DNA of 64,000 bases from NCBI RefSeq assembly GCF_000800015.1, contig NZ_JUGR01000001.1, positions 2,356,001-2,420,000 on the forward strand, read 5' to 3'. The DNA comes from Terriglobus sp. TAA 43. GTDB lineage: Bacteria > Acidobacteriota > Terriglobia > Terriglobales > Acidobacteriaceae. This document shows positions 1 to 64,000 of this stretch, in pieces. Made by a program: the position numbers and the translations under genes. How positions within the stretch are numbered: the stretch's first letter is position 1; each line of letters begins with the position of its first letter. The notes below the pieces were generated by a model. It searched no databases and was not told the origin of the DNA. It saw only the letters and a program-made list of their open reading frames with translations.

Positions 1-897
1 GGCGTCATCGACGGCAGCGGCGACATGTTCTGGGAACTCGCCCACACCCATCGCATCGCAGGCGACACCAGCGGTAGCGGCGGCTTCCCGCGCCCCATGC
101 TCCTCGACATCACAGAGTCGCAGCATCTGACCTTTGACCACATCACACTGCAGAACTCGCCCATGTACAACTTCACCTTCTTCTTCTGCGACGGCATCAA
201 GATCGACCACGCCATCATTCGCAACCCCGCCACCGGCGCGCCAAACACCGACGGCATCGACCCGTTCAGCTCAAAGAACATCGAGATCAGCAACGTCGAC
301 ATCGACACCGGCGACGACGACATCGCTCTCAAAAGCGGCCTCGTCGAGCGCGATCCCAAGATCGGCCCCGTGGAACACGTCTACATCCACGACAGCATCT
401 TCCGCCACGGCCACGGCCTCAGCGTGGGCAGCGAACTCGCCGGTGGCATCAACGACGTGCGCGTGGAAAACGTCACCATGGAACACACCGAAGCAGGCGT
501 CCGCATCAAGAGCAATCGCACCCGCGGCAATGACATCCACGACCTGCACTACAAGAACATCACCATGACCGGCGTAGGCCAGCCCATCCAGATCACCGAG
601 TACTACCCCAAGTGGCCCGCCGCAGGCACCGACACGGCAAAGCCCGTCGACGCACACACGCCGCGCTTCCACGACATCTCGCTCGAAGGCATCACCGCCA
701 CCGGAGCGAAGGACGCCATCATCATCGGCATCCCTGAAATGCCTATCCGCAACCTCACTCTGACCAACGTAAAGATCGAAAGCGAAAAGGGCCTTCAGAT
801 CCGCAACGCCGACGTCACGATGAAGAACGTCACCATCACACCCAAGTCAGGCGACCCCATCACCAAAGAAGAAGGCGCCAATATAACCCGTCGCTAA
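1..897 (+). CDS. Glycoside hydrolase family 28 (polygalacturonase-like), 5' end missing
   Basis: The reading frame is open from base 1, so the gene begins before the window and only the last 298 codons are seen. GH28 enzymes hydrolyse galacturonan or rhamnogalacturonan linkages by inversion on a right-handed beta-helix. Family marks are present in order: a GVIDGSGDMFW strand, NTDGID, GDDDIALKSG (catalytic Asp pair), GHGLSVGSE and VRIKSN. The many Asn/Val/Ile strand repeats fit beta-helix coils. Export cannot be judged because the N-terminus is absent. Substrate is not resolvable from motifs; an exo-acting GH28 is also possible. Confidence 0.92.
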   Translation, partial: GVIDGSGDMFWELAHTHRIAGDTSGSGGFPRPMLLDITESQHLTFDHITLQNSPMYNFTFFFCDGIKIDHAIIRNPATGAPNTDGIDPFSSKNIEISNVDIDTGDDDIALKSGLVERDPKIGPVEHVYIHDSIFRHGHGLSVGSELAGGINDVRVENVTMEHTEAGVRIKSNRTRGNDIHDLHYKNITMTGVGQPIQITEYYPKWPAAGTDTAKPVDAHTPRFHDISLEGITATGAKDAIIIGIPEMPIRNLTLTNVKIESEKGLQIRNADVTMKNVTITPKSGDPITKEEGANITRR

Positions 898-940
898 CCT
901 CGTCCGCGCATAGCCCGATATCCTTGAAACAGCGTTCTCC

Positions 941-1726
941 ATGCTGCACAAACGGCGTGGAGAACTCTGTTTCGGAGTCCCCATTCACGCCTCTCTTGCA
1001 TTCGTCCTGGCCATCGTTTTTGTGGCCACGCTGGTTCGGTCCACCTTTGGATTTGGCGAAGCTCTGATCGCAGTTCCTCTGCTGTCGTTTGTGATGCCGT
1101 TGCAGGTAGCTGCACCGCTGGCAGTACTGCTCTCCATCGCAGCCGCAGCTGTTGTCGTCGTTCAGGATTGGAAACACATTCATCTGAAAAGTGCTGTCGG
1201 ATTACTCGCAGCCACTGTCTTCGGCATTCCTATCGGCCTGTGGCTGCTGACCAATCCTCACCAGCAAATGGTGAAAGCATGTCTCGGCATTCTGATCATG
1301 CTGTTCTCGGCCTATTCGCTGTGGAACTCTGGCACATTTCATCTCAAACATGAGAATCGACCATTGCTTCTGCTCTCAGGATTTCTCGCAGGCATTCTCG
1401 GCGGCGCCTACGGCATGAACGGCCCACCGCTGGTCGTGTACGGCTCTCTCCGCAGATGGTCACCACAGCACTTCCGCGCAACCATCCATGCGTATTTTCT
1501 GCCTGCCAGCATTTTGGGAATGGTCGGCTACTGGAGCGCAGGCCTGTGGACACGCACTGTCACCAACGAATTCCTCTTCTCACTACCAGCAATGCTCCCC
1601 GCAGTCTTCGCAGGCCGAGCGCTCAATCGCCGCTTCTCCGGCACAGGATTCCTGAAGTACGTCTACGTCGGACTGATCCTCATCGGAGCAATCCTCTTTG
1701 TGGGAACAATCACTCACCGCATATAA
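941..1726 (+). CDS. TauE/SafE-family membrane permease
   Basis: A 261-aa polytopic membrane protein with about eight hydrophobic segments. The N-terminal STFGFGEALIAVPLL and the mid-protein GFLAGILGGAYGMNGPP elements are the two internally repeated signature regions of the TauE/SafE (DUF81) family, proposed to export sulfite, sulfoacetate or other organosulfur anions through the inner membrane. It starts 43 bases after the GH28 stop. No clear ribosome site precedes the ATG. The substrate is unknown: no sulfur genes lie beside it. Confidence 0.85.
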   Translation: MLHKRRGELCFGVPIHASLAFVLAIVFVATLVRSTFGFGEALIAVPLLSFVMPLQVAAPLAVLLSIAAAAVVVVQDWKHIHLKSAVGLLAATVFGIPIGLWLLTNPHQQMVKACLGILIMLFSAYSLWNSGTFHLKHENRPLLLLSGFLAGILGGAYGMNGPPLVVYGSLRRWSPQHFRATIHAYFLPASILGMVGYWSAGLWTRTVTNEFLFSLPAMLPAVFAGRALNRRFSGTGFLKYVYVGLILIGAILFVGTITHRI

Positions 1727-1762
1727 GACGGCGGCAGCAGACTTTGTGGGACACTGTTGGCC

Positions 1763-2479
1763 ATGGCCCACACTGCCCGCACACGCAAGCCGCCCTATGA
1801 TGTAGACGAGGCCGCCGCCGCTCTCTCCGCTGCCGATCCCAAGCTGGCGAAGGTCATCGCCAAGGCTGGGCCTCCGCGGCTGCGCATCGCAGGTTCGCAG
1901 AGTCCTTTTGAAGCGCTAACGGAAGCCATCATCTATCAGCAGCTCCACGGCAAAGCCGCGGCCAGCATCCACGCGCGCATGATCGCCAGCTTTGAAGACG
2001 TCTGTGGACTCGGCGTGCATCCTTCACCGGAACACCTGCTTGAATGCCCCACGATTCAACTTCGTTCGGCAGGCCTCTCAGCAAACAAAACGCTCGCCCT
2101 GCGCGACCTCGCGGCGAAGACACTCGACGGCACCGTGCCCACCCTGGCGAAGATCCGCCGCATGTCCGACGAAGACATCATCGAACACCTCACACAGGTG
2201 CGCGGCATCGGCAAATGGACCGTGGAGATGATGCTCATCTTCCGCCTCGGACGACCGGACGTTCTCCCCGTCGACGACTACGGCGTACGCAAGGGCTTCG
2301 CGCTCACGTTCGGTAAACTGAAGCCCACCGACAAAGTCACGAACGCAGACCTGCCCAAGCCCGCCGAGATGATCAAGCGCGGCGAACGCTGGCGTCCGTG
2401 GCGCTCCATCGCAACCTGGTACCTGTACCGTGCCTGCGACCTGGCCAAGCCGGACGCAGCATCCAAACAACCCGAATAA
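1763..2479 (+). CDS. DNA-3-methyladenine glycosylase II-like (HhH-GPD)
   Basis: A 238-aa base-excision repair glycosylase of the AlkA type, removing alkylated purines from DNA. It carries the HhH-GPD core: EAIIYQQLHGKAA early, the hairpin VRGIGKWTVEM, and LPVDDYGVRKGF holding the expected catalytic Asp. It lacks an AlkA N-terminal beta-domain and a C-terminal Fe-S Cys cluster, so it resembles the short AlkA-like enzymes. The frame also has a TTG two codons upstream (1757); the ATG at 1763 is preferred. It converges on the next gene with one base between stops. Confidence 0.88.
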   Translation: MAHTARTRKPPYDVDEAAAALSAADPKLAKVIAKAGPPRLRIAGSQSPFEALTEAIIYQQLHGKAAASIHARMIASFEDVCGLGVHPSPEHLLECPTIQLRSAGLSANKTLALRDLAAKTLDGTVPTLAKIRRMSDEDIIEHLTQVRGIGKWTVEMMLIFRLGRPDVLPVDDYGVRKGFALTFGKLKPTDKVTNADLPKPAEMIKRGERWRPWRSIATWYLYRACDLAKPDAASKQPE

Positions 2480-2480
2480 C

Positions 2481-3881
2481 CTATGCGTGCAACACGGGCT
2501 TTTGCCCAAACAGAACCGTCAGTCCTTCGGCCATAGTGGGATGCGGCAACACAGCATCTCGAATCGCCGTGTACGGCGCACCGGTCCGCATCGCAAGCTC
2601 CACCACGCCAAGAATCTCGCCGGCTTCCACACCCACCGCGGTGAACCCAAGAATGCTGTCATTCTCCGCGTGCAGCAGAGCCTTCAGGAATCCCGTCTCC
2701 TCGCTCAACGTGCGCGTGCGCAACACCGCCGCCATGGGAATCTTCACCAGCCGATACGGAATGCCCTGCTGCCGGGCCTCGCTTTCACTCAATCCAACGC
2801 GTGCAAACTCAGGGTCAGTAAACAACGCAAAAGGCATCAGTCGAGCACGCGTGCTGCGGCTTCCGCCACGAAGGTTATCGCGAACAATGCGGAAATCATC
2901 AAACGCAGCATGCGTAAACTGCGGGCTTCCCGCACAATCACCCACAGCCCATGTGTTCTCCGCAGTGGTTTCCAACCGATCGTTCACGCGGATAAACCCG
3001 CGCTCCGTTAGCTCAACACCTGCAGCCTCCAGGCCAATACCGGCATTGTTCGGCGTCCTGCCCGCAGACGCTAACAGGTGCGATCCCGTAATCAAAAACG
3101 GAATACCATCACGCAGCCCATAGAGCGATACTTCCCCACCACTTCGGCCTTCCACACGCTGCAATTCCACGCCTGTCAGCACATCGATGCCTTCGCGCTG
3201 ACACATCGCCGTCAATTCCGCCACCGCATCGTCATCTTCACGCGGCAACACACGATGATTCCGCTCCACGATCGTGACGCGCGCTCCAAATCGACGCATC
3301 GCCTGCGCCATCTCCAACCCGATGTATCCGCCACCCAAAACCAGCAGATGATCCGGCACCACGTCCAGCTCCAACGCTTCAATGTGGGTCATCGGCGCAG
3401 CTTCCTTCATGCCAGGCAGATCGGGAATCGTTGCACGACTTCCGGTGCTGATGATCACTTTCGCGCCACGCAGCGTACGGCTGCCACCATCGTTCATCGC
3501 AACCTGCAACGTACGTGGTGCCACAAACGTGCCCTGCCCCAGCACCAGTTCCGTTCCGCTGGCGGCGTAGCGCTTCTCGTGAACCTGCACCAGCGCATCC
3601 ACCATGCGACGCTTGCGCGCTCGCACACCCTCCATATCCACACGTACTTCACCCGCAGACAAACCAAACTCTGCGGAGCGTCGCATCAGCGATGCGACCT
3701 TCGCACTGTGAATCACATTCTTCGTGGGCAGGCAGGCAATGTTTGGGCACGATCCGCCAATCCATCGGCGCTCCACCATTGCAGTGCGCATCCCACTCTC
3801 CGCCAACGTCCATGCAAGGTATTTACCAGCCTCGCCACTACCCAGCACAACAACATCAAACTCTTCAATCAAAGCCGGCAC
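2481..3881 (-). CDS. FAD-dependent pyridine nucleotide-disulfide oxidoreductase
   Basis: A 466-aa flavoprotein of the lipoamide dehydrogenase/glutathione reductase/mercuric reductase family. Seen in order: FAD-binding VVLGSGEAGKYLAW, the redox-active pair in GGSCPNIACLPTKN, the NAD(P)-binding VLGGGYIGLEMAQ, the second FAD motif WAVGDCAGS, and a C-terminal dimer segment with VLPHPTMAE, whose His usually acts as the base. There is no N-terminal heavy-metal domain and no C-terminal Cys pair, so the common label 'mercuric reductase' is not supported. Start is GTG at 3881. Substrate unknown. Confidence 0.88.
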   Translation of the reverse strand: MPALIEEFDVVVLGSGEAGKYLAWTLAESGMRTAMVERRWIGGSCPNIACLPTKNVIHSAKVASLMRRSAEFGLSAGEVRVDMEGVRARKRRMVDALVQVHEKRYAASGTELVLGQGTFVAPRTLQVAMNDGGSRTLRGAKVIISTGSRATIPDLPGMKEAAPMTHIEALELDVVPDHLLVLGGGYIGLEMAQAMRRFGARVTIVERNHRVLPREDDDAVAELTAMCQREGIDVLTGVELQRVEGRSGGEVSLYGLRDGIPFLITGSHLLASAGRTPNNAGIGLEAAGVELTERGFIRVNDRLETTAENTWAVGDCAGSPQFTHAAFDDFRIVRDNLRGGSRSTRARLMPFALFTDPEFARVGLSESEARQQGIPYRLVKIPMAAVLRTRTLSEETGFLKALLHAENDSILGFTAVGVEAGEILGVVELAMRTGAPYTAIRDAVLPHPTMAEGLTVLFGQKPVLHA

Positions 3882-3964
3882 CTCAGACCCATGAAATTAT
3901 GACCAAGACTATTGGAGACTCGACGACACACGGTTAAAAGGCGCACACTAAGAACACAAACGCC

Positions 3965-4132
3965 ATGGGATTCCTTCTGCTGATCGCACGCTCGTTCATC
4001 AACACTTTCGGAATCACCCAGCCCGGCCCCGAAGGCGAACGCCGCGCCGCTTACTTTATTGGCGGGCTGCTGGCACTCATCGTGGTGGGCATGATCATTG
4101 CGCTCGCTGGATTCCTTAAGCTGCGCGGTTAA
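3965..4132 (+). CDS. Small membrane protein, 55 aa
   Basis: An ATG frame of 55 codons encodes an N-terminal hydrophobic stretch (MGFLLLIARSFI), a short charged linker (PGPEGERRAAYF) and one strong membrane helix (GGLLALIVVGMIIALAGFL) ending in KLRG. It sits alone on the plus strand between two minus-strand genes, 83 bases from the flavoprotein start, so it would need its own promoter. No strong ribosome site is visible. The amino-acid pattern is that of a real membrane micro-protein, but no family is recognised. Confidence 0.55.
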   Translation: MGFLLLIARSFINTFGITQPGPEGERRAAYFIGGLLALIVVGMIIALAGFLKLRG

Positions 4133-4140
4133 GGCCTCGT

Positions 4141-4884
4141 TCAGTGCTGCGCTACGTTCTGTGGCGCCGGAATATCAATCACCTGGTACGCGCGCGGCAG
4201 GTTGAATAGCGAAGCATCCGGCTCCGTCTGATCAATCTTCTCCACATTAAAATTCTCCGCACCGCCGCGCGGCTCAAACCGCTTCACCACCAGGTTGATC
4301 CCCAACCATGGCGAATACCAGAACTCCTTCACCGTGGGTTCCGCGCCACCCAGCCATCCAGACGTGCGAATCTCGCGCATACCCGTCACCTGCAGATCGT
4401 CCATCGTGTTGGTTCCCAGTGACTCACGCGTAATCTTCGTGCCATTCGGCAACGTCTGCGTCGCGGGCAACTGCGGCTCATTAGCGGTCTGACTTAAATT
4501 CTCGTGATACACCATGCACTGCCGCGTTTGCGTGCGACACACCGTAACGGTCTTCATCGAAGGATCGTAGTAATCCATCTCGTTCACCATCGTGGCGCGC
4601 GTGTTGCCATCCGGTGTAAACAGACGACGCTCCTGAAAGACACGTCCCGTGCTATCGCGTGCAATGGTGCGGCGATTGTAGATAGTCGTCTCGGTGCCGT
4701 CTTCCAACCGCCGCTTCCACGAAGTCGCCACCTGCGCACGAAACGGCGCACCAGCCTTCGTGGGCACATCAATGCTCTGAATCATCTCGCGCGTACCGCC
4801 GTCGGGAGCATGTTGCATCTGCGCCCCGGCTCCCACCGCCAGCACTGCAAAACTCACCGAACACAGCCACGATAAACGCCGCAT
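4141..4884 (-). CDS. Secreted protein of unknown function
   Basis: A 247-aa protein starting at the ATG at 4884, where GAGGTGTGGAG precedes the codon; upstream in-frame codons add only an implausible Arg/Trp-rich leader. The start gives a signal peptide (MRRLSWLCSVSFAVLAVGAGA). The mature part is polar with two Cys near the middle (VCRTQTRQC) and a repeated beta-strand feel. No family is recognised. It lies 92 bases downstream of the DUF2059 gene on the same strand and may be co-transcribed with it. Confidence 0.75.
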   Translation of the reverse strand: MRRLSWLCSVSFAVLAVGAGAQMQHAPDGGTREMIQSIDVPTKAGAPFRAQVATSWKRRLEDGTETTIYNRRTIARDSTGRVFQERRLFTPDGNTRATMVNEMDYYDPSMKTVTVCRTQTRQCMVYHENLSQTANEPQLPATQTLPNGTKITRESLGTNTMDDLQVTGMREIRTSGWLGGAEPTVKEFWYSPWLGINLVVKRFEPRGGAENFNVEKIDQTEPDASLFNLPRAYQVIDIPAPQNVAQH

Positions 4885-4976
4885 CTCCACACCTCGCAGG
4901 CGAAGTCTAAGACGGCCCCAGCAAAAGCGCCACAACAATCGCTGTGGTTGCATTCGTCATCTCGCGTCAGTGCGCG

Positions 4977-5495
4977 CTACTTCTGTTTTGCAGCAGCGCT
5001 CTTCGCCATCTTTGCGGCAAAGTCCTCAAACGCGGCCTGCATCTTCGGTTGCACAGCCGTCAGTTGTGCCTGCGCAATGGCCTGCGACTTCGAAACCAAC
5101 TCCGGCTGCTTCGCCACCATCGCGCGCCCGGCATCCGTGCGATAGAAGGCCAGCATGCCATCGATCGTCGTCTCGTCATAGGTAGCCGCGTATAGATCTA
5201 GATATTGCGGCTTCAGCTTGTTCCACTGAATAGCATCACGCACCATGGCAGTGAGCTGATCCATGAACGCATCAATCTGCTTCTGATCATCCGGACCAAT
5301 TGTCTGCCCGGCCAGAAGCTGCGGCATGATCTGCTTCATCTGCCCCGTCTGCTGATCCGCAAGCCGACTCAGAGTCTGCTCCATGTTCATCAGCGTAAAC
5401 ATTTCGTCAATCTTGGCGCGCTTCGAAGCATCATCCGCAAACGACACACGGCACATGCACAGCACTAACGCTGCAACACAAACAATCTTCTTCAT
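4977..5495 (-). CDS. DUF2059 domain secreted protein
   Basis: A 172-aa protein with a signal peptide (MKKIVCVAALVLCMCRVSFA). The alpha-helical body with YAATYDETTIDGMLAFYRTDAGRAM matches DUF2059, a periplasmic family of unknown biochemical role. The ATG at 5495 is chosen because GAGGTTGAGG lies just upstream and it opens the signal peptide; another in-frame start lies four codons earlier at 5507. The gene follows the OPT transporter by 8 bases on the same strand, so they form a likely operon. Confidence 0.85.
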   Translation of the reverse strand: MKKIVCVAALVLCMCRVSFADDASKRAKIDEMFTLMNMEQTLSRLADQQTGQMKQIMPQLLAGQTIGPDDQKQIDAFMDQLTAMVRDAIQWNKLKPQYLDLYAATYDETTIDGMLAFYRTDAGRAMVAKQPELVSKSQAIAQAQLTAVQPKMQAAFEDFAAKMAKSAAAKQK

Positions 5496-5503
5496 CCTCA
5501 ACC

Positions 5504-7882
5504 TCACTTCGTATCCAGCGGCTTACGTGCAAAGTAATAAAGCGAAAACGCCAACAGCCCAAACATCACGATCGCCACCGGATCATGATCCAACGGGTTC
5601 CCATGCGAAAAGCGCCACAACTGCCAGTGCCCACCACGCTCCTCTGAGAAGCTCTCCATCGCAGCGACAGCTACGCCGATCAAACCAGTGATTCCACCAG
5701 CGGCAATCAGCCCCGAAGCAAACAGCGAACCCGGACTGATCTCCTCGTTATCAAGGTCAGTCAACGGCTCATTGCCCGTCAGTTCCGCCTGCTCGGCATC
5801 GGTCAGACGCACCTCGCCGCGCAACAATTCGTCTTCTGTCAGCACAGCAACGACAGCGCCTTCAGGAGCAGCGGCCAAGGCCTCAGCCGCAAGCTGCATA
5901 CGGATAGCTCGATCCCGCGCACGCGCCTTTGCAATCGCAGCATCGGCCATCCAGCGCACCATACTGCCGACGAAAATCGCCAGCGTCGTCGCAATCGAAA
6001 GGTACGCACCCACCGCAAGTGTCAGCGATCGTACCCCCAACAACTCCACCGCCAACACCAACGCAACACCCAACAAAACCAGCGACCAAGGCAGCTTGCG
6101 GCTCAGAATGCCGTTGATCACAGTCGCCATCAACCGGCCCTGCGGCGCGGCCACCTTCTCGCTGCCAATACCCTGCACCCACTGAATCTCAAGCTTGCCC
6201 GTATCGCGATTCAGCAGATACTTGCCGTCCTCCAACTGCGCCGAACCAATCGCGTTGATCAGTTCATAGCGCGTAGCATCGTTAATCTCCTGCTTCGCAC
6301 CGCTGTTCTTCGGATCGACCACGCTGATGTGCGGACGCGGAAACGTCCCCTTGTCCTGCAAACCTTCCGGCAGCGACGACAGAGTCACCGCCATCGGCGT
6401 CGCCATGGGGCGGAAACTTTCAAACGCCTTGTTCATCGCACTCAGCGTAATGCCAATGACAAACGTGCTCACCACCACGCCAATCATCACGGCAAGCTGT
6501 GTCTTCCACGGTGTTGCGCCGATGATGTAACCCGTCTTCAAATCCTGCGCCGTATCGCCCGCATTGCTCGCGGCAATACACACCACACCACCCACCGTAA
6601 TCGCCAGCGCACCGAACGCTGGCGCTGTCCATCCCTGCACCAGGAAGATCGCCGCTGTTGCCATCAGCGTGGCAATCGTCATGCCGCTCACCGGCGACGC
6701 AGACGAACCCACAATGCCCACAATGCGCGCGCTCACCGTAACAAACAAAAATCCAAAGACCACAATCAGCAACGCAGCCGCAAGGTTCGCCCACAGCCCC
6801 ACCTGCGCACCCGGCACCGGCTTGAAGTACAGGAACGCCCACATGATGAGCACCAACAGTACCGAACCGCCGTAGACGAAACTGTTCGGCAGATCGCGCG
6901 AAGTGCGTGCCTTCACCTCTGCGCCGGCTGACTTCTTCGCCTTCAGCGACCCCATCAGTGCGCTCGCAATCGTCGGCAGCGTACGCAGCAACGTGAGGCA
7001 TCCCGCAGCAGCCACCGCGCCCGCGCCCATCGGACGGATATAAGTGCGCCACAGATCGCTGGGACTCATGTCATGAATGGGCACAGTGCCCGGATACAGC
7101 GGCCCCGTCAGGTGCGATCCAAAGAAGTAAATCGCCGGCATCAACACAAGCCAACTGAAAACACCACCCGCCAGCATGATGCCCGCAACGCGCGGCCCAA
7201 TGATGTAGCCAACGCCGAGATATTCCGAAGTGGCATCCGCGCGAATCGACCCGCCCTTCAGCAGATGCTGCGGTCCCATATCAAAGTCGTAAGTCGGCGT
7301 GCCGGGCCAAAGACGGAACAGGTTTTCGTTCTGGAACAGCGTGTAGAGCGAACCCAGCCCCATGCCCAGAAAAATGCGCGACGCAAATGATCCGCCGCGC
7401 TCACCCGCAATCAACACATCTGCGCATGCCGTGCCTTCCGGATACAACAGCGTGCCATGCTCTTCCACAATCAACTGTCGTCGCAGCGGAATCATGAACA
7501 GGACGCCGATCCATCCGCCGAACAGCGCCAGCGCAAAGATGCGGGCATACTCCAGATCAAAACCCAGGAAGATCAGCGCGGGCAGCGTGAAAATCACGCC
7601 CGAAGCAATCGACTGCCCAGCATTGCCCGTCGTCTGAACAATGTTGTTTTCCAAAATCGACGCTCGCCCCAGCACCCGCAGGATCGAAATCGACAGCACC
7701 GAAATCGGAATCGAAGCCGCAACCGTCAGTCCGGCCTTCAACCCCACATAAACCGTCACCGCGCCAAACAGAATGCCGAACAACGCGCCAATCACAATGG
7801 CGCGAACGGTCAATTCCGGACGCGACTCCTCAGCAGGAACAAACGGTTTGAAGGCAGGCGGGGGCGTGCTGATAGTGGCCAT
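5504..7882 (-). CDS. OPT-family oligopeptide transporter
   Basis: A 792-aa inner-membrane transporter with about 15 hydrophobic segments. The start ELTVRAIVIGALFGILFGAV, then TVYVGLKAGLTVAASIP and NIVQTTGNAGQSIASG are typical of bacterial OPT proteins, which import peptides or metal-peptide conjugates with protons. A long soluble loop (about residues 505-575) and a cytosolic loop (about 655-710) interrupt the helices. A strong ribosome site (GAGGGAGATTC) precedes ATG 7882. Peptide versus metallophore substrate cannot be told from sequence. Confidence 0.9.
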   Translation of the reverse strand: MATISTPPPAFKPFVPAEESRPELTVRAIVIGALFGILFGAVTVYVGLKAGLTVAASIPISVLSISILRVLGRASILENNIVQTTGNAGQSIASGVIFTLPALIFLGFDLEYARIFALALFGGWIGVLFMIPLRRQLIVEEHGTLLYPEGTACADVLIAGERGGSFASRIFLGMGLGSLYTLFQNENLFRLWPGTPTYDFDMGPQHLLKGGSIRADATSEYLGVGYIIGPRVAGIMLAGGVFSWLVLMPAIYFFGSHLTGPLYPGTVPIHDMSPSDLWRTYIRPMGAGAVAAAGCLTLLRTLPTIASALMGSLKAKKSAGAEVKARTSRDLPNSFVYGGSVLLVLIMWAFLYFKPVPGAQVGLWANLAAALLIVVFGFLFVTVSARIVGIVGSSASPVSGMTIATLMATAAIFLVQGWTAPAFGALAITVGGVVCIAASNAGDTAQDLKTGYIIGATPWKTQLAVMIGVVVSTFVIGITLSAMNKAFESFRPMATPMAVTLSSLPEGLQDKGTFPRPHISVVDPKNSGAKQEINDATRYELINAIGSAQLEDGKYLLNRDTGKLEIQWVQGIGSEKVAAPQGRLMATVINGILSRKLPWSLVLLGVALVLAVELLGVRSLTLAVGAYLSIATTLAIFVGSMVRWMADAAIAKARARDRAIRMQLAAEALAAAPEGAVVAVLTEDELLRGEVRLTDAEQAELTGNEPLTDLDNEEISPGSLFASGLIAAGGITGLIGVAVAAMESFSEERGGHWQLWRFSHGNPLDHDPVAIVMFGLLAFSLYYFARKPLDTK

Positions 7883-7955
7883 GAATCTCCCTCTCCGTCA
7901 CAGGACAGAGTGCTGCGAGTGTAGCAAGGAGAACGCTCTTTCGGGAGGCGGCAGT

Positions 7956-8300
7956 TTAGCCCGGAGGCCACGTCATGGAACGGCCACCCAGAACATGCAG
8001 ATGCAAATGGTCCACCGTCTGGCCGCCATCTGCGCCGGTGTTTGTCACCACGCGAAATCCCTTCGCCAGCCCCTCCTGCTCCGCCACCTTCGCGGCAACC
8101 AGCAGAAGATGCCCCAGCAGCGCCTCATGCGTCTCCACGGCATGCGCGGTAGAGGCAATATGCTCCTTCGGAATCACCAGCACATGCGTCGGCGCAACGG
8201 GATGCAGATCACGAAACGCAAAAACGCGATCGTCCTCAAACACTTTCGTGGAAGGAATGGTCCCCGCGGCAATGCGGCAGAAGATGCAGTCAGCAGCCAT
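7956..8300 (-). CDS. HIT family nucleotide hydrolase (HinT-like)
   Basis: A 114-aa histidine-triad protein. CIFCRIAAGTIPS opens the fold with a Cys pair, THVLVIPKEHI follows, and the catalytic triad HLHLHVLGG lies near the C-terminus. HinT-like proteins hydrolyse purine nucleoside phosphoramidates. The length matches the family. A TTG two codons upstream (8306) is an alternative start; neither has a clear ribosome site. It follows the DUF3108 gene by 69 bases on the same strand. Confidence 0.93.
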   Translation of the reverse strand: MAADCIFCRIAAGTIPSTKVFEDDRVFAFRDLHPVAPTHVLVIPKEHIASTAHAVETHEALLGHLLLVAAKVAEQEGLAKGFRVVTNTGADGGQTVDHLHLHVLGGRSMTWPPG

Positions 8301-8369
8301 ACGCAACAGTGTAGAGGAAACAACTAGGACGGCTCTACGGCGCGAAGGAGTCGAGAACGATACGAAGCA

Positions 8370-9227
8370 CTACTGAACGGATTGCAGATGGAACGTGATC
8401 GTTCCCCACAGCATCTTCGCGCGAATCTGCACAGGCAAGTGCCGCGCATCATCCGAATACCAGATCGTAATCGTCCCGCGATTCTTCACCACGCCGGCAT
8501 CCGCCGTGGGCTGCACACGAATCGTGGTGAACGTACCCGCGGGCGTCTTCACATCCTCGCGAGCCTCCACCTTAATCGTCACGGCAACTGTGCGCACTGC
8601 ATCCGCCAACGGCAGCTTGAAGTCTTGCCCCACCGTCAGCTTCTGCGATCCCACATAAAAAATGCCCGACAACGCATCTGTCACGCACGCGGGAATCTGT
8701 CCCTGCTGCGTCTTCGTGGTGTTCCTCACCACATTGCGTTCGGTCAGCACCTGCGTTCCCAACACCGGCTGCCCACCCTCAACGGGCGCAGGAGCAGTGG
8801 CTCCCGGCGTGAACACCAGGTCGCTGTTCACCTTGCGGCGGCCTTCCTGCGTCTGCTTGCTGAACCCCGCAGAGCAACCCGTCGCCATGTTGAAGCTCGA
8901 CTGGAAACGATCAATCACCTGGTAGATCATGTTGGTCGCGCCAACCGTATCAGCGCTGGCCTGCACCTTCATCAGCGGCCCTGCCTGATCCAGTTGAAAC
9001 ACCGCGCGTCCAGCGGTAAACACGCGCCAGTCCACGGTAAATGTCAGCGTCTGATGTTGCGGAAACACATAGCCCTGCACGGGAGGCGTCATCAGCGGAG
9101 CCTGCGCTGGCGGCACGCCTTCCTTGTCGCCCGTAAACGGCAATGAGAACTTCTGCGCCACCGCAGGCAGCGAAATCAGGGCTGGCAAGCATGCCATCGC
9201 CAGAAGGGCATTCCGAAACCGATTCAA
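8370..9227 (-). CDS. DUF3108 domain exported protein
   Basis: A 285-aa protein with a signal peptide ending at AVAQ, a Pro-rich linker, and a body matching DUF3108: LTFTVDWRVFTAGRAVFQ, IYQVIDRFQSSFN and a C-terminal IRVQPTADAG with TIWYSDDARHLPV. The family is periplasmic or envelope-associated and of unknown function. The start is TTG at 9227, the first usable codon in the frame, and it gives a well-formed signal peptide. It sits downstream of the lipid A/Kdo gene run on the same strand, which suggests an envelope role. Confidence 0.85.
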   Translation of the reverse strand: MNRFRNALLAMACLPALISLPAVAQKFSLPFTGDKEGVPPAQAPLMTPPVQGYVFPQHQTLTFTVDWRVFTAGRAVFQLDQAGPLMKVQASADTVGATNMIYQVIDRFQSSFNMATGCSAGFSKQTQEGRRKVNSDLVFTPGATAPAPVEGGQPVLGTQVLTERNVVRNTTKTQQGQIPACVTDALSGIFYVGSQKLTVGQDFKLPLADAVRTVAVTIKVEAREDVKTPAGTFTTIRVQPTADAGVVKNRGTITIWYSDDARHLPVQIRAKMLWGTITFHLQSVQ

Positions 9228-9258
9228 CCCGAAGTAGCCCCTCTCGTGAACTCAGACC

Positions 9259-9873
9259 CTACTGCACGCCCCAGTGCGCGCGAACCCACATCAATACCAA
9301 CAGCGTGGCGTAGATACCCGCCGCGCCCATCACCGAATTGTACTCGCGATGTTTCTTGTAACGCTCCACATCGAAGCCCGCCGAAGTCTGCCCCGCGGGA
9401 GCAGGTGCGGCCGTGAATCGCGGCAACAAGCGAGGTACCCGCGCGGCATATGCGTCAAAGTCCGCAAAGTGGCCGCGCAGAAAGCGTTCCTCTGACAAAA
9501 TCACAGGCCCATAGATCACCAGGAACAGCAGCGCCAGCAGAACGACCAACTCCCATCGCCGCGAAGCAAACGCAAATCCAAACGCCGCCATCACCGAACC
9601 AAGGTACAGCGGATTGCGCGTGTACGCATACGGCCCGGTCTGCGTCAGCTCTGCATTCTTTTTGACGTAACCGGCGGCATAACCGCGCAGCCACAGCCCC
9701 GGAACCACCAGCAACAAACTCAGCACCAGCGACAAAAACGAAGGCCGCGCCAACCACAAAAACAACGCTGCAAAGACAAATCCCAGAGGAACTCGAATCC
9801 TCCGCACCAACCGCTCGCCCTTGCCCATCTCCACTGCCATGCCTCTGTCATTATGCCTTGCCGTGTCATCCAC
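9259..9873 (-). CDS. Isoprenylcysteine carboxyl methyltransferase-like membrane protein
   Basis: A membrane protein of up to 204 aa with four or five helices. ELTQTGPYAYTRNPLYLGS followed by an EERFLRGHFADFDAYAARVPRLLP tail is the signature of the ICMT/phospholipid methyltransferase family, which binds S-adenosylmethionine in the membrane. Bacterial substrates are mostly unknown. Starts at GTG 9873, ATG 9840 or ATG 9828 are all possible; none has a well-spaced ribosome site. The gene follows the GT9 gene by 7 bases if GTG 9873 is used, so it belongs to the envelope operon. Confidence 0.82.
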   Translation of the reverse strand: MDDTARHNDRGMAVEMGKGERLVRRIRVPLGFVFAALFLWLARPSFLSLVLSLLLVVPGLWLRGYAAGYVKKNAELTQTGPYAYTRNPLYLGSVMAAFGFAFASRRWELVVLLALLFLVIYGPVILSEERFLRGHFADFDAYAARVPRLLPRFTAAPAPAGQTSAGFDVERYKKHREYNSVMGAAGIYATLLVLMWVRAHWGVQ

Positions 9874-9880
9874 GGACAGA

Positions 9881-10942
9881 TCACGGCATCAGTTGCAGCG
9901 CAGCCTCCAGCACTTCGTGCACCGTAATCTCTGCCAGCCCGCGCTCCACCGTCGCATGCCGACGATGATCCGTCTGGCTCAACCGATGCCGCAGCGTCTT
10001 CGAACGCATGCCCCACGGGCCGGTGCGCAGCGGGTCCGTAGGCCCAAATAATCCCAATGCCGGTACGCCGCAAGTCGCCGCCAGGTGCAATGGCCCGGTA
10101 TCGCCTGCGACCACCAATGCCACACGCTGCACCAGCGCCACCAACTGCGGAATGGTGCAAGGCACCGCTTTGCAATGCCCCTGCGAAGCAGCCACCACCA
10201 TACCCGCCGCTCCATCCGGTCCAAACGGCGACGCATTCACCAGCACCGTGTAGCCACGCTCATCCAACGCACGCGCCAGATGCCCAAAGCGCACCGCAGG
10301 CCACTCTTTCGCGCCCCATCCCGCCGTCGGCGCCAACAGAACAACCGGGTGCTGTGGCAACTCGCGAAACAATGCCTCGCACCACTGCTCCGAAGGCTGC
10401 GACACCGGCAGAGGAGCCCTCACTGGCTGTAAGGACAACTTTATGGCCGCAGAGACAATCTCCGCCGCCTGGTCCACCACATTCGTCTTCCGCGTCTGCA
10501 CGCGTTGCCGATACAGCCATCCCGCCTGTTTCTCTCGCGGTTCGGCACTGCCCACAATCTGCCGCGCACCACTCATCCGCGCAATCACCGACGACCGAAT
10601 CGAACCTTGCAGATCAATCGCAATGTCATACCGCTGCCATCGCAACTCCCGCCGCAGATTGCGAATGCTGTTCAACGTGGCAAATGAAAACGGATGTCGC
10701 GACCACTCCTTCGCCGGAACAGCATGCACCCGATCCACCAACGGCATCTCCGGCCCCCGCGTCGCCACACCGGGATACGCACGCAACAGTGGCGACCAGT
10801 GCGGCTCAATCGCCCATCCGATGCACGCTTCCGGCAGCGCCGCACGCAGCGCCGCAACCGCAGGCATGGCATGCAGCACATCGCCCATCGCGCCCACGCG
10901 CACAATCAGAATGTTCGGAGCATCGCTCAATCTGTTTCCCAT
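9881..10942 (-). CDS. Glycosyltransferase family 9 (heptosyltransferase-like)
   Basis: A 353-aa two-domain GT-B enzyme. The N-domain opens with ILIVRVGAMGDVLHAMPA, the C-domain carries AGDTGPLHLAATCGVPALG and LFGPTDPLRTGPWG, both hallmarks of GT9 enzymes that add heptose to Kdo or to the first heptose of the LPS core. ATG 10942 is chosen over a TTG eight codons upstream. The place directly after lpxK and waaA supports an inner-core LPS role, but GT9 also includes other ADP-sugar transferases, so waaC is not assigned. Confidence 0.9.
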   Translation of the reverse strand: MGNRLSDAPNILIVRVGAMGDVLHAMPAVAALRAALPEACIGWAIEPHWSPLLRAYPGVATRGPEMPLVDRVHAVPAKEWSRHPFSFATLNSIRNLRRELRWQRYDIAIDLQGSIRSSVIARMSGARQIVGSAEPREKQAGWLYRQRVQTRKTNVVDQAAEIVSAAIKLSLQPVRAPLPVSQPSEQWCEALFRELPQHPVVLLAPTAGWGAKEWPAVRFGHLARALDERGYTVLVNASPFGPDGAAGMVVAASQGHCKAVPCTIPQLVALVQRVALVVAGDTGPLHLAATCGVPALGLFGPTDPLRTGPWGMRSKTLRHRLSQTDHRRHATVERGLAEITVHEVLEAALQLMP

Positions 10943-11016
10943 TCGCAGCAACGCGCATCGCTGCAATCATCGACGAGCATACGGCGAAACGATATGTGGT
11001 CCACGTGAAGAATCAT

Positions 11017-12024
11017 TCAAAGCAACTTCATCAGTTCCGGAATGAAACGCGCCTCATCGCAGATCGTCACTTCAATATCCGCCACCGCAATTGGCCCAAC
11101 ACGCTGCAACGTGGCACGCATCGCTGGTGACAACTTCACCGCATCCTTCACCGTCGTCACAAAGCCATTCGCCTTCATGCGCTCCGCTGTCTCCACCAAC
11201 CGCTGCATCACTCCATCGTCATAACGTTGATGGTCTTTCAAAGCCACGAACGACGCAGGCTCCACGCCGCTAAGCCGCAACGATTCCAGAAACGCATCTG
11301 GCCGGGCAATGCCACAAAAGGCTAACGGCGAAGAAGCAGGCGCACCCTCAACAAAATGAAAGCCGCGCTCCATCTCCCACACCAGCGGCTTCTTCTTTGC
11401 GGACGCCACAACACGTTCCACAACAGGCCGCAGCCTCGCAGCTTCCTCTTTGCGCAGCACAATCACATCCGCGCGTCGCAATGACTTCAAAGACTCACGC
11501 AAATCGCCAGCAGGCAACAACGCATCCTGCACATCCACCTGCGTCAGCAAAACAATATCCACCGCACGCGCCAACCGCCGATGTTGAAATCCATCGTCCA
11601 GGAGATGCACCCACGGCCCCGTCTCCCGTTGCGCACGATGTTCACGTTCCGCCATGCGCCCAGCCGCAGCACGTTCCGCAGCCACATATACACGGCGCCC
11701 CAGCCTGCGAGCGATCATTAGCGGCTCATCGCCAAACTCTTCCGCTGAACCAGTCCCCACCACACGCTTCGCTGCCTGCGCGTCCACCGTGCGCCCGTAG
11801 CCGCGCGACAGCACATCAAACCCAATCCCGCTACGACGCAGCGCCTCACCCAACGCGATCACAAACGGCGTCTTACCCGCGCCACCAGCGGACAAACTAC
11901 CCACGCTGATCACCGGCAACTCAAGCTGCTCCACCTTCACCGAGCCACGATCAAACGCGCGATTCTTCCACGCCGCACCCACAGCCCAAAGCGGCACAAG
12001 AGGCAACAACCAGGGCCGCTTCAC
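11017..12024 (-). CDS. lpxK: Tetraacyldisaccharide 4'-kinase
   Basis: A 335-aa inner-membrane-associated kinase that phosphorylates the 4' position of lipid A disaccharide. The P-loop VGSLSAGGAGKTPFV near residue 45, LSRGYGR and the HLLDDGFQHRRLAR motif are all present, and the length fits the family. It begins with GTG at 12024 and overlaps the waaA stop by four bases (GTGA), so translation is coupled. It is the second gene of the envelope operon. Confidence 0.96.
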   Translation of the reverse strand: MKRPWLLPLVPLWAVGAAWKNRAFDRGSVKVEQLELPVISVGSLSAGGAGKTPFVIALGEALRRSGIGFDVLSRGYGRTVDAQAAKRVVGTGSAEEFGDEPLMIARRLGRRVYVAAERAAAGRMAEREHRAQRETGPWVHLLDDGFQHRRLARAVDIVLLTQVDVQDALLPAGDLRESLKSLRRADVIVLRKEEAARLRPVVERVVASAKKKPLVWEMERGFHFVEGAPASSPLAFCGIARPDAFLESLRLSGVEPASFVALKDHQRYDDGVMQRLVETAERMKANGFVTTVKDAVKLSPAMRATLQRVGPIAVADIEVTICDEARFIPELMKLL

Positions 12025-13301
12025 GAAGCACGCTCCTGCACCAGCGACAGCAAAGCTGCCACCGTCCGCTCCGTCGCACCAATCATCGAAGCCGCAAACA
12101 AACGACCGCGTTCGCCCAGGCCATCATCGCCATGCGTCATCAACTCATCGATCGCACCGCACAACGACTCGCGTGTGACCATGCGGATCGCGTTGTCACG
12201 TTGCATGGCATCGACCATGCCGCGAAAGTTCGCGTAGCTGCCGCCCATCACCACCGGCACGCCCAGCCGTGCAGGCTCCAACGGATTCTGCCCACCATGT
12301 GGAATCAGCGACCCACCCACAAACGCCACAGAAGCCAGCGCATACAAGGACGAAAGCTCGCCCACCGTATCCACCAGCAGCACAGCGCCACCCAGAATGG
12401 GCGAAGGCTCCATCCGCCAGGCCGTGAGACGAATCGCCTGCAGCCCATGCTCCACAATCAACTGCTCCACAGCGCCCGAACGTTCCGGATGCCGAGGCGC
12501 AAGAACCATCACACGTTCCGCCACCGTCAGCGTCTTCCAGCAATCCAGCAGCAGCGATTCCTCGCCGTCATGCGTCGATCCGCAAACCAGCACCTTCGCA
12601 GCCGCAGGCAAATGCTGGCGCACCAACCGCGTCAACGGCGTCTCCTCCGCTACACGGATATCAAACTTCAGATTGCCCGAACTGCGAACAACCGACTCCG
12701 GCGCACCAATCAGCCTCCATCGCCGAACATCCTCATCGCTCTGTGCCAGCAACAGCGATACCTTCTCCAGCAACGGCTTCCACAACATCCGCAGCCTCAT
12801 ATACCGTGGCAACGAACGATCGCTCACCCGAGCATTCACCACCGCCACCGGCACCTGCGCGCGCTCACACTCCACCAGCACACGCGGCCACAACTCACTC
12901 TCCATCAGCACCAGCAGCTTCGGCTGCAGAACCCGCAGATACGGCCGCACCGCAAACGCAAAATCCAGCGGAAAGAAGAACACGCGGTCCGCACCAAACC
13001 GCTCACGAGCCACCCGCTGCCCCGTCGGCGTCGTCGTGGAAACAACCACCGCATACTCCGGCAGCGCCGCTTCCAACTCCGCAATCAACCGTACCGCCGC
13101 CAGCGTCTCGCCCACGGATACGCAGTGCACCCAAACCACCGGCCTGCCCGCAACGAAAGCCGTCAGCCGCGCAGGCACATCACCCAACCGCGCACGCAAA
13201 CCCTCGCGATACCGCCCCTGCCGCAACATGCGCCAGCCCCACACCGGCGCAGTCAGCACCAGCGCCAGCGTCAATCCCAGGCTGTAAAGAAGCATCATCA
13301 T
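12021..13301 (-). CDS. waaA: 3-deoxy-D-manno-octulosonic acid transferase
   Basis: A 426-aa Kdo transferase (KdtA) that attaches Kdo to lipid IVA. It has an N-terminal membrane anchor (MMMLLYSLGLTLALVLTAPV), the Kdo-transferase N-domain with WVHCVSVGET and MESELWPRVL, and the C-terminal GHT-like SLIPHGGQNPLEPA nucleotide-sugar element. The ATG at 13301 is preferred to a TTG at 13313. It heads the minus-strand envelope operon waaA-lpxK-GT9-methyltransferase and is divergent from the next plus-strand gene with about 110 bases between. Confidence 0.95.
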   Translation of the reverse strand: MMMLLYSLGLTLALVLTAPVWGWRMLRQGRYREGLRARLGDVPARLTAFVAGRPVVWVHCVSVGETLAAVRLIAELEAALPEYAVVVSTTTPTGQRVARERFGADRVFFFPLDFAFAVRPYLRVLQPKLLVLMESELWPRVLVECERAQVPVAVVNARVSDRSLPRYMRLRMLWKPLLEKVSLLLAQSDEDVRRWRLIGAPESVVRSSGNLKFDIRVAEETPLTRLVRQHLPAAAKVLVCGSTHDGEESLLLDCWKTLTVAERVMVLAPRHPERSGAVEQLIVEHGLQAIRLTAWRMEPSPILGGAVLLVDTVGELSSLYALASVAFVGGSLIPHGGQNPLEPARLGVPVVMGGSYANFRGMVDAMQRDNAIRMVTRESLCGAIDELMTHGDDGLGERGRLFAASMIGATERTVAALLSLVQERAS

Positions 13302-13414
13302 GGCGTCAGGCAATCAACAGAAAGCCAAAGCCAACTTTACCCCGTCCCCCATCGCGTCTCATAATGACGAAGTGCCCGGCGCAACTGAGCCGTAAACCGC
13401 GCGTCTACACCTAT

Positions 13415-14185
13415 ATGCCGCAAGTCCCACAAAAATGGTTCGCCGCCGCGCTCTCGCTGGCCATGGCCGCACCCGCTTTCGCCGCCAAAAAAGAGGCCCC
13501 GCCGGTGCAGGCCGCCACGGCTTACGTCTCTCACGAAACGCACGAGAAAGAGCACGTCACCGTCGCCGCCGAACCGTTCGACACCCGCGAAAAGGGCAAT
13601 TTCTTCCGCGTCGACTACAGCGGCCACAGCATCCTGCCCATCCGCCTCATCATCGCCAACGACAGCGACTCGCCGCTGGACCTGAACCAGGTCCGCATCC
13701 AGCTCATCGCCTCCGACGGCACCAAGCTCCCCGCCGCCACGCCCGAAGAGCTGAACCGCCGCCTCTTTCGCTTCAACGACATCAAGCAGAAGCGCATTCC
13801 CGGAACGCCCATCACCTACCGCCCCACGCCGGTCGATAAGAAAATCCTCGATGACGACAAGGACTTCTCCTTCACCCAGACCACCATCCCCGCGCACTCC
13901 AGCGCCAACGGCTTCCTCTTCTACGACATCCGCGACCTCGACGACCCGCCACTCCGCGGCACCGAACTCTACGTGAAGATGATGCACACCAAGCAGGACG
14001 GCAAAGACGCCGAACTCTTCGCCTTCTCCGTGAACTTCGACAAATATCTCGACCAGGAAAAGACCAAGCGCGACGCCGCAAAAGCTGCAGCAGCCAAGGC
14101 CGCAGAGGCTAAAGACTCCAAGGATTCCAAGGACAAAGACGACAAGGACTTCAAGGTCGATACGACGAACAGCAAGCCGCAATAA
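13415..14185 (+). CDS. Secreted protein of unknown function with Lys/Ala/Asp-rich tail
   Basis: A 256-aa exported protein. ATG 13415 gives a clean signal peptide (MPQVPQKWFAAALSLAMAAP, cut near AFA); an ATG 17 codons upstream at 13364 would bury it. The body, with FFRVDYSGHSILPIRLIIAN and DLNQVRIQLIASDG, looks like a beta-sandwich. The last 35 residues are low-complexity and highly charged, built from Ala/Lys then Lys-Asp-Ser repeats. No family is recognised; the tail could be a periplasmic linker or cell-wall contact. Confidence 0.75.
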   Translation: MPQVPQKWFAAALSLAMAAPAFAAKKEAPPVQAATAYVSHETHEKEHVTVAAEPFDTREKGNFFRVDYSGHSILPIRLIIANDSDSPLDLNQVRIQLIASDGTKLPAATPEELNRRLFRFNDIKQKRIPGTPITYRPTPVDKKILDDDKDFSFTQTTIPAHSSANGFLFYDIRDLDDPPLRGTELYVKMMHTKQDGKDAELFAFSVNFDKYLDQEKTKRDAAKAAAAKAAEAKDSKDSKDKDDKDFKVDTTNSKPQ

Positions 14186-14224
14186 CTAAAGGCCAGCCTC
14201 CTGCGTAACAATCGCAAGAGACAC

Positions 14225-14719
14225 ATGCCAAACGACCTGATCCTCCGCGACGCCGTCCCCACCGACGCACCCGCCATCCTCGCCCTCATCCGCGACCTGG
14301 CCATCTACGAAAAAGAACCACACGCCGTCATCGCCACGGAAGAGGACATTCTCCGCGACGGCTTCGGCCCCGAACCATACTTCCGTTGCCTCATGGCCGA
14401 ATGGCAGGGCCAGACCGCAGGCTTCGCGCTCTATTTCTTCCAATACTCCACATGGGAGGGCCGCCCGGCGCTCTACCTGGAAGACCTCTTCGTCCGCGAA
14501 TCCTTCCGCAAACGCGGCATTGGCGCAGCACTGTTTCAGCGCCTCGCACAAATTGCGCTGGAACGAAACTGCACCCGCTTCCAATGGGAATGTCTCGACT
14601 GGAACCAGCCCGCACTCGACTTCTACGAAGCCAGCGGCGCCAAAGTCCTGCGCGAATGGCTAAACCTGCGCGTGACCGGCGAGGAGCTCAAAAGGCTCGC
14701 CGGTACATCCGCTCAGTAG
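14225..14719 (+). CDS. GNAT-family N-acetyltransferase (diamine acetyltransferase-like)
   Basis: A 164-aa acetyl-CoA-dependent acetyltransferase. LYLEDLFVRESFRKRGIGAA covers beta-4 and the acetyl-CoA pyrophosphate loop (R-x-x-G-x-G/A variant RKRGIG), and WECLDWNQPALDFYEASGA is typical of the spermidine/spermine N1-acetyltransferase branch. The amine substrate is inferred only from that resemblance. It starts 39 bases after the preceding stop. Its 3' end overlaps the Tyr-rich micro-gene on the other strand by 7 bases. Confidence 0.9.
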   Translation: MPNDLILRDAVPTDAPAILALIRDLAIYEKEPHAVIATEEDILRDGFGPEPYFRCLMAEWQGQTAGFALYFFQYSTWEGRPALYLEDLFVRESFRKRGIGAALFQRLAQIALERNCTRFQWECLDWNQPALDFYEASGAKVLREWLNLRVTGEELKRLAGTSAQ

Positions 14720-14913
14720 CAGCCGTAAGGGCGGTAATACGGGTAATACCCGCGCCAATACGGGTTGTAGTAGCTGTAAGCCCCGTACGGATACGCTCCA
14801 TAGGCATATCCGCGATAGGGCCAGCCGTAATAGCCATAACCATAGGGTGAATATCCCGACCAGTACCAGCAGCGGCGGCTGAAGAACAGGATTAACAGGA
14901 TCAGGCAAAGCAT
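14713..14913 (-). CDS. Tyrosine/glycine-rich membrane-anchored micro-protein, 66 aa
   Basis: The product has an N-terminal hydrophobic segment (MLCLILLILFFSRRC) and then a 51-residue tail with 21 tyrosines in Gly-Tyr and Pro-Tyr steps (for example SGYSPYGYGYYGWPYRG) ending GCY. Such a pattern is unlikely to arise as a shadow frame, because no plus-strand gene covers it apart from the 7-base overlap with the GNAT stop. Similar Tyr-rich tails occur in small envelope proteins, but no family is assigned. No ribosome site is obvious. Its start lies about 100 bases upstream of, and divergent from, trmFO. Confidence 0.55.
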   Translation of the reverse strand: MLCLILLILFFSRRCWYWSGYSPYGYGYYGWPYRGYAYGAYPYGAYSYYNPYWRGYYPYYRPYGCY

Positions 14914-15010
14914 GAAGCGCCTCGGTGCGGGTTTTCAGAAGCCTACGTCCGCGTGGGTATTGCTACGCACCCTCCTCCGGAAAAGTTCCGCTCGCGAGAA
15001 AATAGAAGTT

Positions 15011-16348
15011 GTGAAGAAAATCAAAGTTATCGGCGGAGGCCTCGCCGGCCCGGAAGCCGCCCTGCAGGCCGCACGTTTCGGCTGCGAAGTCACCCTCCAC
15101 GAGATGCGCCCCCACCGCTCCACCGAAGCGCACCAGACCAGCGACTTCGCGGAACTCGTCTGCTCCAACTCACTCAAGAGCGAAAGCGAAAACACCGCGC
15201 CCTGGCTCCTCAAGCAGGAGATGCGCATCGCCGGCTCTGCACTGCTCAAAGAAGCCGACGCCTGCGCCGTCCCCGCGGGACACGCTCTCGCCGTGGACCG
15301 TGTCGAGTTCTCCCGCCGCGTCGCCGAACGCATCGCCGCCGAGCCACGCATCACCGTCGTCCGCGAAGAAGTCACCACGCTCGATGAAAACAGCGAAGAC
15401 ACGTTGACCATCCTCGCCACCGGCCCGCTCACCTCGCCTGCGCTCGCGGCAGAACTGCAGCGACTCACCGGCGCAGACCAGCTCGCCTTCTACGACTCCA
15501 TCGCGCCCGTGGTCGACGCCAGCACCATCAACATGGACCGCGTCTACTTCAAAGCCCGGTGGGACAAAGGCTCCGCAGACTACATCAACTGCCCCTTCAC
15601 CAAGGAGGAGTACGACGTCTTCTACGACGCACTCATCGCTGCGAACGAAGTCGAGGCCAAGGAATGGGAAAAGCTCGACTACTTCGAAGGCTGCCTGCCC
15701 ATTGAAGAGATCGCCCGCCGCGGCCGCGACACCCTCCGCTTCGGCTGCATGAAGCCCGTAGGCCTGCGCTACCCCGGCACCGAAATCACACCCTACGCTG
15801 TCGTCCAGCTTCGCCAGGAAAACCTGCGCGCCGACAGCTACAACCTCGTCGGCTTCCAGAACCACATCAAATTCGGCGACCAGCAACGAATCCTGCGCCT
15901 CATCCCCGGCCTGGAAAACGCAGCGTTCCTGCGCTACGGCCAGATCCACCGCAACACCTACATCAACTCGCCCACGCTGCTGAACGAGCAGTTACAGCTG
16001 CGCCAGCACCCCAACATCTTCATCGCAGGCCAACTCAGCGGCGTCGAGGGCTACACCGAATCCATTGCGGGAGGCATGCTCGCAGGCCGATTCGCCGCTT
16101 CCATCGCACGCGGCGAAATGCCAGAACCCGCACCACGCCTCAGCGCCCACGGATCGTTAGTTCACTACATTACCCACACTGAGGCCAAGCGCTTCCAGCC
16201 AGCCAACGTCACGTTTGACCTCCTGCTGCCGCTCGAAGAAGAACTCCGCAAGAAGATCCGCGACAAGAAAGAGCGCCATCGCCTCCAGTGCGAACGCGGC
16301 CTCAACGCCTGGCGCGAATGGTTGGACAACTCAACACTGCCTGCATGA
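15011..16348 (+). CDS. trmFO: Methylenetetrahydrofolate-tRNA-(uracil-5-)-methyltransferase
   Basis: A 445-aa FAD- and folate-dependent enzyme that makes 5-methyluridine at tRNA position 54. It opens with KIKVIGGGLAGPEAALQAAR (FAD-binding GxGxxG), followed by TLHEMRP-type HEMRPHRSTEAHQT, ELVCSNSLKSE, NCPFTKEEYDVFYDAL and the C-terminal GQLSGVEGYTESIAGG, all diagnostic. GTG 15011 is chosen because homologues begin right at this motif; the frame stays open back to an ATG at 14912, but the extra 33 residues do not look native. Confidence 0.96.
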   Translation: MKKIKVIGGGLAGPEAALQAARFGCEVTLHEMRPHRSTEAHQTSDFAELVCSNSLKSESENTAPWLLKQEMRIAGSALLKEADACAVPAGHALAVDRVEFSRRVAERIAAEPRITVVREEVTTLDENSEDTLTILATGPLTSPALAAELQRLTGADQLAFYDSIAPVVDASTINMDRVYFKARWDKGSADYINCPFTKEEYDVFYDALIAANEVEAKEWEKLDYFEGCLPIEEIARRGRDTLRFGCMKPVGLRYPGTEITPYAVVQLRQENLRADSYNLVGFQNHIKFGDQQRILRLIPGLENAAFLRYGQIHRNTYINSPTLLNEQLQLRQHPNIFIAGQLSGVEGYTESIAGGMLAGRFAASIARGEMPEPAPRLSAHGSLVHYITHTEAKRFQPANVTFDLLLPLEEELRKKIRDKKERHRLQCERGLNAWREWLDNSTLPA

Positions 16349-16364
16349 GCGAAACGAACTCCCT

Positions 16365-17669
16365 CTACGGAGCTTGTTGAACATGCAGGTTGTTTAGTAA
16401 GGACTTGTCGATCTTCAAGGCAATCCCTGAGTTGCGGTCAGCCACCTCTGTAACGCGGTAGTGCGCCGCAACACCGAGGAACTGGCCCAGCTCGCTGGGG
16501 TTCAGCTTGTAGTTCTTCGCCAGCCAGGAAGCCATGTTGTCATTGGCGTCTTTGATGGCATCGTCAAGATAGCCGGAGTAGCCCAGCGCGATGAACTGCG
16601 TCGGAGTTTCAATGCGCGGGAAGCCGGTTCGTTGATTCTGGATCAGGTCGACGGTGACGGTCACATCCATGGATGTTTCCAGCGCATTGCCATTGAGTTC
16701 CCCATCTCCTTGCAGTGCGTGGCCGTCGCCGAAGTACAGCAGCGCACCAGGATTGATGACGGGCAGGTACACGGTAGCGCCCTCGCCGATTTCATTGAAG
16801 TCCATGTTGCCGCCGTAGTATCCAGAGTCGCCGGTGGGCGGCGGTGCGTCGCCGGGACCTACGGCTACAGCCACGCAGCCGAGCATGGGATGCAACGGGA
16901 CATTCAGGTCTTTCAATGCGGCGCTTCCGGAGTCCGGTGATGCCGTCATGTGTACGCGGTCAAGCCTCCACTTGATGCTGCTGTGGTTGTCGCGCGTGCG
17001 AATAGCGAGCGATGGATTAAGCGCAGACTGCACGAAGGGATCGTTGGAACCCGCCGTGTCGCGCGTGAGGCGAAGCTTCTGAATGTGTACGGCGATCGTG
17101 TCACCGGGCTGTGCGCCGTCAATGTAGAACGGCCCCGTTTGCGGATTGCCACCTGCAATGCGCTTGATGTCGTTTTCATCGTTGCCGCCCGCGTCAACGG
17201 TAGTGGTGTGAATGGTGTCGCCGGAGTTGATGTGCAGTACCGGTTTGTTCAGCGCTGAGTATTGGCGATAGTACGTGGTGGGTTTGAACTCGTGCGTTTG
17301 CGGCGTGGTCTTGGCCAAAGGCTTCACCAGCACCGCGGTGAAGGGGCAGATCAAGGGCGATGCAATTTCACCAAAGGTGACCGTGCCGGTGAGGGCGTCA
17401 TGGTCCTGGTGCGCGTCCACGATGACGTGGTTCCCGTTTTCCGTACCCTCGATTTTGAGGTGGCCGTCCGTGTTGGTGCCAGTGAGATGCGTGCCGTTAA
17501 AAGTACCTGAGACGTGCGCGGTATCGTGCTGGTCAAGATCAATCCGGTAGTAGCGCGTGGCACCGTAGAAGTCCGCGGTGAGTTGCCAGCGTTCGTTGGC
17601 GGTATCTGCCTGTTGCTGGGCGGGCAAAAGCGTGGCGGTAAGCAGGAACAACGGCAGCAGACGCTTCAT
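16365..17669 (-). CDS. Acetamidase/formamidase-family exported protein
   Basis: A 434-aa protein with a signal peptide (MKRLLPLFLLTATLLPAQ). Residues about 20-125 form a Thr/His/Asp-rich beta region not usual for the family. The rest matches FmdA/AmdA amidases: VLHINSGDTIHTTTVDAGG, GPFYIDGAQPGDTIAVHI, MLGCVAVAVGP and GGNMDFNEIGEGATVYLPV. These enzymes hydrolyse short amides to ammonia and acid, usually in the cytoplasm; the signal peptide puts this one in the periplasm. GAGGATCCCTGA precedes the ATG. It converges on trmFO with 16 bases between stops. Confidence 0.88.
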   Translation of the reverse strand: MKRLLPLFLLTATLLPAQQQADTANERWQLTADFYGATRYYRIDLDQHDTAHVSGTFNGTHLTGTNTDGHLKIEGTENGNHVIVDAHQDHDALTGTVTFGEIASPLICPFTAVLVKPLAKTTPQTHEFKPTTYYRQYSALNKPVLHINSGDTIHTTTVDAGGNDENDIKRIAGGNPQTGPFYIDGAQPGDTIAVHIQKLRLTRDTAGSNDPFVQSALNPSLAIRTRDNHSSIKWRLDRVHMTASPDSGSAALKDLNVPLHPMLGCVAVAVGPGDAPPPTGDSGYYGGNMDFNEIGEGATVYLPVINPGALLYFGDGHALQGDGELNGNALETSMDVTVTVDLIQNQRTGFPRIETPTQFIALGYSGYLDDAIKDANDNMASWLAKNYKLNPSELGQFLGVAAHYRVTEVADRNSGIALKIDKSLLNNLHVQQAP

Positions 17670-17815
17670 TCAGGGATCCTCTAGGAAAATTCAGATCGGG
17701 CAAAGAGGGTTACGCAGAGAGGATAGCCCGTGAACGCAAATTTACCGTGCGATCACGAAGAATGCGGAGAGCGGCATCTGTCGCGGAGCGGTGCGGCTGC
17801 ATCCAACACAACATC

Positions 17816-18766
17816 ATGACCAAACGCACCCTTGGAAGCACTGGAATAGAGGTCTCGCCTATCATGCTGGGCGGGAATGTCTTCGGCTGGACCATCGATG
17901 AGAAGCAATCGTTTGCGGTGCTGGATCGCTTTGTGGAACGCGGGTACAACTTCGTGGATACGGCGGACATGTACTCGAACTGGATTCCGGGCAACAAGGG
18001 CGGTGAGAGCGAAACCATCATTGGCAACTGGTTCAAGAAGACAGGCAAGCGCGAGAGCGTCGTGCTCGCAACAAAACTCGGCAACCCTATGGGTGAAGGC
18101 AAAAAGGGACTCAGCGCCGCGTACATGAAGGAAGCCGTCGAGGCTTCCTTGACGCGGTTGCAGACCGACTACATCGACCTGTATCAAGCCCACATTGATG
18201 ACGCGGAGACATCCTTGCAGGAGACGCTGCGTGCCTTCGATGACCTCGTGAAGGAAGGCAAAGTCCGCGCGATTGGCGCATCGAACTATTCCGGTGATCG
18301 CCTGCGTCAGGCCGAGGAGATGTCACGGCGCGAGGGCATCGCGCGCTACCAGACGCTGCAACCGCATTACAACCTGTATCACCGCGCGGAGTATGAACAC
18401 GATCTCGCACCGGTGGTGGCAGAGTTCAGTCTTGGCGTGGTCCCGTACTTTGCGCTTGCCTCGGGCTTCCTAAGCGGCAAGTACAAGACCGCAGCCGATG
18501 CGGAGAAGGCCAAGCGCGCAGGCATGCTGGGCAAGTACTTCGACGATCGCGGCATGAAGATTCTCGCGGCGCTCGCAAAGGTCAGCAAGGAGACAGGCGC
18601 GAAACAAGCATCGATTGCCTTGGCCTGGTTACTCTCCCGCCCAAACATCCTGGCGCCCATTGCCAGCGCCACCTCGACCGAGCAACTGGAAGATCTGTTC
18701 GCCGCGCCCGAATTGGAACTAACGGCGGCGCAGTTGAAGGAACTGAGCGAAGCTTCGGCTTACTAG
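17816..18766 (+). CDS. Aldo/keto reductase
   Basis: A 316-aa NADPH-dependent oxidoreductase of the AKR superfamily (TIM barrel). TLGSTGIEVSPIMLGGNVFG opens it, the catalytic Asp48 and Tyr53 lie in FVDTADMYSNW, the Lys in LATKLGNP and the His in DLYQAHIDD; the cofactor region IALAWLLSRPNILAPIASA is at the C-terminus. The substrate is unknown; the sequence style is that of general-stress reductases of the YghZ/YajO kind. ATG 17816 fits family starts. A strong hairpin terminator follows 16 bases after the stop. Confidence 0.93.
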   Translation: MTKRTLGSTGIEVSPIMLGGNVFGWTIDEKQSFAVLDRFVERGYNFVDTADMYSNWIPGNKGGESETIIGNWFKKTGKRESVVLATKLGNPMGEGKKGLSAAYMKEAVEASLTRLQTDYIDLYQAHIDDAETSLQETLRAFDDLVKEGKVRAIGASNYSGDRLRQAEEMSRREGIARYQTLQPHYNLYHRAEYEHDLAPVVAEFSLGVVPYFALASGFLSGKYKTAADAEKAKRAGMLGKYFDDRGMKILAALAKVSKETGAKQASIALAWLLSRPNILAPIASATSTEQLEDLFAAPELELTAAQLKELSEASAY

Positions 18767-18782
18767 CGGATGATGGCAACAA

Positions 18783-18816
18783 AGAAACGGGTGAGGCTTG
18801 CGCCTCACCCGTTTCT
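18783..18816. terminator. Bidirectional intrinsic terminator
   Basis: A perfect 15-bp stem (left arm 18783-18797, right arm 18802-18816) with a TTGC loop lies between two convergent genes. T-rich stretches follow on the plus strand (GTTTCG) and, less clearly, on the minus strand, so it can serve both the aldo/keto reductase and the M28 peptidase. Confidence 0.85.
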
Positions 18817-18833
18817 GTTTCGCGCTTGCTGAA

Positions 18834-20504
18834 TTACTCGTGGCCCGTAGCGTTGGGGTCCGGAGCCGGAGTTGGGATGCGGGGCAGCATATCCGGACGG
18901 GTAGCTGCGTTGTACGCGAACCATGCTTCGATCATGGAGCCCTGCTGCACATCCGGCACCTGTACGCGGTCGTAGGTGTCCGCGTTCGAGTGGTGCGTGC
19001 GGGTGCCGTACTCCAGGCCGTCCTGCATGAAGCTGATGCCGTTCAGGCCGATCCACGAGAACGGAGTGGAGTCGGTGCCGCCGGGCGCGGCGGTGGGACG
19101 GAACTCTGTTCCCGAAACGGCGACGATGTGCTGGTCCTTGATGGGCTCAATCCATGACTGGAAGATCGTGCCCATCTCCTTGCTGCCACCAGCAGAAACG
19201 CCACGGAAGCGTCCCGAACCGCCATCGTCGTTGAAGTAGACATCGAACTTGTCGTACTCAGGCGTTTTCACCATCGTTGTACGAGGTGCGAAGTGCTTCT
19301 GCACGTATGCCGTCGAGCCGTACACGCCTTCTTCTTCACCGCCCCAGAGGGCGACGCGCACAGTGCGAGCCATCGGCTTGTGCATGGTTGCCAGAATACG
19401 CACGGCTTCCATCGCAACAGACGAACCGGTGCCATTGTCCGTTGCGCCGGTGCCACCCTGCCAGCTATCAAAGTGGCCGCCAACCATCACCACTTCGTCC
19501 TTCTTCGTCGTGCCGGGGATTTCGCCGATCACGTTGAACGCGTTCTGGTTCTTCTTCTGGTACTCCACCTGCACGTCAAACGTGAGCTTTGGAGCGATGT
19601 TGTGCTGCGTCAGGCGCACGAGTCGGTTGTACTGCTCCGCTCCAATGGCAACCATCGGCGGCGGGACGGGATCGTTCGGATTCTCAGAGCCACCATAGGT
19701 CGAGAAGATGGTGCCGCCATCGCCGTTGTAGCCGGGCGTCAGCACAATGGCAGGCTGCTCATCGTGCAGGAACTTGTTCATCTTGTTGCGCAGGTCATGG
19801 TTCTTGCCATTCGCCAGCGCCAACGACGTGGGCGAGAACTCCTGCGTGCCTTCGCCGGGACGTCCGCGACCGCTCGGATCACGATCAGCCGCGCCACCAG
19901 GACCACCGGGTCCACCCGGTCCGCGACCACGGGGCTGGCCTGCACGGGCCAGGATCTCTTCGTCGGTGGGCGATGGCTGAGCATCGGCGCGGGTATGCAG
20001 TGTGAGCTTGGCCGGATCGAAGATCAACACAGCCTTACCCTTCAGCTTGCCGTGCCACTTGGCAAAGTCTTCCTCTGAGTGGATAGGCGCGAAGATCGGC
20101 TCAACATTGATAACGCCGGGGGTTCCGGGCGTCCAGGCAAGCGGGAAGCCGGTAAACGCGGCGTAAGCCGGGCTTTCCATCGCGCCGTAGAACTTCTTGA
20201 TCTGCCAGCCGTAGCCGAAGGGCCAGTACTCCAGGTGAACGTTCTGCAGTCCCCACTCCTTCATCTGCTTCATCGCCCACTCGGCGGCAGCCATGTGGTT
20301 GGGGCTGTTGTTCACGCGCGGACCGTAAACCTCTGACATCCAGAAGAGGTTTTCCATAACGTGCGAGTTTTCAAAGGCTTCGTGCTTGATCTGCGCCAGC
20401 GCGTCCAGATCCACTTTGTCGCCCTGCTGCTGCGCAAAGGCAGGAGAGAGGAGCAGCACGGCGGCCGTTGCAACGGCGGCCTGCTTGAAACGGTGCAGAT
20501 TCAT
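18834..20504 (-). CDS. Exported M28-family zinc peptidase
   Basis: A 556-aa secreted metallopeptidase with a signal peptide cut near AFAQ. Zinc-site motifs of M28 aminopeptidase/carboxypeptidase-like enzymes are complete: VVMVGGHFDSWQGGTGATDN (His and bridging Asp), ALWGGEEEGVYG (catalytic and ligand Glu), FNDDGGSG (Asp ligand) and THHSNADTYD (His). A protease-associated-type insertion lies between. Residues about 190-220 are a Gly/Pro/Arg-rich low-complexity run interrupting that region. It probably feeds on peptides outside the cytoplasm. The 281 bases upstream hold no gene. Confidence 0.92.
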   Translation of the reverse strand: MNLHRFKQAAVATAAVLLLSPAFAQQQGDKVDLDALAQIKHEAFENSHVMENLFWMSEVYGPRVNNSPNHMAAAEWAMKQMKEWGLQNVHLEYWPFGYGWQIKKFYGAMESPAYAAFTGFPLAWTPGTPGVINVEPIFAPIHSEEDFAKWHGKLKGKAVLIFDPAKLTLHTRADAQPSPTDEEILARAGQPRGRGPGGPGGPGGAADRDPSGRGRPGEGTQEFSPTSLALANGKNHDLRNKMNKFLHDEQPAIVLTPGYNGDGGTIFSTYGGSENPNDPVPPPMVAIGAEQYNRLVRLTQHNIAPKLTFDVQVEYQKKNQNAFNVIGEIPGTTKKDEVVMVGGHFDSWQGGTGATDNGTGSSVAMEAVRILATMHKPMARTVRVALWGGEEEGVYGSTAYVQKHFAPRTTMVKTPEYDKFDVYFNDDGGSGRFRGVSAGGSKEMGTIFQSWIEPIKDQHIVAVSGTEFRPTAAPGGTDSTPFSWIGLNGISFMQDGLEYGTRTHHSNADTYDRVQVPDVQQGSMIEAWFAYNAATRPDMLPRIPTPAPDPNATGHE

Positions 20505-20785
20505 GAAGAAGTCTCGCTTTCAACGGAAATGCAGGTTACGGGAGCCAAAAACATCTGGCCCACAGACGCTGGAAGAAGAACCGCACGCAGACAGCCGGGC
20601 GCTGGTGCACGGGCGTTCAGAAATGTTGTGATGGCACAAAGCTAATCGAATGGGTGGCCGTGGCGCAATCGAAAGTGCGGAGATTTGTGAAATGGATTTC
20701 GCAGAAATGCGCCACGCACGCCCCACCGGGCTGGGAAGTTAGGAAACGTTCTTAATCATGCGAGGATTCCCGTTCACGACGCCGG

Positions 20786-22267
20786 TCAGGCAGACACCAG
20801 AACGGCTTCCTGTTCAGCCGTCCGCGACGACACATCGAAGAGGATAGGATCGGCATCCGCAAAGAACTCCGCATGAAGTGAGCGAACCGTCTGCTCCACG
20901 ACGCTGTCTTCTACAACGAAACTCATGCTGATGCCGTTCGCTCCTTGCGAAATCATCTGCAGGTTGGTGCCGCGGATCGCCGAAAAAGCACGCGCCGCAA
21001 TGCCCGGTTGCTCCCGCATCTTCTCGCCAACAAGACAAATGAGAGATTTATCGGCTTCCTCCTCCACGATGGCAATCTTGGCCAGGTCTTCGCGGATGGC
21101 TCCCAGATGTTCCACCGCATCAAGAGTCACGGAGAGACTGATCTCGCTCGTAGCAACCATGTTGACCGGGCAATCGTAGCGGTCAAACACCTCAAAGACC
21201 GCACGAAGAAACCGATGGGACACGAGAAGCCTGCGAGAAATGATGTGCAGGATCACCAGGTGCCGCTTCACCGCAATGCTCTTCAGCGGACTGGAAGACG
21301 CTGTTGCAGTCGCAGTGATAACGGTGCCTTCATTACCGGGATTGTGCGAGTTAAGTACCCATACCGGAATGTTCTTTTTCACCGCCGGAAGAATCGTTGC
21401 CGGATGAAGAACCTTCGCGCCGAAATAAGCGAGTTCAGAAGCTTCCTCAAAGCTGATCGCCCGAAGACGAAGCGCATCAGGACAGATGCGCGGATCGGTC
21501 GTCATAACACCGTTCACGTCCGTCCATATCTCAATGGCATGTGCATGTAGCGCGCCACCGATAAGTGCCGCGCTATAGTCGCTGCCACCGCGCCCCAGCG
21601 TTGTGGTGATGCCGTTACGTGTAGACGCAATAAAGCCGCCAAGAACAGCGACAGCATTGGCATTCACCACAGACAGAATATGCTCGCTAACCGCAGCATC
21701 GGTCTCTTCAACCAACGGTGCCGCCTTGCCGAAATGCGCGTCCGTAATGATGCAGTTTCGCGCATCGACATGCACGCTACTGATGCCGCGATGCTCAAAC
21801 GCCTGCGCCACGATAAGGCTGGAGAGCCGCTCGCCAAAACTCACTACAAGATCACTCGTACGTGGCGTAAGTTCGCCAACAGCAGCAATACCGGTAAGCA
21901 CGTTGTCCAGTTGATCGAAGAGCTTGTCCAATGCTTCGATAAGGAGAGCAAGCTTCCTGCCAACTAGAGTTGCCGCTGTTTCAATATGACGATTCCGCAA
22001 GACATTGGAAATAAGAATTGCCTTGGGCAAATCGTTTTCAACTGCAGCCTGCGCGGCTGCAAGCAATTGATCGGTGACACGCGCCATGGCCGATACAACA
22101 ACCACGGGACGCATCTTCTGATTGCGACGACCATTGACGATTTCGATAGTGCGACCGATCGCCGCCGCATCCTGTACCGATGTACCGCCAAACTTCATGA
22201 CAACGATCGGACTGTCCGGTTCCTTGCCCACAACCAAAGTATTTCGCTTTGTCCATAAAAAAGGCAT
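20786..22267 (-). CDS. lysC: Aspartate kinase with ACT domains
   Basis: A monofunctional aspartokinase catalysing the first step from aspartate to Lys, Met and Thr. The kinase domain opens at VVMKFGGTSVQ, with SFGERLSS, LGRGGSDYSAAL and WTDVNGVMTTDPR; two ACT domains fill the C-terminus (NMVATSEISLSVTLD and LICLVGEKM...GISMSFVV), implying feedback control. ATG 22267 gives 493 aa with about 20 residues before the usual start; GTG 22231 or ATG 22198 are alternatives. The frame stays open into the neighbouring divergent gene, which is not real coding. Confidence 0.93.
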   Translation of the reverse strand: MPFLWTKRNTLVVGKEPDSPIVVMKFGGTSVQDAAAIGRTIEIVNGRRNQKMRPVVVVSAMARVTDQLLAAAQAAVENDLPKAILISNVLRNRHIETAATLVGRKLALLIEALDKLFDQLDNVLTGIAAVGELTPRTSDLVVSFGERLSSLIVAQAFEHRGISSVHVDARNCIITDAHFGKAAPLVEETDAAVSEHILSVVNANAVAVLGGFIASTRNGITTTLGRGGSDYSAALIGGALHAHAIEIWTDVNGVMTTDPRICPDALRLRAISFEEASELAYFGAKVLHPATILPAVKKNIPVWVLNSHNPGNEGTVITATATASSSPLKSIAVKRHLVILHIISRRLLVSHRFLRAVFEVFDRYDCPVNMVATSEISLSVTLDAVEHLGAIREDLAKIAIVEEEADKSLICLVGEKMREQPGIAARAFSAIRGTNLQMISQGANGISMSFVVEDSVVEQTVRSLHAEFFADADPILFDVSSRTAEQEAVLVSA

Positions 22268-22297
22268 AAAGGCCGCAGTTATTTTTCTTGTGCCATC

Positions 22298-22633
22298 ATG
22301 GTTGGCATGGCACGCGACGCAGGACTGGAAGCGATGGTGGAAGAAGCGCTGGAAGATCTCCGCGTAACTCGCAAGGCCATGTTCGGCGGAATGGCGTGGA
22401 TGTATCGCGGCAACTTGGTCTGTGGCGCGCGTGTAGGACATCTGCTGGTGCGGTTGGGCAAAGGCAATGACGCATGGGCGCTGGCGTTGCCGGGCGTAAC
22501 GCAAATGATGTCAGGCAAGCCAATGAATGGATGGGTGCGTGTGCCCACAGCCGTGTATGCGGATGACACAGTGCGTAAACGGCTACTGGATGCAGCGAAG
22601 ACGTTCGTGGCAACGCTGCCCGCGAAGGATTAA
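22298..22633 (+). CDS. TfoX/Sxy N-terminal domain protein
   Basis: A 111-aa protein consisting of the TfoX N-terminal domain alone: VTRKAMFGGMAWMYRGNLVCG and a C-terminal SGKPMNGWVRVP. Full-length TfoX/Sxy controls natural competence in gammaproteobacteria, but single-domain versions are widespread and their role is unknown. An ATG at 22307 is an alternative start. It is divergent from lysC with only about 30 bases between starts, and its stop overlaps that of the EAL gene by four bases. Confidence 0.85.
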   Translation: MVGMARDAGLEAMVEEALEDLRVTRKAMFGGMAWMYRGNLVCGARVGHLLVRLGKGNDAWALALPGVTQMMSGKPMNGWVRVPTAVYADDTVRKRLLDAAKTFVATLPAKD

Positions 22634-24255
22634 TGCCGTTCCGCCGCAGTCCTCTGTCGTCTCAGCAATTCCTTGAGCCCGATGTAGTAAAGAGGTTGGC
22701 CGAAAAGCCAGCCTTGAGCGTGCTGCACGCCACGGTCACGAAGAAACTTCGCTTGCTCTTCTGTTTCCACACCTTCTGCGGTGATGCATATTTCGAGTGA
22801 GTGTGCCATGTCGATGATGTGCGGAACGATCTGATTCGTGGCTGCGTCAGTGCCAATTGTTTCGACGAACGACTTGTCGATTTTCAGAATGTTGAGGCGA
22901 AGGTTTTGCAGACAGGACAGGCTGGAGTAGCCTGTGCCGAAATCGTCGATAGCAATGGCAACGCCGAGTTGCCGAAGAGATTCGAGGGTGTGCTTCGTCT
23001 CGTCGCTCTGCAGAAATCCGCGCTCGGTGGCTTCCACGACAAGATTGTGTGGCTGCACCTTACCAGTCCCAAGAATCTTCCTAAAGAACTGCGCCGTCTG
23101 CGCGGCGCGCAGGTCTGGAGTGGAAAGGTTGATGGCGATGAAAAAGTCGGGCTGTATCCGGAGTATGTCAGCGATGTCAGCGGCGACGATTTCAAAGATA
23201 CATGCAGTCATCTGAGTAATGACCTCAGATTCCTCCGCAACAGCCATGAAATGCTCCGGCCGAATCACCCTGCGGCTTTTTTTCCAGCGCACCAGGGCCT
23301 CGGCACCAATCACGCGTCGCGTATTGAGCTCAACGACGGGTTGGTATTGGAGAAAGAACTCTTTTCGTTTCGCACCCGTTCGCAAAACCGAGGGCAGCGA
23401 GAACCGACTCTGCGCGATATTCAGAACTGCCCAGGTGAGCAGGCCCGCGCATACAAGGCCGATTGGAACAAAGATCAGGGCGAACTTCCGGGCATGCGCG
23501 TTGGCGTAAAAGACAGGAGCCGCGGCTATGACGGCCACGTCGGTGTTCTTGGAACGCGTGATCGCGACGACATGGTCTGAAGTACGAAAGGTCGTGCTGC
23601 CGCCAGGTGCAGGAGTATGAAACCACTCGGCCGGAATCGTACCGTTTTGCGCGATAAGAAGAGGATGCTCCGGCAATGAGGGCACAAAGATCGCGGTGGC
23701 AATGTTTGGACCTTCAGCCGGTATGTCCACAGCCAGACTCATATCCAGGAAATAGGCGATCTTGTCTTTGGCAAAGATAAGGAGACCATGATCGGCAAAG
23801 GGCGGCACAACGTTCAACCATTCCGATGCCCCACTGGCAGTAACAAGATGCGGAGGGCCAATAGGCATGGGCTTCGTGCTGCCCTGCGACGTGCAGATGA
23901 TCTGGTCATCCTGCACGTAGCCGACACCCTGAACATAGGAAGACGAGATGTCTATCCGACGCATGAGGTCCAGCCCGGCAGGTGAGCATGGAGCAAGCCC
24001 CGATTGCAGCATAAGGGCATTCCCTCTGACCATCTGGCCCGCAATGTCATCGGTGCGATGCAAAACTTCTTGTGCGTATCTGAGGGTTAACTTGCTCTCG
24101 TCGGCAAGGCCTTCGTGACGTGAAAAAACAATAGCAAGCAGGATTGGCGCCATGATCGCCACCAGACCTACCGTGAGTGCGGTTGCAATTCCGGACAGAG
24201 TGCGTAGCGAATCTGCTTCAATGCCGCTCGAAATAGTTCGTTGGGAGTCCGCCAC
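22630..24255 (-). CDS. CSS-motif EAL-domain c-di-GMP phosphodiesterase
   Basis: A 541-aa inner-membrane signalling protein. A membrane helix (about 22-44), a periplasmic domain with the CSS motif (Cys90, SerSer near 104, Cys121 in ICTSQG), a second helix (about 257-280), then an EAL domain with AEAL at 318-321, INLSTPDL, DDFGTGYSSL, and ITAEGVET. The key Glu, Asn and Asp residues are present, so it should hydrolyse c-di-GMP. CSS-EAL proteins sense periplasmic redox through the Cys pair. There is no GGDEF domain. The start is GTG. Confidence 0.92.
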   Translation of the reverse strand: MADSQRTISSGIEADSLRTLSGIATALTVGLVAIMAPILLAIVFSRHEGLADESKLTLRYAQEVLHRTDDIAGQMVRGNALMLQSGLAPCSPAGLDLMRRIDISSSYVQGVGYVQDDQIICTSQGSTKPMPIGPPHLVTASGASEWLNVVPPFADHGLLIFAKDKIAYFLDMSLAVDIPAEGPNIATAIFVPSLPEHPLLIAQNGTIPAEWFHTPAPGGSTTFRTSDHVVAITRSKNTDVAVIAAAPVFYANAHARKFALIFVPIGLVCAGLLTWAVLNIAQSRFSLPSVLRTGAKRKEFFLQYQPVVELNTRRVIGAEALVRWKKSRRVIRPEHFMAVAEESEVITQMTACIFEIVAADIADILRIQPDFFIAINLSTPDLRAAQTAQFFRKILGTGKVQPHNLVVEATERGFLQSDETKHTLESLRQLGVAIAIDDFGTGYSSLSCLQNLRLNILKIDKSFVETIGTDAATNQIVPHIIDMAHSLEICITAEGVETEEQAKFLRDRGVQHAQGWLFGQPLYYIGLKELLRRQRTAAERH

Positions 24256-24454
24256 TAGAAGAAAATCGTATCTGCCAATAGTGTGACAATCAACTCGATT
24301 CCTTTTTCAGCATGGCCAATTCGTTTGGTTATGACTTGTTGATTTGCGAAACGATACAGGAAATCAACTCAAACCTATCTGGACGCTGGTACTACATTGG
24401 TGTTGCGTTCGCTTTTTGCGAGAATCGTTAAGACAAAGGTGAGGATACGAAACA

Positions 24455-25234
24455 GTGCTGATTGCAAGCTGGAATGTGAATTCGATTCGTGCGCGAATGA
24501 CGCATGCGCATGACTTTCTTCAGGCACAGCAGCCAGATGTGTTGCTAATGCAGGAACTGAAGACGCTGGAGTTTCCGGCGATGGACTTCAAAGCACTCGG
24601 CTATGAGTCTGTGGCAATCGGCCAGAAGAGTTACAACGGCGTGGCCATCCTCTCGAAGCTCCCTATTGAAGCCGTGACCACAAAGCTCGACGGCGACGAC
24701 GAAGATACGCATGCACGTTTCATCGAAGCCATTCTCGATGAGCCCGATGGCAAGCGCCTGCGCGTAGTCTGCATCTATCTGCCAAACGGCAACCCCATCG
24801 GCACAGAGAAATTTATCTACAAGCTCGGATGGATGGACCGACTCATTCACCAGATGATGCGTTGGAAGGATGATCCAATCCCCACGATCATTGGCGGCGA
24901 CTTCAACGTCATCCCCGAAGACATTGATTGCGACAAGCCTGCGAATTGGGTTCGCGATGCCCTCTTCCAACCAGAGCCACGCGAACGGTACCGCGCCATG
25001 CAGACCATGGGCTGGGTCGATGCGTTTCGTGCACTGCATCCTGAGGAAGCCGGCGCCTATACCTATTGGGATTACTTCCGCCAGGCGTTTGAGCGCAACC
25101 GTGGCATCCGCATCGACCACTTCCTGCTATCGCCTTCGCTGCGACCACGGCTGGAGTCGTGCGTCATCGATAAGACCCCGCGTGGACAGGAAAAGCCAAG
25201 CGACCACACGCCAATCCTTGTGACCCTAAAGTAG
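24455..25234 (+). CDS. xthA: Exodeoxyribonuclease III
   Basis: A 259-aa AP endonuclease/3'-exonuclease of the Mg-dependent exonuclease-endonuclease-phosphatase fold. IASWNVNSIRARM, LLMQELKT (metal Glu), CIYLPNGNP (catalytic Tyr), GGDFNVIPEDID and the C-terminal IDHFLLSPSL...SDHTPILVTL are all in place. It repairs abasic sites in DNA. Translation begins at GTG with GTGAGGATACGAAACA upstream, a good ribosome site. The gene stands alone with gaps of about 200 and 290 bases on its sides. Confidence 0.95.
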   Translation: MLIASWNVNSIRARMTHAHDFLQAQQPDVLLMQELKTLEFPAMDFKALGYESVAIGQKSYNGVAILSKLPIEAVTTKLDGDDEDTHARFIEAILDEPDGKRLRVVCIYLPNGNPIGTEKFIYKLGWMDRLIHQMMRWKDDPIPTIIGGDFNVIPEDIDCDKPANWVRDALFQPEPRERYRAMQTMGWVDAFRALHPEEAGAYTYWDYFRQAFERNRGIRIDHFLLSPSLRPRLESCVIDKTPRGQEKPSDHTPILVTLK

Positions 25235-25274
25235 GCACCAGAATCCGAAGGAACGTCGCGCTCCCCGTTGATTC

Positions 25275-25287
25275 CGCTCAGGATGAC
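25275..25287 (-). repeat. Fragment of the GTCATCCTGAGCG intergenic repeat
   Basis: Read on the minus strand, these 13 bases match exactly the repeat core found at 51837-51849. The gap 25235-25520 holds no gene; apart from this match and a candidate promoter nothing else is seen there. Confidence 0.5.
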
Positions 25288-25342
25288 GGCCTTTAGCGCG
25301 CGTGTACGTTTTTCTGTCATGACAGACTTAGGACCTCTGACC

Positions 25343-25372
25343 TTGACTCTGGGGCGGTGGCGTCCTTATAGT
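25343..25372 (+). promoter_or_regulatory. Candidate sigma-70-type promoter for the Gfo/Idh gene
   Basis: TTGACT at 25343-25348 and TTATAG at 25366-25371 are separated by 17 bases, the favoured spacing. It points towards the Gfo/Idh gene, whose start is about 150 bases downstream. It was found by eye and is unproven. Confidence 0.35.
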
Positions 25373-25520
25373 CCTCTCGCCTGACGAGACTCCTGTTTTG
25401 CGCCTGTGAAACGTTTTGATTACGCCTCAAGATCGGCGGATGGAAATGCACGCGCAACCAGCAATCACAATGCCAGGCGCAGTTCCATAGTTACGATTTG
25501 CACGCATGGAGACGTTTCGA

Positions 25521-26882
25521 ATGAGCCAGACGGAAACGAAGAAGATGACGCCCAGCCGCCGCGATTTTATCGCCGGTGGCGCGGCTGCGGCTGCGGTTGC
25601 AGCGTGGAGCGCAAAGAGCTACGCCGCCATTCCGGGCGCCAATGACCGTGTCCGCACAGCCATCGTCGGCGCAGGCGACCGCATGAAGGGTGCCCTGATT
25701 CCTGCGTTTGCCGCCAATCAGAAAGCGATGAACTTCGAGTTTGTCGCTGTCGCTGACCTGTGGAGCCGTCGCAGAGAAGAGGCTGTGGCGTATGTAGAGA
25801 AAAAGGCTGGCGCAAAGATTGAGACCTGCCGCAATACCGACGAACTGTATGCCCGCAAGGACGTGGATGCGGTCCTGATTGCGACGGCTGATTTTCAACA
25901 CGCGATCATGGGTGCGGCGGCTGTGAACGCCGGTCGCGACGCGTATGTCGAAAAGCCCACGGCCGACCGCATGGAAGATGCTGTCTTGTTCCGTAACGCC
26001 GTCCACAAGACCGGAAAGATTGTCCAGGTAGGTACGCAGCGTCGCTCCACGCCCAGCTACATGCGCGCCTATGACTACATCCGCAGCGGCAAGTTCGGCG
26101 AAATCAACATGGTGGAGATGACGTGGAATGTGAATCAACCCGGTCGCTGGCGCAGGCCGGATGTGGTGCCGCTATTGAAGGAAGAAGACACGGACTGGAA
26201 GCGCTACCTATTGAACCGTCCCTACGAGCCATTTAATGCGCGCAAGTACCTTGAGTTCCGCTTGTTCTATCCGTTCTCATCGGGCATTCCTGACCAGTGG
26301 CTAGTGCACCAGATTGATACCGTTCACTGGTTCACGGGCTATCCGCATCCGCGCTCCGTAGTAGCGAATGGTGGCATCTACCAGTGGCAGGATGGCCGCA
26401 CGAATTGGGACACGTTGACGGCCGTGTTTGATTACGGCCCGCTGGATGACCCGAAGAAGGGATTCCAGGTGCTGTACTCGTCGCGTCAGACGAACTCTGC
26501 AGGCGGCGTGAAGGAAATCTACTATTCCAACGGCGGCGCTCTGAACATGGATACGCAGAAGGTTACTGCGGAGGGTGGCCTGACAGCGAAGTCAGCAGCC
26601 GAGATGAAGATGAAAGCGAATCTGCTGGAAGACTTCTCGCTGGGCGCGGTAGAAGCAGTCTCGAACGAAGCCAACACCGGCAGCGATCCCATGACTGTCG
26701 CCAACATGCGCAACTGGATGGAGTGTGTCCGTTCGCGCAAGACGCCGAACGCCAGCATTGAAGCGGGTTATTCGCACTCCATCGCGCTGTGCATGTGCAT
26801 CGCTGCCATGCGCACCGGCAAGAAGGTCACGTTTGACGACGCAAAGCAGCAGGTGCTGGCAGGCGGTCAGCCCTATGTATAA
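25521..26882 (+). CDS. Tat-exported Gfo/Idh/MocA-family oxidoreductase
   Basis: A 453-aa NAD(P)-dependent sugar or polyol dehydrogenase-like protein. The Tat signal PSRRDFIAGGAAAAAVAA leads into the Rossmann domain (VRTAIVGAGDRMKGALIPA), then VDAVLIATADFQHAIMG and VEKPTADRMEDA, where the Lys of EKP is the usual catalytic/cofactor residue. ATG 25521 is chosen because GGAG lies nine bases upstream; an ATG at 25506 is possible. Its end overlaps the next gene by eight bases. Tat export implies folding with bound cofactor before export. Confidence 0.9.
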   Translation: MSQTETKKMTPSRRDFIAGGAAAAAVAAWSAKSYAAIPGANDRVRTAIVGAGDRMKGALIPAFAANQKAMNFEFVAVADLWSRRREEAVAYVEKKAGAKIETCRNTDELYARKDVDAVLIATADFQHAIMGAAAVNAGRDAYVEKPTADRMEDAVLFRNAVHKTGKIVQVGTQRRSTPSYMRAYDYIRSGKFGEINMVEMTWNVNQPGRWRRPDVVPLLKEEDTDWKRYLLNRPYEPFNARKYLEFRLFYPFSSGIPDQWLVHQIDTVHWFTGYPHPRSVVANGGIYQWQDGRTNWDTLTAVFDYGPLDDPKKGFQVLYSSRQTNSAGGVKEIYYSNGGALNMDTQKVTAEGGLTAKSAAEMKMKANLLEDFSLGAVEAVSNEANTGSDPMTVANMRNWMECVRSRKTPNASIEAGYSHSIALCMCIAAMRTGKKVTFDDAKQQVLAGGQPYV

Positions 26883-27909
26883 GCTCGTCGCGTTGGCTAT
26901 GCTCTCCACTATGGTCGCGTCCGGCGTTGCAGCAGCAGAAGTAAAGGTAGACGTTCACGAGGCCCAGCGCCGCGTGGACGTCACCGTCGATGGCAAACCG
27001 TTCACGTCGTACATCTGGCCCACATCGCTGAAGAAGCCGGTGCTCTACCCGCTGGTCTTGAGCGACGGCATCACCGTCACGCGCGGTTTTCCGCTGGAGC
27101 CGCGTGCCGGTGAACGACAGGATCATCCGCACCACGCGGGCCTCTGGTTCAACTACGGCAACGTAAACGGCTTCGATTTCTGGAACAACTCTGACGCCAT
27201 CACCGGCGATCGCGTGCCGCACATGGGCTCCATCCGGCAGGAGAAGATCGTCTCCTCGCACTCCGGCAAGGACTCAGGCGACCTCACCACAGAGTCCACA
27301 TGGATTGCTGCAAACGGTCAGTCTCTGCTGCGCGAAACCACAACGTTTGTCTTCCGCCAGAACGGCGATGTGCGCACGATTGATCGCACGACGAAGCTGA
27401 CGGCGCTCCAAAAGGTTGTGTTCACTGACGACAAGGAAGGCGTGCTCGGAATCCGCGTAGCGCGCTGGCTTGAGTCCCCCAATGAAAAGGGCGGCGTGTT
27501 CGTGGATGCCTCCGGTAAAGAGACAAAGGTGGAAGGCGCCACAGGCGCTGGAGCCACCGGTGTCTACCTGACCAGCGAAGGCAAAGAAGGCGATGCCGTA
27601 TGGAGCACGCGTGGTCGCTGGTGTGTTCTAAACGGACACGACCCAGAAGGCCATCAGGCTGCGATTGCCATTCTCGATCACCCAGGCAATCCGGGCTACC
27701 CCACCTACTGGCACGCTCGCGGCTATGGCCTGTTCGCTGCGAATCCGCTAGGCGCGCACATCTTCGACACCAAGGCCGCCCCCATGAACTACACCGTGGA
27801 GAAGGGCCAAACAACAACCTTCCGCTATCGCGTCCTGCTGTCGCCGCATACGATGACCGCGGCGCAAGTGAATGCAGCCGCGGATACCTTCGGAAAAGCA
27901 ACTCGTTAG
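26875..27909 (+). CDS. DUF6807 (PmoA-like) exported protein
   Basis: A 344-aa protein with a signal peptide (MYKLVALAMLSTMVASGVAA). The body matches the family often labelled 'PmoA' or DUF6807: RQDHPHHAGLWFNYGNVNGFDFW, GVYLTSEGKEGDAVW, WCVLNGHDPEGHQAAIAILDHPGNP and TYWHARGYGLFAANPLG. Despite the label it has no link to methane oxidation. It overlaps the preceding Gfo/Idh gene by eight bases, so the two are translationally coupled and probably act on the same, unidentified carbohydrate. Confidence 0.85.
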   Translation: MYKLVALAMLSTMVASGVAAAEVKVDVHEAQRRVDVTVDGKPFTSYIWPTSLKKPVLYPLVLSDGITVTRGFPLEPRAGERQDHPHHAGLWFNYGNVNGFDFWNNSDAITGDRVPHMGSIRQEKIVSSHSGKDSGDLTTESTWIAANGQSLLRETTTFVFRQNGDVRTIDRTTKLTALQKVVFTDDKEGVLGIRVARWLESPNEKGGVFVDASGKETKVEGATGAGATGVYLTSEGKEGDAVWSTRGRWCVLNGHDPEGHQAAIAILDHPGNPGYPTYWHARGYGLFAANPLGAHIFDTKAAPMNYTVEKGQTTTFRYRVLLSPHTMTAAQVNAAADTFGKATR

Positions 27910-27927
27910 TTTTGTTCCTTAATTCTT

Positions 27928-27966
27928 AGGGCTTCGCCTCGGTCCGGAGGCGAGGCCCTTTCTTTC
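27928..27966. terminator. Intrinsic terminator between convergent genes
   Basis: A 13-bp stem (27928-27940 with 27947-27959, one G-U pair) is followed by a T-rich run TTTCTTTC. It ends the Gfo/Idh-DUF6807 operon and may also stop transcripts of the ddl-cupin pair from the other side. Confidence 0.75.
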
Positions 27967-27968
27967 GC

Positions 27969-28298
27969 TTACAAGCGATAGTCTTCTCGCGCAGGCGTGA
28001 ACACATCCAGCACTTCGCTCTCCACTGCAGCCGAAGCCTGGTGCACCACACCACCGGGCACCATCACGCTATCGCCTGCACCCAGCAGATACGTCTCGCC
28101 ATCAACAACAAGAGCAATCTCACCACTGAGGATGTAGATCAACTGCTCATGCGGATGCGAGTGCGCAGCCCCAACCCAACCAGCTTCCATGCGATGCCGC
28201 ACCAGCATCATCGGCTCGGTGGTCGCCATCACCTGCCGACGCAGTCCCGGCTCAGGCGCAGTCATCGTCGAATCATCTGCACGAATCACTTTCAACAT
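27969..28298 (-). CDS. Cupin-domain protein
   Basis: A 109-aa single-domain cupin. The two metal-binding cupin motifs are visible: HSHPHEQLIYILSGEIALVVDG, with three His and a Glu equivalent, and PGGVVHQASA. Such small cupins are dioxygenases, isomerases or sensors; the sequence does not decide. A GTG at 28307 overlaps the ddl stop in a GTGA arrangement, while the ATG at 28298 lies just after it; either way translation is coupled to ddl. Confidence 0.88.
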   Translation of the reverse strand: MLKVIRADDSTMTAPEPGLRRQVMATTEPMMLVRHRMEAGWVGAAHSHPHEQLIYILSGEIALVVDGETYLLGAGDSVMVPGGVVHQASAAVESEVLDVFTPAREDYRL

Positions 28299-28303
28299 GG
28301 CGC

Positions 28304-29455
28304 TCACTTGGTAAAGCTCGTAGCCTTGCGTTCGTCGTGTCGCTCCACACCCAGCGCAATCAGCCGATCAATCAACTCAACATACGAAATACCCGTTGCC
28401 TCCCACAGCTTCGGATACATGCTGATCGACGTAAAGCCCGGCATCGTATTTACTTCATTGAGATAAATCTTCGGCTCTTTTTTGCTGGCAGGATCAGCCG
28501 CTTCCAACAGGAAATCCACACGCGCAAGCCCGCTGCAATCGCACGATTTGAACGCATCAATCGCCATCTGCCGCAGCTGCTTCGCCTGAGCCTTCGTGAT
28601 GTTCGCTGGAATCACCGGCTCACTCGTGCTGGTCGAGTCGTACTTGCTCTCGTAATCGTAGAACTCACGATCCGGCACAATCTCACCAACAACACTGGCA
28701 ATGGGATCATCATTTCCCAGCACTGCAATCTCAAGCTCGCGCGCCTTGCCTTTGCCTCTCAGCTTGCCGTTGCCGCTCACGCCCTCTTCAATCACAATCT
28801 TGCGATCGAACTGCGCAGCTTCATCCATCGCCTTCGCAAGCTCCTTGCGTTCGCGCACCTTGCTGATGCCGACAGACGAACCAAGATTCGCCGGCTTCAC
28901 AAACACCGGATACTTCAGCTTGTCCTCAATCAACTTCGCGCACTTGCGTGGACTCGCCTTCCACTCGCTCCGCAACAGCGTCACATGCTTCACAATGGGC
29001 AGTCCCGCCGCGGCAAACATCTTCTTCATGGCGTCCTTGTCCATGCCCACAGACGAACCCAGCACACCCGAACCCACATACGCCACATCGGCGAGTTCCA
29101 ACATGCCCTGGATCGTGCCGTCTTCACCAAACGTGCCATGCAGTACAGGAAACACAACATCCAAAGCAGAGGTCGACGTCGCGGCAGAGGCCTGCAGCGT
29201 AAGTCCGGTACTCTCGATCTTTTTCTTCGAAGTGGCAGACTTCTTCCCAGCCAGCGCAGGAACGGTAACTCCATCCAACAACGCCTTCGAATCCCCCGCG
29301 CCCAGCCACTGCCCGCTCTTGGCAATACCGATGGGAACCACTTCATATTTGCTGCGATCAATGGCATTCAGAATGGAAGCGCCCGAGCGCAGCGACACCT
29401 CATGCTCGCCCGACTTCCCACCAAACAAAACACCCACACGCAGCTTCTTCGCCAT
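28304..29455 (-). CDS. ddl: D-alanine-D-alanine ligase
   Basis: A 383-aa ATP-grasp ligase making the D-Ala-D-Ala dipeptide for peptidoglycan. VGVLFGGKSGEHEVSLRSG opens it, with LHGTFGEDGTIQGMLE, FVKPANLGSSVGISKV, VEEG-type VIEEGVSG, and the C-terminal YLNEVNTMPGFTSISMYPKL. The length is slightly above the usual 310-370 because of a Ser/Lys/Ala insertion near residues 80-105. ATG 29455 is chosen for its GAGGGAACTG ribosome site; upstream in-frame sequence is not family-like. Confidence 0.96.
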   Translation of the reverse strand: MAKKLRVGVLFGGKSGEHEVSLRSGASILNAIDRSKYEVVPIGIAKSGQWLGAGDSKALLDGVTVPALAGKKSATSKKKIESTGLTLQASAATSTSALDVVFPVLHGTFGEDGTIQGMLELADVAYVGSGVLGSSVGMDKDAMKKMFAAAGLPIVKHVTLLRSEWKASPRKCAKLIEDKLKYPVFVKPANLGSSVGISKVRERKELAKAMDEAAQFDRKIVIEEGVSGNGKLRGKGKARELEIAVLGNDDPIASVVGEIVPDREFYDYESKYDSTSTSEPVIPANITKAQAKQLRQMAIDAFKSCDCSGLARVDFLLEAADPASKKEPKIYLNEVNTMPGFTSISMYPKLWEATGISYVELIDRLIALGVERHDERKATSFTK

Positions 29456-29543
29456 CAGTTCCCTCGCACCTACCCATGTTGATGGTACGGTCCCACCGCC
29501 TGTTGAGGGACAATCATGCATCTTCGTAGATACCTGCGATGTG

Positions 29544-30338
29544 TCAGCGAGTCAGATCCACGGCCTGCTGCAACGAAATGTGCGGCGGCACAAGCTTAAT
29601 CTCGCTGCGAACTGCATCCTGATCGCGAGTAAGACTCTTCATCATCAGAATCTTTCCGTCCATGTGGACGACCATGCGAACACTCTTCCACGTATCGGGC
29701 GAAACCTGGCGGCGCTCCAAATGAACGCTGCCACCCTGATTCACCTTGCCCAGCAAGCCAAATCCGAAGGAAACTGGGGTCACGATACGGCTCTGCAACT
29801 CACACAGCCGATCCTCCGGCTCTTTGACGGAGACCGTGCCCTCCATCGCATGCAGCACCTTCTCTTCCATGCTTGCGGGCTGATAGGCGGGATTGGGCTT
29901 GAAACTGTACTGCGAACAACCATTCACGCTGCCGGCAGGCGTCAACACAAACTGCGACGGCAGCGCACCAAGCAGGCTGATCAGATGCTTTTCATCACCC
30001 TGCACCGACGCATTCAATCTTCGGAATGCCTCAGGATCATTGGCAAGCGAGGTAAGACGCCGTTGTTCCGCTGTGGCGGCGTCGGCTGACAGCGGAACGC
30101 CATCCACCTGCAGAAGACGGGCAACCTTACCCTCATCCACTTCCACAACGCGTTCCATCCACAGGTGGCCGCCCGTACGCGGTGAGCGCTCCAGCAGCAG
30201 GAACGAGAAGTGTTCCTTCAGATCAATCCGAGCCTGACGCTCGTTCTCTGCCATCCGCGCAACCGGCGAGCCCTGCGCCCACGCGACCGTTCCTAAAGCA
30301 GCGACGCCTAGCAACACTGCATTCCGAAGTGCCGTCAT
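29544..30338 (-). CDS. Exported protein of unknown function
   Basis: A 264-aa protein with a signal peptide (MTALRNAVLLGVAALGTVAW, cut near AQ). The ribosome site GGGAGAGTG sits directly before ATG 30338; the open frame further upstream is not coding-like. The mature part holds NERQARIDLKEHFSFLLLER, two separated Cys (NGCSQY, RLCELQ), and MVVHMDGKILMMKSLTR near the end. The layout, with a beta-strand series and an EKVLHAMEGT helix, resembles lipoprotein-carrier-like envelope proteins, but no family is recognised. It lies between asnS and ddl on the same strand. Confidence 0.75.
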   Translation of the reverse strand: MTALRNAVLLGVAALGTVAWAQGSPVARMAENERQARIDLKEHFSFLLLERSPRTGGHLWMERVVEVDEGKVARLLQVDGVPLSADAATAEQRRLTSLANDPEAFRRLNASVQGDEKHLISLLGALPSQFVLTPAGSVNGCSQYSFKPNPAYQPASMEEKVLHAMEGTVSVKEPEDRLCELQSRIVTPVSFGFGLLGKVNQGGSVHLERRQVSPDTWKSVRMVVHMDGKILMMKSLTRDQDAVRSEIKLVPPHISLQQAVDLTR

Positions 30339-30477
30339 CACTCTCCCGTTGGCGCCGCAAGTCACTTCACGCTGGTAGTGAGACGGATTCCGATGCCGAA
30401 CCGTGCGTTGCATACCGAAGCAGAAAGGCCGCAACGAAGTTCGTCGCGGCCTCATAAATTAACAGTTGCATATGTAC

Positions 30478-31827
30478 TTACGGATAAATCCGGTTCAGCG
30501 TACGAGCAAACGGAATCGTCTCGCGCACATGCTCCAGCCCGCACACCCACGCCACACACCGCTCAATACCCATACCAAAGCCACTGTGCGGAACCGAACC
30601 ATACTTGCGCAGATCCAGGTACCACTCGAAAGCCTCCAGCGGCAGATCGTGCGACAGGATGCGCTCCTTCAACAGGTCATAGCTATCAATACGCTGCGAC
30701 CCGCCAATGATCTCGCCATATCCCTCCGGTGCCAACACATCCACGCAAAGTGCCTTCGTCGGATCCGCAGGATCAGGCTGCATATAAAACGCCTTCACCA
30801 CCGCCGGATAACGATGCACCATCACTGGCCGGTCAAACTGGTTGCTGATGTACGTCTCGTCCGGCGCGCCAAAGTCGTCGCCATACACATGCGGCTTCTC
30901 AATCGCGCCCTCGGCAAACGCCTTCTCCAACATGGCGTGCGCTTCGTCGTAGCTGATCTTCGGGAACGGAGCCTGAATCTTCTCCAGCTTCGCCGCCTTC
31001 TCATCGCCACCCGTAATCGTCTTCAGGTCAATGCGATGCTTCTCCAACACGCGCATCACAACGTGCGAAAGGAAGTCCTCCGCCAGCTTCATCAGATCGT
31101 CCAGATCGGCATACGCCACTTCCGGCTCAATCATCCAGAACTCAGTCAGATGGCGACGCGTCTTCGACTTCTCCGCGCGGAACGTCGGCCCAAAGCTGTA
31201 CACCTTGCCCAGCGCCAGTGCCGTGGCCTCAATGTAAAGCTGGCCGCTCTGCGTCAGGTACGCATTGCCCTCGTCGAAATACTTCATCTCGAAGAGCTCA
31301 CTGGTGCCTTCGCACGCAGCAGGCGTCAGGATGGGCGGATCGGTACGCGTAAAGTCCTGCGTATCAAAGAACTCCTGAGCTGCCCGCATAATCGTGGCAC
31401 GCACACGGAGAATCGCACTCTGCCGAGGCGTCCGCATCCACAAATGCCGACGCTCCATCAGGAAGTCCGGCCCATGCTCCTTCAGCGTGATCGGGAACGG
31501 CTCATCGGCGCTCACCGCCTGCTGCACCTGCACATTCTCCACGTCCAGCTCATAGCCAGAAGGCGCACGCGAGTCCGCACGCACCTTGCCCGTAACCACC
31601 ACGCTGCTCTCTAACTGCAATTCCTTCAGCGTGTTGAACAGTTCCTCAGGCACAGCCGCCTTGGGAACAATGCCCTGAATCGTACCCGTGCCGTCACGGA
31701 AGGTGGGAAAGAGCAGCTTGCCGCTGGAACGAAGGTTATACAGCCAGCCGCGCAGCGTTACCGTTGCGCCTTCGTGCTGGCCAATGTTCGCAATCGACGT
31801 GAGGGGTGCGGATGTTTCTGTCGCCAT
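30478..31827 (-). CDS. asnS: Asparagine-tRNA ligase
   Basis: A 449-aa class IIb aminoacyl-tRNA synthetase. The N-terminal OB-fold anticodon domain ([19 protein letters not shown]) leads into class II motif 1, motif 2 ([21 protein letters not shown]) and motif 3 ([15 protein letters not shown]). Asn-specific features are [20 protein letters not shown] and the [12 protein letters not shown] block. ATG 31827 has GGGAGATGTT upstream. A direct asparaginylation enzyme here means that not all Asn-tRNA need come from the amidotransferase route. Confidence 0.96.
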
Positions 31828-31960
31828 AACATCTCCCAGTGTATGCGCCCGCTCGCTCGCCAGCCTCCCCAAAGGTGTTATCCCTGCGTTTCCGGGTGGT
31901 ATCCGCACATACCCTGAACGATCCTGATATCAAAGCTTTCAGGCAATGGTGACGCCACCC

Positions 31961-32012
31961 GAATCGCGCGATTCTGGTTCTGTCAGGAGGGCCAGACGCT
32001 CTCCACAGAATC
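31961..32012. promoter_or_regulatory. Palindrome and overlapping inverted repeat
   Basis: A perfect 14-bp palindrome (GAATCGCGCGATTC, 31961-31974) lies between asnS and a small plus-strand ORF. Its right part, GATTCTG at 31970-31976, also pairs with CAGAATC at 32006-32012. It could be an operator or a leader structure of the small ORF; which one is unknown. Confidence 0.4.
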
Positions 32013-32028
32013 AGGAGAAACGCCCCCG

Positions 32029-32121
32029 ATGCATGATCTTCTCGTAGCAGTCGCCTTCCTTGGTATGATCCTCGCCCCCTGCGCCGTAGCGTCCTTCGCC
32101 GGCAGCACCACCGAGGCATAA
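32029..32121 (+). CDS. Hydrophobic peptide, 30 aa
   Basis: A very short frame encodes MHDLLVAVAFLGMILAPCAV followed by a short Ser/Ala/Thr tail. It has AGGAG 11 bases upstream of the ATG, begins with one membrane-spanning or signal-like stretch, and is followed 17 bases later by a strong terminator. These three points suggest a small expressed unit, but the length makes chance possible. No family is recognised. Confidence 0.4.
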   Translation: MHDLLVAVAFLGMILAPCAVASFAGSTTEA

Positions 32122-32138
32122 GCGACTCACAAGCCCCC

Positions 32139-32175
32139 AAAGCAAAAGGCCGGCATCAAGCCGGCCTTTTGCTTT
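32139..32175. terminator. Intrinsic terminator
   Basis: A perfect 15-bp stem (32139-32153 with 32161-32175) encloses a 7-base loop, with A-rich and T-rich outer arms so that it works in both directions. It separates the 30-aa ORF from the HxlR regulator gene. Confidence 0.85.
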
Positions 32176-32194
32176 GCCCTGAAACCCTGCACAG

Positions 32195-32593
32195 TTAAGC
32201 CGTCTTCTGTGCCACCTTCGCCCGGTGCGCCATCACGCGGCCAACATTGCTCTCGATGTACGCCGCCAGCGACAACATTCTCTCCGCCACTTCGCTGCCC
32301 ATCTCCGTCAGGCTGTACTCCACCTTCGGCGGCTTCGTTGCATGCACCGTGCGCAACACAAACCCATCCTGCTCCAACGCGCGCAGCGTCTGCGCCAGCA
32401 TCTTCTCACTCACGCCGCCAATCAGGTACGCCAGTTCGCTGAAGCGATAGCTGCCATCCTTGTGCAGCAGCACCAACACCAGCGATCCCCAGCGCGACGT
32501 CACATCGTCAAGGATGATGCGCGTCGGGCAATCGGAAGAAAACAGGTTGCCCTTCCGGATGCGAATTGTCTTGGTACTCTTCGGCCACGCCAT
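32195..32593 (-). CDS. HxlR-family transcriptional regulator
   Basis: A 132-aa winged-helix DNA-binding protein of the HxlR/MarR-like class. Cys22 in SSDCPTRIILDDVTSRWGSL is the conserved redox- or electrophile-sensing Cys of many HxlR proteins; RFSELAYLIGGVSEKMLAQTLRALEQDGFV is the recognition helix-turn-helix and VEYSLTEMG the wing. It is divergent from the quinone reductase-like gene with 96 bases between, where two inverted repeats lie. It probably represses that gene and itself until quinones or thiol-reactive agents modify the Cys. Confidence 0.9.
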   Translation of the reverse strand: MAWPKSTKTIRIRKGNLFSSDCPTRIILDDVTSRWGSLVLVLLHKDGSYRFSELAYLIGGVSEKMLAQTLRALEQDGFVLRTVHATKPPKVEYSLTEMGSEVAERMLSLAAYIESNVGRVMAHRAKVAQKTA

Positions 32594-32603
32594 GCATACA
32601 GCT

Positions 32604-32634
32604 TACCTATAGGTATGTACTTACTACAAGTAAG
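32604..32634. promoter_or_regulatory. Candidate HxlR operator: two inverted repeats
   Basis: TACCTATAGGTA (32604-32615) is a perfect 12-bp palindrome, and CTTACTACAAGTAAG (32620-32634) has 5-bp arms around five bases. They lie 11 bases upstream of the regulator start and 56 bases upstream of the target. The second site resembles the TACT-N-AAGTA style known for YodB/HxlR-type operators of Bacillus; equivalence here is inferred. Confidence 0.55.
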
Positions 32635-32689
32635 CCACTAGGGATACGCTTGCCTCATACACTCCGCTACGGCGGAAGGGAGAGACATA

Positions 32690-33562
32690 ATGATTGCTGT
32701 CACCGGAGCCAACGGCCACCTTGGAACACTTGTCGTAGAGGGCCTGCTTCAGAAAGTCCCTGCAAACCAGATCGTCGCGGCCGTTCGCACACCATCCAAA
32801 GCGAAAGCATTCGCAGACAAGGGCGTGCAGGTCCGTGAAGCCGACTACGGACGCCCGGAAACGCTCGACGCGGCCTTTGCTGGTGTAACGAAACTCCTGC
32901 TCATCTCCGGCAATGAACTCGGCCAGCGCATAGCGCAGCATCAAGCTGTGATCGACGCAGCAAAGCGCGCCGGAGTTCGCCTCATCGCCTACACCAGCCT
33001 CCTGCACGCTGACACCGGTGGACTCCTGCTCGCGGAAGAACATCTGGCCACGGAGAAATACCTTCAGGCCAGCGGCATCCCCTTCGCCTTCCTGCGCAAC
33101 GGTTGGTACACAGAAAATCTCACGCCCGGCATAGGCCCCGCACTGCAGCAGGGAGCCTTCATCGGCGCCACAAAAAACGGCCGTCTAGCCGCTGCAACCC
33201 GCGCAGAATACGCTGCAGCAGCGGTGGCCGTACTCACCGGCGAGAGTCATGAAAACAAGGTGTATGAACTCGCAGGCGACACAGCATTCACCCGCGCAGA
33301 GTTCGCCGCAGAAGTCAGCAAACAAACCGGCAAGGCCATTGGCTATCACGACCTGCCGGAGCAGGAATACGAGAAGATCCTCGCCACCTTCCTGCCGCCC
33401 GCCCTCGCAACAATCCTGGCAGACGCTGAAGCAAAAGCCGCAAACGGCGCGCTCGATGACAACTCGCACACGCTAAGCCGTCTCATCGGCCGCCCCACAG
33501 AGCCACTCGCGGACACGATCGCCGCTGCACTAAAAGCACCTGTCGCCAACAGCACCCACTAA
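32690..33562 (+). CDS. NmrA/QorB-like NAD(P)H-dependent oxidoreductase
   Basis: A 290-aa atypical short-chain dehydrogenase. MIAVTGANGHLGTLVVEGLL holds the nucleotide-binding GxxGxxG, and the following AAVRTPSKAKAFADKGVQVREADY, KLLLISGNELGQRIAQHQAV and FLRNGWYTEN match E. coli QorB (YtfG), an NADPH:quinone reductase. GGAAGGGAGAGACATA precedes the ATG. It is controlled, by position, by the divergent HxlR regulator. A terminator follows the gene. Confidence 0.88.
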   Translation: MIAVTGANGHLGTLVVEGLLQKVPANQIVAAVRTPSKAKAFADKGVQVREADYGRPETLDAAFAGVTKLLLISGNELGQRIAQHQAVIDAAKRAGVRLIAYTSLLHADTGGLLLAEEHLATEKYLQASGIPFAFLRNGWYTENLTPGIGPALQQGAFIGATKNGRLAAATRAEYAAAAVAVLTGESHENKVYELAGDTAFTRAEFAAEVSKQTGKAIGYHDLPEQEYEKILATFLPPALATILADAEAKAANGALDDNSHTLSRLIGRPTEPLADTIAAALKAPVANSTH

Positions 33563-33593
33563 GCCAGCGGGTAGCGTTCAAAATGAAAAAAAG

Positions 33594-33631
33594 AAAGTAA
33601 AAGGCCGGCATCTGCTGGCCTTTTACTTTTT
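33594..33631 (+). terminator. Intrinsic terminator
   Basis: A 13-bp stem (33594-33606 with 33617-33629) is followed by T residues. It ends the QorB-like gene and, being A/T-flanked on both sides, may also act for the minus-strand gene that ends at 33642. Confidence 0.8.
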
Positions 33632-33641
33632 CCAAGAACTT

Positions 33642-34487
33642 TTAATTGCGGACAGGCTCTTCCAACATCGCAAACGCCTTTGCAGCCTTCGCGCTCATCG
33701 CCTTCGCATCGATCTCCGGCTCGTACGCAATCTCCAGCGTCCCCACCGGCTCATGCTTCAACCCTGCAACGCCCTTGCGCACAGCATCCCAGTCCACGGT
33801 GCCCTCGCCCGGCCACAGGTGCTCATCCTTCTCACCTTGGTTGTCATGCAGATGCAGTTCACGAATCCGATCGCCCAACACGGCAAACGCACTCTCCACG
33901 CCGCCCATGTCGTGCAGATTCACATGCCCAATATCCAGGCACACGTGCACGGTATCCAGATGCGCAATGCGCAGCATCTCCTTCAGGTGTTCCGGGGTGG
34001 TCACATCGTTGTGCAACGTCTCCACCAGCGTCTTCACTCCCAGCGGATGTGCAAATGCCTTAATGTGTTCCACCGCCGTCATCGACAAATCCAGCGAGCG
34101 CTCGCTCCACGTATCATTCGCCGTGCCCAGGTGCAGCACAATGCTGTCGATATCGATCTGCTCCGCTGCTTCCAGAGCGCGCTTCACCTCATCCATCGCA
34201 TCAATGCGGCGTGACTTCTCCACATCAATCAGGTTGATGGTCGCTGGAACATGGCGGCTCCAGTCGGAAGCTCGCGACTCAAAGATGGGCTGGTGCAGCG
34301 TCGCGCGGCAGTCATTGCTGCGGAACCACTTCGCCAGTTCCTTCACTTCCGCGCGATCGGTGTAATCAAAATGGTGCCGAGCAGCAAACAGCTCAATCGA
34401 CTGCGCACCCGCCGCCACCATTGCATCCAGCAGGCCAGCGTGCAGCCGTTGTTGCAGAAAAACATGCGTACTAATTGACCGCTTCAT
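33642..34487 (-). CDS. Sugar phosphate isomerase/epimerase-like TIM-barrel protein
   Basis: A 281-aa protein of the xylose isomerase-like TIM-barrel (AP endonuclease 2) superfamily. Metal ligands are suggested by VLHLGTAND, LVETLHND, VCLDIGHVNLHDMGG, IRELHLHDNQGEKDEHLWPGEG and the final TLEIAYEP. These match the family in which Glu, Asp, His and Glu hold a divalent metal. ATG 34487 has AGGGGTG upstream. The substrate is not predictable. Confidence 0.87.
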   Translation of the reverse strand: MKRSISTHVFLQQRLHAGLLDAMVAAGAQSIELFAARHHFDYTDRAEVKELAKWFRSNDCRATLHQPIFESRASDWSRHVPATINLIDVEKSRRIDAMDEVKRALEAAEQIDIDSIVLHLGTANDTWSERSLDLSMTAVEHIKAFAHPLGVKTLVETLHNDVTTPEHLKEMLRIAHLDTVHVCLDIGHVNLHDMGGVESAFAVLGDRIRELHLHDNQGEKDEHLWPGEGTVDWDAVRKGVAGLKHEPVGTLEIAYEPEIDAKAMSAKAAKAFAMLEEPVRN

Positions 34488-34519
34488 CACCCCTGACCAT
34501 AGCAGGCCGCAAAGCATAC

Positions 34520-34543
34520 GGGGGAACCATTGAAGGTTCCCCC
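34520..34543 (-). terminator. Hairpin, probable terminator of the GDSL gene
   Basis: A 9-bp perfect stem (34520-34528 with 34535-34543) with a 6-base loop lies 17 bases after the GDSL hydrolase stop. The T-tract on the minus strand is weak, so termination may be partial. Confidence 0.5.
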
Positions 34544-34560
34544 GCCTCACCTTGTTCGAT

Positions 34561-35361
34561 TTACTTGCCGATCGTCTTGTCGATGGCCGCCTGCGCCAGC
34601 GGCTGCATAATCGCATATCCCGCCGGCGTGGGGTGCACACCATCCTTCGCCAAATCGGGCTTCATGCCACCCGTCGGCGACGTAAGCGCCGAGTAGTAGT
34701 CCAGATACGTGTACCCGTGGTCCTTACAGAACTGCTGCATCCACGTATTCATCGTGCGGATTTTGTCCGCCGGCTGCAAACCCCGACGCCACGGGTAATC
34801 GTCCACCGGCAGCACGCTCGCCAGGATCAGCTTGATGTGGTTCGCATCCGCAATCGCCGCCATCGAACGGAAATTGTCCTGAATGTGCTCCAGCGACTCA
34901 ATGCCCGTATTGCCTGCAATGTCATTCGTTCCCGCCAGGATCAACACCGCTGCAGGCTTCAGAGCGACCACATCCTGCTGAAAACGCACCAGCATCTGCG
35001 GCGTCGTCTGCCCACTGATACCGCGGTCCAGATACGGCTTGCCCGGAAAGAACGTCGGCTTATTAAGAGCGCCGTTGCCCCAAGCATCGGTAATGCTGTC
35101 GCCAAAAAACACCACGCGATCCTTCGGCGCAGGCGGCAACGCGGCATTCGCACTCGCATAGCGAGCCAGGTTCGCATAGTCCGCCAGCTTCTTCTGCAGG
35201 CCCAGAATCTCATTCGGCGTCAGCGTCGAAGGATCCTTCACCAACACCGCATCAATCGGCTTCGGAGCCTCGGCAGGTGCAGCCGCAACCTGAGCCAGCA
35301 AAGCCGTACTAACCACCAAAGTGGTCGCGGTAACGAGTGCAACATTGCGCATGAACGACAT
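34561..35361 (-). CDS. Exported SGNH/GDSL-family hydrolase
   Basis: A 266-aa secreted esterase- or acetylxylan-esterase-like enzyme. It has a signal peptide (cut near VAAAP), block I VVFFGDSITDAWG with the catalytic Ser, block II RGISGQTTPQ (Gly), block III LILAGTNDIAG (Asn) and block V DGVHPTPAGY with the catalytic Asp-x-x-His. It is related to platelet-activating factor acetylhydrolase-like proteins of carbohydrate-degrading bacteria. The substrate is probably an acetylated sugar, by analogy only. Confidence 0.92.
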   Translation of the reverse strand: MSFMRNVALVTATTLVVSTALLAQVAAAPAEAPKPIDAVLVKDPSTLTPNEILGLQKKLADYANLARYASANAALPPAPKDRVVFFGDSITDAWGNGALNKPTFFPGKPYLDRGISGQTTPQMLVRFQQDVVALKPAAVLILAGTNDIAGNTGIESLEHIQDNFRSMAAIADANHIKLILASVLPVDDYPWRRGLQPADKIRTMNTWMQQFCKDHGYTYLDYYSALTSPTGGMKPDLAKDGVHPTPAGYAIMQPLAQAAIDKTIGK

Positions 35362-35477
35362 GATTCGCGTGCTTCTCCTGTGTGCAGGCCAGTGTACGAA
35401 GCCGAACCACGCCAGCGCAATCCATCAGAAATCAGGCACAGTGAAATTGCGGTGATGGAAGCCGTTTATGGCGAAAT

Positions 35478-36656
35478 TTAACGTGCGGGAACGCCGCCCC
35501 CGCTCCACACCGTGGAGATGCGTATGCTCAGATCGATGTATTCGCGGTCCGCAATGATTGCGCGTGTGAGCAGTTTGCGATGCCGCTTGCCCGGCAGTTG
35601 GGAGATCATCCAGCCCCATGCGGCCTTCGCGGGCTCGGTAAGATCGATGCCCACTCCTGGCAGTTTCAGTCCAACGACATCAGCCACTGTAGTTTTGATT
35701 TCGACCTTCGGAAAAGGAATGCCTGCGAGTTTACCTTGGATCGCAGCTGCGATACGCTCCACTTCGCGAGTGCGTTCCGTAGCGATACGTCCGTTGCGCT
35801 TGAAGTCTTCCAGCGCCTCGCCGAGCCACGCACGATAATCGCTGACCTCGGGGCTCTTGCGATACTTCATCGCGTTCGTCAACAGCTCGGCAGGATTATT
35901 GCTTTCGCTCAGCAGCAGTGGAAAGAATGTGGGCGTGTACGGAATCTCCGCGGCAGGTCTGCCTGTGAGCTCACCAAGTTTGGTGAACAAGTAGTCTTCA
36001 GCGCCGCGCGCCGTGTCTTGCTTGAGCGTGAGCGCCAGGAACAGGCGCGAACGCTTGGGCTGCATCAGGTGGTCAGTACCAGCCAATTGCGCATAGCCTC
36101 CGAAGATCAATCCTCCCAGAATGTATGCAGCCAGCCGCTGCTCATCGGGGTTTTCAAAGTGGAGGTCGCCCAAGTTGGGATACCAGGCGTAACCCGAAGT
36201 GGTGAGTTCGCCCACAATGGAAGCCAGATCCGTTAAAACCTCATGAGCCTGCTCTCCGCTCACTCCGGCCACCCCGCCCTTATAGAACGTGGTCAGTTCC
36301 GCGAGCGCTGCATTCTTCACGTCCATGTAGGCGTCATGGCCCACGTTGACGTTCACCAACACTTCCTCGTTCTCATTGATCGCAGCAAGTGTGCGTCTCT
36401 CAAACGGCATGTCCACGTCGAACGTAGTGGAGTAATCGAAAACAGGAATCTGGTTTTCAAGGATCAGGCGATCAAAGAACGTACCCAGCGCATGGATGTT
36501 CTTGGTGAGTAGGTCCCAGGCGGAGTTCTGATCGTAAGTATTGGCGGAGCCGCGAAGAAAGACCTCTCCGCAGCGAAGAATCATGGGATCAACGACCGGT
36601 CCGCCGATGGCGGCGATGGATTGCCAATCTTCCCGCTTTTCAACCAGGAGAGGCAT
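35478..36656 (-). CDS. 392-aa protein of unknown family
   Basis: No family is recognised. ATG 36656 is chosen because GGAG lies eight bases upstream; the frame is open back to GTG 36773, but that leader is a leftover of an exporter gene (see the repeat at 36745). There is no signal peptide or membrane helix, so it is likely cytoplasmic. It is rich in helices, with a central YILGGLIFGGYAQLAGTDHL, a basic C-terminal part (GKRHRKLLTRAIIADREY) and a beta-strand end. It lies alone, with gene-free gaps of about 115 bases before the GDSL gene and about 260 bases before the divergent transglutaminase-like gene. Confidence 0.75.
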   Translation of the reverse strand: MPLLVEKREDWQSIAAIGGPVVDPMILRCGEVFLRGSANTYDQNSAWDLLTKNIHALGTFFDRLILENQIPVFDYSTTFDVDMPFERRTLAAINENEEVLVNVNVGHDAYMDVKNAALAELTTFYKGGVAGVSGEQAHEVLTDLASIVGELTTSGYAWYPNLGDLHFENPDEQRLAAYILGGLIFGGYAQLAGTDHLMQPKRSRLFLALTLKQDTARGAEDYLFTKLGELTGRPAAEIPYTPTFFPLLLSESNNPAELLTNAMKYRKSPEVSDYRAWLGEALEDFKRNGRIATERTREVERIAAAIQGKLAGIPFPKVEIKTTVADVVGLKLPGVGIDLTEPAKAAWGWMISQLPGKRHRKLLTRAIIADREYIDLSIRISTVWSGGGVPAR

Positions 36657-36744
36657 AGCGGTGACTCCGTAATGGTGTTCTAAGCCCGAATACCGCAAGT
36701 GATAACACCTCGCGCGGGCAAAGTCCATCAGCCTTAACCTTAAA

Positions 36745-36775
36745 TGCGCGTCCAGCGTAATTTTTCCAACCACCT
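36745..36775 (-). repeat. Partial copy of the 3' end of the EmrB/QacA exporter gene
   Basis: These 31 bases match 37867-37897, the last ten codons of the neighbouring exporter gene, with 29 identities. Read in the exporter frame both give VVGKITLDAH. The two mismatches inside the match and one more just beyond it (CAC to CAT) all fall at third codon positions and change no residue. The copy then runs past where the exporter stop would be. It is best seen as the remnant of a diverged exporter homologue. Confidence 0.8.
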
Positions 36776-36915
36776 ACACCGCGGCGCGACGGACTGAGGG
36801 CGATCTCCTCAAAGGGAAACCGCGATCGTCCAACAGCGCATCAAACCACCGCTGATGTGCGCCGATGAAATCTCTTGAGAGGCGAGGGAGACCGTCCCTT
36901 CCCCGAAGAATCCAT

Positions 36916-37821
36916 ATGAAGATCAAGTCCGAATTTGATATCCAGTTTCACATTCCAAGACAGACCCCGGTCGTTGCCGTATTACACGTCCACCCTTCCG
37001 TGGAGAGCAAACTTCTATCCGCTGACACCCTCAGGGTCGAACACATTGTTGCAGCGGATGAACGGCTGGAACCAATCCCGCTGCAGGTATCACCGTACAT
37101 TGACAGTTTCGGAAATCGCTGTTCACGTTTCGTCGCTCCAGAAGGAGCAGTCCGTCTTTCCGGGTCCCATCTAATGGAACTCTCAGACACACCTGATCCG
37201 CAGGGAGAGGGACTTGGCCAGACACCCATCGAAGACCTTCCCGACGAAGCGCTGCAGTTCCTGCTCGCCAGCCGCTATTGTCAGGTCGACGAATTCGGCG
37301 CCATTGCCGCCGAACTTTTTGGTAGCACCAGGCCCGGTTGGGAGCGCGCAGCCACAATCCGCGACTGGGTACATAGCAAGGTCACTTTCAACTACAACGC
37401 GGCGCGATCGACCAAAACAGCGATGGACGTGTTCACGGAGCGCGTTGGGGTCTGTCGCGATTTTCAACATCTTGCGATCACGCTCACTCGAGCGCTAAAC
37501 ATTCCAGCCCGCTATGTCACGGGTTATCTGGGAGATATTCGCGTCCCCTATGCCGGCCCCGGCGATTTTTCGGCGTGGTATCAGGTTTGGCTCGATGGCC
37601 AGTGGTGGAACATGGACGCACGGCACCACACGCCTCGGCTCGGCCGCATCCCGATGGCTTTCGGCAGGGACGCTGCGGACGTGGCTATCACCACGAGCTT
37701 CGGCTTAGCGGAATTGACTCACTTCCATGTTGAATCGAACGAGGTCGATTCTGATGGACGTCCTGTGCCTCTGCCAACCGGCGCGGATGCAAATGCCACC
37801 TCTCCAATCGCTCCGCAGTGA
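36916..37821 (+). CDS. Transglutaminase-like protein with Ser in place of the catalytic His
   Basis: A 301-aa protein of the transglutaminase-like (cysteine protease fold) superfamily. An N-terminal beta domain (IQFHIPRQTPVVAVLHVHPS) precedes the core, where Cys180 lies in VGVCRDFQHLAITLTRAL and Asp234 in WWNMDARHH. The position between them that normally reads D-F-H-A-W reads DFSAW (Ser219). The tail GRIPMAFGRDAADVAITTSFG is family-typical. It is the only plus-strand gene between the 392-aa gene and the exporter, and both copies of a 31-bp repeat flank it. It may be a non-catalytic member, or a subfamily with a different His. Confidence 0.85.
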   Translation: MKIKSEFDIQFHIPRQTPVVAVLHVHPSVESKLLSADTLRVEHIVAADERLEPIPLQVSPYIDSFGNRCSRFVAPEGAVRLSGSHLMELSDTPDPQGEGLGQTPIEDLPDEALQFLLASRYCQVDEFGAIAAELFGSTRPGWERAATIRDWVHSKVTFNYNAARSTKTAMDVFTERVGVCRDFQHLAITLTRALNIPARYVTGYLGDIRVPYAGPGDFSAWYQVWLDGQWWNMDARHHTPRLGRIPMAFGRDAADVAITTSFGLAELTHFHVESNEVDSDGRPVPLPTGADANATSPIAPQ

Positions 37822-37862
37822 GTGCGGGCACGGATCGGCATGGCGCCATCCAAACCGTCTCG

Positions 37863-39590
37863 CTAGTGCGCGTCCAGCGTAATCTTCCCAACCACCTTCG
37901 GCGGCCGCTTTAACAACAGCACCATGGGCAACAAACACGCCAGAATATAAGCGAACAAACGGTACTGATCCATATACGCCAGTAACAGCGCCTGCTGCTG
38001 CACCTGGTGGTACAGCAACGCCATACCGTCATACGTCTTATCCATCGCAGCGCCGCCAATCGCAGCGCCCGCAGACTTGATCTGCTGCATCACACCCGGC
38101 GAAGACGAAGTAATGTCCGCACTCAAGTACGTCTGGTGCGCCTGCGTCATGCGTTGCAGAAACGTACTCGACAGCGCAATACCGATCGATCCACCCTCAT
38201 TACGCACCAGCGCATAAATGCCCGCGGCATTGCTGCTCTGATCCGCAGGCAGAAAGCGGAACATGATCGTCGACAACGGCACCGTCGTCATACCCAGCCC
38301 CATCACCTGCAACACACGCGGCCAGATGAAATTGCTCTCCGCCGCATTCAGATTGCCCAGCGACAGCCAGTAAGTTCCCGCAGTCATGGTGATAATGCCG
38401 CACGCAATCAACCGTCGCGCATCCGTGCCTTTGCTTAGCAACCAACCCACCAGTGGAACTTCCAGCATCGTCACCAAACCGGCAGGCGACACAGCAATAC
38501 CCGCAGTCGTTGCGTCATAGCCCATCAACTCCTGCATGAACTGCGGCAGTAGAAACGTCGTCGCATACAGCGCCGTGTACATGCCCAGCACAATCACGCA
38601 GCAGAACAGGAAGTTGCGTTCCTTCAACAACCGCAGATTCACCACCGGGTTCTTCACATGCAGTTCCCAGACGATGGCGCCCACCACTGCCACCACGGCG
38701 ACGATCGTGCTCCACAGGATGAAGCTGTTACCAAACCAGTCCAGCTCTTGTCCGCGATCCAGCACAATCTCCGTCGCCGCAAGACCAATGCTCACCAGCG
38801 CCAGACCCGTGCCATCGATCTGTATTGGCTTACCCTTGCGAGCTTCGCGAGCCTTCGTCAGGTGCGGCGGATCATGCAACACCATGCGCGTGAAGAACGC
38901 ACACAAAATACCCACAGGAATGTTGATGTAGAAGATCCAGCGCCAAGAATAGTTATCCGTAATCCATCCGCCCAGCGTTGGCCCAAGCACCGGCGCACAT
39001 AGGATCGCCACGGTATACACAGCCATAGCCATGCCGCGCTTCTCACCAGGAAACGCATCCGCGAGAATCGCCTGCACACTCGGTTGCAAACCACCGCCCG
39101 ACAATCCCTGCAATACGCGGAACACCACCAGCGCGCCAAGCGTCGGAGCAATGCCGCACGCCGCAGAAAAGATAGTGAAGAGAATTACCGATCCAAGATA
39201 AAAATTGCGCCGACCAAGAACACTTGAAATCCATCCGCTGATCGGCAGAATGATCGCATTCGCAACCAGGTAGCTGGTCAGCACCCAAGTGCTCTCATCC
39301 TGCGAAGCAGAAAGGCTGCCCGCAATATGTGGCAACGCCACGTTCGCAATCGAGGTATCCAGTACCTCCATGAACGTGCCCATCGTCACCACCAGCGCAA
39401 TAATCCACGGATTAAACACCCGCGGTTCGGGCGCACGCGCCAGCGGCACTCCCGGTTCAAACTCTGCAGCAGAGGGAGCAAGCGCCGTCTCAGCGCGGTC
39501 CATCACCTCTTCCGCATGATGCAACGATGACGCCCCGTGCGACTCTTCCGCAGGCGGCAAAGCGTTTTCTTCATCCTGTAATGACTGCAT
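37863..39590 (-). CDS. DHA2-family drug:H+ antiporter (EmrB/QacA type)
   Basis: A 575-aa major-facilitator exporter with 14 predicted helices. An N-terminal acidic cytoplasmic stretch of about 60 residues precedes WIIALVVTMGTFMEVLDTSIANVALPH (motif D1), LTSYLVANAIILPISGW, GRRNFYLGSVILFT (motif A region) and PVLGPTLGGWITDNYSWRWIFYINIP (motif C), as in EmrB. It probably expels hydrophobic toxic compounds. No EmrA-like adaptor gene is next to it. It is divergent from a TetR regulator gene, with inverted repeats overlapping its start, and its last ten codons are duplicated at 36745-36775. Confidence 0.93.
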   Translation of the reverse strand: MQSLQDEENALPPAEESHGASSLHHAEEVMDRAETALAPSAAEFEPGVPLARAPEPRVFNPWIIALVVTMGTFMEVLDTSIANVALPHIAGSLSASQDESTWVLTSYLVANAIILPISGWISSVLGRRNFYLGSVILFTIFSAACGIAPTLGALVVFRVLQGLSGGGLQPSVQAILADAFPGEKRGMAMAVYTVAILCAPVLGPTLGGWITDNYSWRWIFYINIPVGILCAFFTRMVLHDPPHLTKAREARKGKPIQIDGTGLALVSIGLAATEIVLDRGQELDWFGNSFILWSTIVAVVAVVGAIVWELHVKNPVVNLRLLKERNFLFCCVIVLGMYTALYATTFLLPQFMQELMGYDATTAGIAVSPAGLVTMLEVPLVGWLLSKGTDARRLIACGIITMTAGTYWLSLGNLNAAESNFIWPRVLQVMGLGMTTVPLSTIMFRFLPADQSSNAAGIYALVRNEGGSIGIALSSTFLQRMTQAHQTYLSADITSSSPGVMQQIKSAGAAIGGAAMDKTYDGMALLYHQVQQQALLLAYMDQYRLFAYILACLLPMVLLLKRPPKVVGKITLDAH

Positions 39591-39617
39591 AGTCAGTGCA
39601 ATGACTCTCCGGTCATT
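39582..39617. promoter_or_regulatory. Candidate TetR operator: two inverted repeats
   Basis: TGACT-GCAT-AGTCA (39582-39595) overlaps the exporter start codon, and AATGAC-TCTCCG-GTCATT (39600-39617) follows immediately. Both share the TGAC/GTCA half-site and lie in the gap between the exporter and the divergent TetR gene, as expected for binding by that regulator. Confidence 0.6.
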
Positions 39618-39698
39618 AGAGACCGCAAAAGGTTCATCGGATGCAACGAACTCGTGAAAACGTGCAAGCCCTTACAAGCGAATCCCTTACGATCAAAG

Positions 39699-39763
39699 GT
39701 CATCAGCGAAGCTCATACGCACGAAATGCGTACCCAGCGAAGCTCCTACGATCGAAGATCGTC
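39699..39763. repeat. Two tandem copies of a small-hairpin intergenic repeat
   Basis: CAGCGAAGCTCATACG (39704-39719) and CAGCGAAGCTCCTACG (39735-39750) each run into a hairpin: TACGCA-CGAAA-TGCGTA at 39716-39732 and ACGATC-GAA-GATCGT at 39748-39762. The flanking unit recurs at 51811-51826. The stems differ in sequence but keep pairing. Confidence 0.75.
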
Positions 39764-39812
39764 ACCAAACAAAGAATCTAAGCCCCAACAACCGTGTTAG
39801 TTTGGGGCAGGA

Positions 39813-40433
39813 ATGGCCGTCTCAGAATCGACGAAAAAATCCACCCGCCTCGCCTCGCGCAAACAGGTCCTCACCGACCTGCGCCGCAGCGAAATCATCG
39901 AGGCCGCGCTCAAAGTCTTTGCCCGCAAAGGCTTCCATCACTCGCGCACGGAAGACGTCGCCACCCAGGCCCACATCGCCAAGGGGACGCTCTACCTCTA
40001 CTTCGATTCGAAAGACGCCATCTACGACGCTGCCTTGCAGCACGCCATCGACAGCCTCTCCGAGCTTTCCGACGAGCGCGTCGCAGCCGCGAAAGACACA
40101 CGCAGTCGCGTCGAAGCCTGGATCCACACACGCCTCGATTTCTGGTGCTCCCGCGGCGACATGTACCATATGATCCTCACCGTCGGCCGCGAAACCCGGC
40201 ACCGCAAACAGACCGCAACGCTCCTTCGCTCCGCACAACGCAGCTTCGTCGACATCCTTCAGCAGGCAGTCGATGCAGGCGACCTTCCGCCGCGCGATCT
40301 CAGCGCCATCGGCTGGCTCGTAATGGACGCCATCCGAGGCTCCAACGAACGCCGCATCCTCAATCTCTGCGAACGCGACATCTCCCGCGACACCGCCATC
40401 ATCGTCGACACCGTCATGCGCTACTTCGCATAG
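39813..40433 (+). CDS. TetR/AcrR-family transcriptional regulator
   Basis: A 206-aa repressor-type regulator. The N-terminal helix-turn-helix reads RSEIIEAALKVFARKGFHHS and THIAKGTLYLYFDSKDAIY-like AHIAKGTLYLYFDSKD; the remaining 140 residues form the variable ligand-binding domain. It is divergent from the EmrB/QacA-type exporter with about 220 bases between, so it is the likely ligand-sensing repressor of that gene. A terminator follows. Confidence 0.93.
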   Translation: MAVSESTKKSTRLASRKQVLTDLRRSEIIEAALKVFARKGFHHSRTEDVATQAHIAKGTLYLYFDSKDAIYDAALQHAIDSLSELSDERVAAAKDTRSRVEAWIHTRLDFWCSRGDMYHMILTVGRETRHRKQTATLLRSAQRSFVDILQQAVDAGDLPPRDLSAIGWLVMDAIRGSNERRILNLCERDISRDTAIIVDTVMRYFA

Positions 40434-40453
40434 CTCGACATAGATACAAACAA

Positions 40454-40478
40454 AACGGCCCGCGCAAAGCGGGCCGTT
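40454..40478. terminator. Intrinsic terminator
   Basis: A 10-bp perfect stem (40454-40463 with 40469-40478) with a GCAAA loop lies between the TetR gene and a convergent small gene; A/T bases flank both sides, so it can act in both directions. Confidence 0.75.
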
Positions 40479-40503
40479 CGTCTTGGAGATTTACTGAAGA
40501 AAC

Positions 40504-40662
40504 TTAACGAAGCGAAGCGCTACTCACGGCAAGGTTCGATTCCTGATCGGTAGCCATGCCAACACTCTGCACCGGAGAAGTCGTGGGAACCACACGCGCC
40601 GTCATCACAAGCGCCGCATCCAGAACAAGAACCGTGGCCAGCATCCATTTGAAAAGATTCAT
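40504..40662 (-). CDS. Small membrane-anchored protein, 52 aa
   Basis: A 52-codon frame beginning with ATG 40662 behind a near-ideal ribosome site (AAGGAGGAAGACG). The product starts MNLFKWMLATVLVLDAALVM, a signal-anchor or uncleaved signal peptide, followed by about 30 polar residues (Ser, Thr, Ala, Val rich). No family is recognised. It is a monocistronic unit between two terminator-like or gene-free stretches, upstream of nothing on its strand except the TetR terminator. Confidence 0.6.
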   Translation of the reverse strand: MNLFKWMLATVLVLDAALVMTARVVPTTSPVQSVGMATDQESNLAVSSASLR

Positions 40663-40778
40663 CGTCTTCCTCCTTCCGTCTTCATAAGCAGACTAGAAGT
40701 AAGATGCCTCCGGAACCATTCCCAAAATCTCCCCAAACCGAGCAAAAAGTGCCTTTTACGGTTCCAAAACTGCCCAAT

Positions 40779-42908
<2,130 letters not shown>

Positions 42909-43361
42909 CTAAGAAATGATGCCGCAGTCGGGCCAATGATCTGGTGCCACCCATGCCTGCCGCGCTTCGGCGTTCTTCACCACGTCAAAGTTATAAAACC
43001 GTTGATGCAGATCTCGCCTGCCGCCATACAGAGTCACAGCTCGCTGCACAAACATCAGATGCGACGCTGCCTGCTCCTCGTCATGCAGTCGTGCCAGCAC
43101 CGCAATCCAGAAACGCGTCAGCGTCTCGTGGTATCCGCTCGTATCGGAGTTCACAGTACCAACCGACTCGTTGTAAGCGCGAACACGCCGACGCATCGTC
43201 TCCAGCGCAATCTGTTCACCGTGCAAACAAACGTAATTCGCGCCCACAGCCACATGCGCGGCATGCGTCCACGCAGGCTTCGGCAGACTTCCCGCCTCAA
43301 ATGCCTGCACCAACAAATGCAAATCATTCTGCGTATCGATTACCGGCAAGCTGCTGGCCAT
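42909..43361 (-). CDS. Conserved protein of unknown function
   Basis: A 150-aa soluble protein. Conserved-looking elements are KPAWTHAAHVAVGANYV, with a His pair, and SGYHETLTRFWIAVLARL, which recall an unnamed bacterial family with paired H-x-x-H and GYHET segments, possibly a helical metal-binding fold. No function is known. ATG 43361 is preferred to a TTG seven codons upstream. It lies 21 bases before ligA on the same strand and may share its transcript. Confidence 0.75.
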   Translation of the reverse strand: MASSLPVIDTQNDLHLLVQAFEAGSLPKPAWTHAAHVAVGANYVCLHGEQIALETMRRRVRAYNESVGTVNSDTSGYHETLTRFWIAVLARLHDEEQAASHLMFVQRAVTLYGGRRDLHQRFYNFDVVKNAEARQAWVAPDHWPDCGIIS

Positions 43362-43400
43362 GCAGCCATTATCTCGCGGCAACGTGTATCCTTGCGCTCA

Positions 43401-44486
43401 ATGGAGCCCGTTACCCACATGCTGACGGGCGCATGCCTCTCGCGTGCGCTGGGTTTACCTGCAAAGGTCCGCTACGCAACCGTCGCCTGCGTCATCGCCG
43501 CAGAGATACCGGATGCCGACTACGTCTATCGCCTCGGCGGCCCACTCACTTACTTCCAGCACCATCGCGGATGGACACACGCGCTCTGGTCACTGCCTCT
43601 GCAAGCCGCAGTCATCACTGCTGCTTTTTACTTCGTCCATCGAATGCAGAAGCAGCGCCCGCAACGCCATGCCAACGATGTCCCCACGAACTGGCCATTG
43701 CTGTTCGGCCTATGCCTCCTGGCCCTGCTCAGTCATCTGCTTCTCGACTGGACCAACAACTACGGCATACGTCCCTTCGCACCGTGGAATCCGCGCTGGT
43801 ATTACGGCGACCTCATCTTCATCGTCGAACCGCTGCTGCTCCTGTTCCTCGGCGGGGCGTTGATCCTGCCACTGCTCCTCTCCTTAATCAATGGTGAGAT
43901 CGGCGCAAACAAACCGCGTTCCGCAGGCCGAGGGTTGGCCGCAACGGCGCTCATCCTCATGGCTGCGCTCTGGGGCTACCGCTACATGCAACACAGCGAT
44001 GCCAAAACGCAGGCGCGCCACCAGGACTACCGCAGCGGGCCGGTGCGGCGCATCGGCGTGAACCCATACCCTATCAATCCCTTCCGTTGGTTCGTGGTGG
44101 CCGAAACCGCATCCGCAATGGAGATGGGCCGTTTCGACAATCGCACCAACACCTATGACACCGACACCATGCACGCGCTATCCAAACCGCCCGTAACGCC
44201 AGCCGTTGCAGCCGCAAAGCAAAGCTGGCTGGGCCGCGTGTATCTCGACTGGGCACGTTTCCCCATGGTCGAAGATCGCGGCACCGCAGAGCAGGTGCAT
44301 CCTGAGATGGATCTCGATCCGCAGGAACGTACCTGGCACGTGGTGGGGTTCACCGATCTGCGTTTTGGCTACCCGGTACTGGGCATGAGCGGCAGCACCG
44401 CCCCACTGGGCGCGGAAGCCTGGGTCGATGCCACGCAGCACGTCCAGCGTGTATTTCTGGGCCGAACCGAACAGAAACTTCCGTAG
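43401..44486 (+). CDS. YdjM/DUF457-type membrane metal-dependent hydrolase-like protein
   Basis: A 361-aa membrane protein. The N-terminal part carries PVTHMLTGACLSRA, AAEIPDADYVY and FQHHRGWTHALW, whose His and Asp residues mark the DUF457/YdjM family of inner-membrane, putative metal-dependent hydrolases. Four or five helices cover residues about 30-215, and the last 150 residues form a soluble domain. The in-frame stretch before ATG 43401 is a shadow of the neighbour. The physiological substrate is unknown. Confidence 0.87.
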   Translation: MEPVTHMLTGACLSRALGLPAKVRYATVACVIAAEIPDADYVYRLGGPLTYFQHHRGWTHALWSLPLQAAVITAAFYFVHRMQKQRPQRHANDVPTNWPLLFGLCLLALLSHLLLDWTNNYGIRPFAPWNPRWYYGDLIFIVEPLLLLFLGGALILPLLLSLINGEIGANKPRSAGRGLAATALILMAALWGYRYMQHSDAKTQARHQDYRSGPVRRIGVNPYPINPFRWFVVAETASAMEMGRFDNRTNTYDTDTMHALSKPPVTPAVAAAKQSWLGRVYLDWARFPMVEDRGTAEQVHPEMDLDPQERTWHVVGFTDLRFGYPVLGMSGSTAPLGAEAWVDATQHVQRVFLGRTEQKLP

Positions 44487-44519
44487 ATCGCGCCATCGCC
44501 ACTGTGGGAGAATAGAGAC

Positions 44520-45071
44520 ATGGCCTACCTGGTGCTCCTGATCGCTATCCTGAGTCGTGTGCTGCCGCGGTTGCTGCACGTCACTGGCGGCAATGTGACC
44601 ACCGTGGGCGCGTCGCTGTTGTTCTTCGGCGCATGCCTGGCCAGCGGAAAGCGTTGGCACGCAGCCTTAGCTGTAGTGGCCCTTGCAGCCACGGACTGGT
44701 GGCTTACTGTATTTGGGTACGGCTACGCCTTCCATCTCAGCGGCTACATCGTCACATGGCTCTGGTATGCCGCTGTGATCCTTGCAGCTTCCGTAACGCT
44801 GCATCGTAAGCACTCGTGGCTTGGCGTGGGCATGGCCGCGCTGGCATCTGCCACAAGCTTTTTCCTGTTGAGCAATTATGTGGTCTTCCTGCGCAGCGGC
44901 ATGTATCCGCATACTTTGGAAGGTCTCATCACCTGCTACACAGCAGCGGTGCCGTTCTACCAGAACGACTTGATCTCCACGCTGCTGTTCTCGGGCCTGT
45001 TCTTCCTGCTGCCCACCACCGAAAGCATTCCGGGATTGGCTGGCACGTCCTTCCGCAAGAATGCGGCGTAA
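44520..45071 (+). CDS. DUF6580-like membrane protein
   Basis: A 183-aa integral membrane protein with five or six helices. The order GGNVTTVGASLLFFGACLASG, ATDWWLTVFGYGYAFHLSGY, SFFLLSNYVVFLRSGMYP and LEGLITCYTAAVPFYQNDL matches the DUF6580 family, which resembles the substrate-binding subunits of ECF transporters. No ECF ATPase is nearby, so transport is only suspected. It follows the YdjM-type gene by 33 bases and precedes another small membrane gene by 15, forming a likely operon. Confidence 0.8.
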   Translation: MAYLVLLIAILSRVLPRLLHVTGGNVTTVGASLLFFGACLASGKRWHAALAVVALAATDWWLTVFGYGYAFHLSGYIVTWLWYAAVILAASVTLHRKHSWLGVGMAALASATSFFLLSNYVVFLRSGMYPHTLEGLITCYTAAVPFYQNDLISTLLFSGLFFLLPTTESIPGLAGTSFRKNAA

Positions 45072-45086
45072 ACAGGGGTCGTTGTT

Positions 45087-45383
45087 ATGCTGAGCCGCAA
45101 TCTGTACATTCTGGCGGCAACACTTATTGTGTTCTCCTTGCTCTGTTATGTGCTTGGGTTCACCGGCATCACGCATGAGGTGGGTGCTCCATCCGATAGC
45201 AGCCTGTGGCGCACCATCGGCATTGTTCTGCTGCTGCTGGGCCTGTTCGTAGCTCTGTTAGGAGTCTTGCAGGGCATGTTCGAGCAGGCGGAACGTCGCA
45301 CGCCCGGCGGACAGGCAAACATCCATCGTGAACATCTGCGCCAGCGCGATAGCGGAAAGAACGAGCGCAAGCGCCGCGGCTAA
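45087..45383 (+). CDS. Two-helix membrane protein, 98 aa
   Basis: A short protein with two membrane helices (NLYILAATLIVFSLLCYVLG and TIGIVLLLLGLFVALLGVLQ) and a basic cytoplasmic tail (HREHLRQRDSGKNERKRRG). No family is recognised. It is 15 bases downstream of the DUF6580-like gene, so probably co-transcribed and possibly a partner of it. The 71 bases between it and queD hold a CACCGCGGTG palindrome at 45425-45434. Confidence 0.65.
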   Translation: MLSRNLYILAATLIVFSLLCYVLGFTGITHEVGAPSDSSLWRTIGIVLLLLGLFVALLGVLQGMFEQAERRTPGGQANIHREHLRQRDSGKNERKRRG

Positions 45384-45454
45384 AGCCGCTGCAACAAACG
45401 AAACGGAATCCTGCACCTGCACACCACCGCGGTGCATCTCTTGAAGGAACTGCT

Positions 45455-45832
45455 ATGTACGAAGTAACCGTCGAATCTCACTTCTCATCCGGACACTACC
45501 TGCGCGACTATCACGGCAAGTGCGAGAACCCGCACGGCCACAACTATCGCGTGCTGGTGACGCTTGCCGGTGAAGAGCTGGAACCGAACGGATTGCTGCT
45601 GGACTTCAAAATCCTGAAGGACATTCTGAAGCCCGTGGTGAACTACCTGGACCACCAGATGATTAACGATCTGGAGCCGTTCACCACTGTGAATCCCTCT
45701 GCAGAAAACCTGGCCAAATACTTCTTCGACGAGACGAACACACGCCTCTCTGATGTAACCAAGGGCCGCGTGCGCGTGAAGAGCAGCACCATCTTCGAAA
45801 CGAACACATCGCAGGCCACGTACGCGGAGTAA
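45455..45832 (+). CDS. queD: 6-carboxytetrahydropterin synthase
   Basis: A 125-aa enzyme converting 7,8-dihydroneopterin triphosphate to 6-carboxy-5,6,7,8-tetrahydropterin for queuosine. Zinc ligands His14 (HFSSGHYL), His27 and His29 (NPHGHNY), the catalytic Cys23 (GKC) and the LDHQMIND and SAENLAKYFF elements are present, matching the QueD branch of the PTPS family. GAAGGAACTGCT precedes the ATG. It leads queE by six bases, a clear pair. Confidence 0.96.
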   Translation: MYEVTVESHFSSGHYLRDYHGKCENPHGHNYRVLVTLAGEELEPNGLLLDFKILKDILKPVVNYLDHQMINDLEPFTTVNPSAENLAKYFFDETNTRLSDVTKGRVRVKSSTIFETNTSQATYAE

Positions 45833-45838
45833 CGACCA

Positions 45839-46540
45839 GTGCGCCTCATCGAGCTTTACAAATCCGTTCAGGGCGAATCGTCGTTCACCGGCGTGCCATG
45901 CATCTTCGTGCGCTTTGCCGGATGCAACCTGCGCTGCGCCTGGTGCGACAGCGAATACACCTTCACCGGTGGCAAGCCGTTCACTGAAGATGAAGTTGTC
46001 GCGCAGATTGAAGCACTCGCGTGCCCGCTGGTTGAGTTCACCGGCGGTGAGCCCATGCTGCACGCAAAAGATCTTCTGCCGCTGATGCAGCGACTGCTGA
46101 ATGACGAAAAAACGAAATACACGCTGATGATCGAAACCAGCGGCGAACGCCCGTTGGAAGAAGTCCCTACGGCAGTACATAAAATCGTCGATGTGAAATG
46201 CCCCGGCAGCGGCAGCGCCTTCGGCTCATTCCGCATGAGCAACCTCAACACGCTCACCGCTCGCGACGAAGTAAAGTTCGTCCTCCGCGACCGCCGCGAC
46301 TACGAATTTGCACGCGACTTCATCCGCGAACATCTCGCAGCAAAAATCGCAGACGGAACGCTGGGCCATATCCTGCTTTCACCGGCATTTATCCAGCACC
46401 CTTCCCCGCTACGCACCGCAGACAACATGGAATTGGACGCACGCGACCTGGTGCAGTGGATGCTCGACGACCTCCTCCCCGCGCGCCTCTCCCTGCAGGT
46501 GCATAAATTCGTGTGGGAACCGCAAAAAAAGGGAGTTTAG
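45839..46540 (+). CDS. queE: 7-carboxy-7-deazaguanine synthase
   Basis: A 233-aa radical-SAM enzyme that turns 6-carboxytetrahydropterin into 7-carboxy-7-deazaguanine. The cluster Cys29, Cys33 and Cys36 lie in FAGCNLRCAWCDSE, the CxxxCxxC spacing of radical SAM enzymes; VEFTGGEPMLHAKDL is the SAM-binding GGEP motif, and ELYKSVQGESSFTG opens the protein as in QueE. It begins with GTG six bases after queD. The next enzyme, QueC, is encoded about 6 kb further on. Confidence 0.96.
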   Translation: MRLIELYKSVQGESSFTGVPCIFVRFAGCNLRCAWCDSEYTFTGGKPFTEDEVVAQIEALACPLVEFTGGEPMLHAKDLLPLMQRLLNDEKTKYTLMIETSGERPLEEVPTAVHKIVDVKCPGSGSAFGSFRMSNLNTLTARDEVKFVLRDRRDYEFARDFIREHLAAKIADGTLGHILLSPAFIQHPSPLRTADNMELDARDLVQWMLDDLLPARLSLQVHKFVWEPQKKGV

Positions 46541-46607
46541 CGACACCCGGATAACCATTTGTCGGTGATTGCACTCAAGGTTCAGATGGGATTGGAAAGG
46601 TGCGCTC

Positions 46608-47306
46608 ATGCCATCCTCCATTGGAAACCACATGCTCAATGCGTTCTCACCCGCATTACGTGCGTCCATTATGAAGGCGGGAGAACATGTCTCGCTGGTG
46701 CAGTCCCAACACATCGCCTCAGTTGAAGAACTGCAGCCCTACGTCTACTTCATCAACAGTGGCTTGTGTTCCATGGTCATCTCCATGCAGGACGGCAGAA
46801 CCGCCGAGGTCGCCATGTGCGGCAGGGACGGCATGGCCGGTTCGCTTTCGCTACTGGGTCCGCAATGTTGCTCCGCCGCAACGGTCATACAGATCGGAGG
46901 AGGCGCTCTGCGCGTCCCACGCCGCGAAGCGGAAAGATGGTTCGCACAATCCACTGAGTTTCGCTGCTACGTCCTGGCATGGGCGCAGATGGCGTGGAAT
47001 GTCTCATTGCAGACCAGCGCCTGCGGTCTGCTGCACGACGCCGAATCCCGCCTCGCGCGATGGCTTTTAATGTGCGCCGACCGCGCCGAAAGCAATAATC
47101 TCTATCTCACGCAGGAGTTCCTCGCCGAGATGCTCGGAACACAGCGCACCACCGTCGCAACCGTTGCCAGCTGCCTCAAACGCAAGGGCCTGATCGAATA
47201 TGTCAGAGGCAATGTGACAATCCTCGATCGCTCCGGTCTCATGGATACAGCATGCGAATGTTATGAAGTTGCGCGTAAAGGCATGGCTCACCTGTATCAC
47301 GCCTGA
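46608..47306 (+). CDS. Crp/Fnr-family transcriptional regulator (first of a tandem pair)
   Basis: A 232-aa regulator with an N-terminal cyclic-nucleotide-binding-like beta-roll (about residues 20-120) and a C-terminal winged helix (LTQEFLAEMLGTQRTTVATV). The canonical cAMP-pocket Arg-Ser pair is not visible, so another effector or none is likely. The end carries a CECYEVA segment. ATG 46608 follows GGAAAGGTGCGCTC. It is a paralogue of the next gene, 166 bases downstream: both share LTQE, LLG/MLGTxRTTVA and the C-x-C-Y end. Confidence 0.88.
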   Translation: MPSSIGNHMLNAFSPALRASIMKAGEHVSLVQSQHIASVEELQPYVYFINSGLCSMVISMQDGRTAEVAMCGRDGMAGSLSLLGPQCCSAATVIQIGGGALRVPRREAERWFAQSTEFRCYVLAWAQMAWNVSLQTSACGLLHDAESRLARWLLMCADRAESNNLYLTQEFLAEMLGTQRTTVATVASCLKRKGLIEYVRGNVTILDRSGLMDTACECYEVARKGMAHLYHA

Positions 47307-47392
47307 TACTGCTTCGAACACAAACCGATAAGGGTGTGTCGGATACAAGGCAGAGTCCACCACCGCATCACGGTTACAGTCGCGTGCAGACC

Positions 47393-47405
47393 CGTCACTG
47401 TGACG
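47393..47405. promoter_or_regulatory. Candidate regulator site: CGTCAC-T-GTGACG palindrome
   Basis: A perfect 6-bp inverted repeat around one base lies 67 bases before the second Crp/Fnr paralogue. The TCAC/GTGA words are those of Crp-type half-sites but in the opposite order and closer together, so binding by one of the two paralogues is only a suggestion. Confidence 0.4.
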
Positions 47406-47472
47406 TGAGCGTTTTCGTGTCCTTTTCCCGAGGGCCAACGCCCCGATTGCAGGACAGTAAGGAACCTGCACC

Positions 47473-48174
47473 ATGCCCCCGCGCACCAACCGTCTGCTGG
47501 ATACTTTTTCGCCTGAGTTGCAACGTACACTCTCATCCATGACGCGCCCCGTGGAACTCCCCCGGGGAAGCATTCTCTTCACTCCGGGAGAAGCGCCATC
47601 CGGCGTGTATTTCCTCACCTCCGGAGTCGCCACCACGGTCGTCTCCGTCGCCGACGGCAGCACCGCAGAAGTCGGAGTAGCGGGCCCCGATGGCGTCACC
47701 GGCGCTGTATACCTGCTTGGACCACAGGCCGCTGTAGCGCAATGTTTTATGCAGATCCAGGGGCACGCTCTGCGCGTCGCAATAGCCGATGCCCGCAAGC
47801 TCTTCACCGAATCCGAAGAGTTCCGCACACGCATCCTCGAATACGTGCAGATGGAAACGCTCCTCACATCGCAGTTGGCCGCCTGCAACAAGCTGCACCA
47901 AAGCACCGAACGCCTCGCACGCTGGATACTCACCGCCGCAGACTGCACCGGCAGCGACACCCTCTCCCTCACGCAGGAATCGCTCTCCCAACTGCTCGGA
48001 ACGCGCCGCACCACCGTCGCCCTTGTCGCTGGTGAAATGCAGCGCAACGGTCTCCTGAAATATCGCCGTGGCATGGTGCAAATCGCCAATCGCAGCGCAC
48101 TCGCATCCATCGCATGCGACTGCTACAGCGTGACCCGGCGCCTGCTGCAGGGCCTGCACCGCGAACGCGCATAG
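47473..48174 (+). CDS. Crp/Fnr-family transcriptional regulator (second of a tandem pair)
   Basis: A 233-aa paralogue of the preceding gene. The beta-roll reads LPRGSILFTPGEAPSGVYFL and GSTAEVGVAGPDGVTGAVYL; the winged helix is LTQESLSQLLGTRRTTVALV. The usual phosphate-binding Arg of cAMP sites is not seen. There is no FNR-type N-terminal Cys cluster. A C-terminal IACDCYSV repeats the C-x-C-Y element of its neighbour. ATG 47473 lies 14 bases after AAGGA. The pair arose by duplication; their targets are unknown. Confidence 0.88.
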   Translation: MPPRTNRLLDTFSPELQRTLSSMTRPVELPRGSILFTPGEAPSGVYFLTSGVATTVVSVADGSTAEVGVAGPDGVTGAVYLLGPQAAVAQCFMQIQGHALRVAIADARKLFTESEEFRTRILEYVQMETLLTSQLAACNKLHQSTERLARWILTAADCTGSDTLSLTQESLSQLLGTRRTTVALVAGEMQRNGLLKYRRGMVQIANRSALASIACDCYSVTRRLLQGLHRERA

Positions 48175-48194
48175 CATTCGCGCTACCATCAGGT

Positions 48195-49238
48195 ATGCGC
48201 GCTATTCATGCACTTCTCGCGGCATCGCTCTTCAGCGGTGTTGCAGCCGCACAGGCAAGGATTCCCGTTAAAGTCGTAGTCGTCACCATGTTTGAGGTCG
48301 GCAACGACACCGGCGACACTCCCGGCGAATTCCAACACTGGGTCGAAGGCGAACACCTCACCCATCGCTACGCCATGCCCGCCGCGTATCACGACGCGCT
48401 CATGAACGACGACGGCGTACTCGGCATCGTCACCGGCGTCGGCACCGCACGCGCATCGGCCACCATCATGGCGCTCGGCACCGATCCGCGCTTCGATCTT
48501 ACACACGCCTACTGGGTCATCGCAGGCATCGGCGGCATCGATCCCAAACAGGGTTCGCTCGCATCCGCCGTATGGTCTGACTGGATCGTCGACGGTGACA
48601 TCGCCCACGAAATCGACGTCCGCGAAGTTCCCAAAGACTGGCCCACCGGCTACGTCCCTCTGCGTAAATCCACACCCTACGAGAAGCCGCGCACCGACGA
48701 GAACGGCATCGTCTTCCACCTGAACACCGGCCTCGTCGACTGGGCATACGGTCTCACGCGCGACGTCAAACTGCCTGACAACGCAGAGATCCGCGAGCGC
48801 CGCCAAAGCTTCGCAGACGCCGCAGCGAAGAAGCCACCCTTCGTCCTGCGCGGCGACAACCTCAGTGCCAGCACCTTCTGGCACGGTAAGTTACTTAACC
48901 AATGGGCGCGCGATTGGGTCAGCTACCAGACCGACGGCCACGGCACCTACGCCATCTGCGGCATGGAAGACACCGGCACCCTGCAATCACTCACATGGCT
49001 TGATCGCGCAGGCAAAGTCGACTCAAAGCGCGTCCTCGTCCTCCGCACCGCCAGCAACTATGATCAGCAGCGCGAAGGCATCACCGCCGCGGAATCATTG
49101 GCCGAAACCAAGATCACCAAGTACTCGGCCTTCCTGCCATCGCTCGACTCTGCATACCGCGTAGGCGACGTCGTCGTGCGCAACATCGTCACCAACTGGC
49201 CCACACTTCGCGAGCGCATGCCGCAGTCCAAGCCGTAA
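48195..49238 (+). CDS. Exported purine nucleoside permease-like protein (NUP)
   Basis: A 347-aa protein with a signal peptide (MRAIHALLAASLFSGVAAAQ). IPVKVVVVTMFEVGNDTGDTPGEFQHWVE, GIVTGVGTARASATIMALG, YWVIAGIGGIDPKQGSLAS and LDRAGKVDSKRVLVLRTASNYDQQ match the fungal and bacterial NUP family. Its fold is related to nucleoside phosphorylases and it has no membrane helices beyond the signal, so a periplasmic binding or hydrolytic role is more likely than true permeation. ATG 48195 is chosen because it opens the signal peptide; the frame is open further upstream. Confidence 0.87.
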   Translation: MRAIHALLAASLFSGVAAAQARIPVKVVVVTMFEVGNDTGDTPGEFQHWVEGEHLTHRYAMPAAYHDALMNDDGVLGIVTGVGTARASATIMALGTDPRFDLTHAYWVIAGIGGIDPKQGSLASAVWSDWIVDGDIAHEIDVREVPKDWPTGYVPLRKSTPYEKPRTDENGIVFHLNTGLVDWAYGLTRDVKLPDNAEIRERRQSFADAAAKKPPFVLRGDNLSASTFWHGKLLNQWARDWVSYQTDGHGTYAICGMEDTGTLQSLTWLDRAGKVDSKRVLVLRTASNYDQQREGITAAESLAETKITKYSAFLPSLDSAYRVGDVVVRNIVTNWPTLRERMPQSKP

Positions 49239-49244
49239 TCACGG

Positions 49245-49934
49245 CTAGCGCCCAAGAAAATTAATCGCCGCAGTATTCCAAACGCGTTGCTGCGGCGTTT
49301 CTCTTGCTGCACGCAACATCGCGCGTCCCACCGTCTCCGTATCCGTAGACAACTTAGGAAACTTACCTAACAACCACACCAACGGATACAGCGCGCGATA
49401 GAAGAAGTTGTAAATCGCAACCTTCGATCGAATGCCATTCCTGGCCAGGATCAGCCCCGGACGAAACGCATACGCCGCACGAAACGGCATGGCAAACAGC
49501 GCATTCTCCACGCCACCCTTCACATGCGCCCACATCGTCTTGCTGTTCGCGTCCGTGCCTTCGCCGGACACATACACAAACACCATCGAAGAATTGCGCA
49601 CCACCAGCACATTGGCCACCGCCAACGTCAGGTCGCGTGTAATGCGCGTGTATTCCTCTTCCTTCATGCCCACCGACGACACGCCCAGCGGAAAGAAACA
49701 AGCGTCGTAGCCCGTCAGCGCTTCGGCTAACGAAGTGAAATCAAGCGAAGCAAACTCCTTCGGACAAACCAGCTCGCGCAACTTCGGACTCTTGCGATCC
49801 ACAGCGCTATCCACAGATGCATCCAGCGCACGTCGGCTCACCGACAACACCTCAGAAACACCCGGATCCACAAGGCATTCGCGCAACACGCCCTGCCCCA
49901 CCATGCCGCTGCCGCCGAACACAATTACTCGCAT
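49245..49934 (-). CDS. Atypical short-chain dehydrogenase/NAD(P)-binding protein
   Basis: A 229-aa Rossmann-fold protein. MRVIVFGGSGMVGQGVLREC holds the GxxGxxG nucleotide motif; ACFFPLGVSSVGMKEEEYTR and the TMWAHVKGGVENALF region carry the Lys expected in the catalytic step (Y/S-x3-K is blurred). It belongs to the NAD-dependent epimerase-like or HTATIP2-like atypical SDRs of unknown substrate. It converges on the NUP gene with six bases between. Confidence 0.82.
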   Translation of the reverse strand: MRVIVFGGSGMVGQGVLRECLVDPGVSEVLSVSRRALDASVDSAVDRKSPKLRELVCPKEFASLDFTSLAEALTGYDACFFPLGVSSVGMKEEEYTRITRDLTLAVANVLVVRNSSMVFVYVSGEGTDANSKTMWAHVKGGVENALFAMPFRAAYAFRPGLILARNGIRSKVAIYNFFYRALYPLVWLLGKFPKLSTDTETVGRAMLRAARETPQQRVWNTAAINFLGR

Positions 49935-50028
49935 ATGAAATGCGATGCCGAGAAATCCAGTGAAGATTCCCCAAATTCAGCAACATGGCGATTGGCGCAG
50001 ACTTCCCCGGCGTTCTATCATCGCGCCT

Positions 50029-51558
50029 ATGCGCTGGCTAACCTGCAGTTCAACTCGGAAGATCGCGGCTGCGGCCCTTGCTCTCTCAATCAGCCCCTTC
50101 GTCTTCGCGCAAAAAACCGTGTCCACGGAAAGCGGCGACCTCATCGGTAAATCCGAAGGCAACGTACGCGCATTCCTCGGTGTGCCCTATGCCGCGCCGC
50201 CTCTCGGCCCCCTGCGTTGGAAGGCTCCGGAGTCGGTAAAGCGCAGCACCTCAGCTCTGGCGGCCGACAAGATCGGCCCAGCCTGCATGCAGAAACTTTC
50301 GCGCAGCCATCTGCCCTGGACCGAAGCCTTCATGGTGCAGAACGATATCAGCGAAGACTGCCTCACGCTCAACGTATGGACCGCCGGTTCGTTCAGCGGC
50401 CATCGACCTGTGCTCGTCTATCTGCACGGTGGCGGCTTCGTGGAAGGCAGCGGCGGCATCTCCAGCTATGACGGCACACAACTCTCCAAGAGCGGCCTCA
50501 TCGTCGTCACGGTGAACTTCCGCCTTGGCATCTTCGGTTACTTCGCCAGCTCCGCTCTACGCACTGACAGCGGACACGACAGCGCAGGCAACTACGCTCT
50601 CGCCGATCAGATCGCGGCACTCGACTGGGTAAAGAAAAACATCGCAGCCTTCGGTGGCGACCCGCAACGAGTAACAGTCGCAGGCCAGAGCGCAGGCGCG
50701 GAATCTGTCGCGGCACTACTCGCATCACCGAAAGCAAAGGGCCTGTTCCAACGCGCCATCCTCAACAGTGATCCGATGCTGTGGCCCGCCACAACCGTTA
50801 GCTCGCTCGACGAAGCAGCGAAGCTCGGCGATGCCTTCACCGCCAAGTACGGCGGCACGCTGGACGCTCTGCGCGCGGTCCCCGCAGAGACACTGCTCAA
50901 CGCAACCGACGCACCACCCAAGCGTCCTGTCGTCGATGGCTACTGGCTCACAGAACAGCCCGGCGACGACCTCACACACCCCGTAGGCAGCGACGTTCCC
51001 GTGATGATCGGCTGGGTAAAAGACGAAGGCTTCCCCACAACAAAGCTCTCCGCTGAAGCCTTCCGTGCCGACGTCGCAAAGAAGTACGGCGACAACGCCG
51101 AACGCTTCCTCAAGCTCTATCCCGCCGATGACGACGCACAGGCATCCAAGAGCCAGATGCAGGCAGGTCGCGACCGAAACATCGCCATCGCCACGCTCTA
51201 CGCAGACGCCTACCAGCGCCGCCGCCAATCCTCCGTCTACCTCTACTGGTTCGCACGAACACCACCGTGGAAGGCGCATCCCGAGTTCGGAGCACACCAC
51301 ACAGCAGAAGTCCCATACTTCTTCGAAACACTCGATCAGGTAAAAGACCGCGACTACGAAGACGCCGACTACGCCGTAAGCAAAATCGCAGGCGGCGAAT
51401 GGCTGAAATTCGCCTCCACCGGCAAACCCTCATCCACATGGGTTGCCGCACAGCACGGCGGCGGCCCCTTCTACGTCATCGACACCGCACCAAAACCCCA
51501 ATCACAACTAGACGCAGCCCGAGCCGCCCTCTGGAAAAGCATCCTGCTTAAGCACTGA
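50029..51558 (+). CDS. Exported type-B carboxylesterase
   Basis: A 509-aa alpha/beta hydrolase with a signal peptide starting at ATG 50029. Carboxylesterase-B marks: GNVRAFLGVPYAAPPLGPLRW, EDCLTLNVWTA, YLHGGGFVEGSG (oxyanion hole), VTVAGQSAGAESVAALLASP with the nucleophile Ser (GQSAG instead of GESAG), a VKDEGF segment for the acid and GAHHTAEVPYFF with the catalytic His. It hydrolyses esters of unknown kind outside the cytoplasm. A 400-bp gene-free stretch follows. Confidence 0.92.
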   Translation: MRWLTCSSTRKIAAAALALSISPFVFAQKTVSTESGDLIGKSEGNVRAFLGVPYAAPPLGPLRWKAPESVKRSTSALAADKIGPACMQKLSRSHLPWTEAFMVQNDISEDCLTLNVWTAGSFSGHRPVLVYLHGGGFVEGSGGISSYDGTQLSKSGLIVVTVNFRLGIFGYFASSALRTDSGHDSAGNYALADQIAALDWVKKNIAAFGGDPQRVTVAGQSAGAESVAALLASPKAKGLFQRAILNSDPMLWPATTVSSLDEAAKLGDAFTAKYGGTLDALRAVPAETLLNATDAPPKRPVVDGYWLTEQPGDDLTHPVGSDVPVMIGWVKDEGFPTTKLSAEAFRADVAKKYGDNAERFLKLYPADDDAQASKSQMQAGRDRNIAIATLYADAYQRRRQSSVYLYWFARTPPWKAHPEFGAHHTAEVPYFFETLDQVKDRDYEDADYAVSKIAGGEWLKFASTGKPSSTWVAAQHGGGPFYVIDTAPKPQSQLDAARAALWKSILLKH

Positions 51559-51960
51559 GCACTAACCCCGCTCAAGCAGTAAGCCTTCAGCAGAAACTGC
51601 AGCAAAGGCCTGAGATCAAGAACCAGATTTGCGAATGCCGTTAATGCAGCTCATCGCAAACTACAGCAAGGGCCAAAGGCCCGACGAGATATTAGCCTAG
51701 GCCGAAGGCCTAGGTACGACCGCAAATCAAGAACAAAAGGGCCAAAGGCCCGCTCTATAGCTCTATAGCTCTCCAGCGCAACCCGCGATCCTACGACGAA
51801 ACGCCGTCATCAGCGAAGCTCATACGGTCGAAGACCGTCATCCTGAGCGAAGTCGAAAGACCTGCATTCTTCTCGCACCACTACGATGCCCAACGGAACC
51901 GATCCATCTCTGCAACCCCGAACAGCGTCCTATCCCATATAGAAGAAAGGTCAAAGACCA
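51559..51960. repeat. Gene-free stretch with a cluster of small hairpins
   Basis: No gene is supported here. Hairpins with three-base loops recur: GGGCC-AAA-GGCCC at 51670-51682 and again at 51739-51751, CCTAGGCC-GAA-GGCCTAGG at 51696-51714, and ACGGTC-GAA-GACCGT at 51823-51837. The flank CAGCGAAGCTCATACG (51811-51826) repeats that at 39704, and GTCATCCTGAGCG at 51837-51849 repeats that at 25275 inverted. A CTCTATAG tandem doublet (51753-51768) is also seen. The last 12 bases supply the ribosome site of the next gene. Confidence 0.75.
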
Positions 51961-52248
51961 ATGGCAGAGCAGAACGAAGATTTTGTAACCGTGGCCAGCT
52001 ACTCCGAAGTAGGCGAAGCATCCGTAGCGCAAAGCGTACTCGACGGAGCCGGCATCGACTCCTTCCTCAGCGGTGAAGAAGCCAACATCCTGCTCCCCGT
52101 GAGCGGCGCCCGCCTCCAGGTACGCGCGGAAGACGCCGAAACCGCCCGCGAACTTCTGAACAACGTCCCGGTTTTCGTAGAAGACGGAGTGGCCGTGGGC
52201 GAAACCGCAAAGGGTGCCTCCCTCGCCGACAACGGCGACGACCTCTAA
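51961..52248 (+). CDS. DUF2007 domain protein
   Basis: A 95-aa cytoplasmic protein. FVTVASYSEVGEASVAQSVL and GIDSFLSGEEANILLPVSGA, followed by LQVRAEDAETARELLNN, match the DUF2007 putative signal-transducing domain (a ferredoxin-like fold). The function is unknown. GAAAGG lies 11 bases before the ATG. It stands alone between two repeat-rich gaps. Confidence 0.85.
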   Translation: MAEQNEDFVTVASYSEVGEASVAQSVLDGAGIDSFLSGEEANILLPVSGARLQVRAEDAETARELLNNVPVFVEDGVAVGETAKGASLADNGDDL

Positions 52249-52364
52249 AACCTGTCAAGCCCCTGAACAAGGCATCTGTAACAAACAAAAGCAAATATCG
52301 TTGGCATGGTATTTCCGTCAAACCTCTAAAATAAAAATAGAAGAGAAAGCGGCCGCCGTCGCGC

Positions 52365-52462
52365 GGCCCTAACTCGTTTAGAAAGAGGATTTTGCCCCTA
52401 ACCCCAATGGGCAGACGATTTTAGCGATACCTAGGCCGTAAACTCAGTAGAAAGACGATTTT
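52365..52462. repeat. Imperfect 29-base direct repeat in the queC leader
   Basis: The segments 52365-52393 and 52434-52462 both run GGCC-N-TAA-N-CTC-(A/T-rich)-AGAAAGA-N-GATTTT and differ at a few positions and one indel; the core CAGACGATTTTAG also recurs at 52412-52424. A GGGGTACCCC palindrome lies at 52479-52488. No riboswitch fold was recognised. Confidence 0.55.
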
Positions 52463-52521
52463 AGAAAAACAGGGGGAGGGGGTACCCCTGCCTGGATAGG
52501 CGTTCATACAAGCAACTTAGA

Positions 52522-53226
52522 ATGAAATCCATGAGCAACGAAACACGCCAGAAAGCAGTGGTTTGCCTGAGCGGCGGCATGGATTCCACCGTATGCGCTG
52601 CGCTGGCGGCACGCGACTACGACGCCTACGCCCTGCACTTCTCCTACGGCCAGCGGACCGAAACCCGCGAGTTAAAGAGCGCGCAAGGCGTAGCAGAAGC
52701 ACTTGGATTCAAACAGTTCCTCCAGTTACGCATGGACCTCTTTCGCCAGATCGGCGGATCGGCGCTGACGGATACTTCTATCGCCGTTCCGGACGCTCCG
52801 GAAGACGAAGGCAAGATCGGCGACGCCGTTCCCGTCACCTACGTTCCCTTCCGCAACGCCCACTTCCTCTCCGCCGCCGTGAGCTGGGCAGAGGTCATCG
52901 GAGCGAAGACCATCTTCATCGGAGCGGTCGAACAGGACAGCTCCGGATACCCCGACTGCCGCCCGGCGTATTATGACGCCTTCAACGAATTAATCCGCCA
53001 AGGCACTGCTGTGGGCGATATTCGGGTTGAAACACCACTCATCCAACTCCGCAAGCGCGAGATCGTGCGTCTGGGTGTTGAATTGGGTGCTCCGTTACAT
53101 GTAAGTTGGTCGTGCTACTCAGGCGAGGAGTTTGCCTGCGGAGTGTGTGAAAGCTGCGTTCTACGGCTGCGGGCTTTTCAGGAGGCTGGCAGCACAGACC
53201 CGATTCCCTACGCATCCAAGCGCTAG
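52522..53226 (+). CDS. queC: 7-cyano-7-deazaguanine synthase
   Basis: A 234-aa ATP-dependent amidohydrolase-like ligase converting 7-carboxy-7-deazaguanine to preQ0. The PP-loop VVCLSGGMDSTVCAAL (Ser17-Ser22) and the C-terminal zinc cluster in CYSGEEFACGVCESCVLR are both complete, and ALHFSYGQRTETRELKSA and GAVEQDSSGYPDCRPAYYD are QueC hallmarks. An ATG at 52531 is an alternative start; neither has a good ribosome site. It is separated from queD-queE by about 6 kb. Confidence 0.96.
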   Translation: MKSMSNETRQKAVVCLSGGMDSTVCAALAARDYDAYALHFSYGQRTETRELKSAQGVAEALGFKQFLQLRMDLFRQIGGSALTDTSIAVPDAPEDEGKIGDAVPVTYVPFRNAHFLSAAVSWAEVIGAKTIFIGAVEQDSSGYPDCRPAYYDAFNELIRQGTAVGDIRVETPLIQLRKREIVRLGVELGAPLHVSWSCYSGEEFACGVCESCVLRLRAFQEAGSTDPIPYASKR

Positions 53227-53315
53227 GCAGTGATTCGCAACTTCGGCAACCCATTTACGTTTGCATTCAGAGATACCGGTCTAACCGCCGGTGACAAGCA
53301 AGGAGCAGGACGACC

Positions 53316-54437
53316 ATGAAGTCTCGCATTCTTTCCGTAGCCGCGATGGTAGCGGTTCTTTCGCCGGCAAGCCTGGCATTCGCTCAGCAGCCCCAGGACC
53401 AGCCCGGTAGCATCCACGGCCACGTGCAGAACGCCGCAGGCTCGGCCCAGAACACTGGTGACGTGAAGCTGACGACCGACCGCACCAGCACCGACGACAA
53501 GACCCGCAAGTACGAGTACAGCTTCCCCCTCGATGCGAACGGCGACTACAAGGGCTCGGGCATCAAGCCGGGCAAGTACGTCCTCTTCTACATCGTGAAG
53601 GGCGCCACGGTGGACTACATCGCCGACGTGGAGATCAAGGCCGGCCAGGACACCGCACAGAACGACGACATGACCCGCGAAGAGTTCCTGAAGGCCATGA
53701 CGCCGGAGCAGAAGAAGCAGCTCGAGGAGTTCAAGAAGGCCAACGCCGCAACCGTTGCTGCCAACAAGACCGTCGCCAACCTGAACACCCTGCTGACTGG
53801 CGCGCGTGACGACGAGAAGGCTGGCAAGTACGACGACGCCATCGCCAAGATGACCCAGGCCACCCAGCAGAAACCGGACGAAGCCATCCTGTGGCTGGAA
53901 CTTGGCAATGCTCAGCTCGGTGCCAAGAAGTTCGACGATGCCGCAACCAGCCTGCAGAAAGCAGCAGACACCAACGCGGCATCCAAGAAGCCGAACCCAT
54001 CCATTTCCGGCAGCGCCTACAACAACCTGGGCCAGGCCCTGGTTGGCGCCAAGAAGCCGAACGACGCACTTGCCGCCTACGACAAGGCTGCTGCTGCTGA
54101 ACCGGCCAAGGCTGGCGTGTACTACTACAACGAAGCCGCCGTGCTCTACAACAGTGGCAACCACGAACAGTCCGCACAGGCTGCCGACAAGGCAATCGCT
54201 GCTGACCCGACCAAGGCTGAGGCCTACTACATCAAGGGTCAGAGCCTGATCGACAAGGCAACGCTGAACGCGAAGACGCAGAAGATGGAAGCTCCGGACG
54301 GCTGCCTGGATGCTTACCTGAAGTATCTGGAACTGGCTCCAAGCGGTCCCCACGCCGCCGACGTGCAGGGCATTGTCGCCGCTTTCGACCAGAAGCAGGT
54401 CGCGGACTTCAAGGCCAACAAGGGCAAGAAGAAGTAA
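53316..54437 (+). CDS. Exported tetratricopeptide-repeat protein
   Basis: A 373-aa protein with a signal peptide ending at LAFAQ. Residues about 30-110 look like a carboxypeptidase regulatory-like beta domain (YSFPLDANGDYKGSGIKPGK), a coiled stretch follows, and at least four TPR units span about 165-340 (for example DDAIAKMTQATQQKPDEAI and PNDALAAYDKAAAAEPAKA). The tail is Lys-rich. AAGGAG sits ten bases before the ATG, and codons are strongly biased (Lys almost all AAG, Asp mostly GAC), which suggests high expression. A protein-interaction scaffold outside the cytoplasm is likely. Confidence 0.85.
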   Translation: MKSRILSVAAMVAVLSPASLAFAQQPQDQPGSIHGHVQNAAGSAQNTGDVKLTTDRTSTDDKTRKYEYSFPLDANGDYKGSGIKPGKYVLFYIVKGATVDYIADVEIKAGQDTAQNDDMTREEFLKAMTPEQKKQLEEFKKANAATVAANKTVANLNTLLTGARDDEKAGKYDDAIAKMTQATQQKPDEAILWLELGNAQLGAKKFDDAATSLQKAADTNAASKKPNPSISGSAYNNLGQALVGAKKPNDALAAYDKAAAAEPAKAGVYYYNEAAVLYNSGNHEQSAQAADKAIAADPTKAEAYYIKGQSLIDKATLNAKTQKMEAPDGCLDAYLKYLELAPSGPHAADVQGIVAAFDQKQVADFKANKGKKK

Positions 54438-54457
54438 CTGCCAGAACAAGCAGGAAG

Positions 54458-54490
54458 CGGCCTCGGTACATCCGGGGCCGTTTTCTTTTG
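54458..54490 (+). terminator. Intrinsic terminator
   Basis: A 9-bp stem (54458-54466 with 54472-54480, one G-U pair) followed by TTTTCTTTTG lies 20 bases after the TPR gene stop, a classic factor-independent terminator. Confidence 0.88.
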
Positions 54491-54550
54491 CGGGATAAGG
54501 TTAGTTATCGCGGCATCGTTCTCGAGGCTGCGATAATCTAAGCGACTATC

Positions 54551-54928
54551 ATGCGCTTGTTCCGCGCCACCTTCGCCGCTTTCGCAGGTGCCTTTCTGGC
54601 ACTTGCGCTTTACCTTGCCTGGTTCTTCCAGATCACACATCACGACACGCCGTGGGACGGTGCGCCGGCCAGCTTCATCACCCTCACGTCTGTTGTCGCA
54701 GCAGTCTTCGGATTACTGGGCGGATGGGTAGCAGCACGCATCTCCCCGGAAACCTCACGCGGGTCGGCAGAGGGTGCGGCAGGATTCATGGCGTTGGCGG
54801 CGCTGTTCGCCGAAACCCATACCCCCGGACAACACCACTACGCGCAGATGGTAGCGCTGTTGGTGATGGCGCCAGTCGCATTTTTCTTTGGCCGTCTCTG
54901 TGAGCATAGAGCCGCAGCGCGCAACTGA
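54551..54928 (+). CDS. Membrane protein of unknown function, 125 aa
   Basis: A small integral membrane protein with four helices: FAAFAGAFLALALYLAWFF, ITLTSVVAAVFGLLGGWVAA, AAGFMALAALFAE and QMVALLVMAPVAFFFGRL. A short loop with HHDTPWDG follows the first helix. No family is recognised. It lies 48 bases before the Tat-exported GH79-like gene and could be co-transcribed with it. Confidence 0.7.
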   Translation: MRLFRATFAAFAGAFLALALYLAWFFQITHHDTPWDGAPASFITLTSVVAAVFGLLGGWVAARISPETSRGSAEGAAGFMALAALFAETHTPGQHHYAQMVALLVMAPVAFFFGRLCEHRAAARN

Positions 54929-54975
54929 TATCACCGGCATTCCTCACTGCGTGACCAACTTGGTAGGCTGTCGGC

Positions 54976-56520
54976 ATGCGTTTGTTTTCCCGGCGTGACT
55001 TTGTTCTGACTGGCTCCGCGACTGCTGCTTTTCTGCCGACACTCCTGCGCGCACAAACTCCAGATGCGATCCCAACCGCGACACTGAGGGTTGGCACCGA
55101 AGTTGGCGCGAAGGTTCCCTCAGACTTCATCGGCCTCTCGTACGAGAGCATGCAGTTGGAGGATCCATCGTTCTTCTCGCCTGAGAACATCAGCCTGGTA
55201 CAGCAATTCCGCAATCTCGCCAGTAAGGGAGTGCTTCGGCTTGGTGGCAATACAAGCGAGTTCAGCTGGTGGAAAGCGACGGACAGCGCAACCGCACCTG
55301 CACGATCGGAATCGCCTTGGAAGGCGGAAAGCGAACCTTCAACAGCAACCGTGTTCGCGATTACACCCAAGGCCGTCGACAACCTGGATGGTTTCCTGAA
55401 GGCCACTGGCTGGAACTGCATCTACGGCCTGAACCTTGGCTATGGAACGTCCGAAGCGGATGTGGCCGAAGCAACGTATGTGATGAAGCGTCTCGGACCG
55501 CGTTTGCAATACTTCCAGCTTGGCAACGAGGTCGACCAGTTCAAAGGACATCTACGTGATCCGCAAACGTGGAATGTCGGTGCATACCTGGACGAGTGGC
55601 TGAAGATTGCTCGTGCTGTGCAGAAGGCTCTGCCCGAGGCGAAGTTCGGTATGCCGGATGTGGCTGCGGACATGACATGGCTGGCGCAGATCGCCGATCG
55701 TTGGGGAGCTATCGAAGACAAGCCCAACGTAGTAACGCTCAGCCACCACTACTACTGGAGCGGGCCGCCATCGAACCCGGACGCAACGATAGAGAATCTG
55801 CTGAAGCCCGATGCGAAGGTCGCTGAAGATGCTACAGCAGCAAAGGCAGCAGCCACGAAGATCGGCGCGTCTGTGACGTACCGAATGACCGAAGGCAACA
55901 CAGTCTATCGCGGCGGCAAGCCCGGCGTAAGTGATGTGTTCGCCGCGGCGCTCTGGGGTGCCGAGTACCTCTTCCTACTGATGCAGGCGGGTTATTGCGG
56001 TGTCAATCTGCACGGTGGTTCTGGCCATGCGCAGGCAGTCAGTGTCGGCGGAGTGTTTCACGGCGAGGCGCTCATGAAAGATTCCACGGTGCCTCACCCC
56101 AAGCCTTTCTATACTCCCATCGCCAACGAAGGCACGCTGGCTGGCGCAGGTGTGGATGGCAAGCTGAGCAACAAGTTCCTGCTGGAGCCCGTGGGATACG
56201 GTATGAAGTTTGCCGCCGCATTTCAAGGCGTCACCATGCTGCCGGTAACGCTAGATGCAGGCAAAATAAATATCACCGCGTACGCCGGCAAACGCACGGA
56301 TGGCAAGACGATCGTAGCCATTCTGAACAAGGAAGCCGCGACACCGGTTCGCATTACCGCGCCCTACTTCGACACGATTCAGATACTCGTTGCGCCCGCG
56401 CTGGATGCGCACGAGGCGCATGTGAATACCGTAGTAAGCGAGACCAGCAGCCGAAGAACAACAGAAGGCCAGGTGTTTACCCTGCCGCCGCACATGGCGA
56501 CATTGATCGTGCTGCATTGA
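54976..56520 (+). CDS. Tat-exported glycoside hydrolase, GH79-like
   Basis: A 514-aa enzyme with a Tat signal (SRRDFVLTGSATAAFLP). The TIM-barrel part resembles GH79 beta-glucuronidase/heparanase-like proteins: FIGLSYESMQL, GVLRLGGNTSEFSWW, FQLGNEVDQFKGH with the acid/base Glu of the N-E pair, and TYRMTEGNTVYRGG with the probable nucleophile Glu. A beta-sandwich C-domain follows (from about residue 400). Substrate specificity is uncertain. It precedes a GH125 gene by 35 bases and probably acts with it on a glycan. Confidence 0.82.
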   Translation: MRLFSRRDFVLTGSATAAFLPTLLRAQTPDAIPTATLRVGTEVGAKVPSDFIGLSYESMQLEDPSFFSPENISLVQQFRNLASKGVLRLGGNTSEFSWWKATDSATAPARSESPWKAESEPSTATVFAITPKAVDNLDGFLKATGWNCIYGLNLGYGTSEADVAEATYVMKRLGPRLQYFQLGNEVDQFKGHLRDPQTWNVGAYLDEWLKIARAVQKALPEAKFGMPDVAADMTWLAQIADRWGAIEDKPNVVTLSHHYYWSGPPSNPDATIENLLKPDAKVAEDATAAKAAATKIGASVTYRMTEGNTVYRGGKPGVSDVFAAALWGAEYLFLLMQAGYCGVNLHGGSGHAQAVSVGGVFHGEALMKDSTVPHPKPFYTPIANEGTLAGAGVDGKLSNKFLLEPVGYGMKFAAAFQGVTMLPVTLDAGKINITAYAGKRTDGKTIVAILNKEAATPVRITAPYFDTIQILVAPALDAHEAHVNTVVSETSSRRTTEGQVFTLPPHMATLIVLH

Positions 56521-56555
56521 TGCCAAGCGTTGAGGGAAGCAGGTAAGCTGACTGC

Positions 56556-58025
56556 ATGGTTTCGCATGTCGATCGCCGCAGCTTTCTACGTAATTCCGCC
56601 ACGCTTGCCGCAGGAGCACCTTTTATTGCAAAGACAGATCTCCTTGCGCAGTACACGAAGCGCGATCTGACTCAGCGCCCTGCAGAGAGTGAACGGCTGT
56701 TTCGTTCGCAGGCCGTGGAAGATGCGATCGTATCCGTAAGCCGCGGTATCGCCGATCCGCAGTTACGCACCATCTTTGCGAACTGCCTTCCCAATACCCT
56801 GGACACTACAGTGTTTCCCGGCACACGCGACGGCAAGCCGGATACATTCGTGATCACTGGCGACATTGACGCGCTGTGGCTGCGCGATTCTTCCGCACAG
56901 ATGCATCCGTATCTGCAGTTTGCAAAGAGCGATGCGAAGCTGGCGACGGTTATTGAAGGCCTGATCCATCGCCATGCGATGTGCATCTTGCTCGATCCAT
57001 ACGCGAATGCGTTTCGTCGCAATCCGACGGATAAGCCGCTGGATTGGGCCGTGCAAGATGCAACCGATCATAAGCCCGGCGTGGGCGAACGTAAGTGGGA
57101 AGTGGATTCGTTGTGCTACCCCATCCGCCTGGCACATGGGTATTGGAAGTCCACAGGCAGCACAGCAGCATTCGATACCGAATGGATTGCAGCGATGCAG
57201 CTTGTGGTGAAGACTTTCCGCGAGCAGCAACGCCTGCATGATCGTGGACCGTATCACTTTCAACGTCGTGCAGAAAATCCGACGGACTCCGTGATCCTGA
57301 GCGGCTATGGCGCACCGACGAAGCCGAATGGCATGTTGCACTCCATCTTCCGGCCCTCAGACGACGCGTGCACCTATCCGCTCTTTGTTCCTGCAAATCT
57401 GTTTGCGGTGACCGCGTTGAACATGCTGGCAGAGATCGCAAAGGCAATTGGCAATACACAACTTGCAAACGATGCTGCCTCGCTATCAGGTGAAGTTGCC
57501 GTCGCAACGAAGGCGTATGGGCAATTGAAGCATGCTCGCTTTGGTGAGATGTATGCCTATGAAGTGGATGGATTTGGCAACGTGAACTGGATGGATGATG
57601 CCAATGCACCTGGGCTGCTGAGCATTGCGTACCTGACCGGCATTTCGGTGAAGCAGCCGGAGTATCGCAACACGCGGGCTTTTTCGCTGAGCAACAGTAA
57701 TCCCTATTTCTTCAAGGGATCTGCTGCAGAAGGCGTCGGTGGACCGCATGTGGGCATGGATTACATCTGGCCCATGAGCATCACGATGCGTGCATTGACG
57801 AGCACAGAGGATGCGGAAATCCTCAGCTGCCTGAAGATGCTGCGCAACAGCACTGCCGGCACCAACTTCATGCACGAGGCGTTTCACAAGGATGATCCCG
57901 CCAAGTTCACGCGACCGTGGTTTGCATGGGCGAACACACTGTTCGGTGAATTAGTGTTGAAGATTCATACGGAACGGCCTGCGCTTCTACGGCAAAGCTT
58001 CGCCCAAAAGACCACAGCCGCTTGA
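56556..58025 (+). CDS. Tat-exported glycoside hydrolase family 125 (exo-alpha-1,6-mannosidase-like)
   Basis: A 489-aa inverting exo-mannosidase-like enzyme. The Tat signal contains [17 protein letters not shown]. The (alpha/alpha)6-barrel motifs [20 protein letters not shown] (general acid Asp region), [36 protein letters not shown], and [17 protein letters not shown] with the [10 protein letters not shown] end are diagnostic of GH125. With the GH79-like neighbour it points to processing of mannose- and uronate-containing glycans in the periplasm. Confidence 0.92.
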
Positions 58026-58056
58026 GAAGCTGTGTGGCCGCAGCATACACTTTGGT

Positions 58057-58638
58057 ATGAACCTGAAAGAGCGCCGCGACATTGCCCATCTGCATGGACA
58101 CACGCCGCGTGGCGTTCTCTTCACGCTCGTGGAGATGCGCGGTAGTTCGTCTCATGCTGCAGGGGCGCGTGTTTACACCGTGGAAGATGGCCGAAGAGCG
58201 GGCTCTGCATTGGTCGAAGCAGAATTGCTGCAACGCGCTGATTTATTTGCGAATGCGGATGCGCAGATGCATATCGTCAGCGCTGCCGAAGGCACAGAAG
58301 CATATCTCTTGAAAGAGTCTTCTGAAACGCCCGAGGCTGCGGCTTTAATCGAAGCCTTCAAAGCAACGCTACAAGGCGAAGCGCGTTCGGTGGTCACCGC
58401 CCTTCCTGACACGGGCGTTGCCCTGCTGCGATTTGTCATGGATGCACGCGGAGACGTACTGTTCGCCAGCGAACTGTTAGAGACAGAGGACATTGTGCCC
58501 ATGCGTCGTGTCGCACGGAGTTCTGCTCATGGCACGCTGCACGTACTTACACAGGGACGCATATTTGTGGAGCACATGGAACCAGCAATTTCGGAACGTG
58601 ACATGACAGACGACACACTGCACACGGAGGCGCGATGA
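58057..58638 (+). CDS. XdhC/CoxI N-terminal domain protein, lacking the Rossmann domain
   Basis: A 193-aa protein whose first 60 residues (GVLFTLVEMRGSSSHAAGARVYTVEDG) match the N-terminal domain of XdhC/CoxI, chaperones that insert molybdenum cofactor into xanthine or CO dehydrogenase. The C-terminal Rossmann domain of normal XdhC (total about 250-370 aa) is missing; the rest is not recognised. It overlaps the MocA-like gene by four bases (ATGA), so they are co-translated. No molybdenum dehydrogenase gene is in the window. Confidence 0.75.
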   Translation: MNLKERRDIAHLHGHTPRGVLFTLVEMRGSSSHAAGARVYTVEDGRRAGSALVEAELLQRADLFANADAQMHIVSAAEGTEAYLLKESSETPEAAALIEAFKATLQGEARSVVTALPDTGVALLRFVMDARGDVLFASELLETEDIVPMRRVARSSAHGTLHVLTQGRIFVEHMEPAISERDMTDDTLHTEAR

Positions 58639-59261
58639 GCCGGAGAGTTGCAGCGCTGGTGCTGGCGGCAGGCGCATCCGAACGATTGGGACAACCGAAG
58701 CAGCTTGTGCAGTATCAAGGCGAATGCCTGATGGACCGCGCGATTCGCATGGCGCATGAAGCGGGCGCCTCGCCTGTCTTCGTCGTGCTCGGCGCGGGTT
58801 ATGAGGCGTTTCTGGAAGGGTTGCAGAGCAATCCTTATGAGCCACGCATTCTGATTAACAAGGCGTGGAAACGCGGTATGTCCACTTCCATTGCGCTGGG
58901 TGCCGCTGCAGCGGAACGTGTGGACGCGGACGATCTGCTGGTGCTGACCTGCGACCAGGTGACGGTAACCGCAGAACATCTGCGACGGTTGATGGAAGCT
59001 TCACATCGCGAACACGTGGTCGCTTCACATTATTACGAACGACGTGGCATTCCTGCGCTCTTCCCCGAGTTCAGCTTTCACGCATTGCAGGAACTGACTG
59101 GCGACACGGGAGCGCGCGAGTTATTGCAGGATGACGCCGTTTTAACCGTCCCGCTGCGTGGTGGTGAATTCGACGTGGATACACCAGCAGATCTTGAACG
59201 TCTGCAGGCAATGGAAGCAGACCACTCACACGTTCCCAGCACAATCATGTCGCTGGAGTAA
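58635..59261 (+). CDS. MocA-like molybdopterin nucleotidyltransferase
   Basis: A 208-aa NTP-transferase-fold protein. ALVLAAGASERLGQPKQLVQY is the nucleotide-binding motif shared by MobA and MocA; VLTCDQVTVTAEHLRRL carries the metal-binding Asp, and GIPALFPEFSF and GGEFDVDTPADLERL follow MocA order. MocA makes molybdopterin cytosine dinucleotide for enzymes of the xanthine dehydrogenase family, which fits the XdhC-like partner. The gene begins inside the stop of that partner. Confidence 0.87.
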   Translation: MSRRVAALVLAAGASERLGQPKQLVQYQGECLMDRAIRMAHEAGASPVFVVLGAGYEAFLEGLQSNPYEPRILINKAWKRGMSTSIALGAAAAERVDADDLLVLTCDQVTVTAEHLRRLMEASHREHVVASHYYERRGIPALFPEFSFHALQELTGDTGARELLQDDAVLTVPLRGGEFDVDTPADLERLQAMEADHSHVPSTIMSLE

Positions 59262-59270
59262 TCCAGCGAT

Positions 59271-61031
59271 CTATGGTCTTTGCAGAATATATATTCTGCG
59301 CTGGAACGGCGGTAACCAGGCTGTATAGTCCTGTGGCTGTTCATCAGAAAGCACAAGGCATGCGGGCTCACCCGGCGTGAGTGATCCCTCCGTTTCGCTT
59401 GCAGACAAGAAATAATGCGGGTGCAATGCAGGTGTATGCGGATTCAGAATTTCGCGGCATCCGTGCGGCAGATCGGGCAACGACCACGGGCGAGTATCGA
59501 CCTCCGCGGGGTAATGCACACGCGGATCAATCACCGCACCTGCGCGATCGATCTGCGCCATGCCGTCCATCTGATAGCCCGCTTCAATCTGCAAACGATC
59601 AACGCCCTGCGACTGCAATCGCTGCACCACCTCCACACGTGCACGATGCATGGCGATCCAATCGTGTGTTCCTGTAATCGCAAAGAATGCAAACAGGCCG
59701 AGCAGAACATAACTGATTGCAGGAAGACGAGGTCCAATGCGCTCCTGCGTTAGGCGCAATAGAAACAGGATTCCAAACGCGATGGGCGGCAACAGGTAAC
59801 GATCAATGACAATGCCCCACATGGCGCGCGGACACAGAAGCACGAAATAAGTCGCAAGGAATGGCACGATCAGAATGAGAAGCGGATGCCATGCAATGAC
59901 TTCATTCTGTTTCGGCTCCTTAGGCCTGTTGCTCGCCACAGCAAACGCAAACCACAGTGCAAACGCAACAACGGTGAACGATAGGAGTACGCGTCCCCAT
60001 GGCGCAAGTGGCGATGGCTCGATGCCGAGAGTCCATGCATTGCGATAGCCGAGCATCCCAATCTTGTCGAGAATGTCTCCTGTCCACGGTGCCCAGCCCC
60101 CCTCCACGGCATGCGCAGCAAGGAAGCGAACAACAAGTGTCACTACTACCGTACAGACCGCAACGATGGCGACCTGCGCTGCACGTAATCGCTTCGCGGT
60201 CCATGCTGCGAGCAATGGAACGAGCATGAATAACAGACAGAAAATCGCCGCCGTCATGTTGCCCAAGAGCTCACGGAATGATTTGCCGCTGACAGCGCCC
60301 TGAATGATTCCTTCCGGAACGGAAAGAGGCTGGTGGGCAAACCATCGCATGCTGCCGAGCATGACGGCTGCGGAGAGCAGCCAAAGAGCAACAGCGGTGG
60401 GAACAACACCTCGCTTGCGACGCAGCAGCCACGCTGCGGAAGGCGCCATGACTAGAGGCGACATCCATGCAATCTGTCGCGCCGTAGACCCGACGATGCT
60501 CAACAGGCTCGCTGCAATCAGCCAGCCCAACACATGCCTGTCTTCGTCCGATTGCAGGGCACGCAAGCAGCAGTAGTAGCAAACCAAAATGCTGAACAGG
60601 CCGCTGATGTCCGACATGAATGACACGGACATGGGAAGAAACAGCGGGCACAGGGCCAGCGCGAGTGCTCCGATTGCGGCGTTGCGCCGCGAGAGTCCGC
60701 TGCGGCGAAGGGCAGCTTGCGCAATCCACACCGTTGCGAACGATGTCACAAAATTGGCGAGGCGCACAGCAGTGTACGTGTGGCCAAAGAGATGCGCAAA
60801 GATGCCACCCCATGCAATCTGCCAGCCGATCGTAGCCGTGGCCCATCCATTGTAGGCAAGCCGATGCGTATCTGCGAAGACGAACGCGGACTTCACATAC
60901 GAAAAGTCGTCAATAAGGCCGGACTCAACAAAGGGCCGCGTTAACAGCGCGGCAATCAGCCAGAGCAGGGCGCAAAACAGCCCGTCCCATCGTTCCAATC
61001 CATTTTCTGTTCTAGCGGAGTGCACAGACAT
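59271..61031 (-). CDS. Polytopic membrane protein, GT39/PMT-like glycosyltransferase
   Basis: A 586-aa membrane protein with about 12 helices in the first 440 residues and a soluble periplasmic C-domain. LIDDFSYVKSAFVFADTHRL carries the D-D/E pair near the first loop that acts in GT39 (dolichyl-phosphate mannosyltransferase/ArnT-like) enzymes using polyprenyl-phosphate sugars. The rest is weakly conserved. ATG 61031 is chosen over upstream frame codons. It converges on the MocA-like gene and is divergent from the HD gene by 58 bases. Acceptor unknown. Confidence 0.78.
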   Translation of the reverse strand: MSVHSARTENGLERWDGLFCALLWLIAALLTRPFVESGLIDDFSYVKSAFVFADTHRLAYNGWATATIGWQIAWGGIFAHLFGHTYTAVRLANFVTSFATVWIAQAALRRSGLSRRNAAIGALALALCPLFLPMSVSFMSDISGLFSILVCYYCCLRALQSDEDRHVLGWLIAASLLSIVGSTARQIAWMSPLVMAPSAAWLLRRKRGVVPTAVALWLLSAAVMLGSMRWFAHQPLSVPEGIIQGAVSGKSFRELLGNMTAAIFCLLFMLVPLLAAWTAKRLRAAQVAIVAVCTVVVTLVVRFLAAHAVEGGWAPWTGDILDKIGMLGYRNAWTLGIEPSPLAPWGRVLLSFTVVAFALWFAFAVASNRPKEPKQNEVIAWHPLLILIVPFLATYFVLLCPRAMWGIVIDRYLLPPIAFGILFLLRLTQERIGPRLPAISYVLLGLFAFFAITGTHDWIAMHRARVEVVQRLQSQGVDRLQIEAGYQMDGMAQIDRAGAVIDPRVHYPAEVDTRPWSLPDLPHGCREILNPHTPALHPHYFLSASETEGSLTPGEPACLVLSDEQPQDYTAWLPPFQRRIYILQRP

Positions 61032-61089
61032 CCTGTGGGTGACGTTACCAAACCCTCGTGACAATGGCGAGTGCGTTAGACTCAGCCGC

Positions 61090-61698
61090 ATGTACACACG
61101 CGAACGCGCCTGGGAATTGCTGAATGAATGGACGACCTCACCCAGCCTGATCAAACACGCACTTGCAGTGGAAATATGTACCCGTAGCTATGGAGAACGC
61201 GAGGCGAAACGGTTGGGACTGAATGGCGAAACCGCCACAGAATTTATTGCGAAATACAGTATGGCCGCCCTGCTGCATGATTTTGATTACGACCGTCATC
61301 CATCGTTGGAGGAGCATCCTTTCGTGGGCAATCGGGTGCTAACCGAGCAGGGATGGCCTGAAGAGATCCGGCATGCCATCCTGGCACACGCCTCTTATAC
61401 GGGCGCCGCGCGTGCAAGCCATCTTGACCGCGCACTCTTTGCCTGTGACGAGCTGGCTGGATTTCTTACCGCCTGCGCCCTGGTGAAACCCACGAAGAGT
61501 ATTCACGATGTGGAAGTGGCCAGCGTGAAGAAAAAAATGAAGGACAAGGCCTTTGCGCGTGGGGTGAATCGCGAAGACATTGTCGAAGGTGCAGTGCTAC
61601 TTGGCATTCCGATGGAGGAGCACATTGAAAACTGCCTGCGCGCGATGCAGGCAAACGCGGCCGAGCTTGCGCTGGAGGGCGTAACTGCATCCAACTAA
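61090..61698 (+). CDS. HD-domain phosphohydrolase-like protein
   Basis: A 202-aa metal-dependent hydrolase of the HD/HDIG superfamily. IKHALAVEICTRSY gives the first His, AALLHDFDYDRHPSLEEHP the H-D pair and further His, and ILAHASYTG and DRALFACDELAGFLTACAL later ligands. Such proteins hydrolyse nucleotides or act on tRNA ends. ATG 61090 is chosen because the leader of the open frame is not family-like. It ends three bases before the DNA ligase gene, so the two form an operon. Confidence 0.88.
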   Translation: MYTRERAWELLNEWTTSPSLIKHALAVEICTRSYGEREAKRLGLNGETATEFIAKYSMAALLHDFDYDRHPSLEEHPFVGNRVLTEQGWPEEIRHAILAHASYTGAARASHLDRALFACDELAGFLTACALVKPTKSIHDVEVASVKKKMKDKAFARGVNREDIVEGAVLLGIPMEEHIENCLRAMQANAAELALEGVTASN

Positions 61699-61701
61699 GG
61701 C

Positions 61702-62784
61702 ATGAGCCTGCTTGCACAAGCGCCCGTTCTTCCCATGTTGGCCAAACGCGTGGACTCCATTCCTGAGGATACTCAGCACTGGAGCTTTGAACCGAAGTGG
61801 GATGGATTTCGGGCGCTAGTCTTTCGCGATGGCGACGAACTGTTGATTCAGAGCAGAGATGGCAAGCCACTTGATCGCTACTTCCCGGAACTTCGCGAAC
61901 CGCTCTTGCAACAGTTGCCGCAGCAATGCGTTCTGGATGGCGAAGTCGTCATCGCAATAAAACATGGTCTGGACTTCGATCTGTTATCACTGCGCATTCA
62001 CCCTGCCGCGTCGCGGGTGAAGATGCTCGCCCAGCAGACACCTGCGTCCATCGTTTTCTTTGACATACTCCAGAATGGAGATCACCAACTCCACGATGTT
62101 CCATTTCGGGAGCGGCGCGCGAGGCTGGAGCAAGTGCTTGCGGATGCTAAGCCTCCGATCCACCTGACACCCGCCACACAGGATCGTTCAATAGCAGAAG
62201 ACTGGTTCACCCGCTTTGAAGGTGCCGGGCTGGATGGAGTCATTGCGAAACCACTGGAAGGCGCGTACACGCCAGACAAGCGCACCATGCTCAAGGTGAA
62301 GCATGAACGCGATTGCGATTGCGTCGTAGCAGGTTTCCGATGGCATAAAGATGGAGAGAACGTAGCTGTTGGATCGCTGTTGCTGGGTCTGTATGACGAT
62401 GCGGTGGCGCTGCAACACGTGGGTGTATGTGCAAGCTTCACTGCGACCAAGCGTAAGGAGCTGACAGAGTTCCTCGCACCGTATCGTGAGGATGCGTTAG
62501 CTCATCATCCCTGGAAAAACTGGGCCGATGCCGCAGCGCAAGCGGGTGGCCGCATGCCCGGTGGACAATCGCGATGGAGTGGCGGCAAAGATCTTTCGTG
62601 GGTGCCGCTACGAACTGAGTTGGTAGTAGAAGTCGCGTACGAACATATGCAGGGGGATCGCTTTCGCCATCTTGCACACTTTCGCAGATGGCGGCCAGAC
62701 AAGGCGCCGAAGGACTGCACCTACGCACAACTCGAAACGGTACCACCGGCCGAGCTCATGCAGATCTTTCCCGAACGCACGTGA
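61702..62784 (+). CDS. ligC: ATP-dependent DNA ligase (LigC/LigD-type)
   Basis: A 360-aa DNA ligase with an adenylation domain and OB-fold. Lys32 in FEPKWDGFRAL is the AMP-accepting KxDG motif; VLDGEVV, FFDILQ, GLDGVIAKPLEGAYTPDKRT and MLKVKHERDCDCVV follow as motifs III-V. The size and VEVAYEHMQGDRFRHLAHFRRWRPDK end match LigC proteins of the end-joining type. It lies next to a LigD-type polymerase gene on the other strand, so it probably joins ends in repair. Its stop abuts that of the small lipoprotein gene. Confidence 0.92.
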   Translation: MSLLAQAPVLPMLAKRVDSIPEDTQHWSFEPKWDGFRALVFRDGDELLIQSRDGKPLDRYFPELREPLLQQLPQQCVLDGEVVIAIKHGLDFDLLSLRIHPAASRVKMLAQQTPASIVFFDILQNGDHQLHDVPFRERRARLEQVLADAKPPIHLTPATQDRSIAEDWFTRFEGAGLDGVIAKPLEGAYTPDKRTMLKVKHERDCDCVVAGFRWHKDGENVAVGSLLLGLYDDAVALQHVGVCASFTATKRKELTEFLAPYREDALAHHPWKNWADAAAQAGGRMPGGQSRWSGGKDLSWVPLRTELVVEVAYEHMQGDRFRHLAHFRRWRPDKAPKDCTYAQLETVPPAELMQIFPERT

Positions 62785-62952
62785 TCAACGGTTGCGAAGC
62801 AGGATCCAAAGCACAAGCACTACCACCAGCGTAATGAGGGCACCCCGCTGCCAGAAAAAGAAACCCGTGCGTGTGGAATAGCCCACAACAACACAGCCCG
62901 TAAGCGACATACATCCGAGGAACAACGCTGACAGGACGGCAATCGGCTTCAT
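62785..62952 (-). CDS. Small lipoprotein-like membrane protein, 55 aa
   Basis: A 55-codon frame: signal with lipobox SLTGC (Cys20), then a short loop (VVVGYSTRTGFFFWQR), then a membrane helix (ALITLVVVLVLWILL) with a basic end. Its ATG overlaps the stop of the upstream LigD-type gene in an ATGA arrangement, so translation is coupled. The stop is immediately next to that of ligC. No family is recognised; a role in DNA repair is not implied by the sequence. Confidence 0.6.
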   Translation of the reverse strand: MKPIAVLSALFLGCMSLTGCVVVGYSTRTGFFFWQRGALITLVVVLVLWILLRNR

Positions 62953-64000
62953 TGCTTACCCTCCGCTTCTGTACGCCACTCGCGCGTTGGATCGTCATCG
63001 GGGTCGGGCGCTTCCTGCGTTGGCCGCATCTCCTCTGGCACGTTTCGCAGATTCACCCGAATGCGATACCAGACGTAAGCTGATCCGCGCATGCGGTCGA
63101 CAAGTACGTCGTCCTCCGCCAGATGCTTCGCGGCTTCCGGGTATTTTTGTTTCCAACGATCCAGCCCAGCCTGTGCTGCTGCTTTATCCGTCGACTGCGC
63201 AATCACCAGCAGCGGCATGGTCGACTTTCTTCGTCCCGTGGCACGTGGCTTCTTTGCAGACGCGGCAGGGTCAACATCTTCTCCTTCTTTTGTGTCAGGC
63301 TTCTTCGCTTTGGATGGTTGAACCCGCTTGCCTTCATTCCACTGCTTCTTAAAGTGCGGAGGCCAAGGTGCGTCACCGATACCGTTCGCTTCATCGCGCG
63401 AAGCCATCTCAAGCAAGGCATTTAGTGAACCCGCATTTTGATCCATTGCCGCCTGCAGATCGCCGATTTTCGCGAAGCGCTCAGGCACCGTCAACACAGT
63501 GAACTTTGCCGGGTCACATTGCATGACCTCATCCCATGCAAGCGGCGTGCTCACACGCGCATCGGGCAGCGGACGCACGCTGTACGCACTGCATGTAGTG
63601 CGATCCTTCGCGTTCTGGTTGTAGTCCAGGAACACACCGTGGCGCTCTTCCTTCCACCATTTGCTGCTGGCCATGGGATGTCGCCGTTCCACCTCGCGAG
63701 CCAGTGCAGGCGCAGCACAACGAACATCTGTAAAGCTCCATTGCGGGTGGATGCGCACGTTGATATGAATGCCACGTGAGCCGCTGGTCTTGGGCCATCC
63801 CACCAAACCTGTTTCATCCAGAAGCGATTTCACCTGCATGGCAACGGAACACACATCATTCCACACGACGCCGGGCTGCGGATCGAGATCAATGCGGAGT
63901 TCATTGGGATGATCCAGATCGTCCGCAGTCACGGCGTGGGGATGCAGCTCAATGCACCCAAGGTTGACGATCCATGCAAGGCCCGCAGCATCGTCCACCA
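62949..64000 (-). CDS. LigD-type primase-polymerase domain protein, 5' end outside the window
   Basis: Only the last 350 codons are seen; the gene enters from the right edge. IVNLGCIELHPHA, LRIDLDPQPGVVW (metal Asp pair), TSGSRGIHINVRI and the FLDYNQNAKDRTTCSAYSVR element mark the archaeo-eukaryotic primase-polymerase of LigD, which fills and bridges DNA ends in non-homologous end joining. A 150-residue C-terminal extension rich in Lys/Pro/Asp (VQPSKAKKPDTKEGEDVDP) follows. The ligase domain is not fused, which fits the separate ligC. Confidence 0.92.
   Translation of the reverse strand, partial: VDDAAGLAWIVNLGCIELHPHAVTADDLDHPNELRIDLDPQPGVVWNDVCSVAMQVKSLLDETGLVGWPKTSGSRGIHINVRIHPQWSFTDVRCAAPALAREVERRHPMASSKWWKEERHGVFLDYNQNAKDRTTCSAYSVRPLPDARVSTPLAWDEVMQCDPAKFTVLTVPERFAKIGDLQAAMDQNAGSLNALLEMASRDEANGIGDAPWPPHFKKQWNEGKRVQPSKAKKPDTKEGEDVDPAASAKKPRATGRRKSTMPLLVIAQSTDKAAAQAGLDRWKQKYPEAAKHLAEDDVLVDRMRGSAYVWYRIRVNLRNVPEEMRPTQEAPDPDDDPTREWRTEAEGKQ

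Follow-up and report, generated by a model that had tools for sequence, protein, structure and literature searches.

Analysis of a 64,000-nucleotide stretch of Terriglobus sp. TAA 43 (contig NZ_JUGR01000001.1; hereafter the window) revealed that the last codons of a gene for a DHA2/EmrB-type MFS exporter occur twice, as a direct repeat with a convergent transglutaminase-like gene between its copies (Table 1). A sister genome (G003; the window's own genome is G000) likewise has a transglutaminase gene at this position, none was matched at E ≤ 1e-30 in the next relative (G008), and a segment with a 392-aa gene beyond the second tail is specific to the window among the genomes searched. It appears reasonably likely that a cassette of about 1.1 kb with a replacement exporter end was inserted here and displaced the old end, that this old end later collapsed in G003, and that DNA beyond it was replaced by the 392-aa gene in the window.

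Table 1. Features around the exporter 3′ end, in window positions.
Feature	Positions	Strand	Basis or remark
Segment without counterpart at this place in G003	35438..36783	.	Alignment with G003
P0003, 392-aa gene without detected relatives	35478..36656	-	ATG at 36656, GGAG before it
3′ flank of copy 2 (TTTAAGGTTAAGGC...)	36727..36744	-	Similar to the G003 junction CTAAAGCTAAGGC
Repeat copy 2 (AGGTGGTTGGAAAAATTACGCTGGACGCGCA)	36745..36775	-	Read as displaced exporter 3′ end
Putative inserted cassette, between the tail copies	36776..37866	.	1122 bases together with one repeat copy
Transglutaminase-like gene (Transglut_core), convergent to the exporter	36865..37821	+	Pfam PF01841, E 7.3e-22
DHA2/EmrB-type MFS exporter gene, 575 aa, ending VVGKITLDAH-TAG	37863..39590	-	Pfam, NCBIfam
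Repeat copy 1	37867..37897	-	Present 3′ end of the exporter
TetR-type regulator gene, divergent from the exporter	39813..40433	+	

The duplicated exporter tail

Self-comparison of the window bore out the repeat that the preliminary description had placed at the exporter 3′ end, with 29 of 31 bases identical and a spacing of 1122. In the exporter frame (minus strand) both copies encode VVGKITLDA and then the H codon up to its second base. As had also been claimed, the differences are all third-position changes: two fall within the 31 bases (GGA/GGG and AAA/AAG) and a further one just outside them (CAT/CAC). Copy 2 has no in-frame stop at this point and reads CAT TTA AGG, like CAT-TAA with one extra T.

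The repeat scored 48.2 bits, whereas the best pairs in 10 first-order Markov sequences of the window's length reached 32.8–39.2, and a degenerate tail 27-mer (up to 3 mismatches) had just two hits in the window and no hit across 100 shuffles; these two controls refute chance similarity, which has the small size of the repeat and nothing else in its favor and can practically be dismissed. A 26-mer of the same kind, again with up to 3 mismatches, matched exactly 2 places in the window's own genome. It hit G003, G008, and G016 once apiece and G005 not at all, so that this search found no second tail in G003 or G008. A pattern for the last tail codons was found in 6 of 398 family genomes, twice in the window's own genome and once in each of the others. 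Because the tail occupies only these two places in the window and in its genome, with no third, it is not a dispersed repeat, the alternative that had been raised earlier, and is instead tied to the exporter.

Were these ten codons to change at random, two changes would both be silent with p 0.079 and three would all be silent with p 0.019 (0.12 and 0.04, respectively, with transitions making up nearly all changes), and the synonymous-only pattern alone therefore carries little weight. The pattern itself holds, but it is a weaker sign of a functional origin than the preliminary description had taken it to be.

The exporter was assigned by Pfam (MFS_1, E 1.9e-61) and NCBIfam (TIGR00711, 434 bits with a cut-off of 230), and close relatives of it occur in 10 other genomes of the same genus at 73–98% identity. 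Its nearest counterparts among 41 genomes, the window's own included, are those of G003 (98%) and G008 (96%). Informative sites in the exporter gene group G000 with G003 (33 versus 17 and 13, with G005 as outgroup), and the same grouping is obtained where G005 and G016 agree (16 versus 9 and 6).

Over the 31 bases the best match to copy 2 is the local exporter (29/31), and the other exporters match at 28/31 (G008), 27/30 aligned (G003), and 26/28 aligned positions (G016). The exporter of G016 equals copy 2 over its last seven codons (AAA to CAT), with TAA where the copy has TTAA; it is closer there to copy 2 than the local gene is, and it differs more further upstream. An exporter homologue closer to the copy than the local gene, as had been anticipated, thus exists for the last seven codons but not for the 31 bases as a whole. 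The codons of copy 2 fit no single relative: GGA is shared with G003 and G008 (the local exporter has GGG), GCG with six of the ten exporters compared, and CAT and TAA with G016 and G017. Copy 2 is also no closer to insertion-free G008 than to the window's exporter. Among the best 80 matches of an exporter search in genome_contigs, the ends of 4 were inspected; these included two further close ends (L119 and L128), and by eye none of the 4 beat the local gene in likeness to the copy.

The transglutaminase cassette and its borders

The stops of the exporter and the transglutaminase gene are separated by 41 bases, and the latter gene, the sole sizeable one found in the cassette, likely starts at the ATG at 36916 (MKIKSEF). 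Window positions 36784–37866 align with G003 at 92.7%, and in that genome (L053) the exporter is likewise followed at the same site by a convergent transglutaminase gene whose protein is 90% identical. In G008 a glyoxalase-family gene comes next after the exporter; no transglutaminase match was found in this genome at E ≤ 1e-30, and the cassette is not beside its exporter. The suggestion of a single-gene cassette downstream of the exporter is supported by these genomes. Because the transglutaminase gene is at the same site in G003 and the G008 exporter is without it, the exporter 3′ end probably received a cassette of about 1.1 kb before the window and G003 separated. We infer insertion rather than loss, and the state of G008 could alternatively have arisen by loss of the gene.

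Of the 41 genomes, 17 gave a transglutaminase match at this threshold, usually at another location. The exporter-site genes of the window and G003 group together (95/90), and sister to the two (98/96) is a second G003 transglutaminase gene, frameshifted, at about 1.24 Mb (L061 9618–10707). Among the other transglutaminase genes, those of G005 and G012 lie in a common neighborhood, a part of which G007 also has in common with G012; the second G003 copy has only the gene itself in common with these three loci. The location of the transglutaminase gene appears to shift within this lineage.

The cassette begins directly behind the intact exporter end, so that one of its borders lies in sequence homologous to the resident gene, and at the far border copy 2 abruptly follows the upstream DNA of the transglutaminase gene (36775–36784). 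G003 is collinear with the window over 28649–35437 and 36784–47307. The two agree up to ...CAGTCCGTCGCGC, in the upstream region of the transglutaminase gene, after which the window has CGCGGTGT and the tail copy (...GACGCGCATTTAAGGTTAAGGC), whereas in G003 ACTAAAGCTAAGGC precedes a hairpin and TTTT. At the end of homology (window 36784), GCGC-ACTAAAGCTAAGGC of G003 and GCGC-ATTTAAGGTTAAGGC of the copy are equal in 15 of 19 columns, and if the 38 bases between two GCGC tetranucleotides of the window are omitted, the window reads GCGCATTTAAGGTTAAGGC and G003 GCGCACTAAAGCTAAGGC. The G003 sequence past the upstream region of the transglutaminase gene, GCGCACTAA, looks like the last bases of an exporter end with a similar 3′ flank, and it reads like a gene end in the exporter direction (CAC TAA).

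This junction match is short and was spotted post hoc in the data. An equally good prefix alignment was obtained at 20 or 4 sites, depending on which of two scorings was used, of 5335 GCGC sites in the window, G003, and G008 stretches, a number that includes the two junction sites themselves, and of 53312 positions sampled from 80 kb of G003, 68 gave a prefix match as good. These counts speak for the match. On the other side, local alignments of the flanks with equal scores are common, both for random 60-mers (2905 of 20000) and for 60-mers starting with GCGC (674 of 3917). A fuzzy search of the compared loci, in which the tail end and its flank together could carry up to 4 edits, returned the window's own copy only and not the G003 site.

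Past the TAA in G003, read in the exporter direction, lies a G+C hairpin with TTTT after it (z −2.4, with 6 of 200 shuffles as stable); a stronger hairpin lies behind the exporter stop of G016 (z −4.7). The G003 hairpin is absent from the terminator scan list. As a candidate relic of the ligA or TetR terminator it led to a hairpin in G008 that is similar but not clearly related, and this assignment was rejected. Rfam gave no match in 35300–38200.

Because the 3′ flank of copy 2 resembles G003 at the same junction, the displaced tail is taken, with moderate confidence from sequence comparison, to be the resident exporter end and to predate the separation of the window and G003. The fragment at 36745 had been described as an imported piece, which the resemblance, itself moderate evidence, does not bear out. 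The reverse polarity is likelier, with the copy as the original end and the cassette as the carrier of the replacement.

The order of events and its alternatives

In the history that we favor, the 31 bases would be the former 3′ end of the exporter. Before the separation of the window and G003, about 1.1 kb of DNA would have been inserted precisely where the exporter gene ends, bringing a replacement for the last exporter codons followed by the convergent transglutaminase gene. The exporter would have stayed intact because the incoming end codes for the same residues, and the old end, comprising the last ten codons or so, the stop, and the 3′ flank, would have been pushed to the far side of the transglutaminase gene. 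The most likely mechanism is one-sided homologous recombination, or an equivalent insertion. In such recombination the resident exporter would pair with the exporter part of a donor fragment, and the fragment's opposite end would be joined slightly inside the resident tail, through a short stretch of homology or none. G003 may later have lost 38 bases, which make up most of the displaced tail, between the two GCGC tetranucleotides, and in the window lineage the stretch beyond the tail would have been replaced by the unrelated 392-aa gene. No jump in divergence of the kind expected for a donor piece was seen at the exporter 3′ end in 200-column steps, and no recombination breakpoint was visible along the gene; at this step size a donor segment only some dozens of bases long would escape notice. 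Because no donor-like stretch emerged at this resolution, the mechanism remains inferred.

The segment with the 392-aa gene P0003 is replaced in G003 by 2445 other bases that carry metallo-beta-lactamase-superfamily and acetamidase-family genes. The open frame of P0003 extends back through copy 2 (a 431-aa ORF, 35478–36773), so that automatic annotation may start the gene inside the tail. Its codon-position GC (0.62/0.43/0.66) is like that of the exporter, the GDSL gene, and ligA, and P0003 is in this respect an ordinary gene here. Relatives of P0003 were sought in the 41 genomes, own included, and in 396 genomes of the phylum, and each search returned the window's own genome only; the expected arrangement of an exporter directly followed by the 392-aa gene was accordingly found in none of them. 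None was confirmed in genome_contigs (24 pattern stretches) or viral_contigs (2 stretches), where the scans reach close relatives only, and nothing was found in plasmids, phages, PDB sequences, Pfam, NCBIfam, or PADLOC; PHROGs gave two matches only (E 0.28 and 0.37). The single-sequence AlphaFold model has a mean pLDDT of 34.8 and plays no part in any reading.

These data bear on the strongest alternative, in which the tail fragment arrived together with the 392-aa gene from a species that has an exporter homologue directly before that gene, with the joint falling 31 bases inside the donor exporter. The copy and the gene do lie together in one segment that is absent from G003, the differences from the local exporter are silent, and the last seven codons of the G016 exporter equal the copy, all of which would fit such an import. 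We nevertheless consider it unlikely, although a serious candidate, as a tail-like remnant is present at the same junction in G003 without the 392-aa gene, and P0003 itself is confined to its own genome among the relatives and the phylum genomes searched.

Insertion of the cassette at the exporter end can also be compared with integrative islands, which are known in the 3′ ends of protein genes such as icd and guaA. Islands at gene ends leave a restored gene end, a displaced end at the far border, and silent changes, and the layout at the exporter is the same. The locus could thus be the remnant of a site-specific integrative element that used the exporter 3′ end as its att site and restored it synonymously, with the tails as attL and attR and with contents shrunk to one cargo gene; the direct repeat at both cassette borders has the form of such a pair. 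This origin is improbable: unlike the icd and guaA islands, the locus has only one cargo gene and no integrase was found nearby. PF00589 is absent at E ≤ 1e-6 from the window and from all sequence within 100 kb of the exporter in G000 and G003, and genome-wide it has 12 matches in G000 and 9 in G003, the nearest of the latter about 120 kb from the exporter. No integrase was recognized by eye among the ORFs listed for the 5.5 kb downstream of the exporter in the 10 relatives. Terminal inverted repeats of a transposon or insertion sequence were not found, as none of the 16 inverted pairs in the window has arms at both ends of the cassette; 31 bases is longer than the usual target-site duplications of such elements.

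Still less probable is a by-product of chromosome rearrangement, in which staggered breaks at inversions with an edge at the exporter end duplicated the tail. The region is indeed rearranged among the window, G003, and G008, and in each of them a shared block has its edge at, or right next to, the exporter end; in G006, G017, G009, and G002 the exporter faces ligA instead. A staggered inversion, however, yields inverted copies, whereas the copies here are direct; two matched events would be needed, the transglutaminase gene between the copies would be left unexplained, and neither G003 nor G008 has a second tail that the 26-mer search could find.

Turnover of the exporter flank and comparable systems

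The 3′ neighbor of the exporter varies among the relatives. According to alignment, ligA faces it in 4 of 10 (G002, G006, G009, and G017), and the other 6 have different neighbors, as judged by eye from the listed ORFs; the ligase was named by Pfam in the window, and among the neighbors in the 10 relatives only that of G008 was scanned with Pfam. Together with the TetR-type regulator gene, the exporter is inverted relative to ligA in the window (37863–42887), G003, G005, and G008. The blocks 16384–27965 and 27976–35423 have swapped order in G008 relative to the window, with the first inverted, and the rearranged region has an edge near the exporter end. An acetamidase-family gene adjoins an aldo/keto reductase gene in the window (16365–17669) and in G008 (L054 8063–9367); in G003 the acetamidase-family gene (L053 11711–13015) is inverted and lies beside the transglutaminase site.

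Smaller repeats were also noted in the window. A 110-base repeat (47049/47911) was considered as a second case of tail duplication and rejected, as it belongs to a pair of adjacent Crp/Fnr-type regulator genes (46569–48174) that are 72% alike over this stretch; the second gene is missing at this place in G003 according to alignment, and both are present in G008. Imperfect palindromes at 32138–32176, 33594–33629, and 18783–18816 (88–92%), the first two of which are 86% alike, may belong to one small hairpin-repeat family. Repeats of the type CGAAGCTCATACG are dispersed and lie at 39699–39765 and 51784–51898 in the window and around 9400–9960 of L054 in G008.

This high-turnover flank is the background of the scar, and it is also the basis for a bolder reading, in which the exporter 3′ end is a recurrent, integrase-free landing place where single-gene cassettes are swapped and the last codons are silently restored. 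If this were true, the gene end itself would act as the homology anchor, a makeshift attachment site for repeated cassette swaps. The duplicated exporter tails that bear on this number one, the case described here, and we regard recurrence as doubtful.

The single insertion that we favor has counterparts in known processes. One-sided homologous recombination can produce such a layout of intact gene end, new gene, and old end; the process, homology-facilitated illegitimate recombination, has reportedly been described in three naturally competent species, of Acinetobacter, S. pneumoniae, and P. stutzeri. A study of E. coli conjugation describes it there (PMC3240628). As in that process, one end of the cassette would be anchored by homology and the other joined without it, a conserved gene gains a new neighbor, and some of the old sequence may be left. 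The process has been described from laboratory events, whereas the present one is known from its outcome in sequence, with no donor genome found. A second parallel comes from the T6SS effector/immunity arrays of Vibrio cholerae and from orphan Rhs 3′ regions, in which a new module shifts the old 3′ end downstream and one-sided homologous recombination is proposed for the shifted-back effector ends of V. cholerae (PMC5361080). The insertion of a module at a conserved gene with the old 3′ end downstream is alike; the new ends there differ from the old in sequence, whereas here the same ten residues are encoded and the cargo is an unrelated gene.

The recombination scar is thus ordinary in kind and its history is partly readable; it is not a new system. 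Such scars can rarely be read because the relatives needed for it are missing, and an order of events can be proposed here because two close relatives are available. These relatives suggest that a conserved gene can gain a neighbor and have its end silently replaced, here with no mobile-element enzyme found in the vicinity, and the locus provides a worked example of the turnover of conserved-gene flanks in soil Acidobacteriota.
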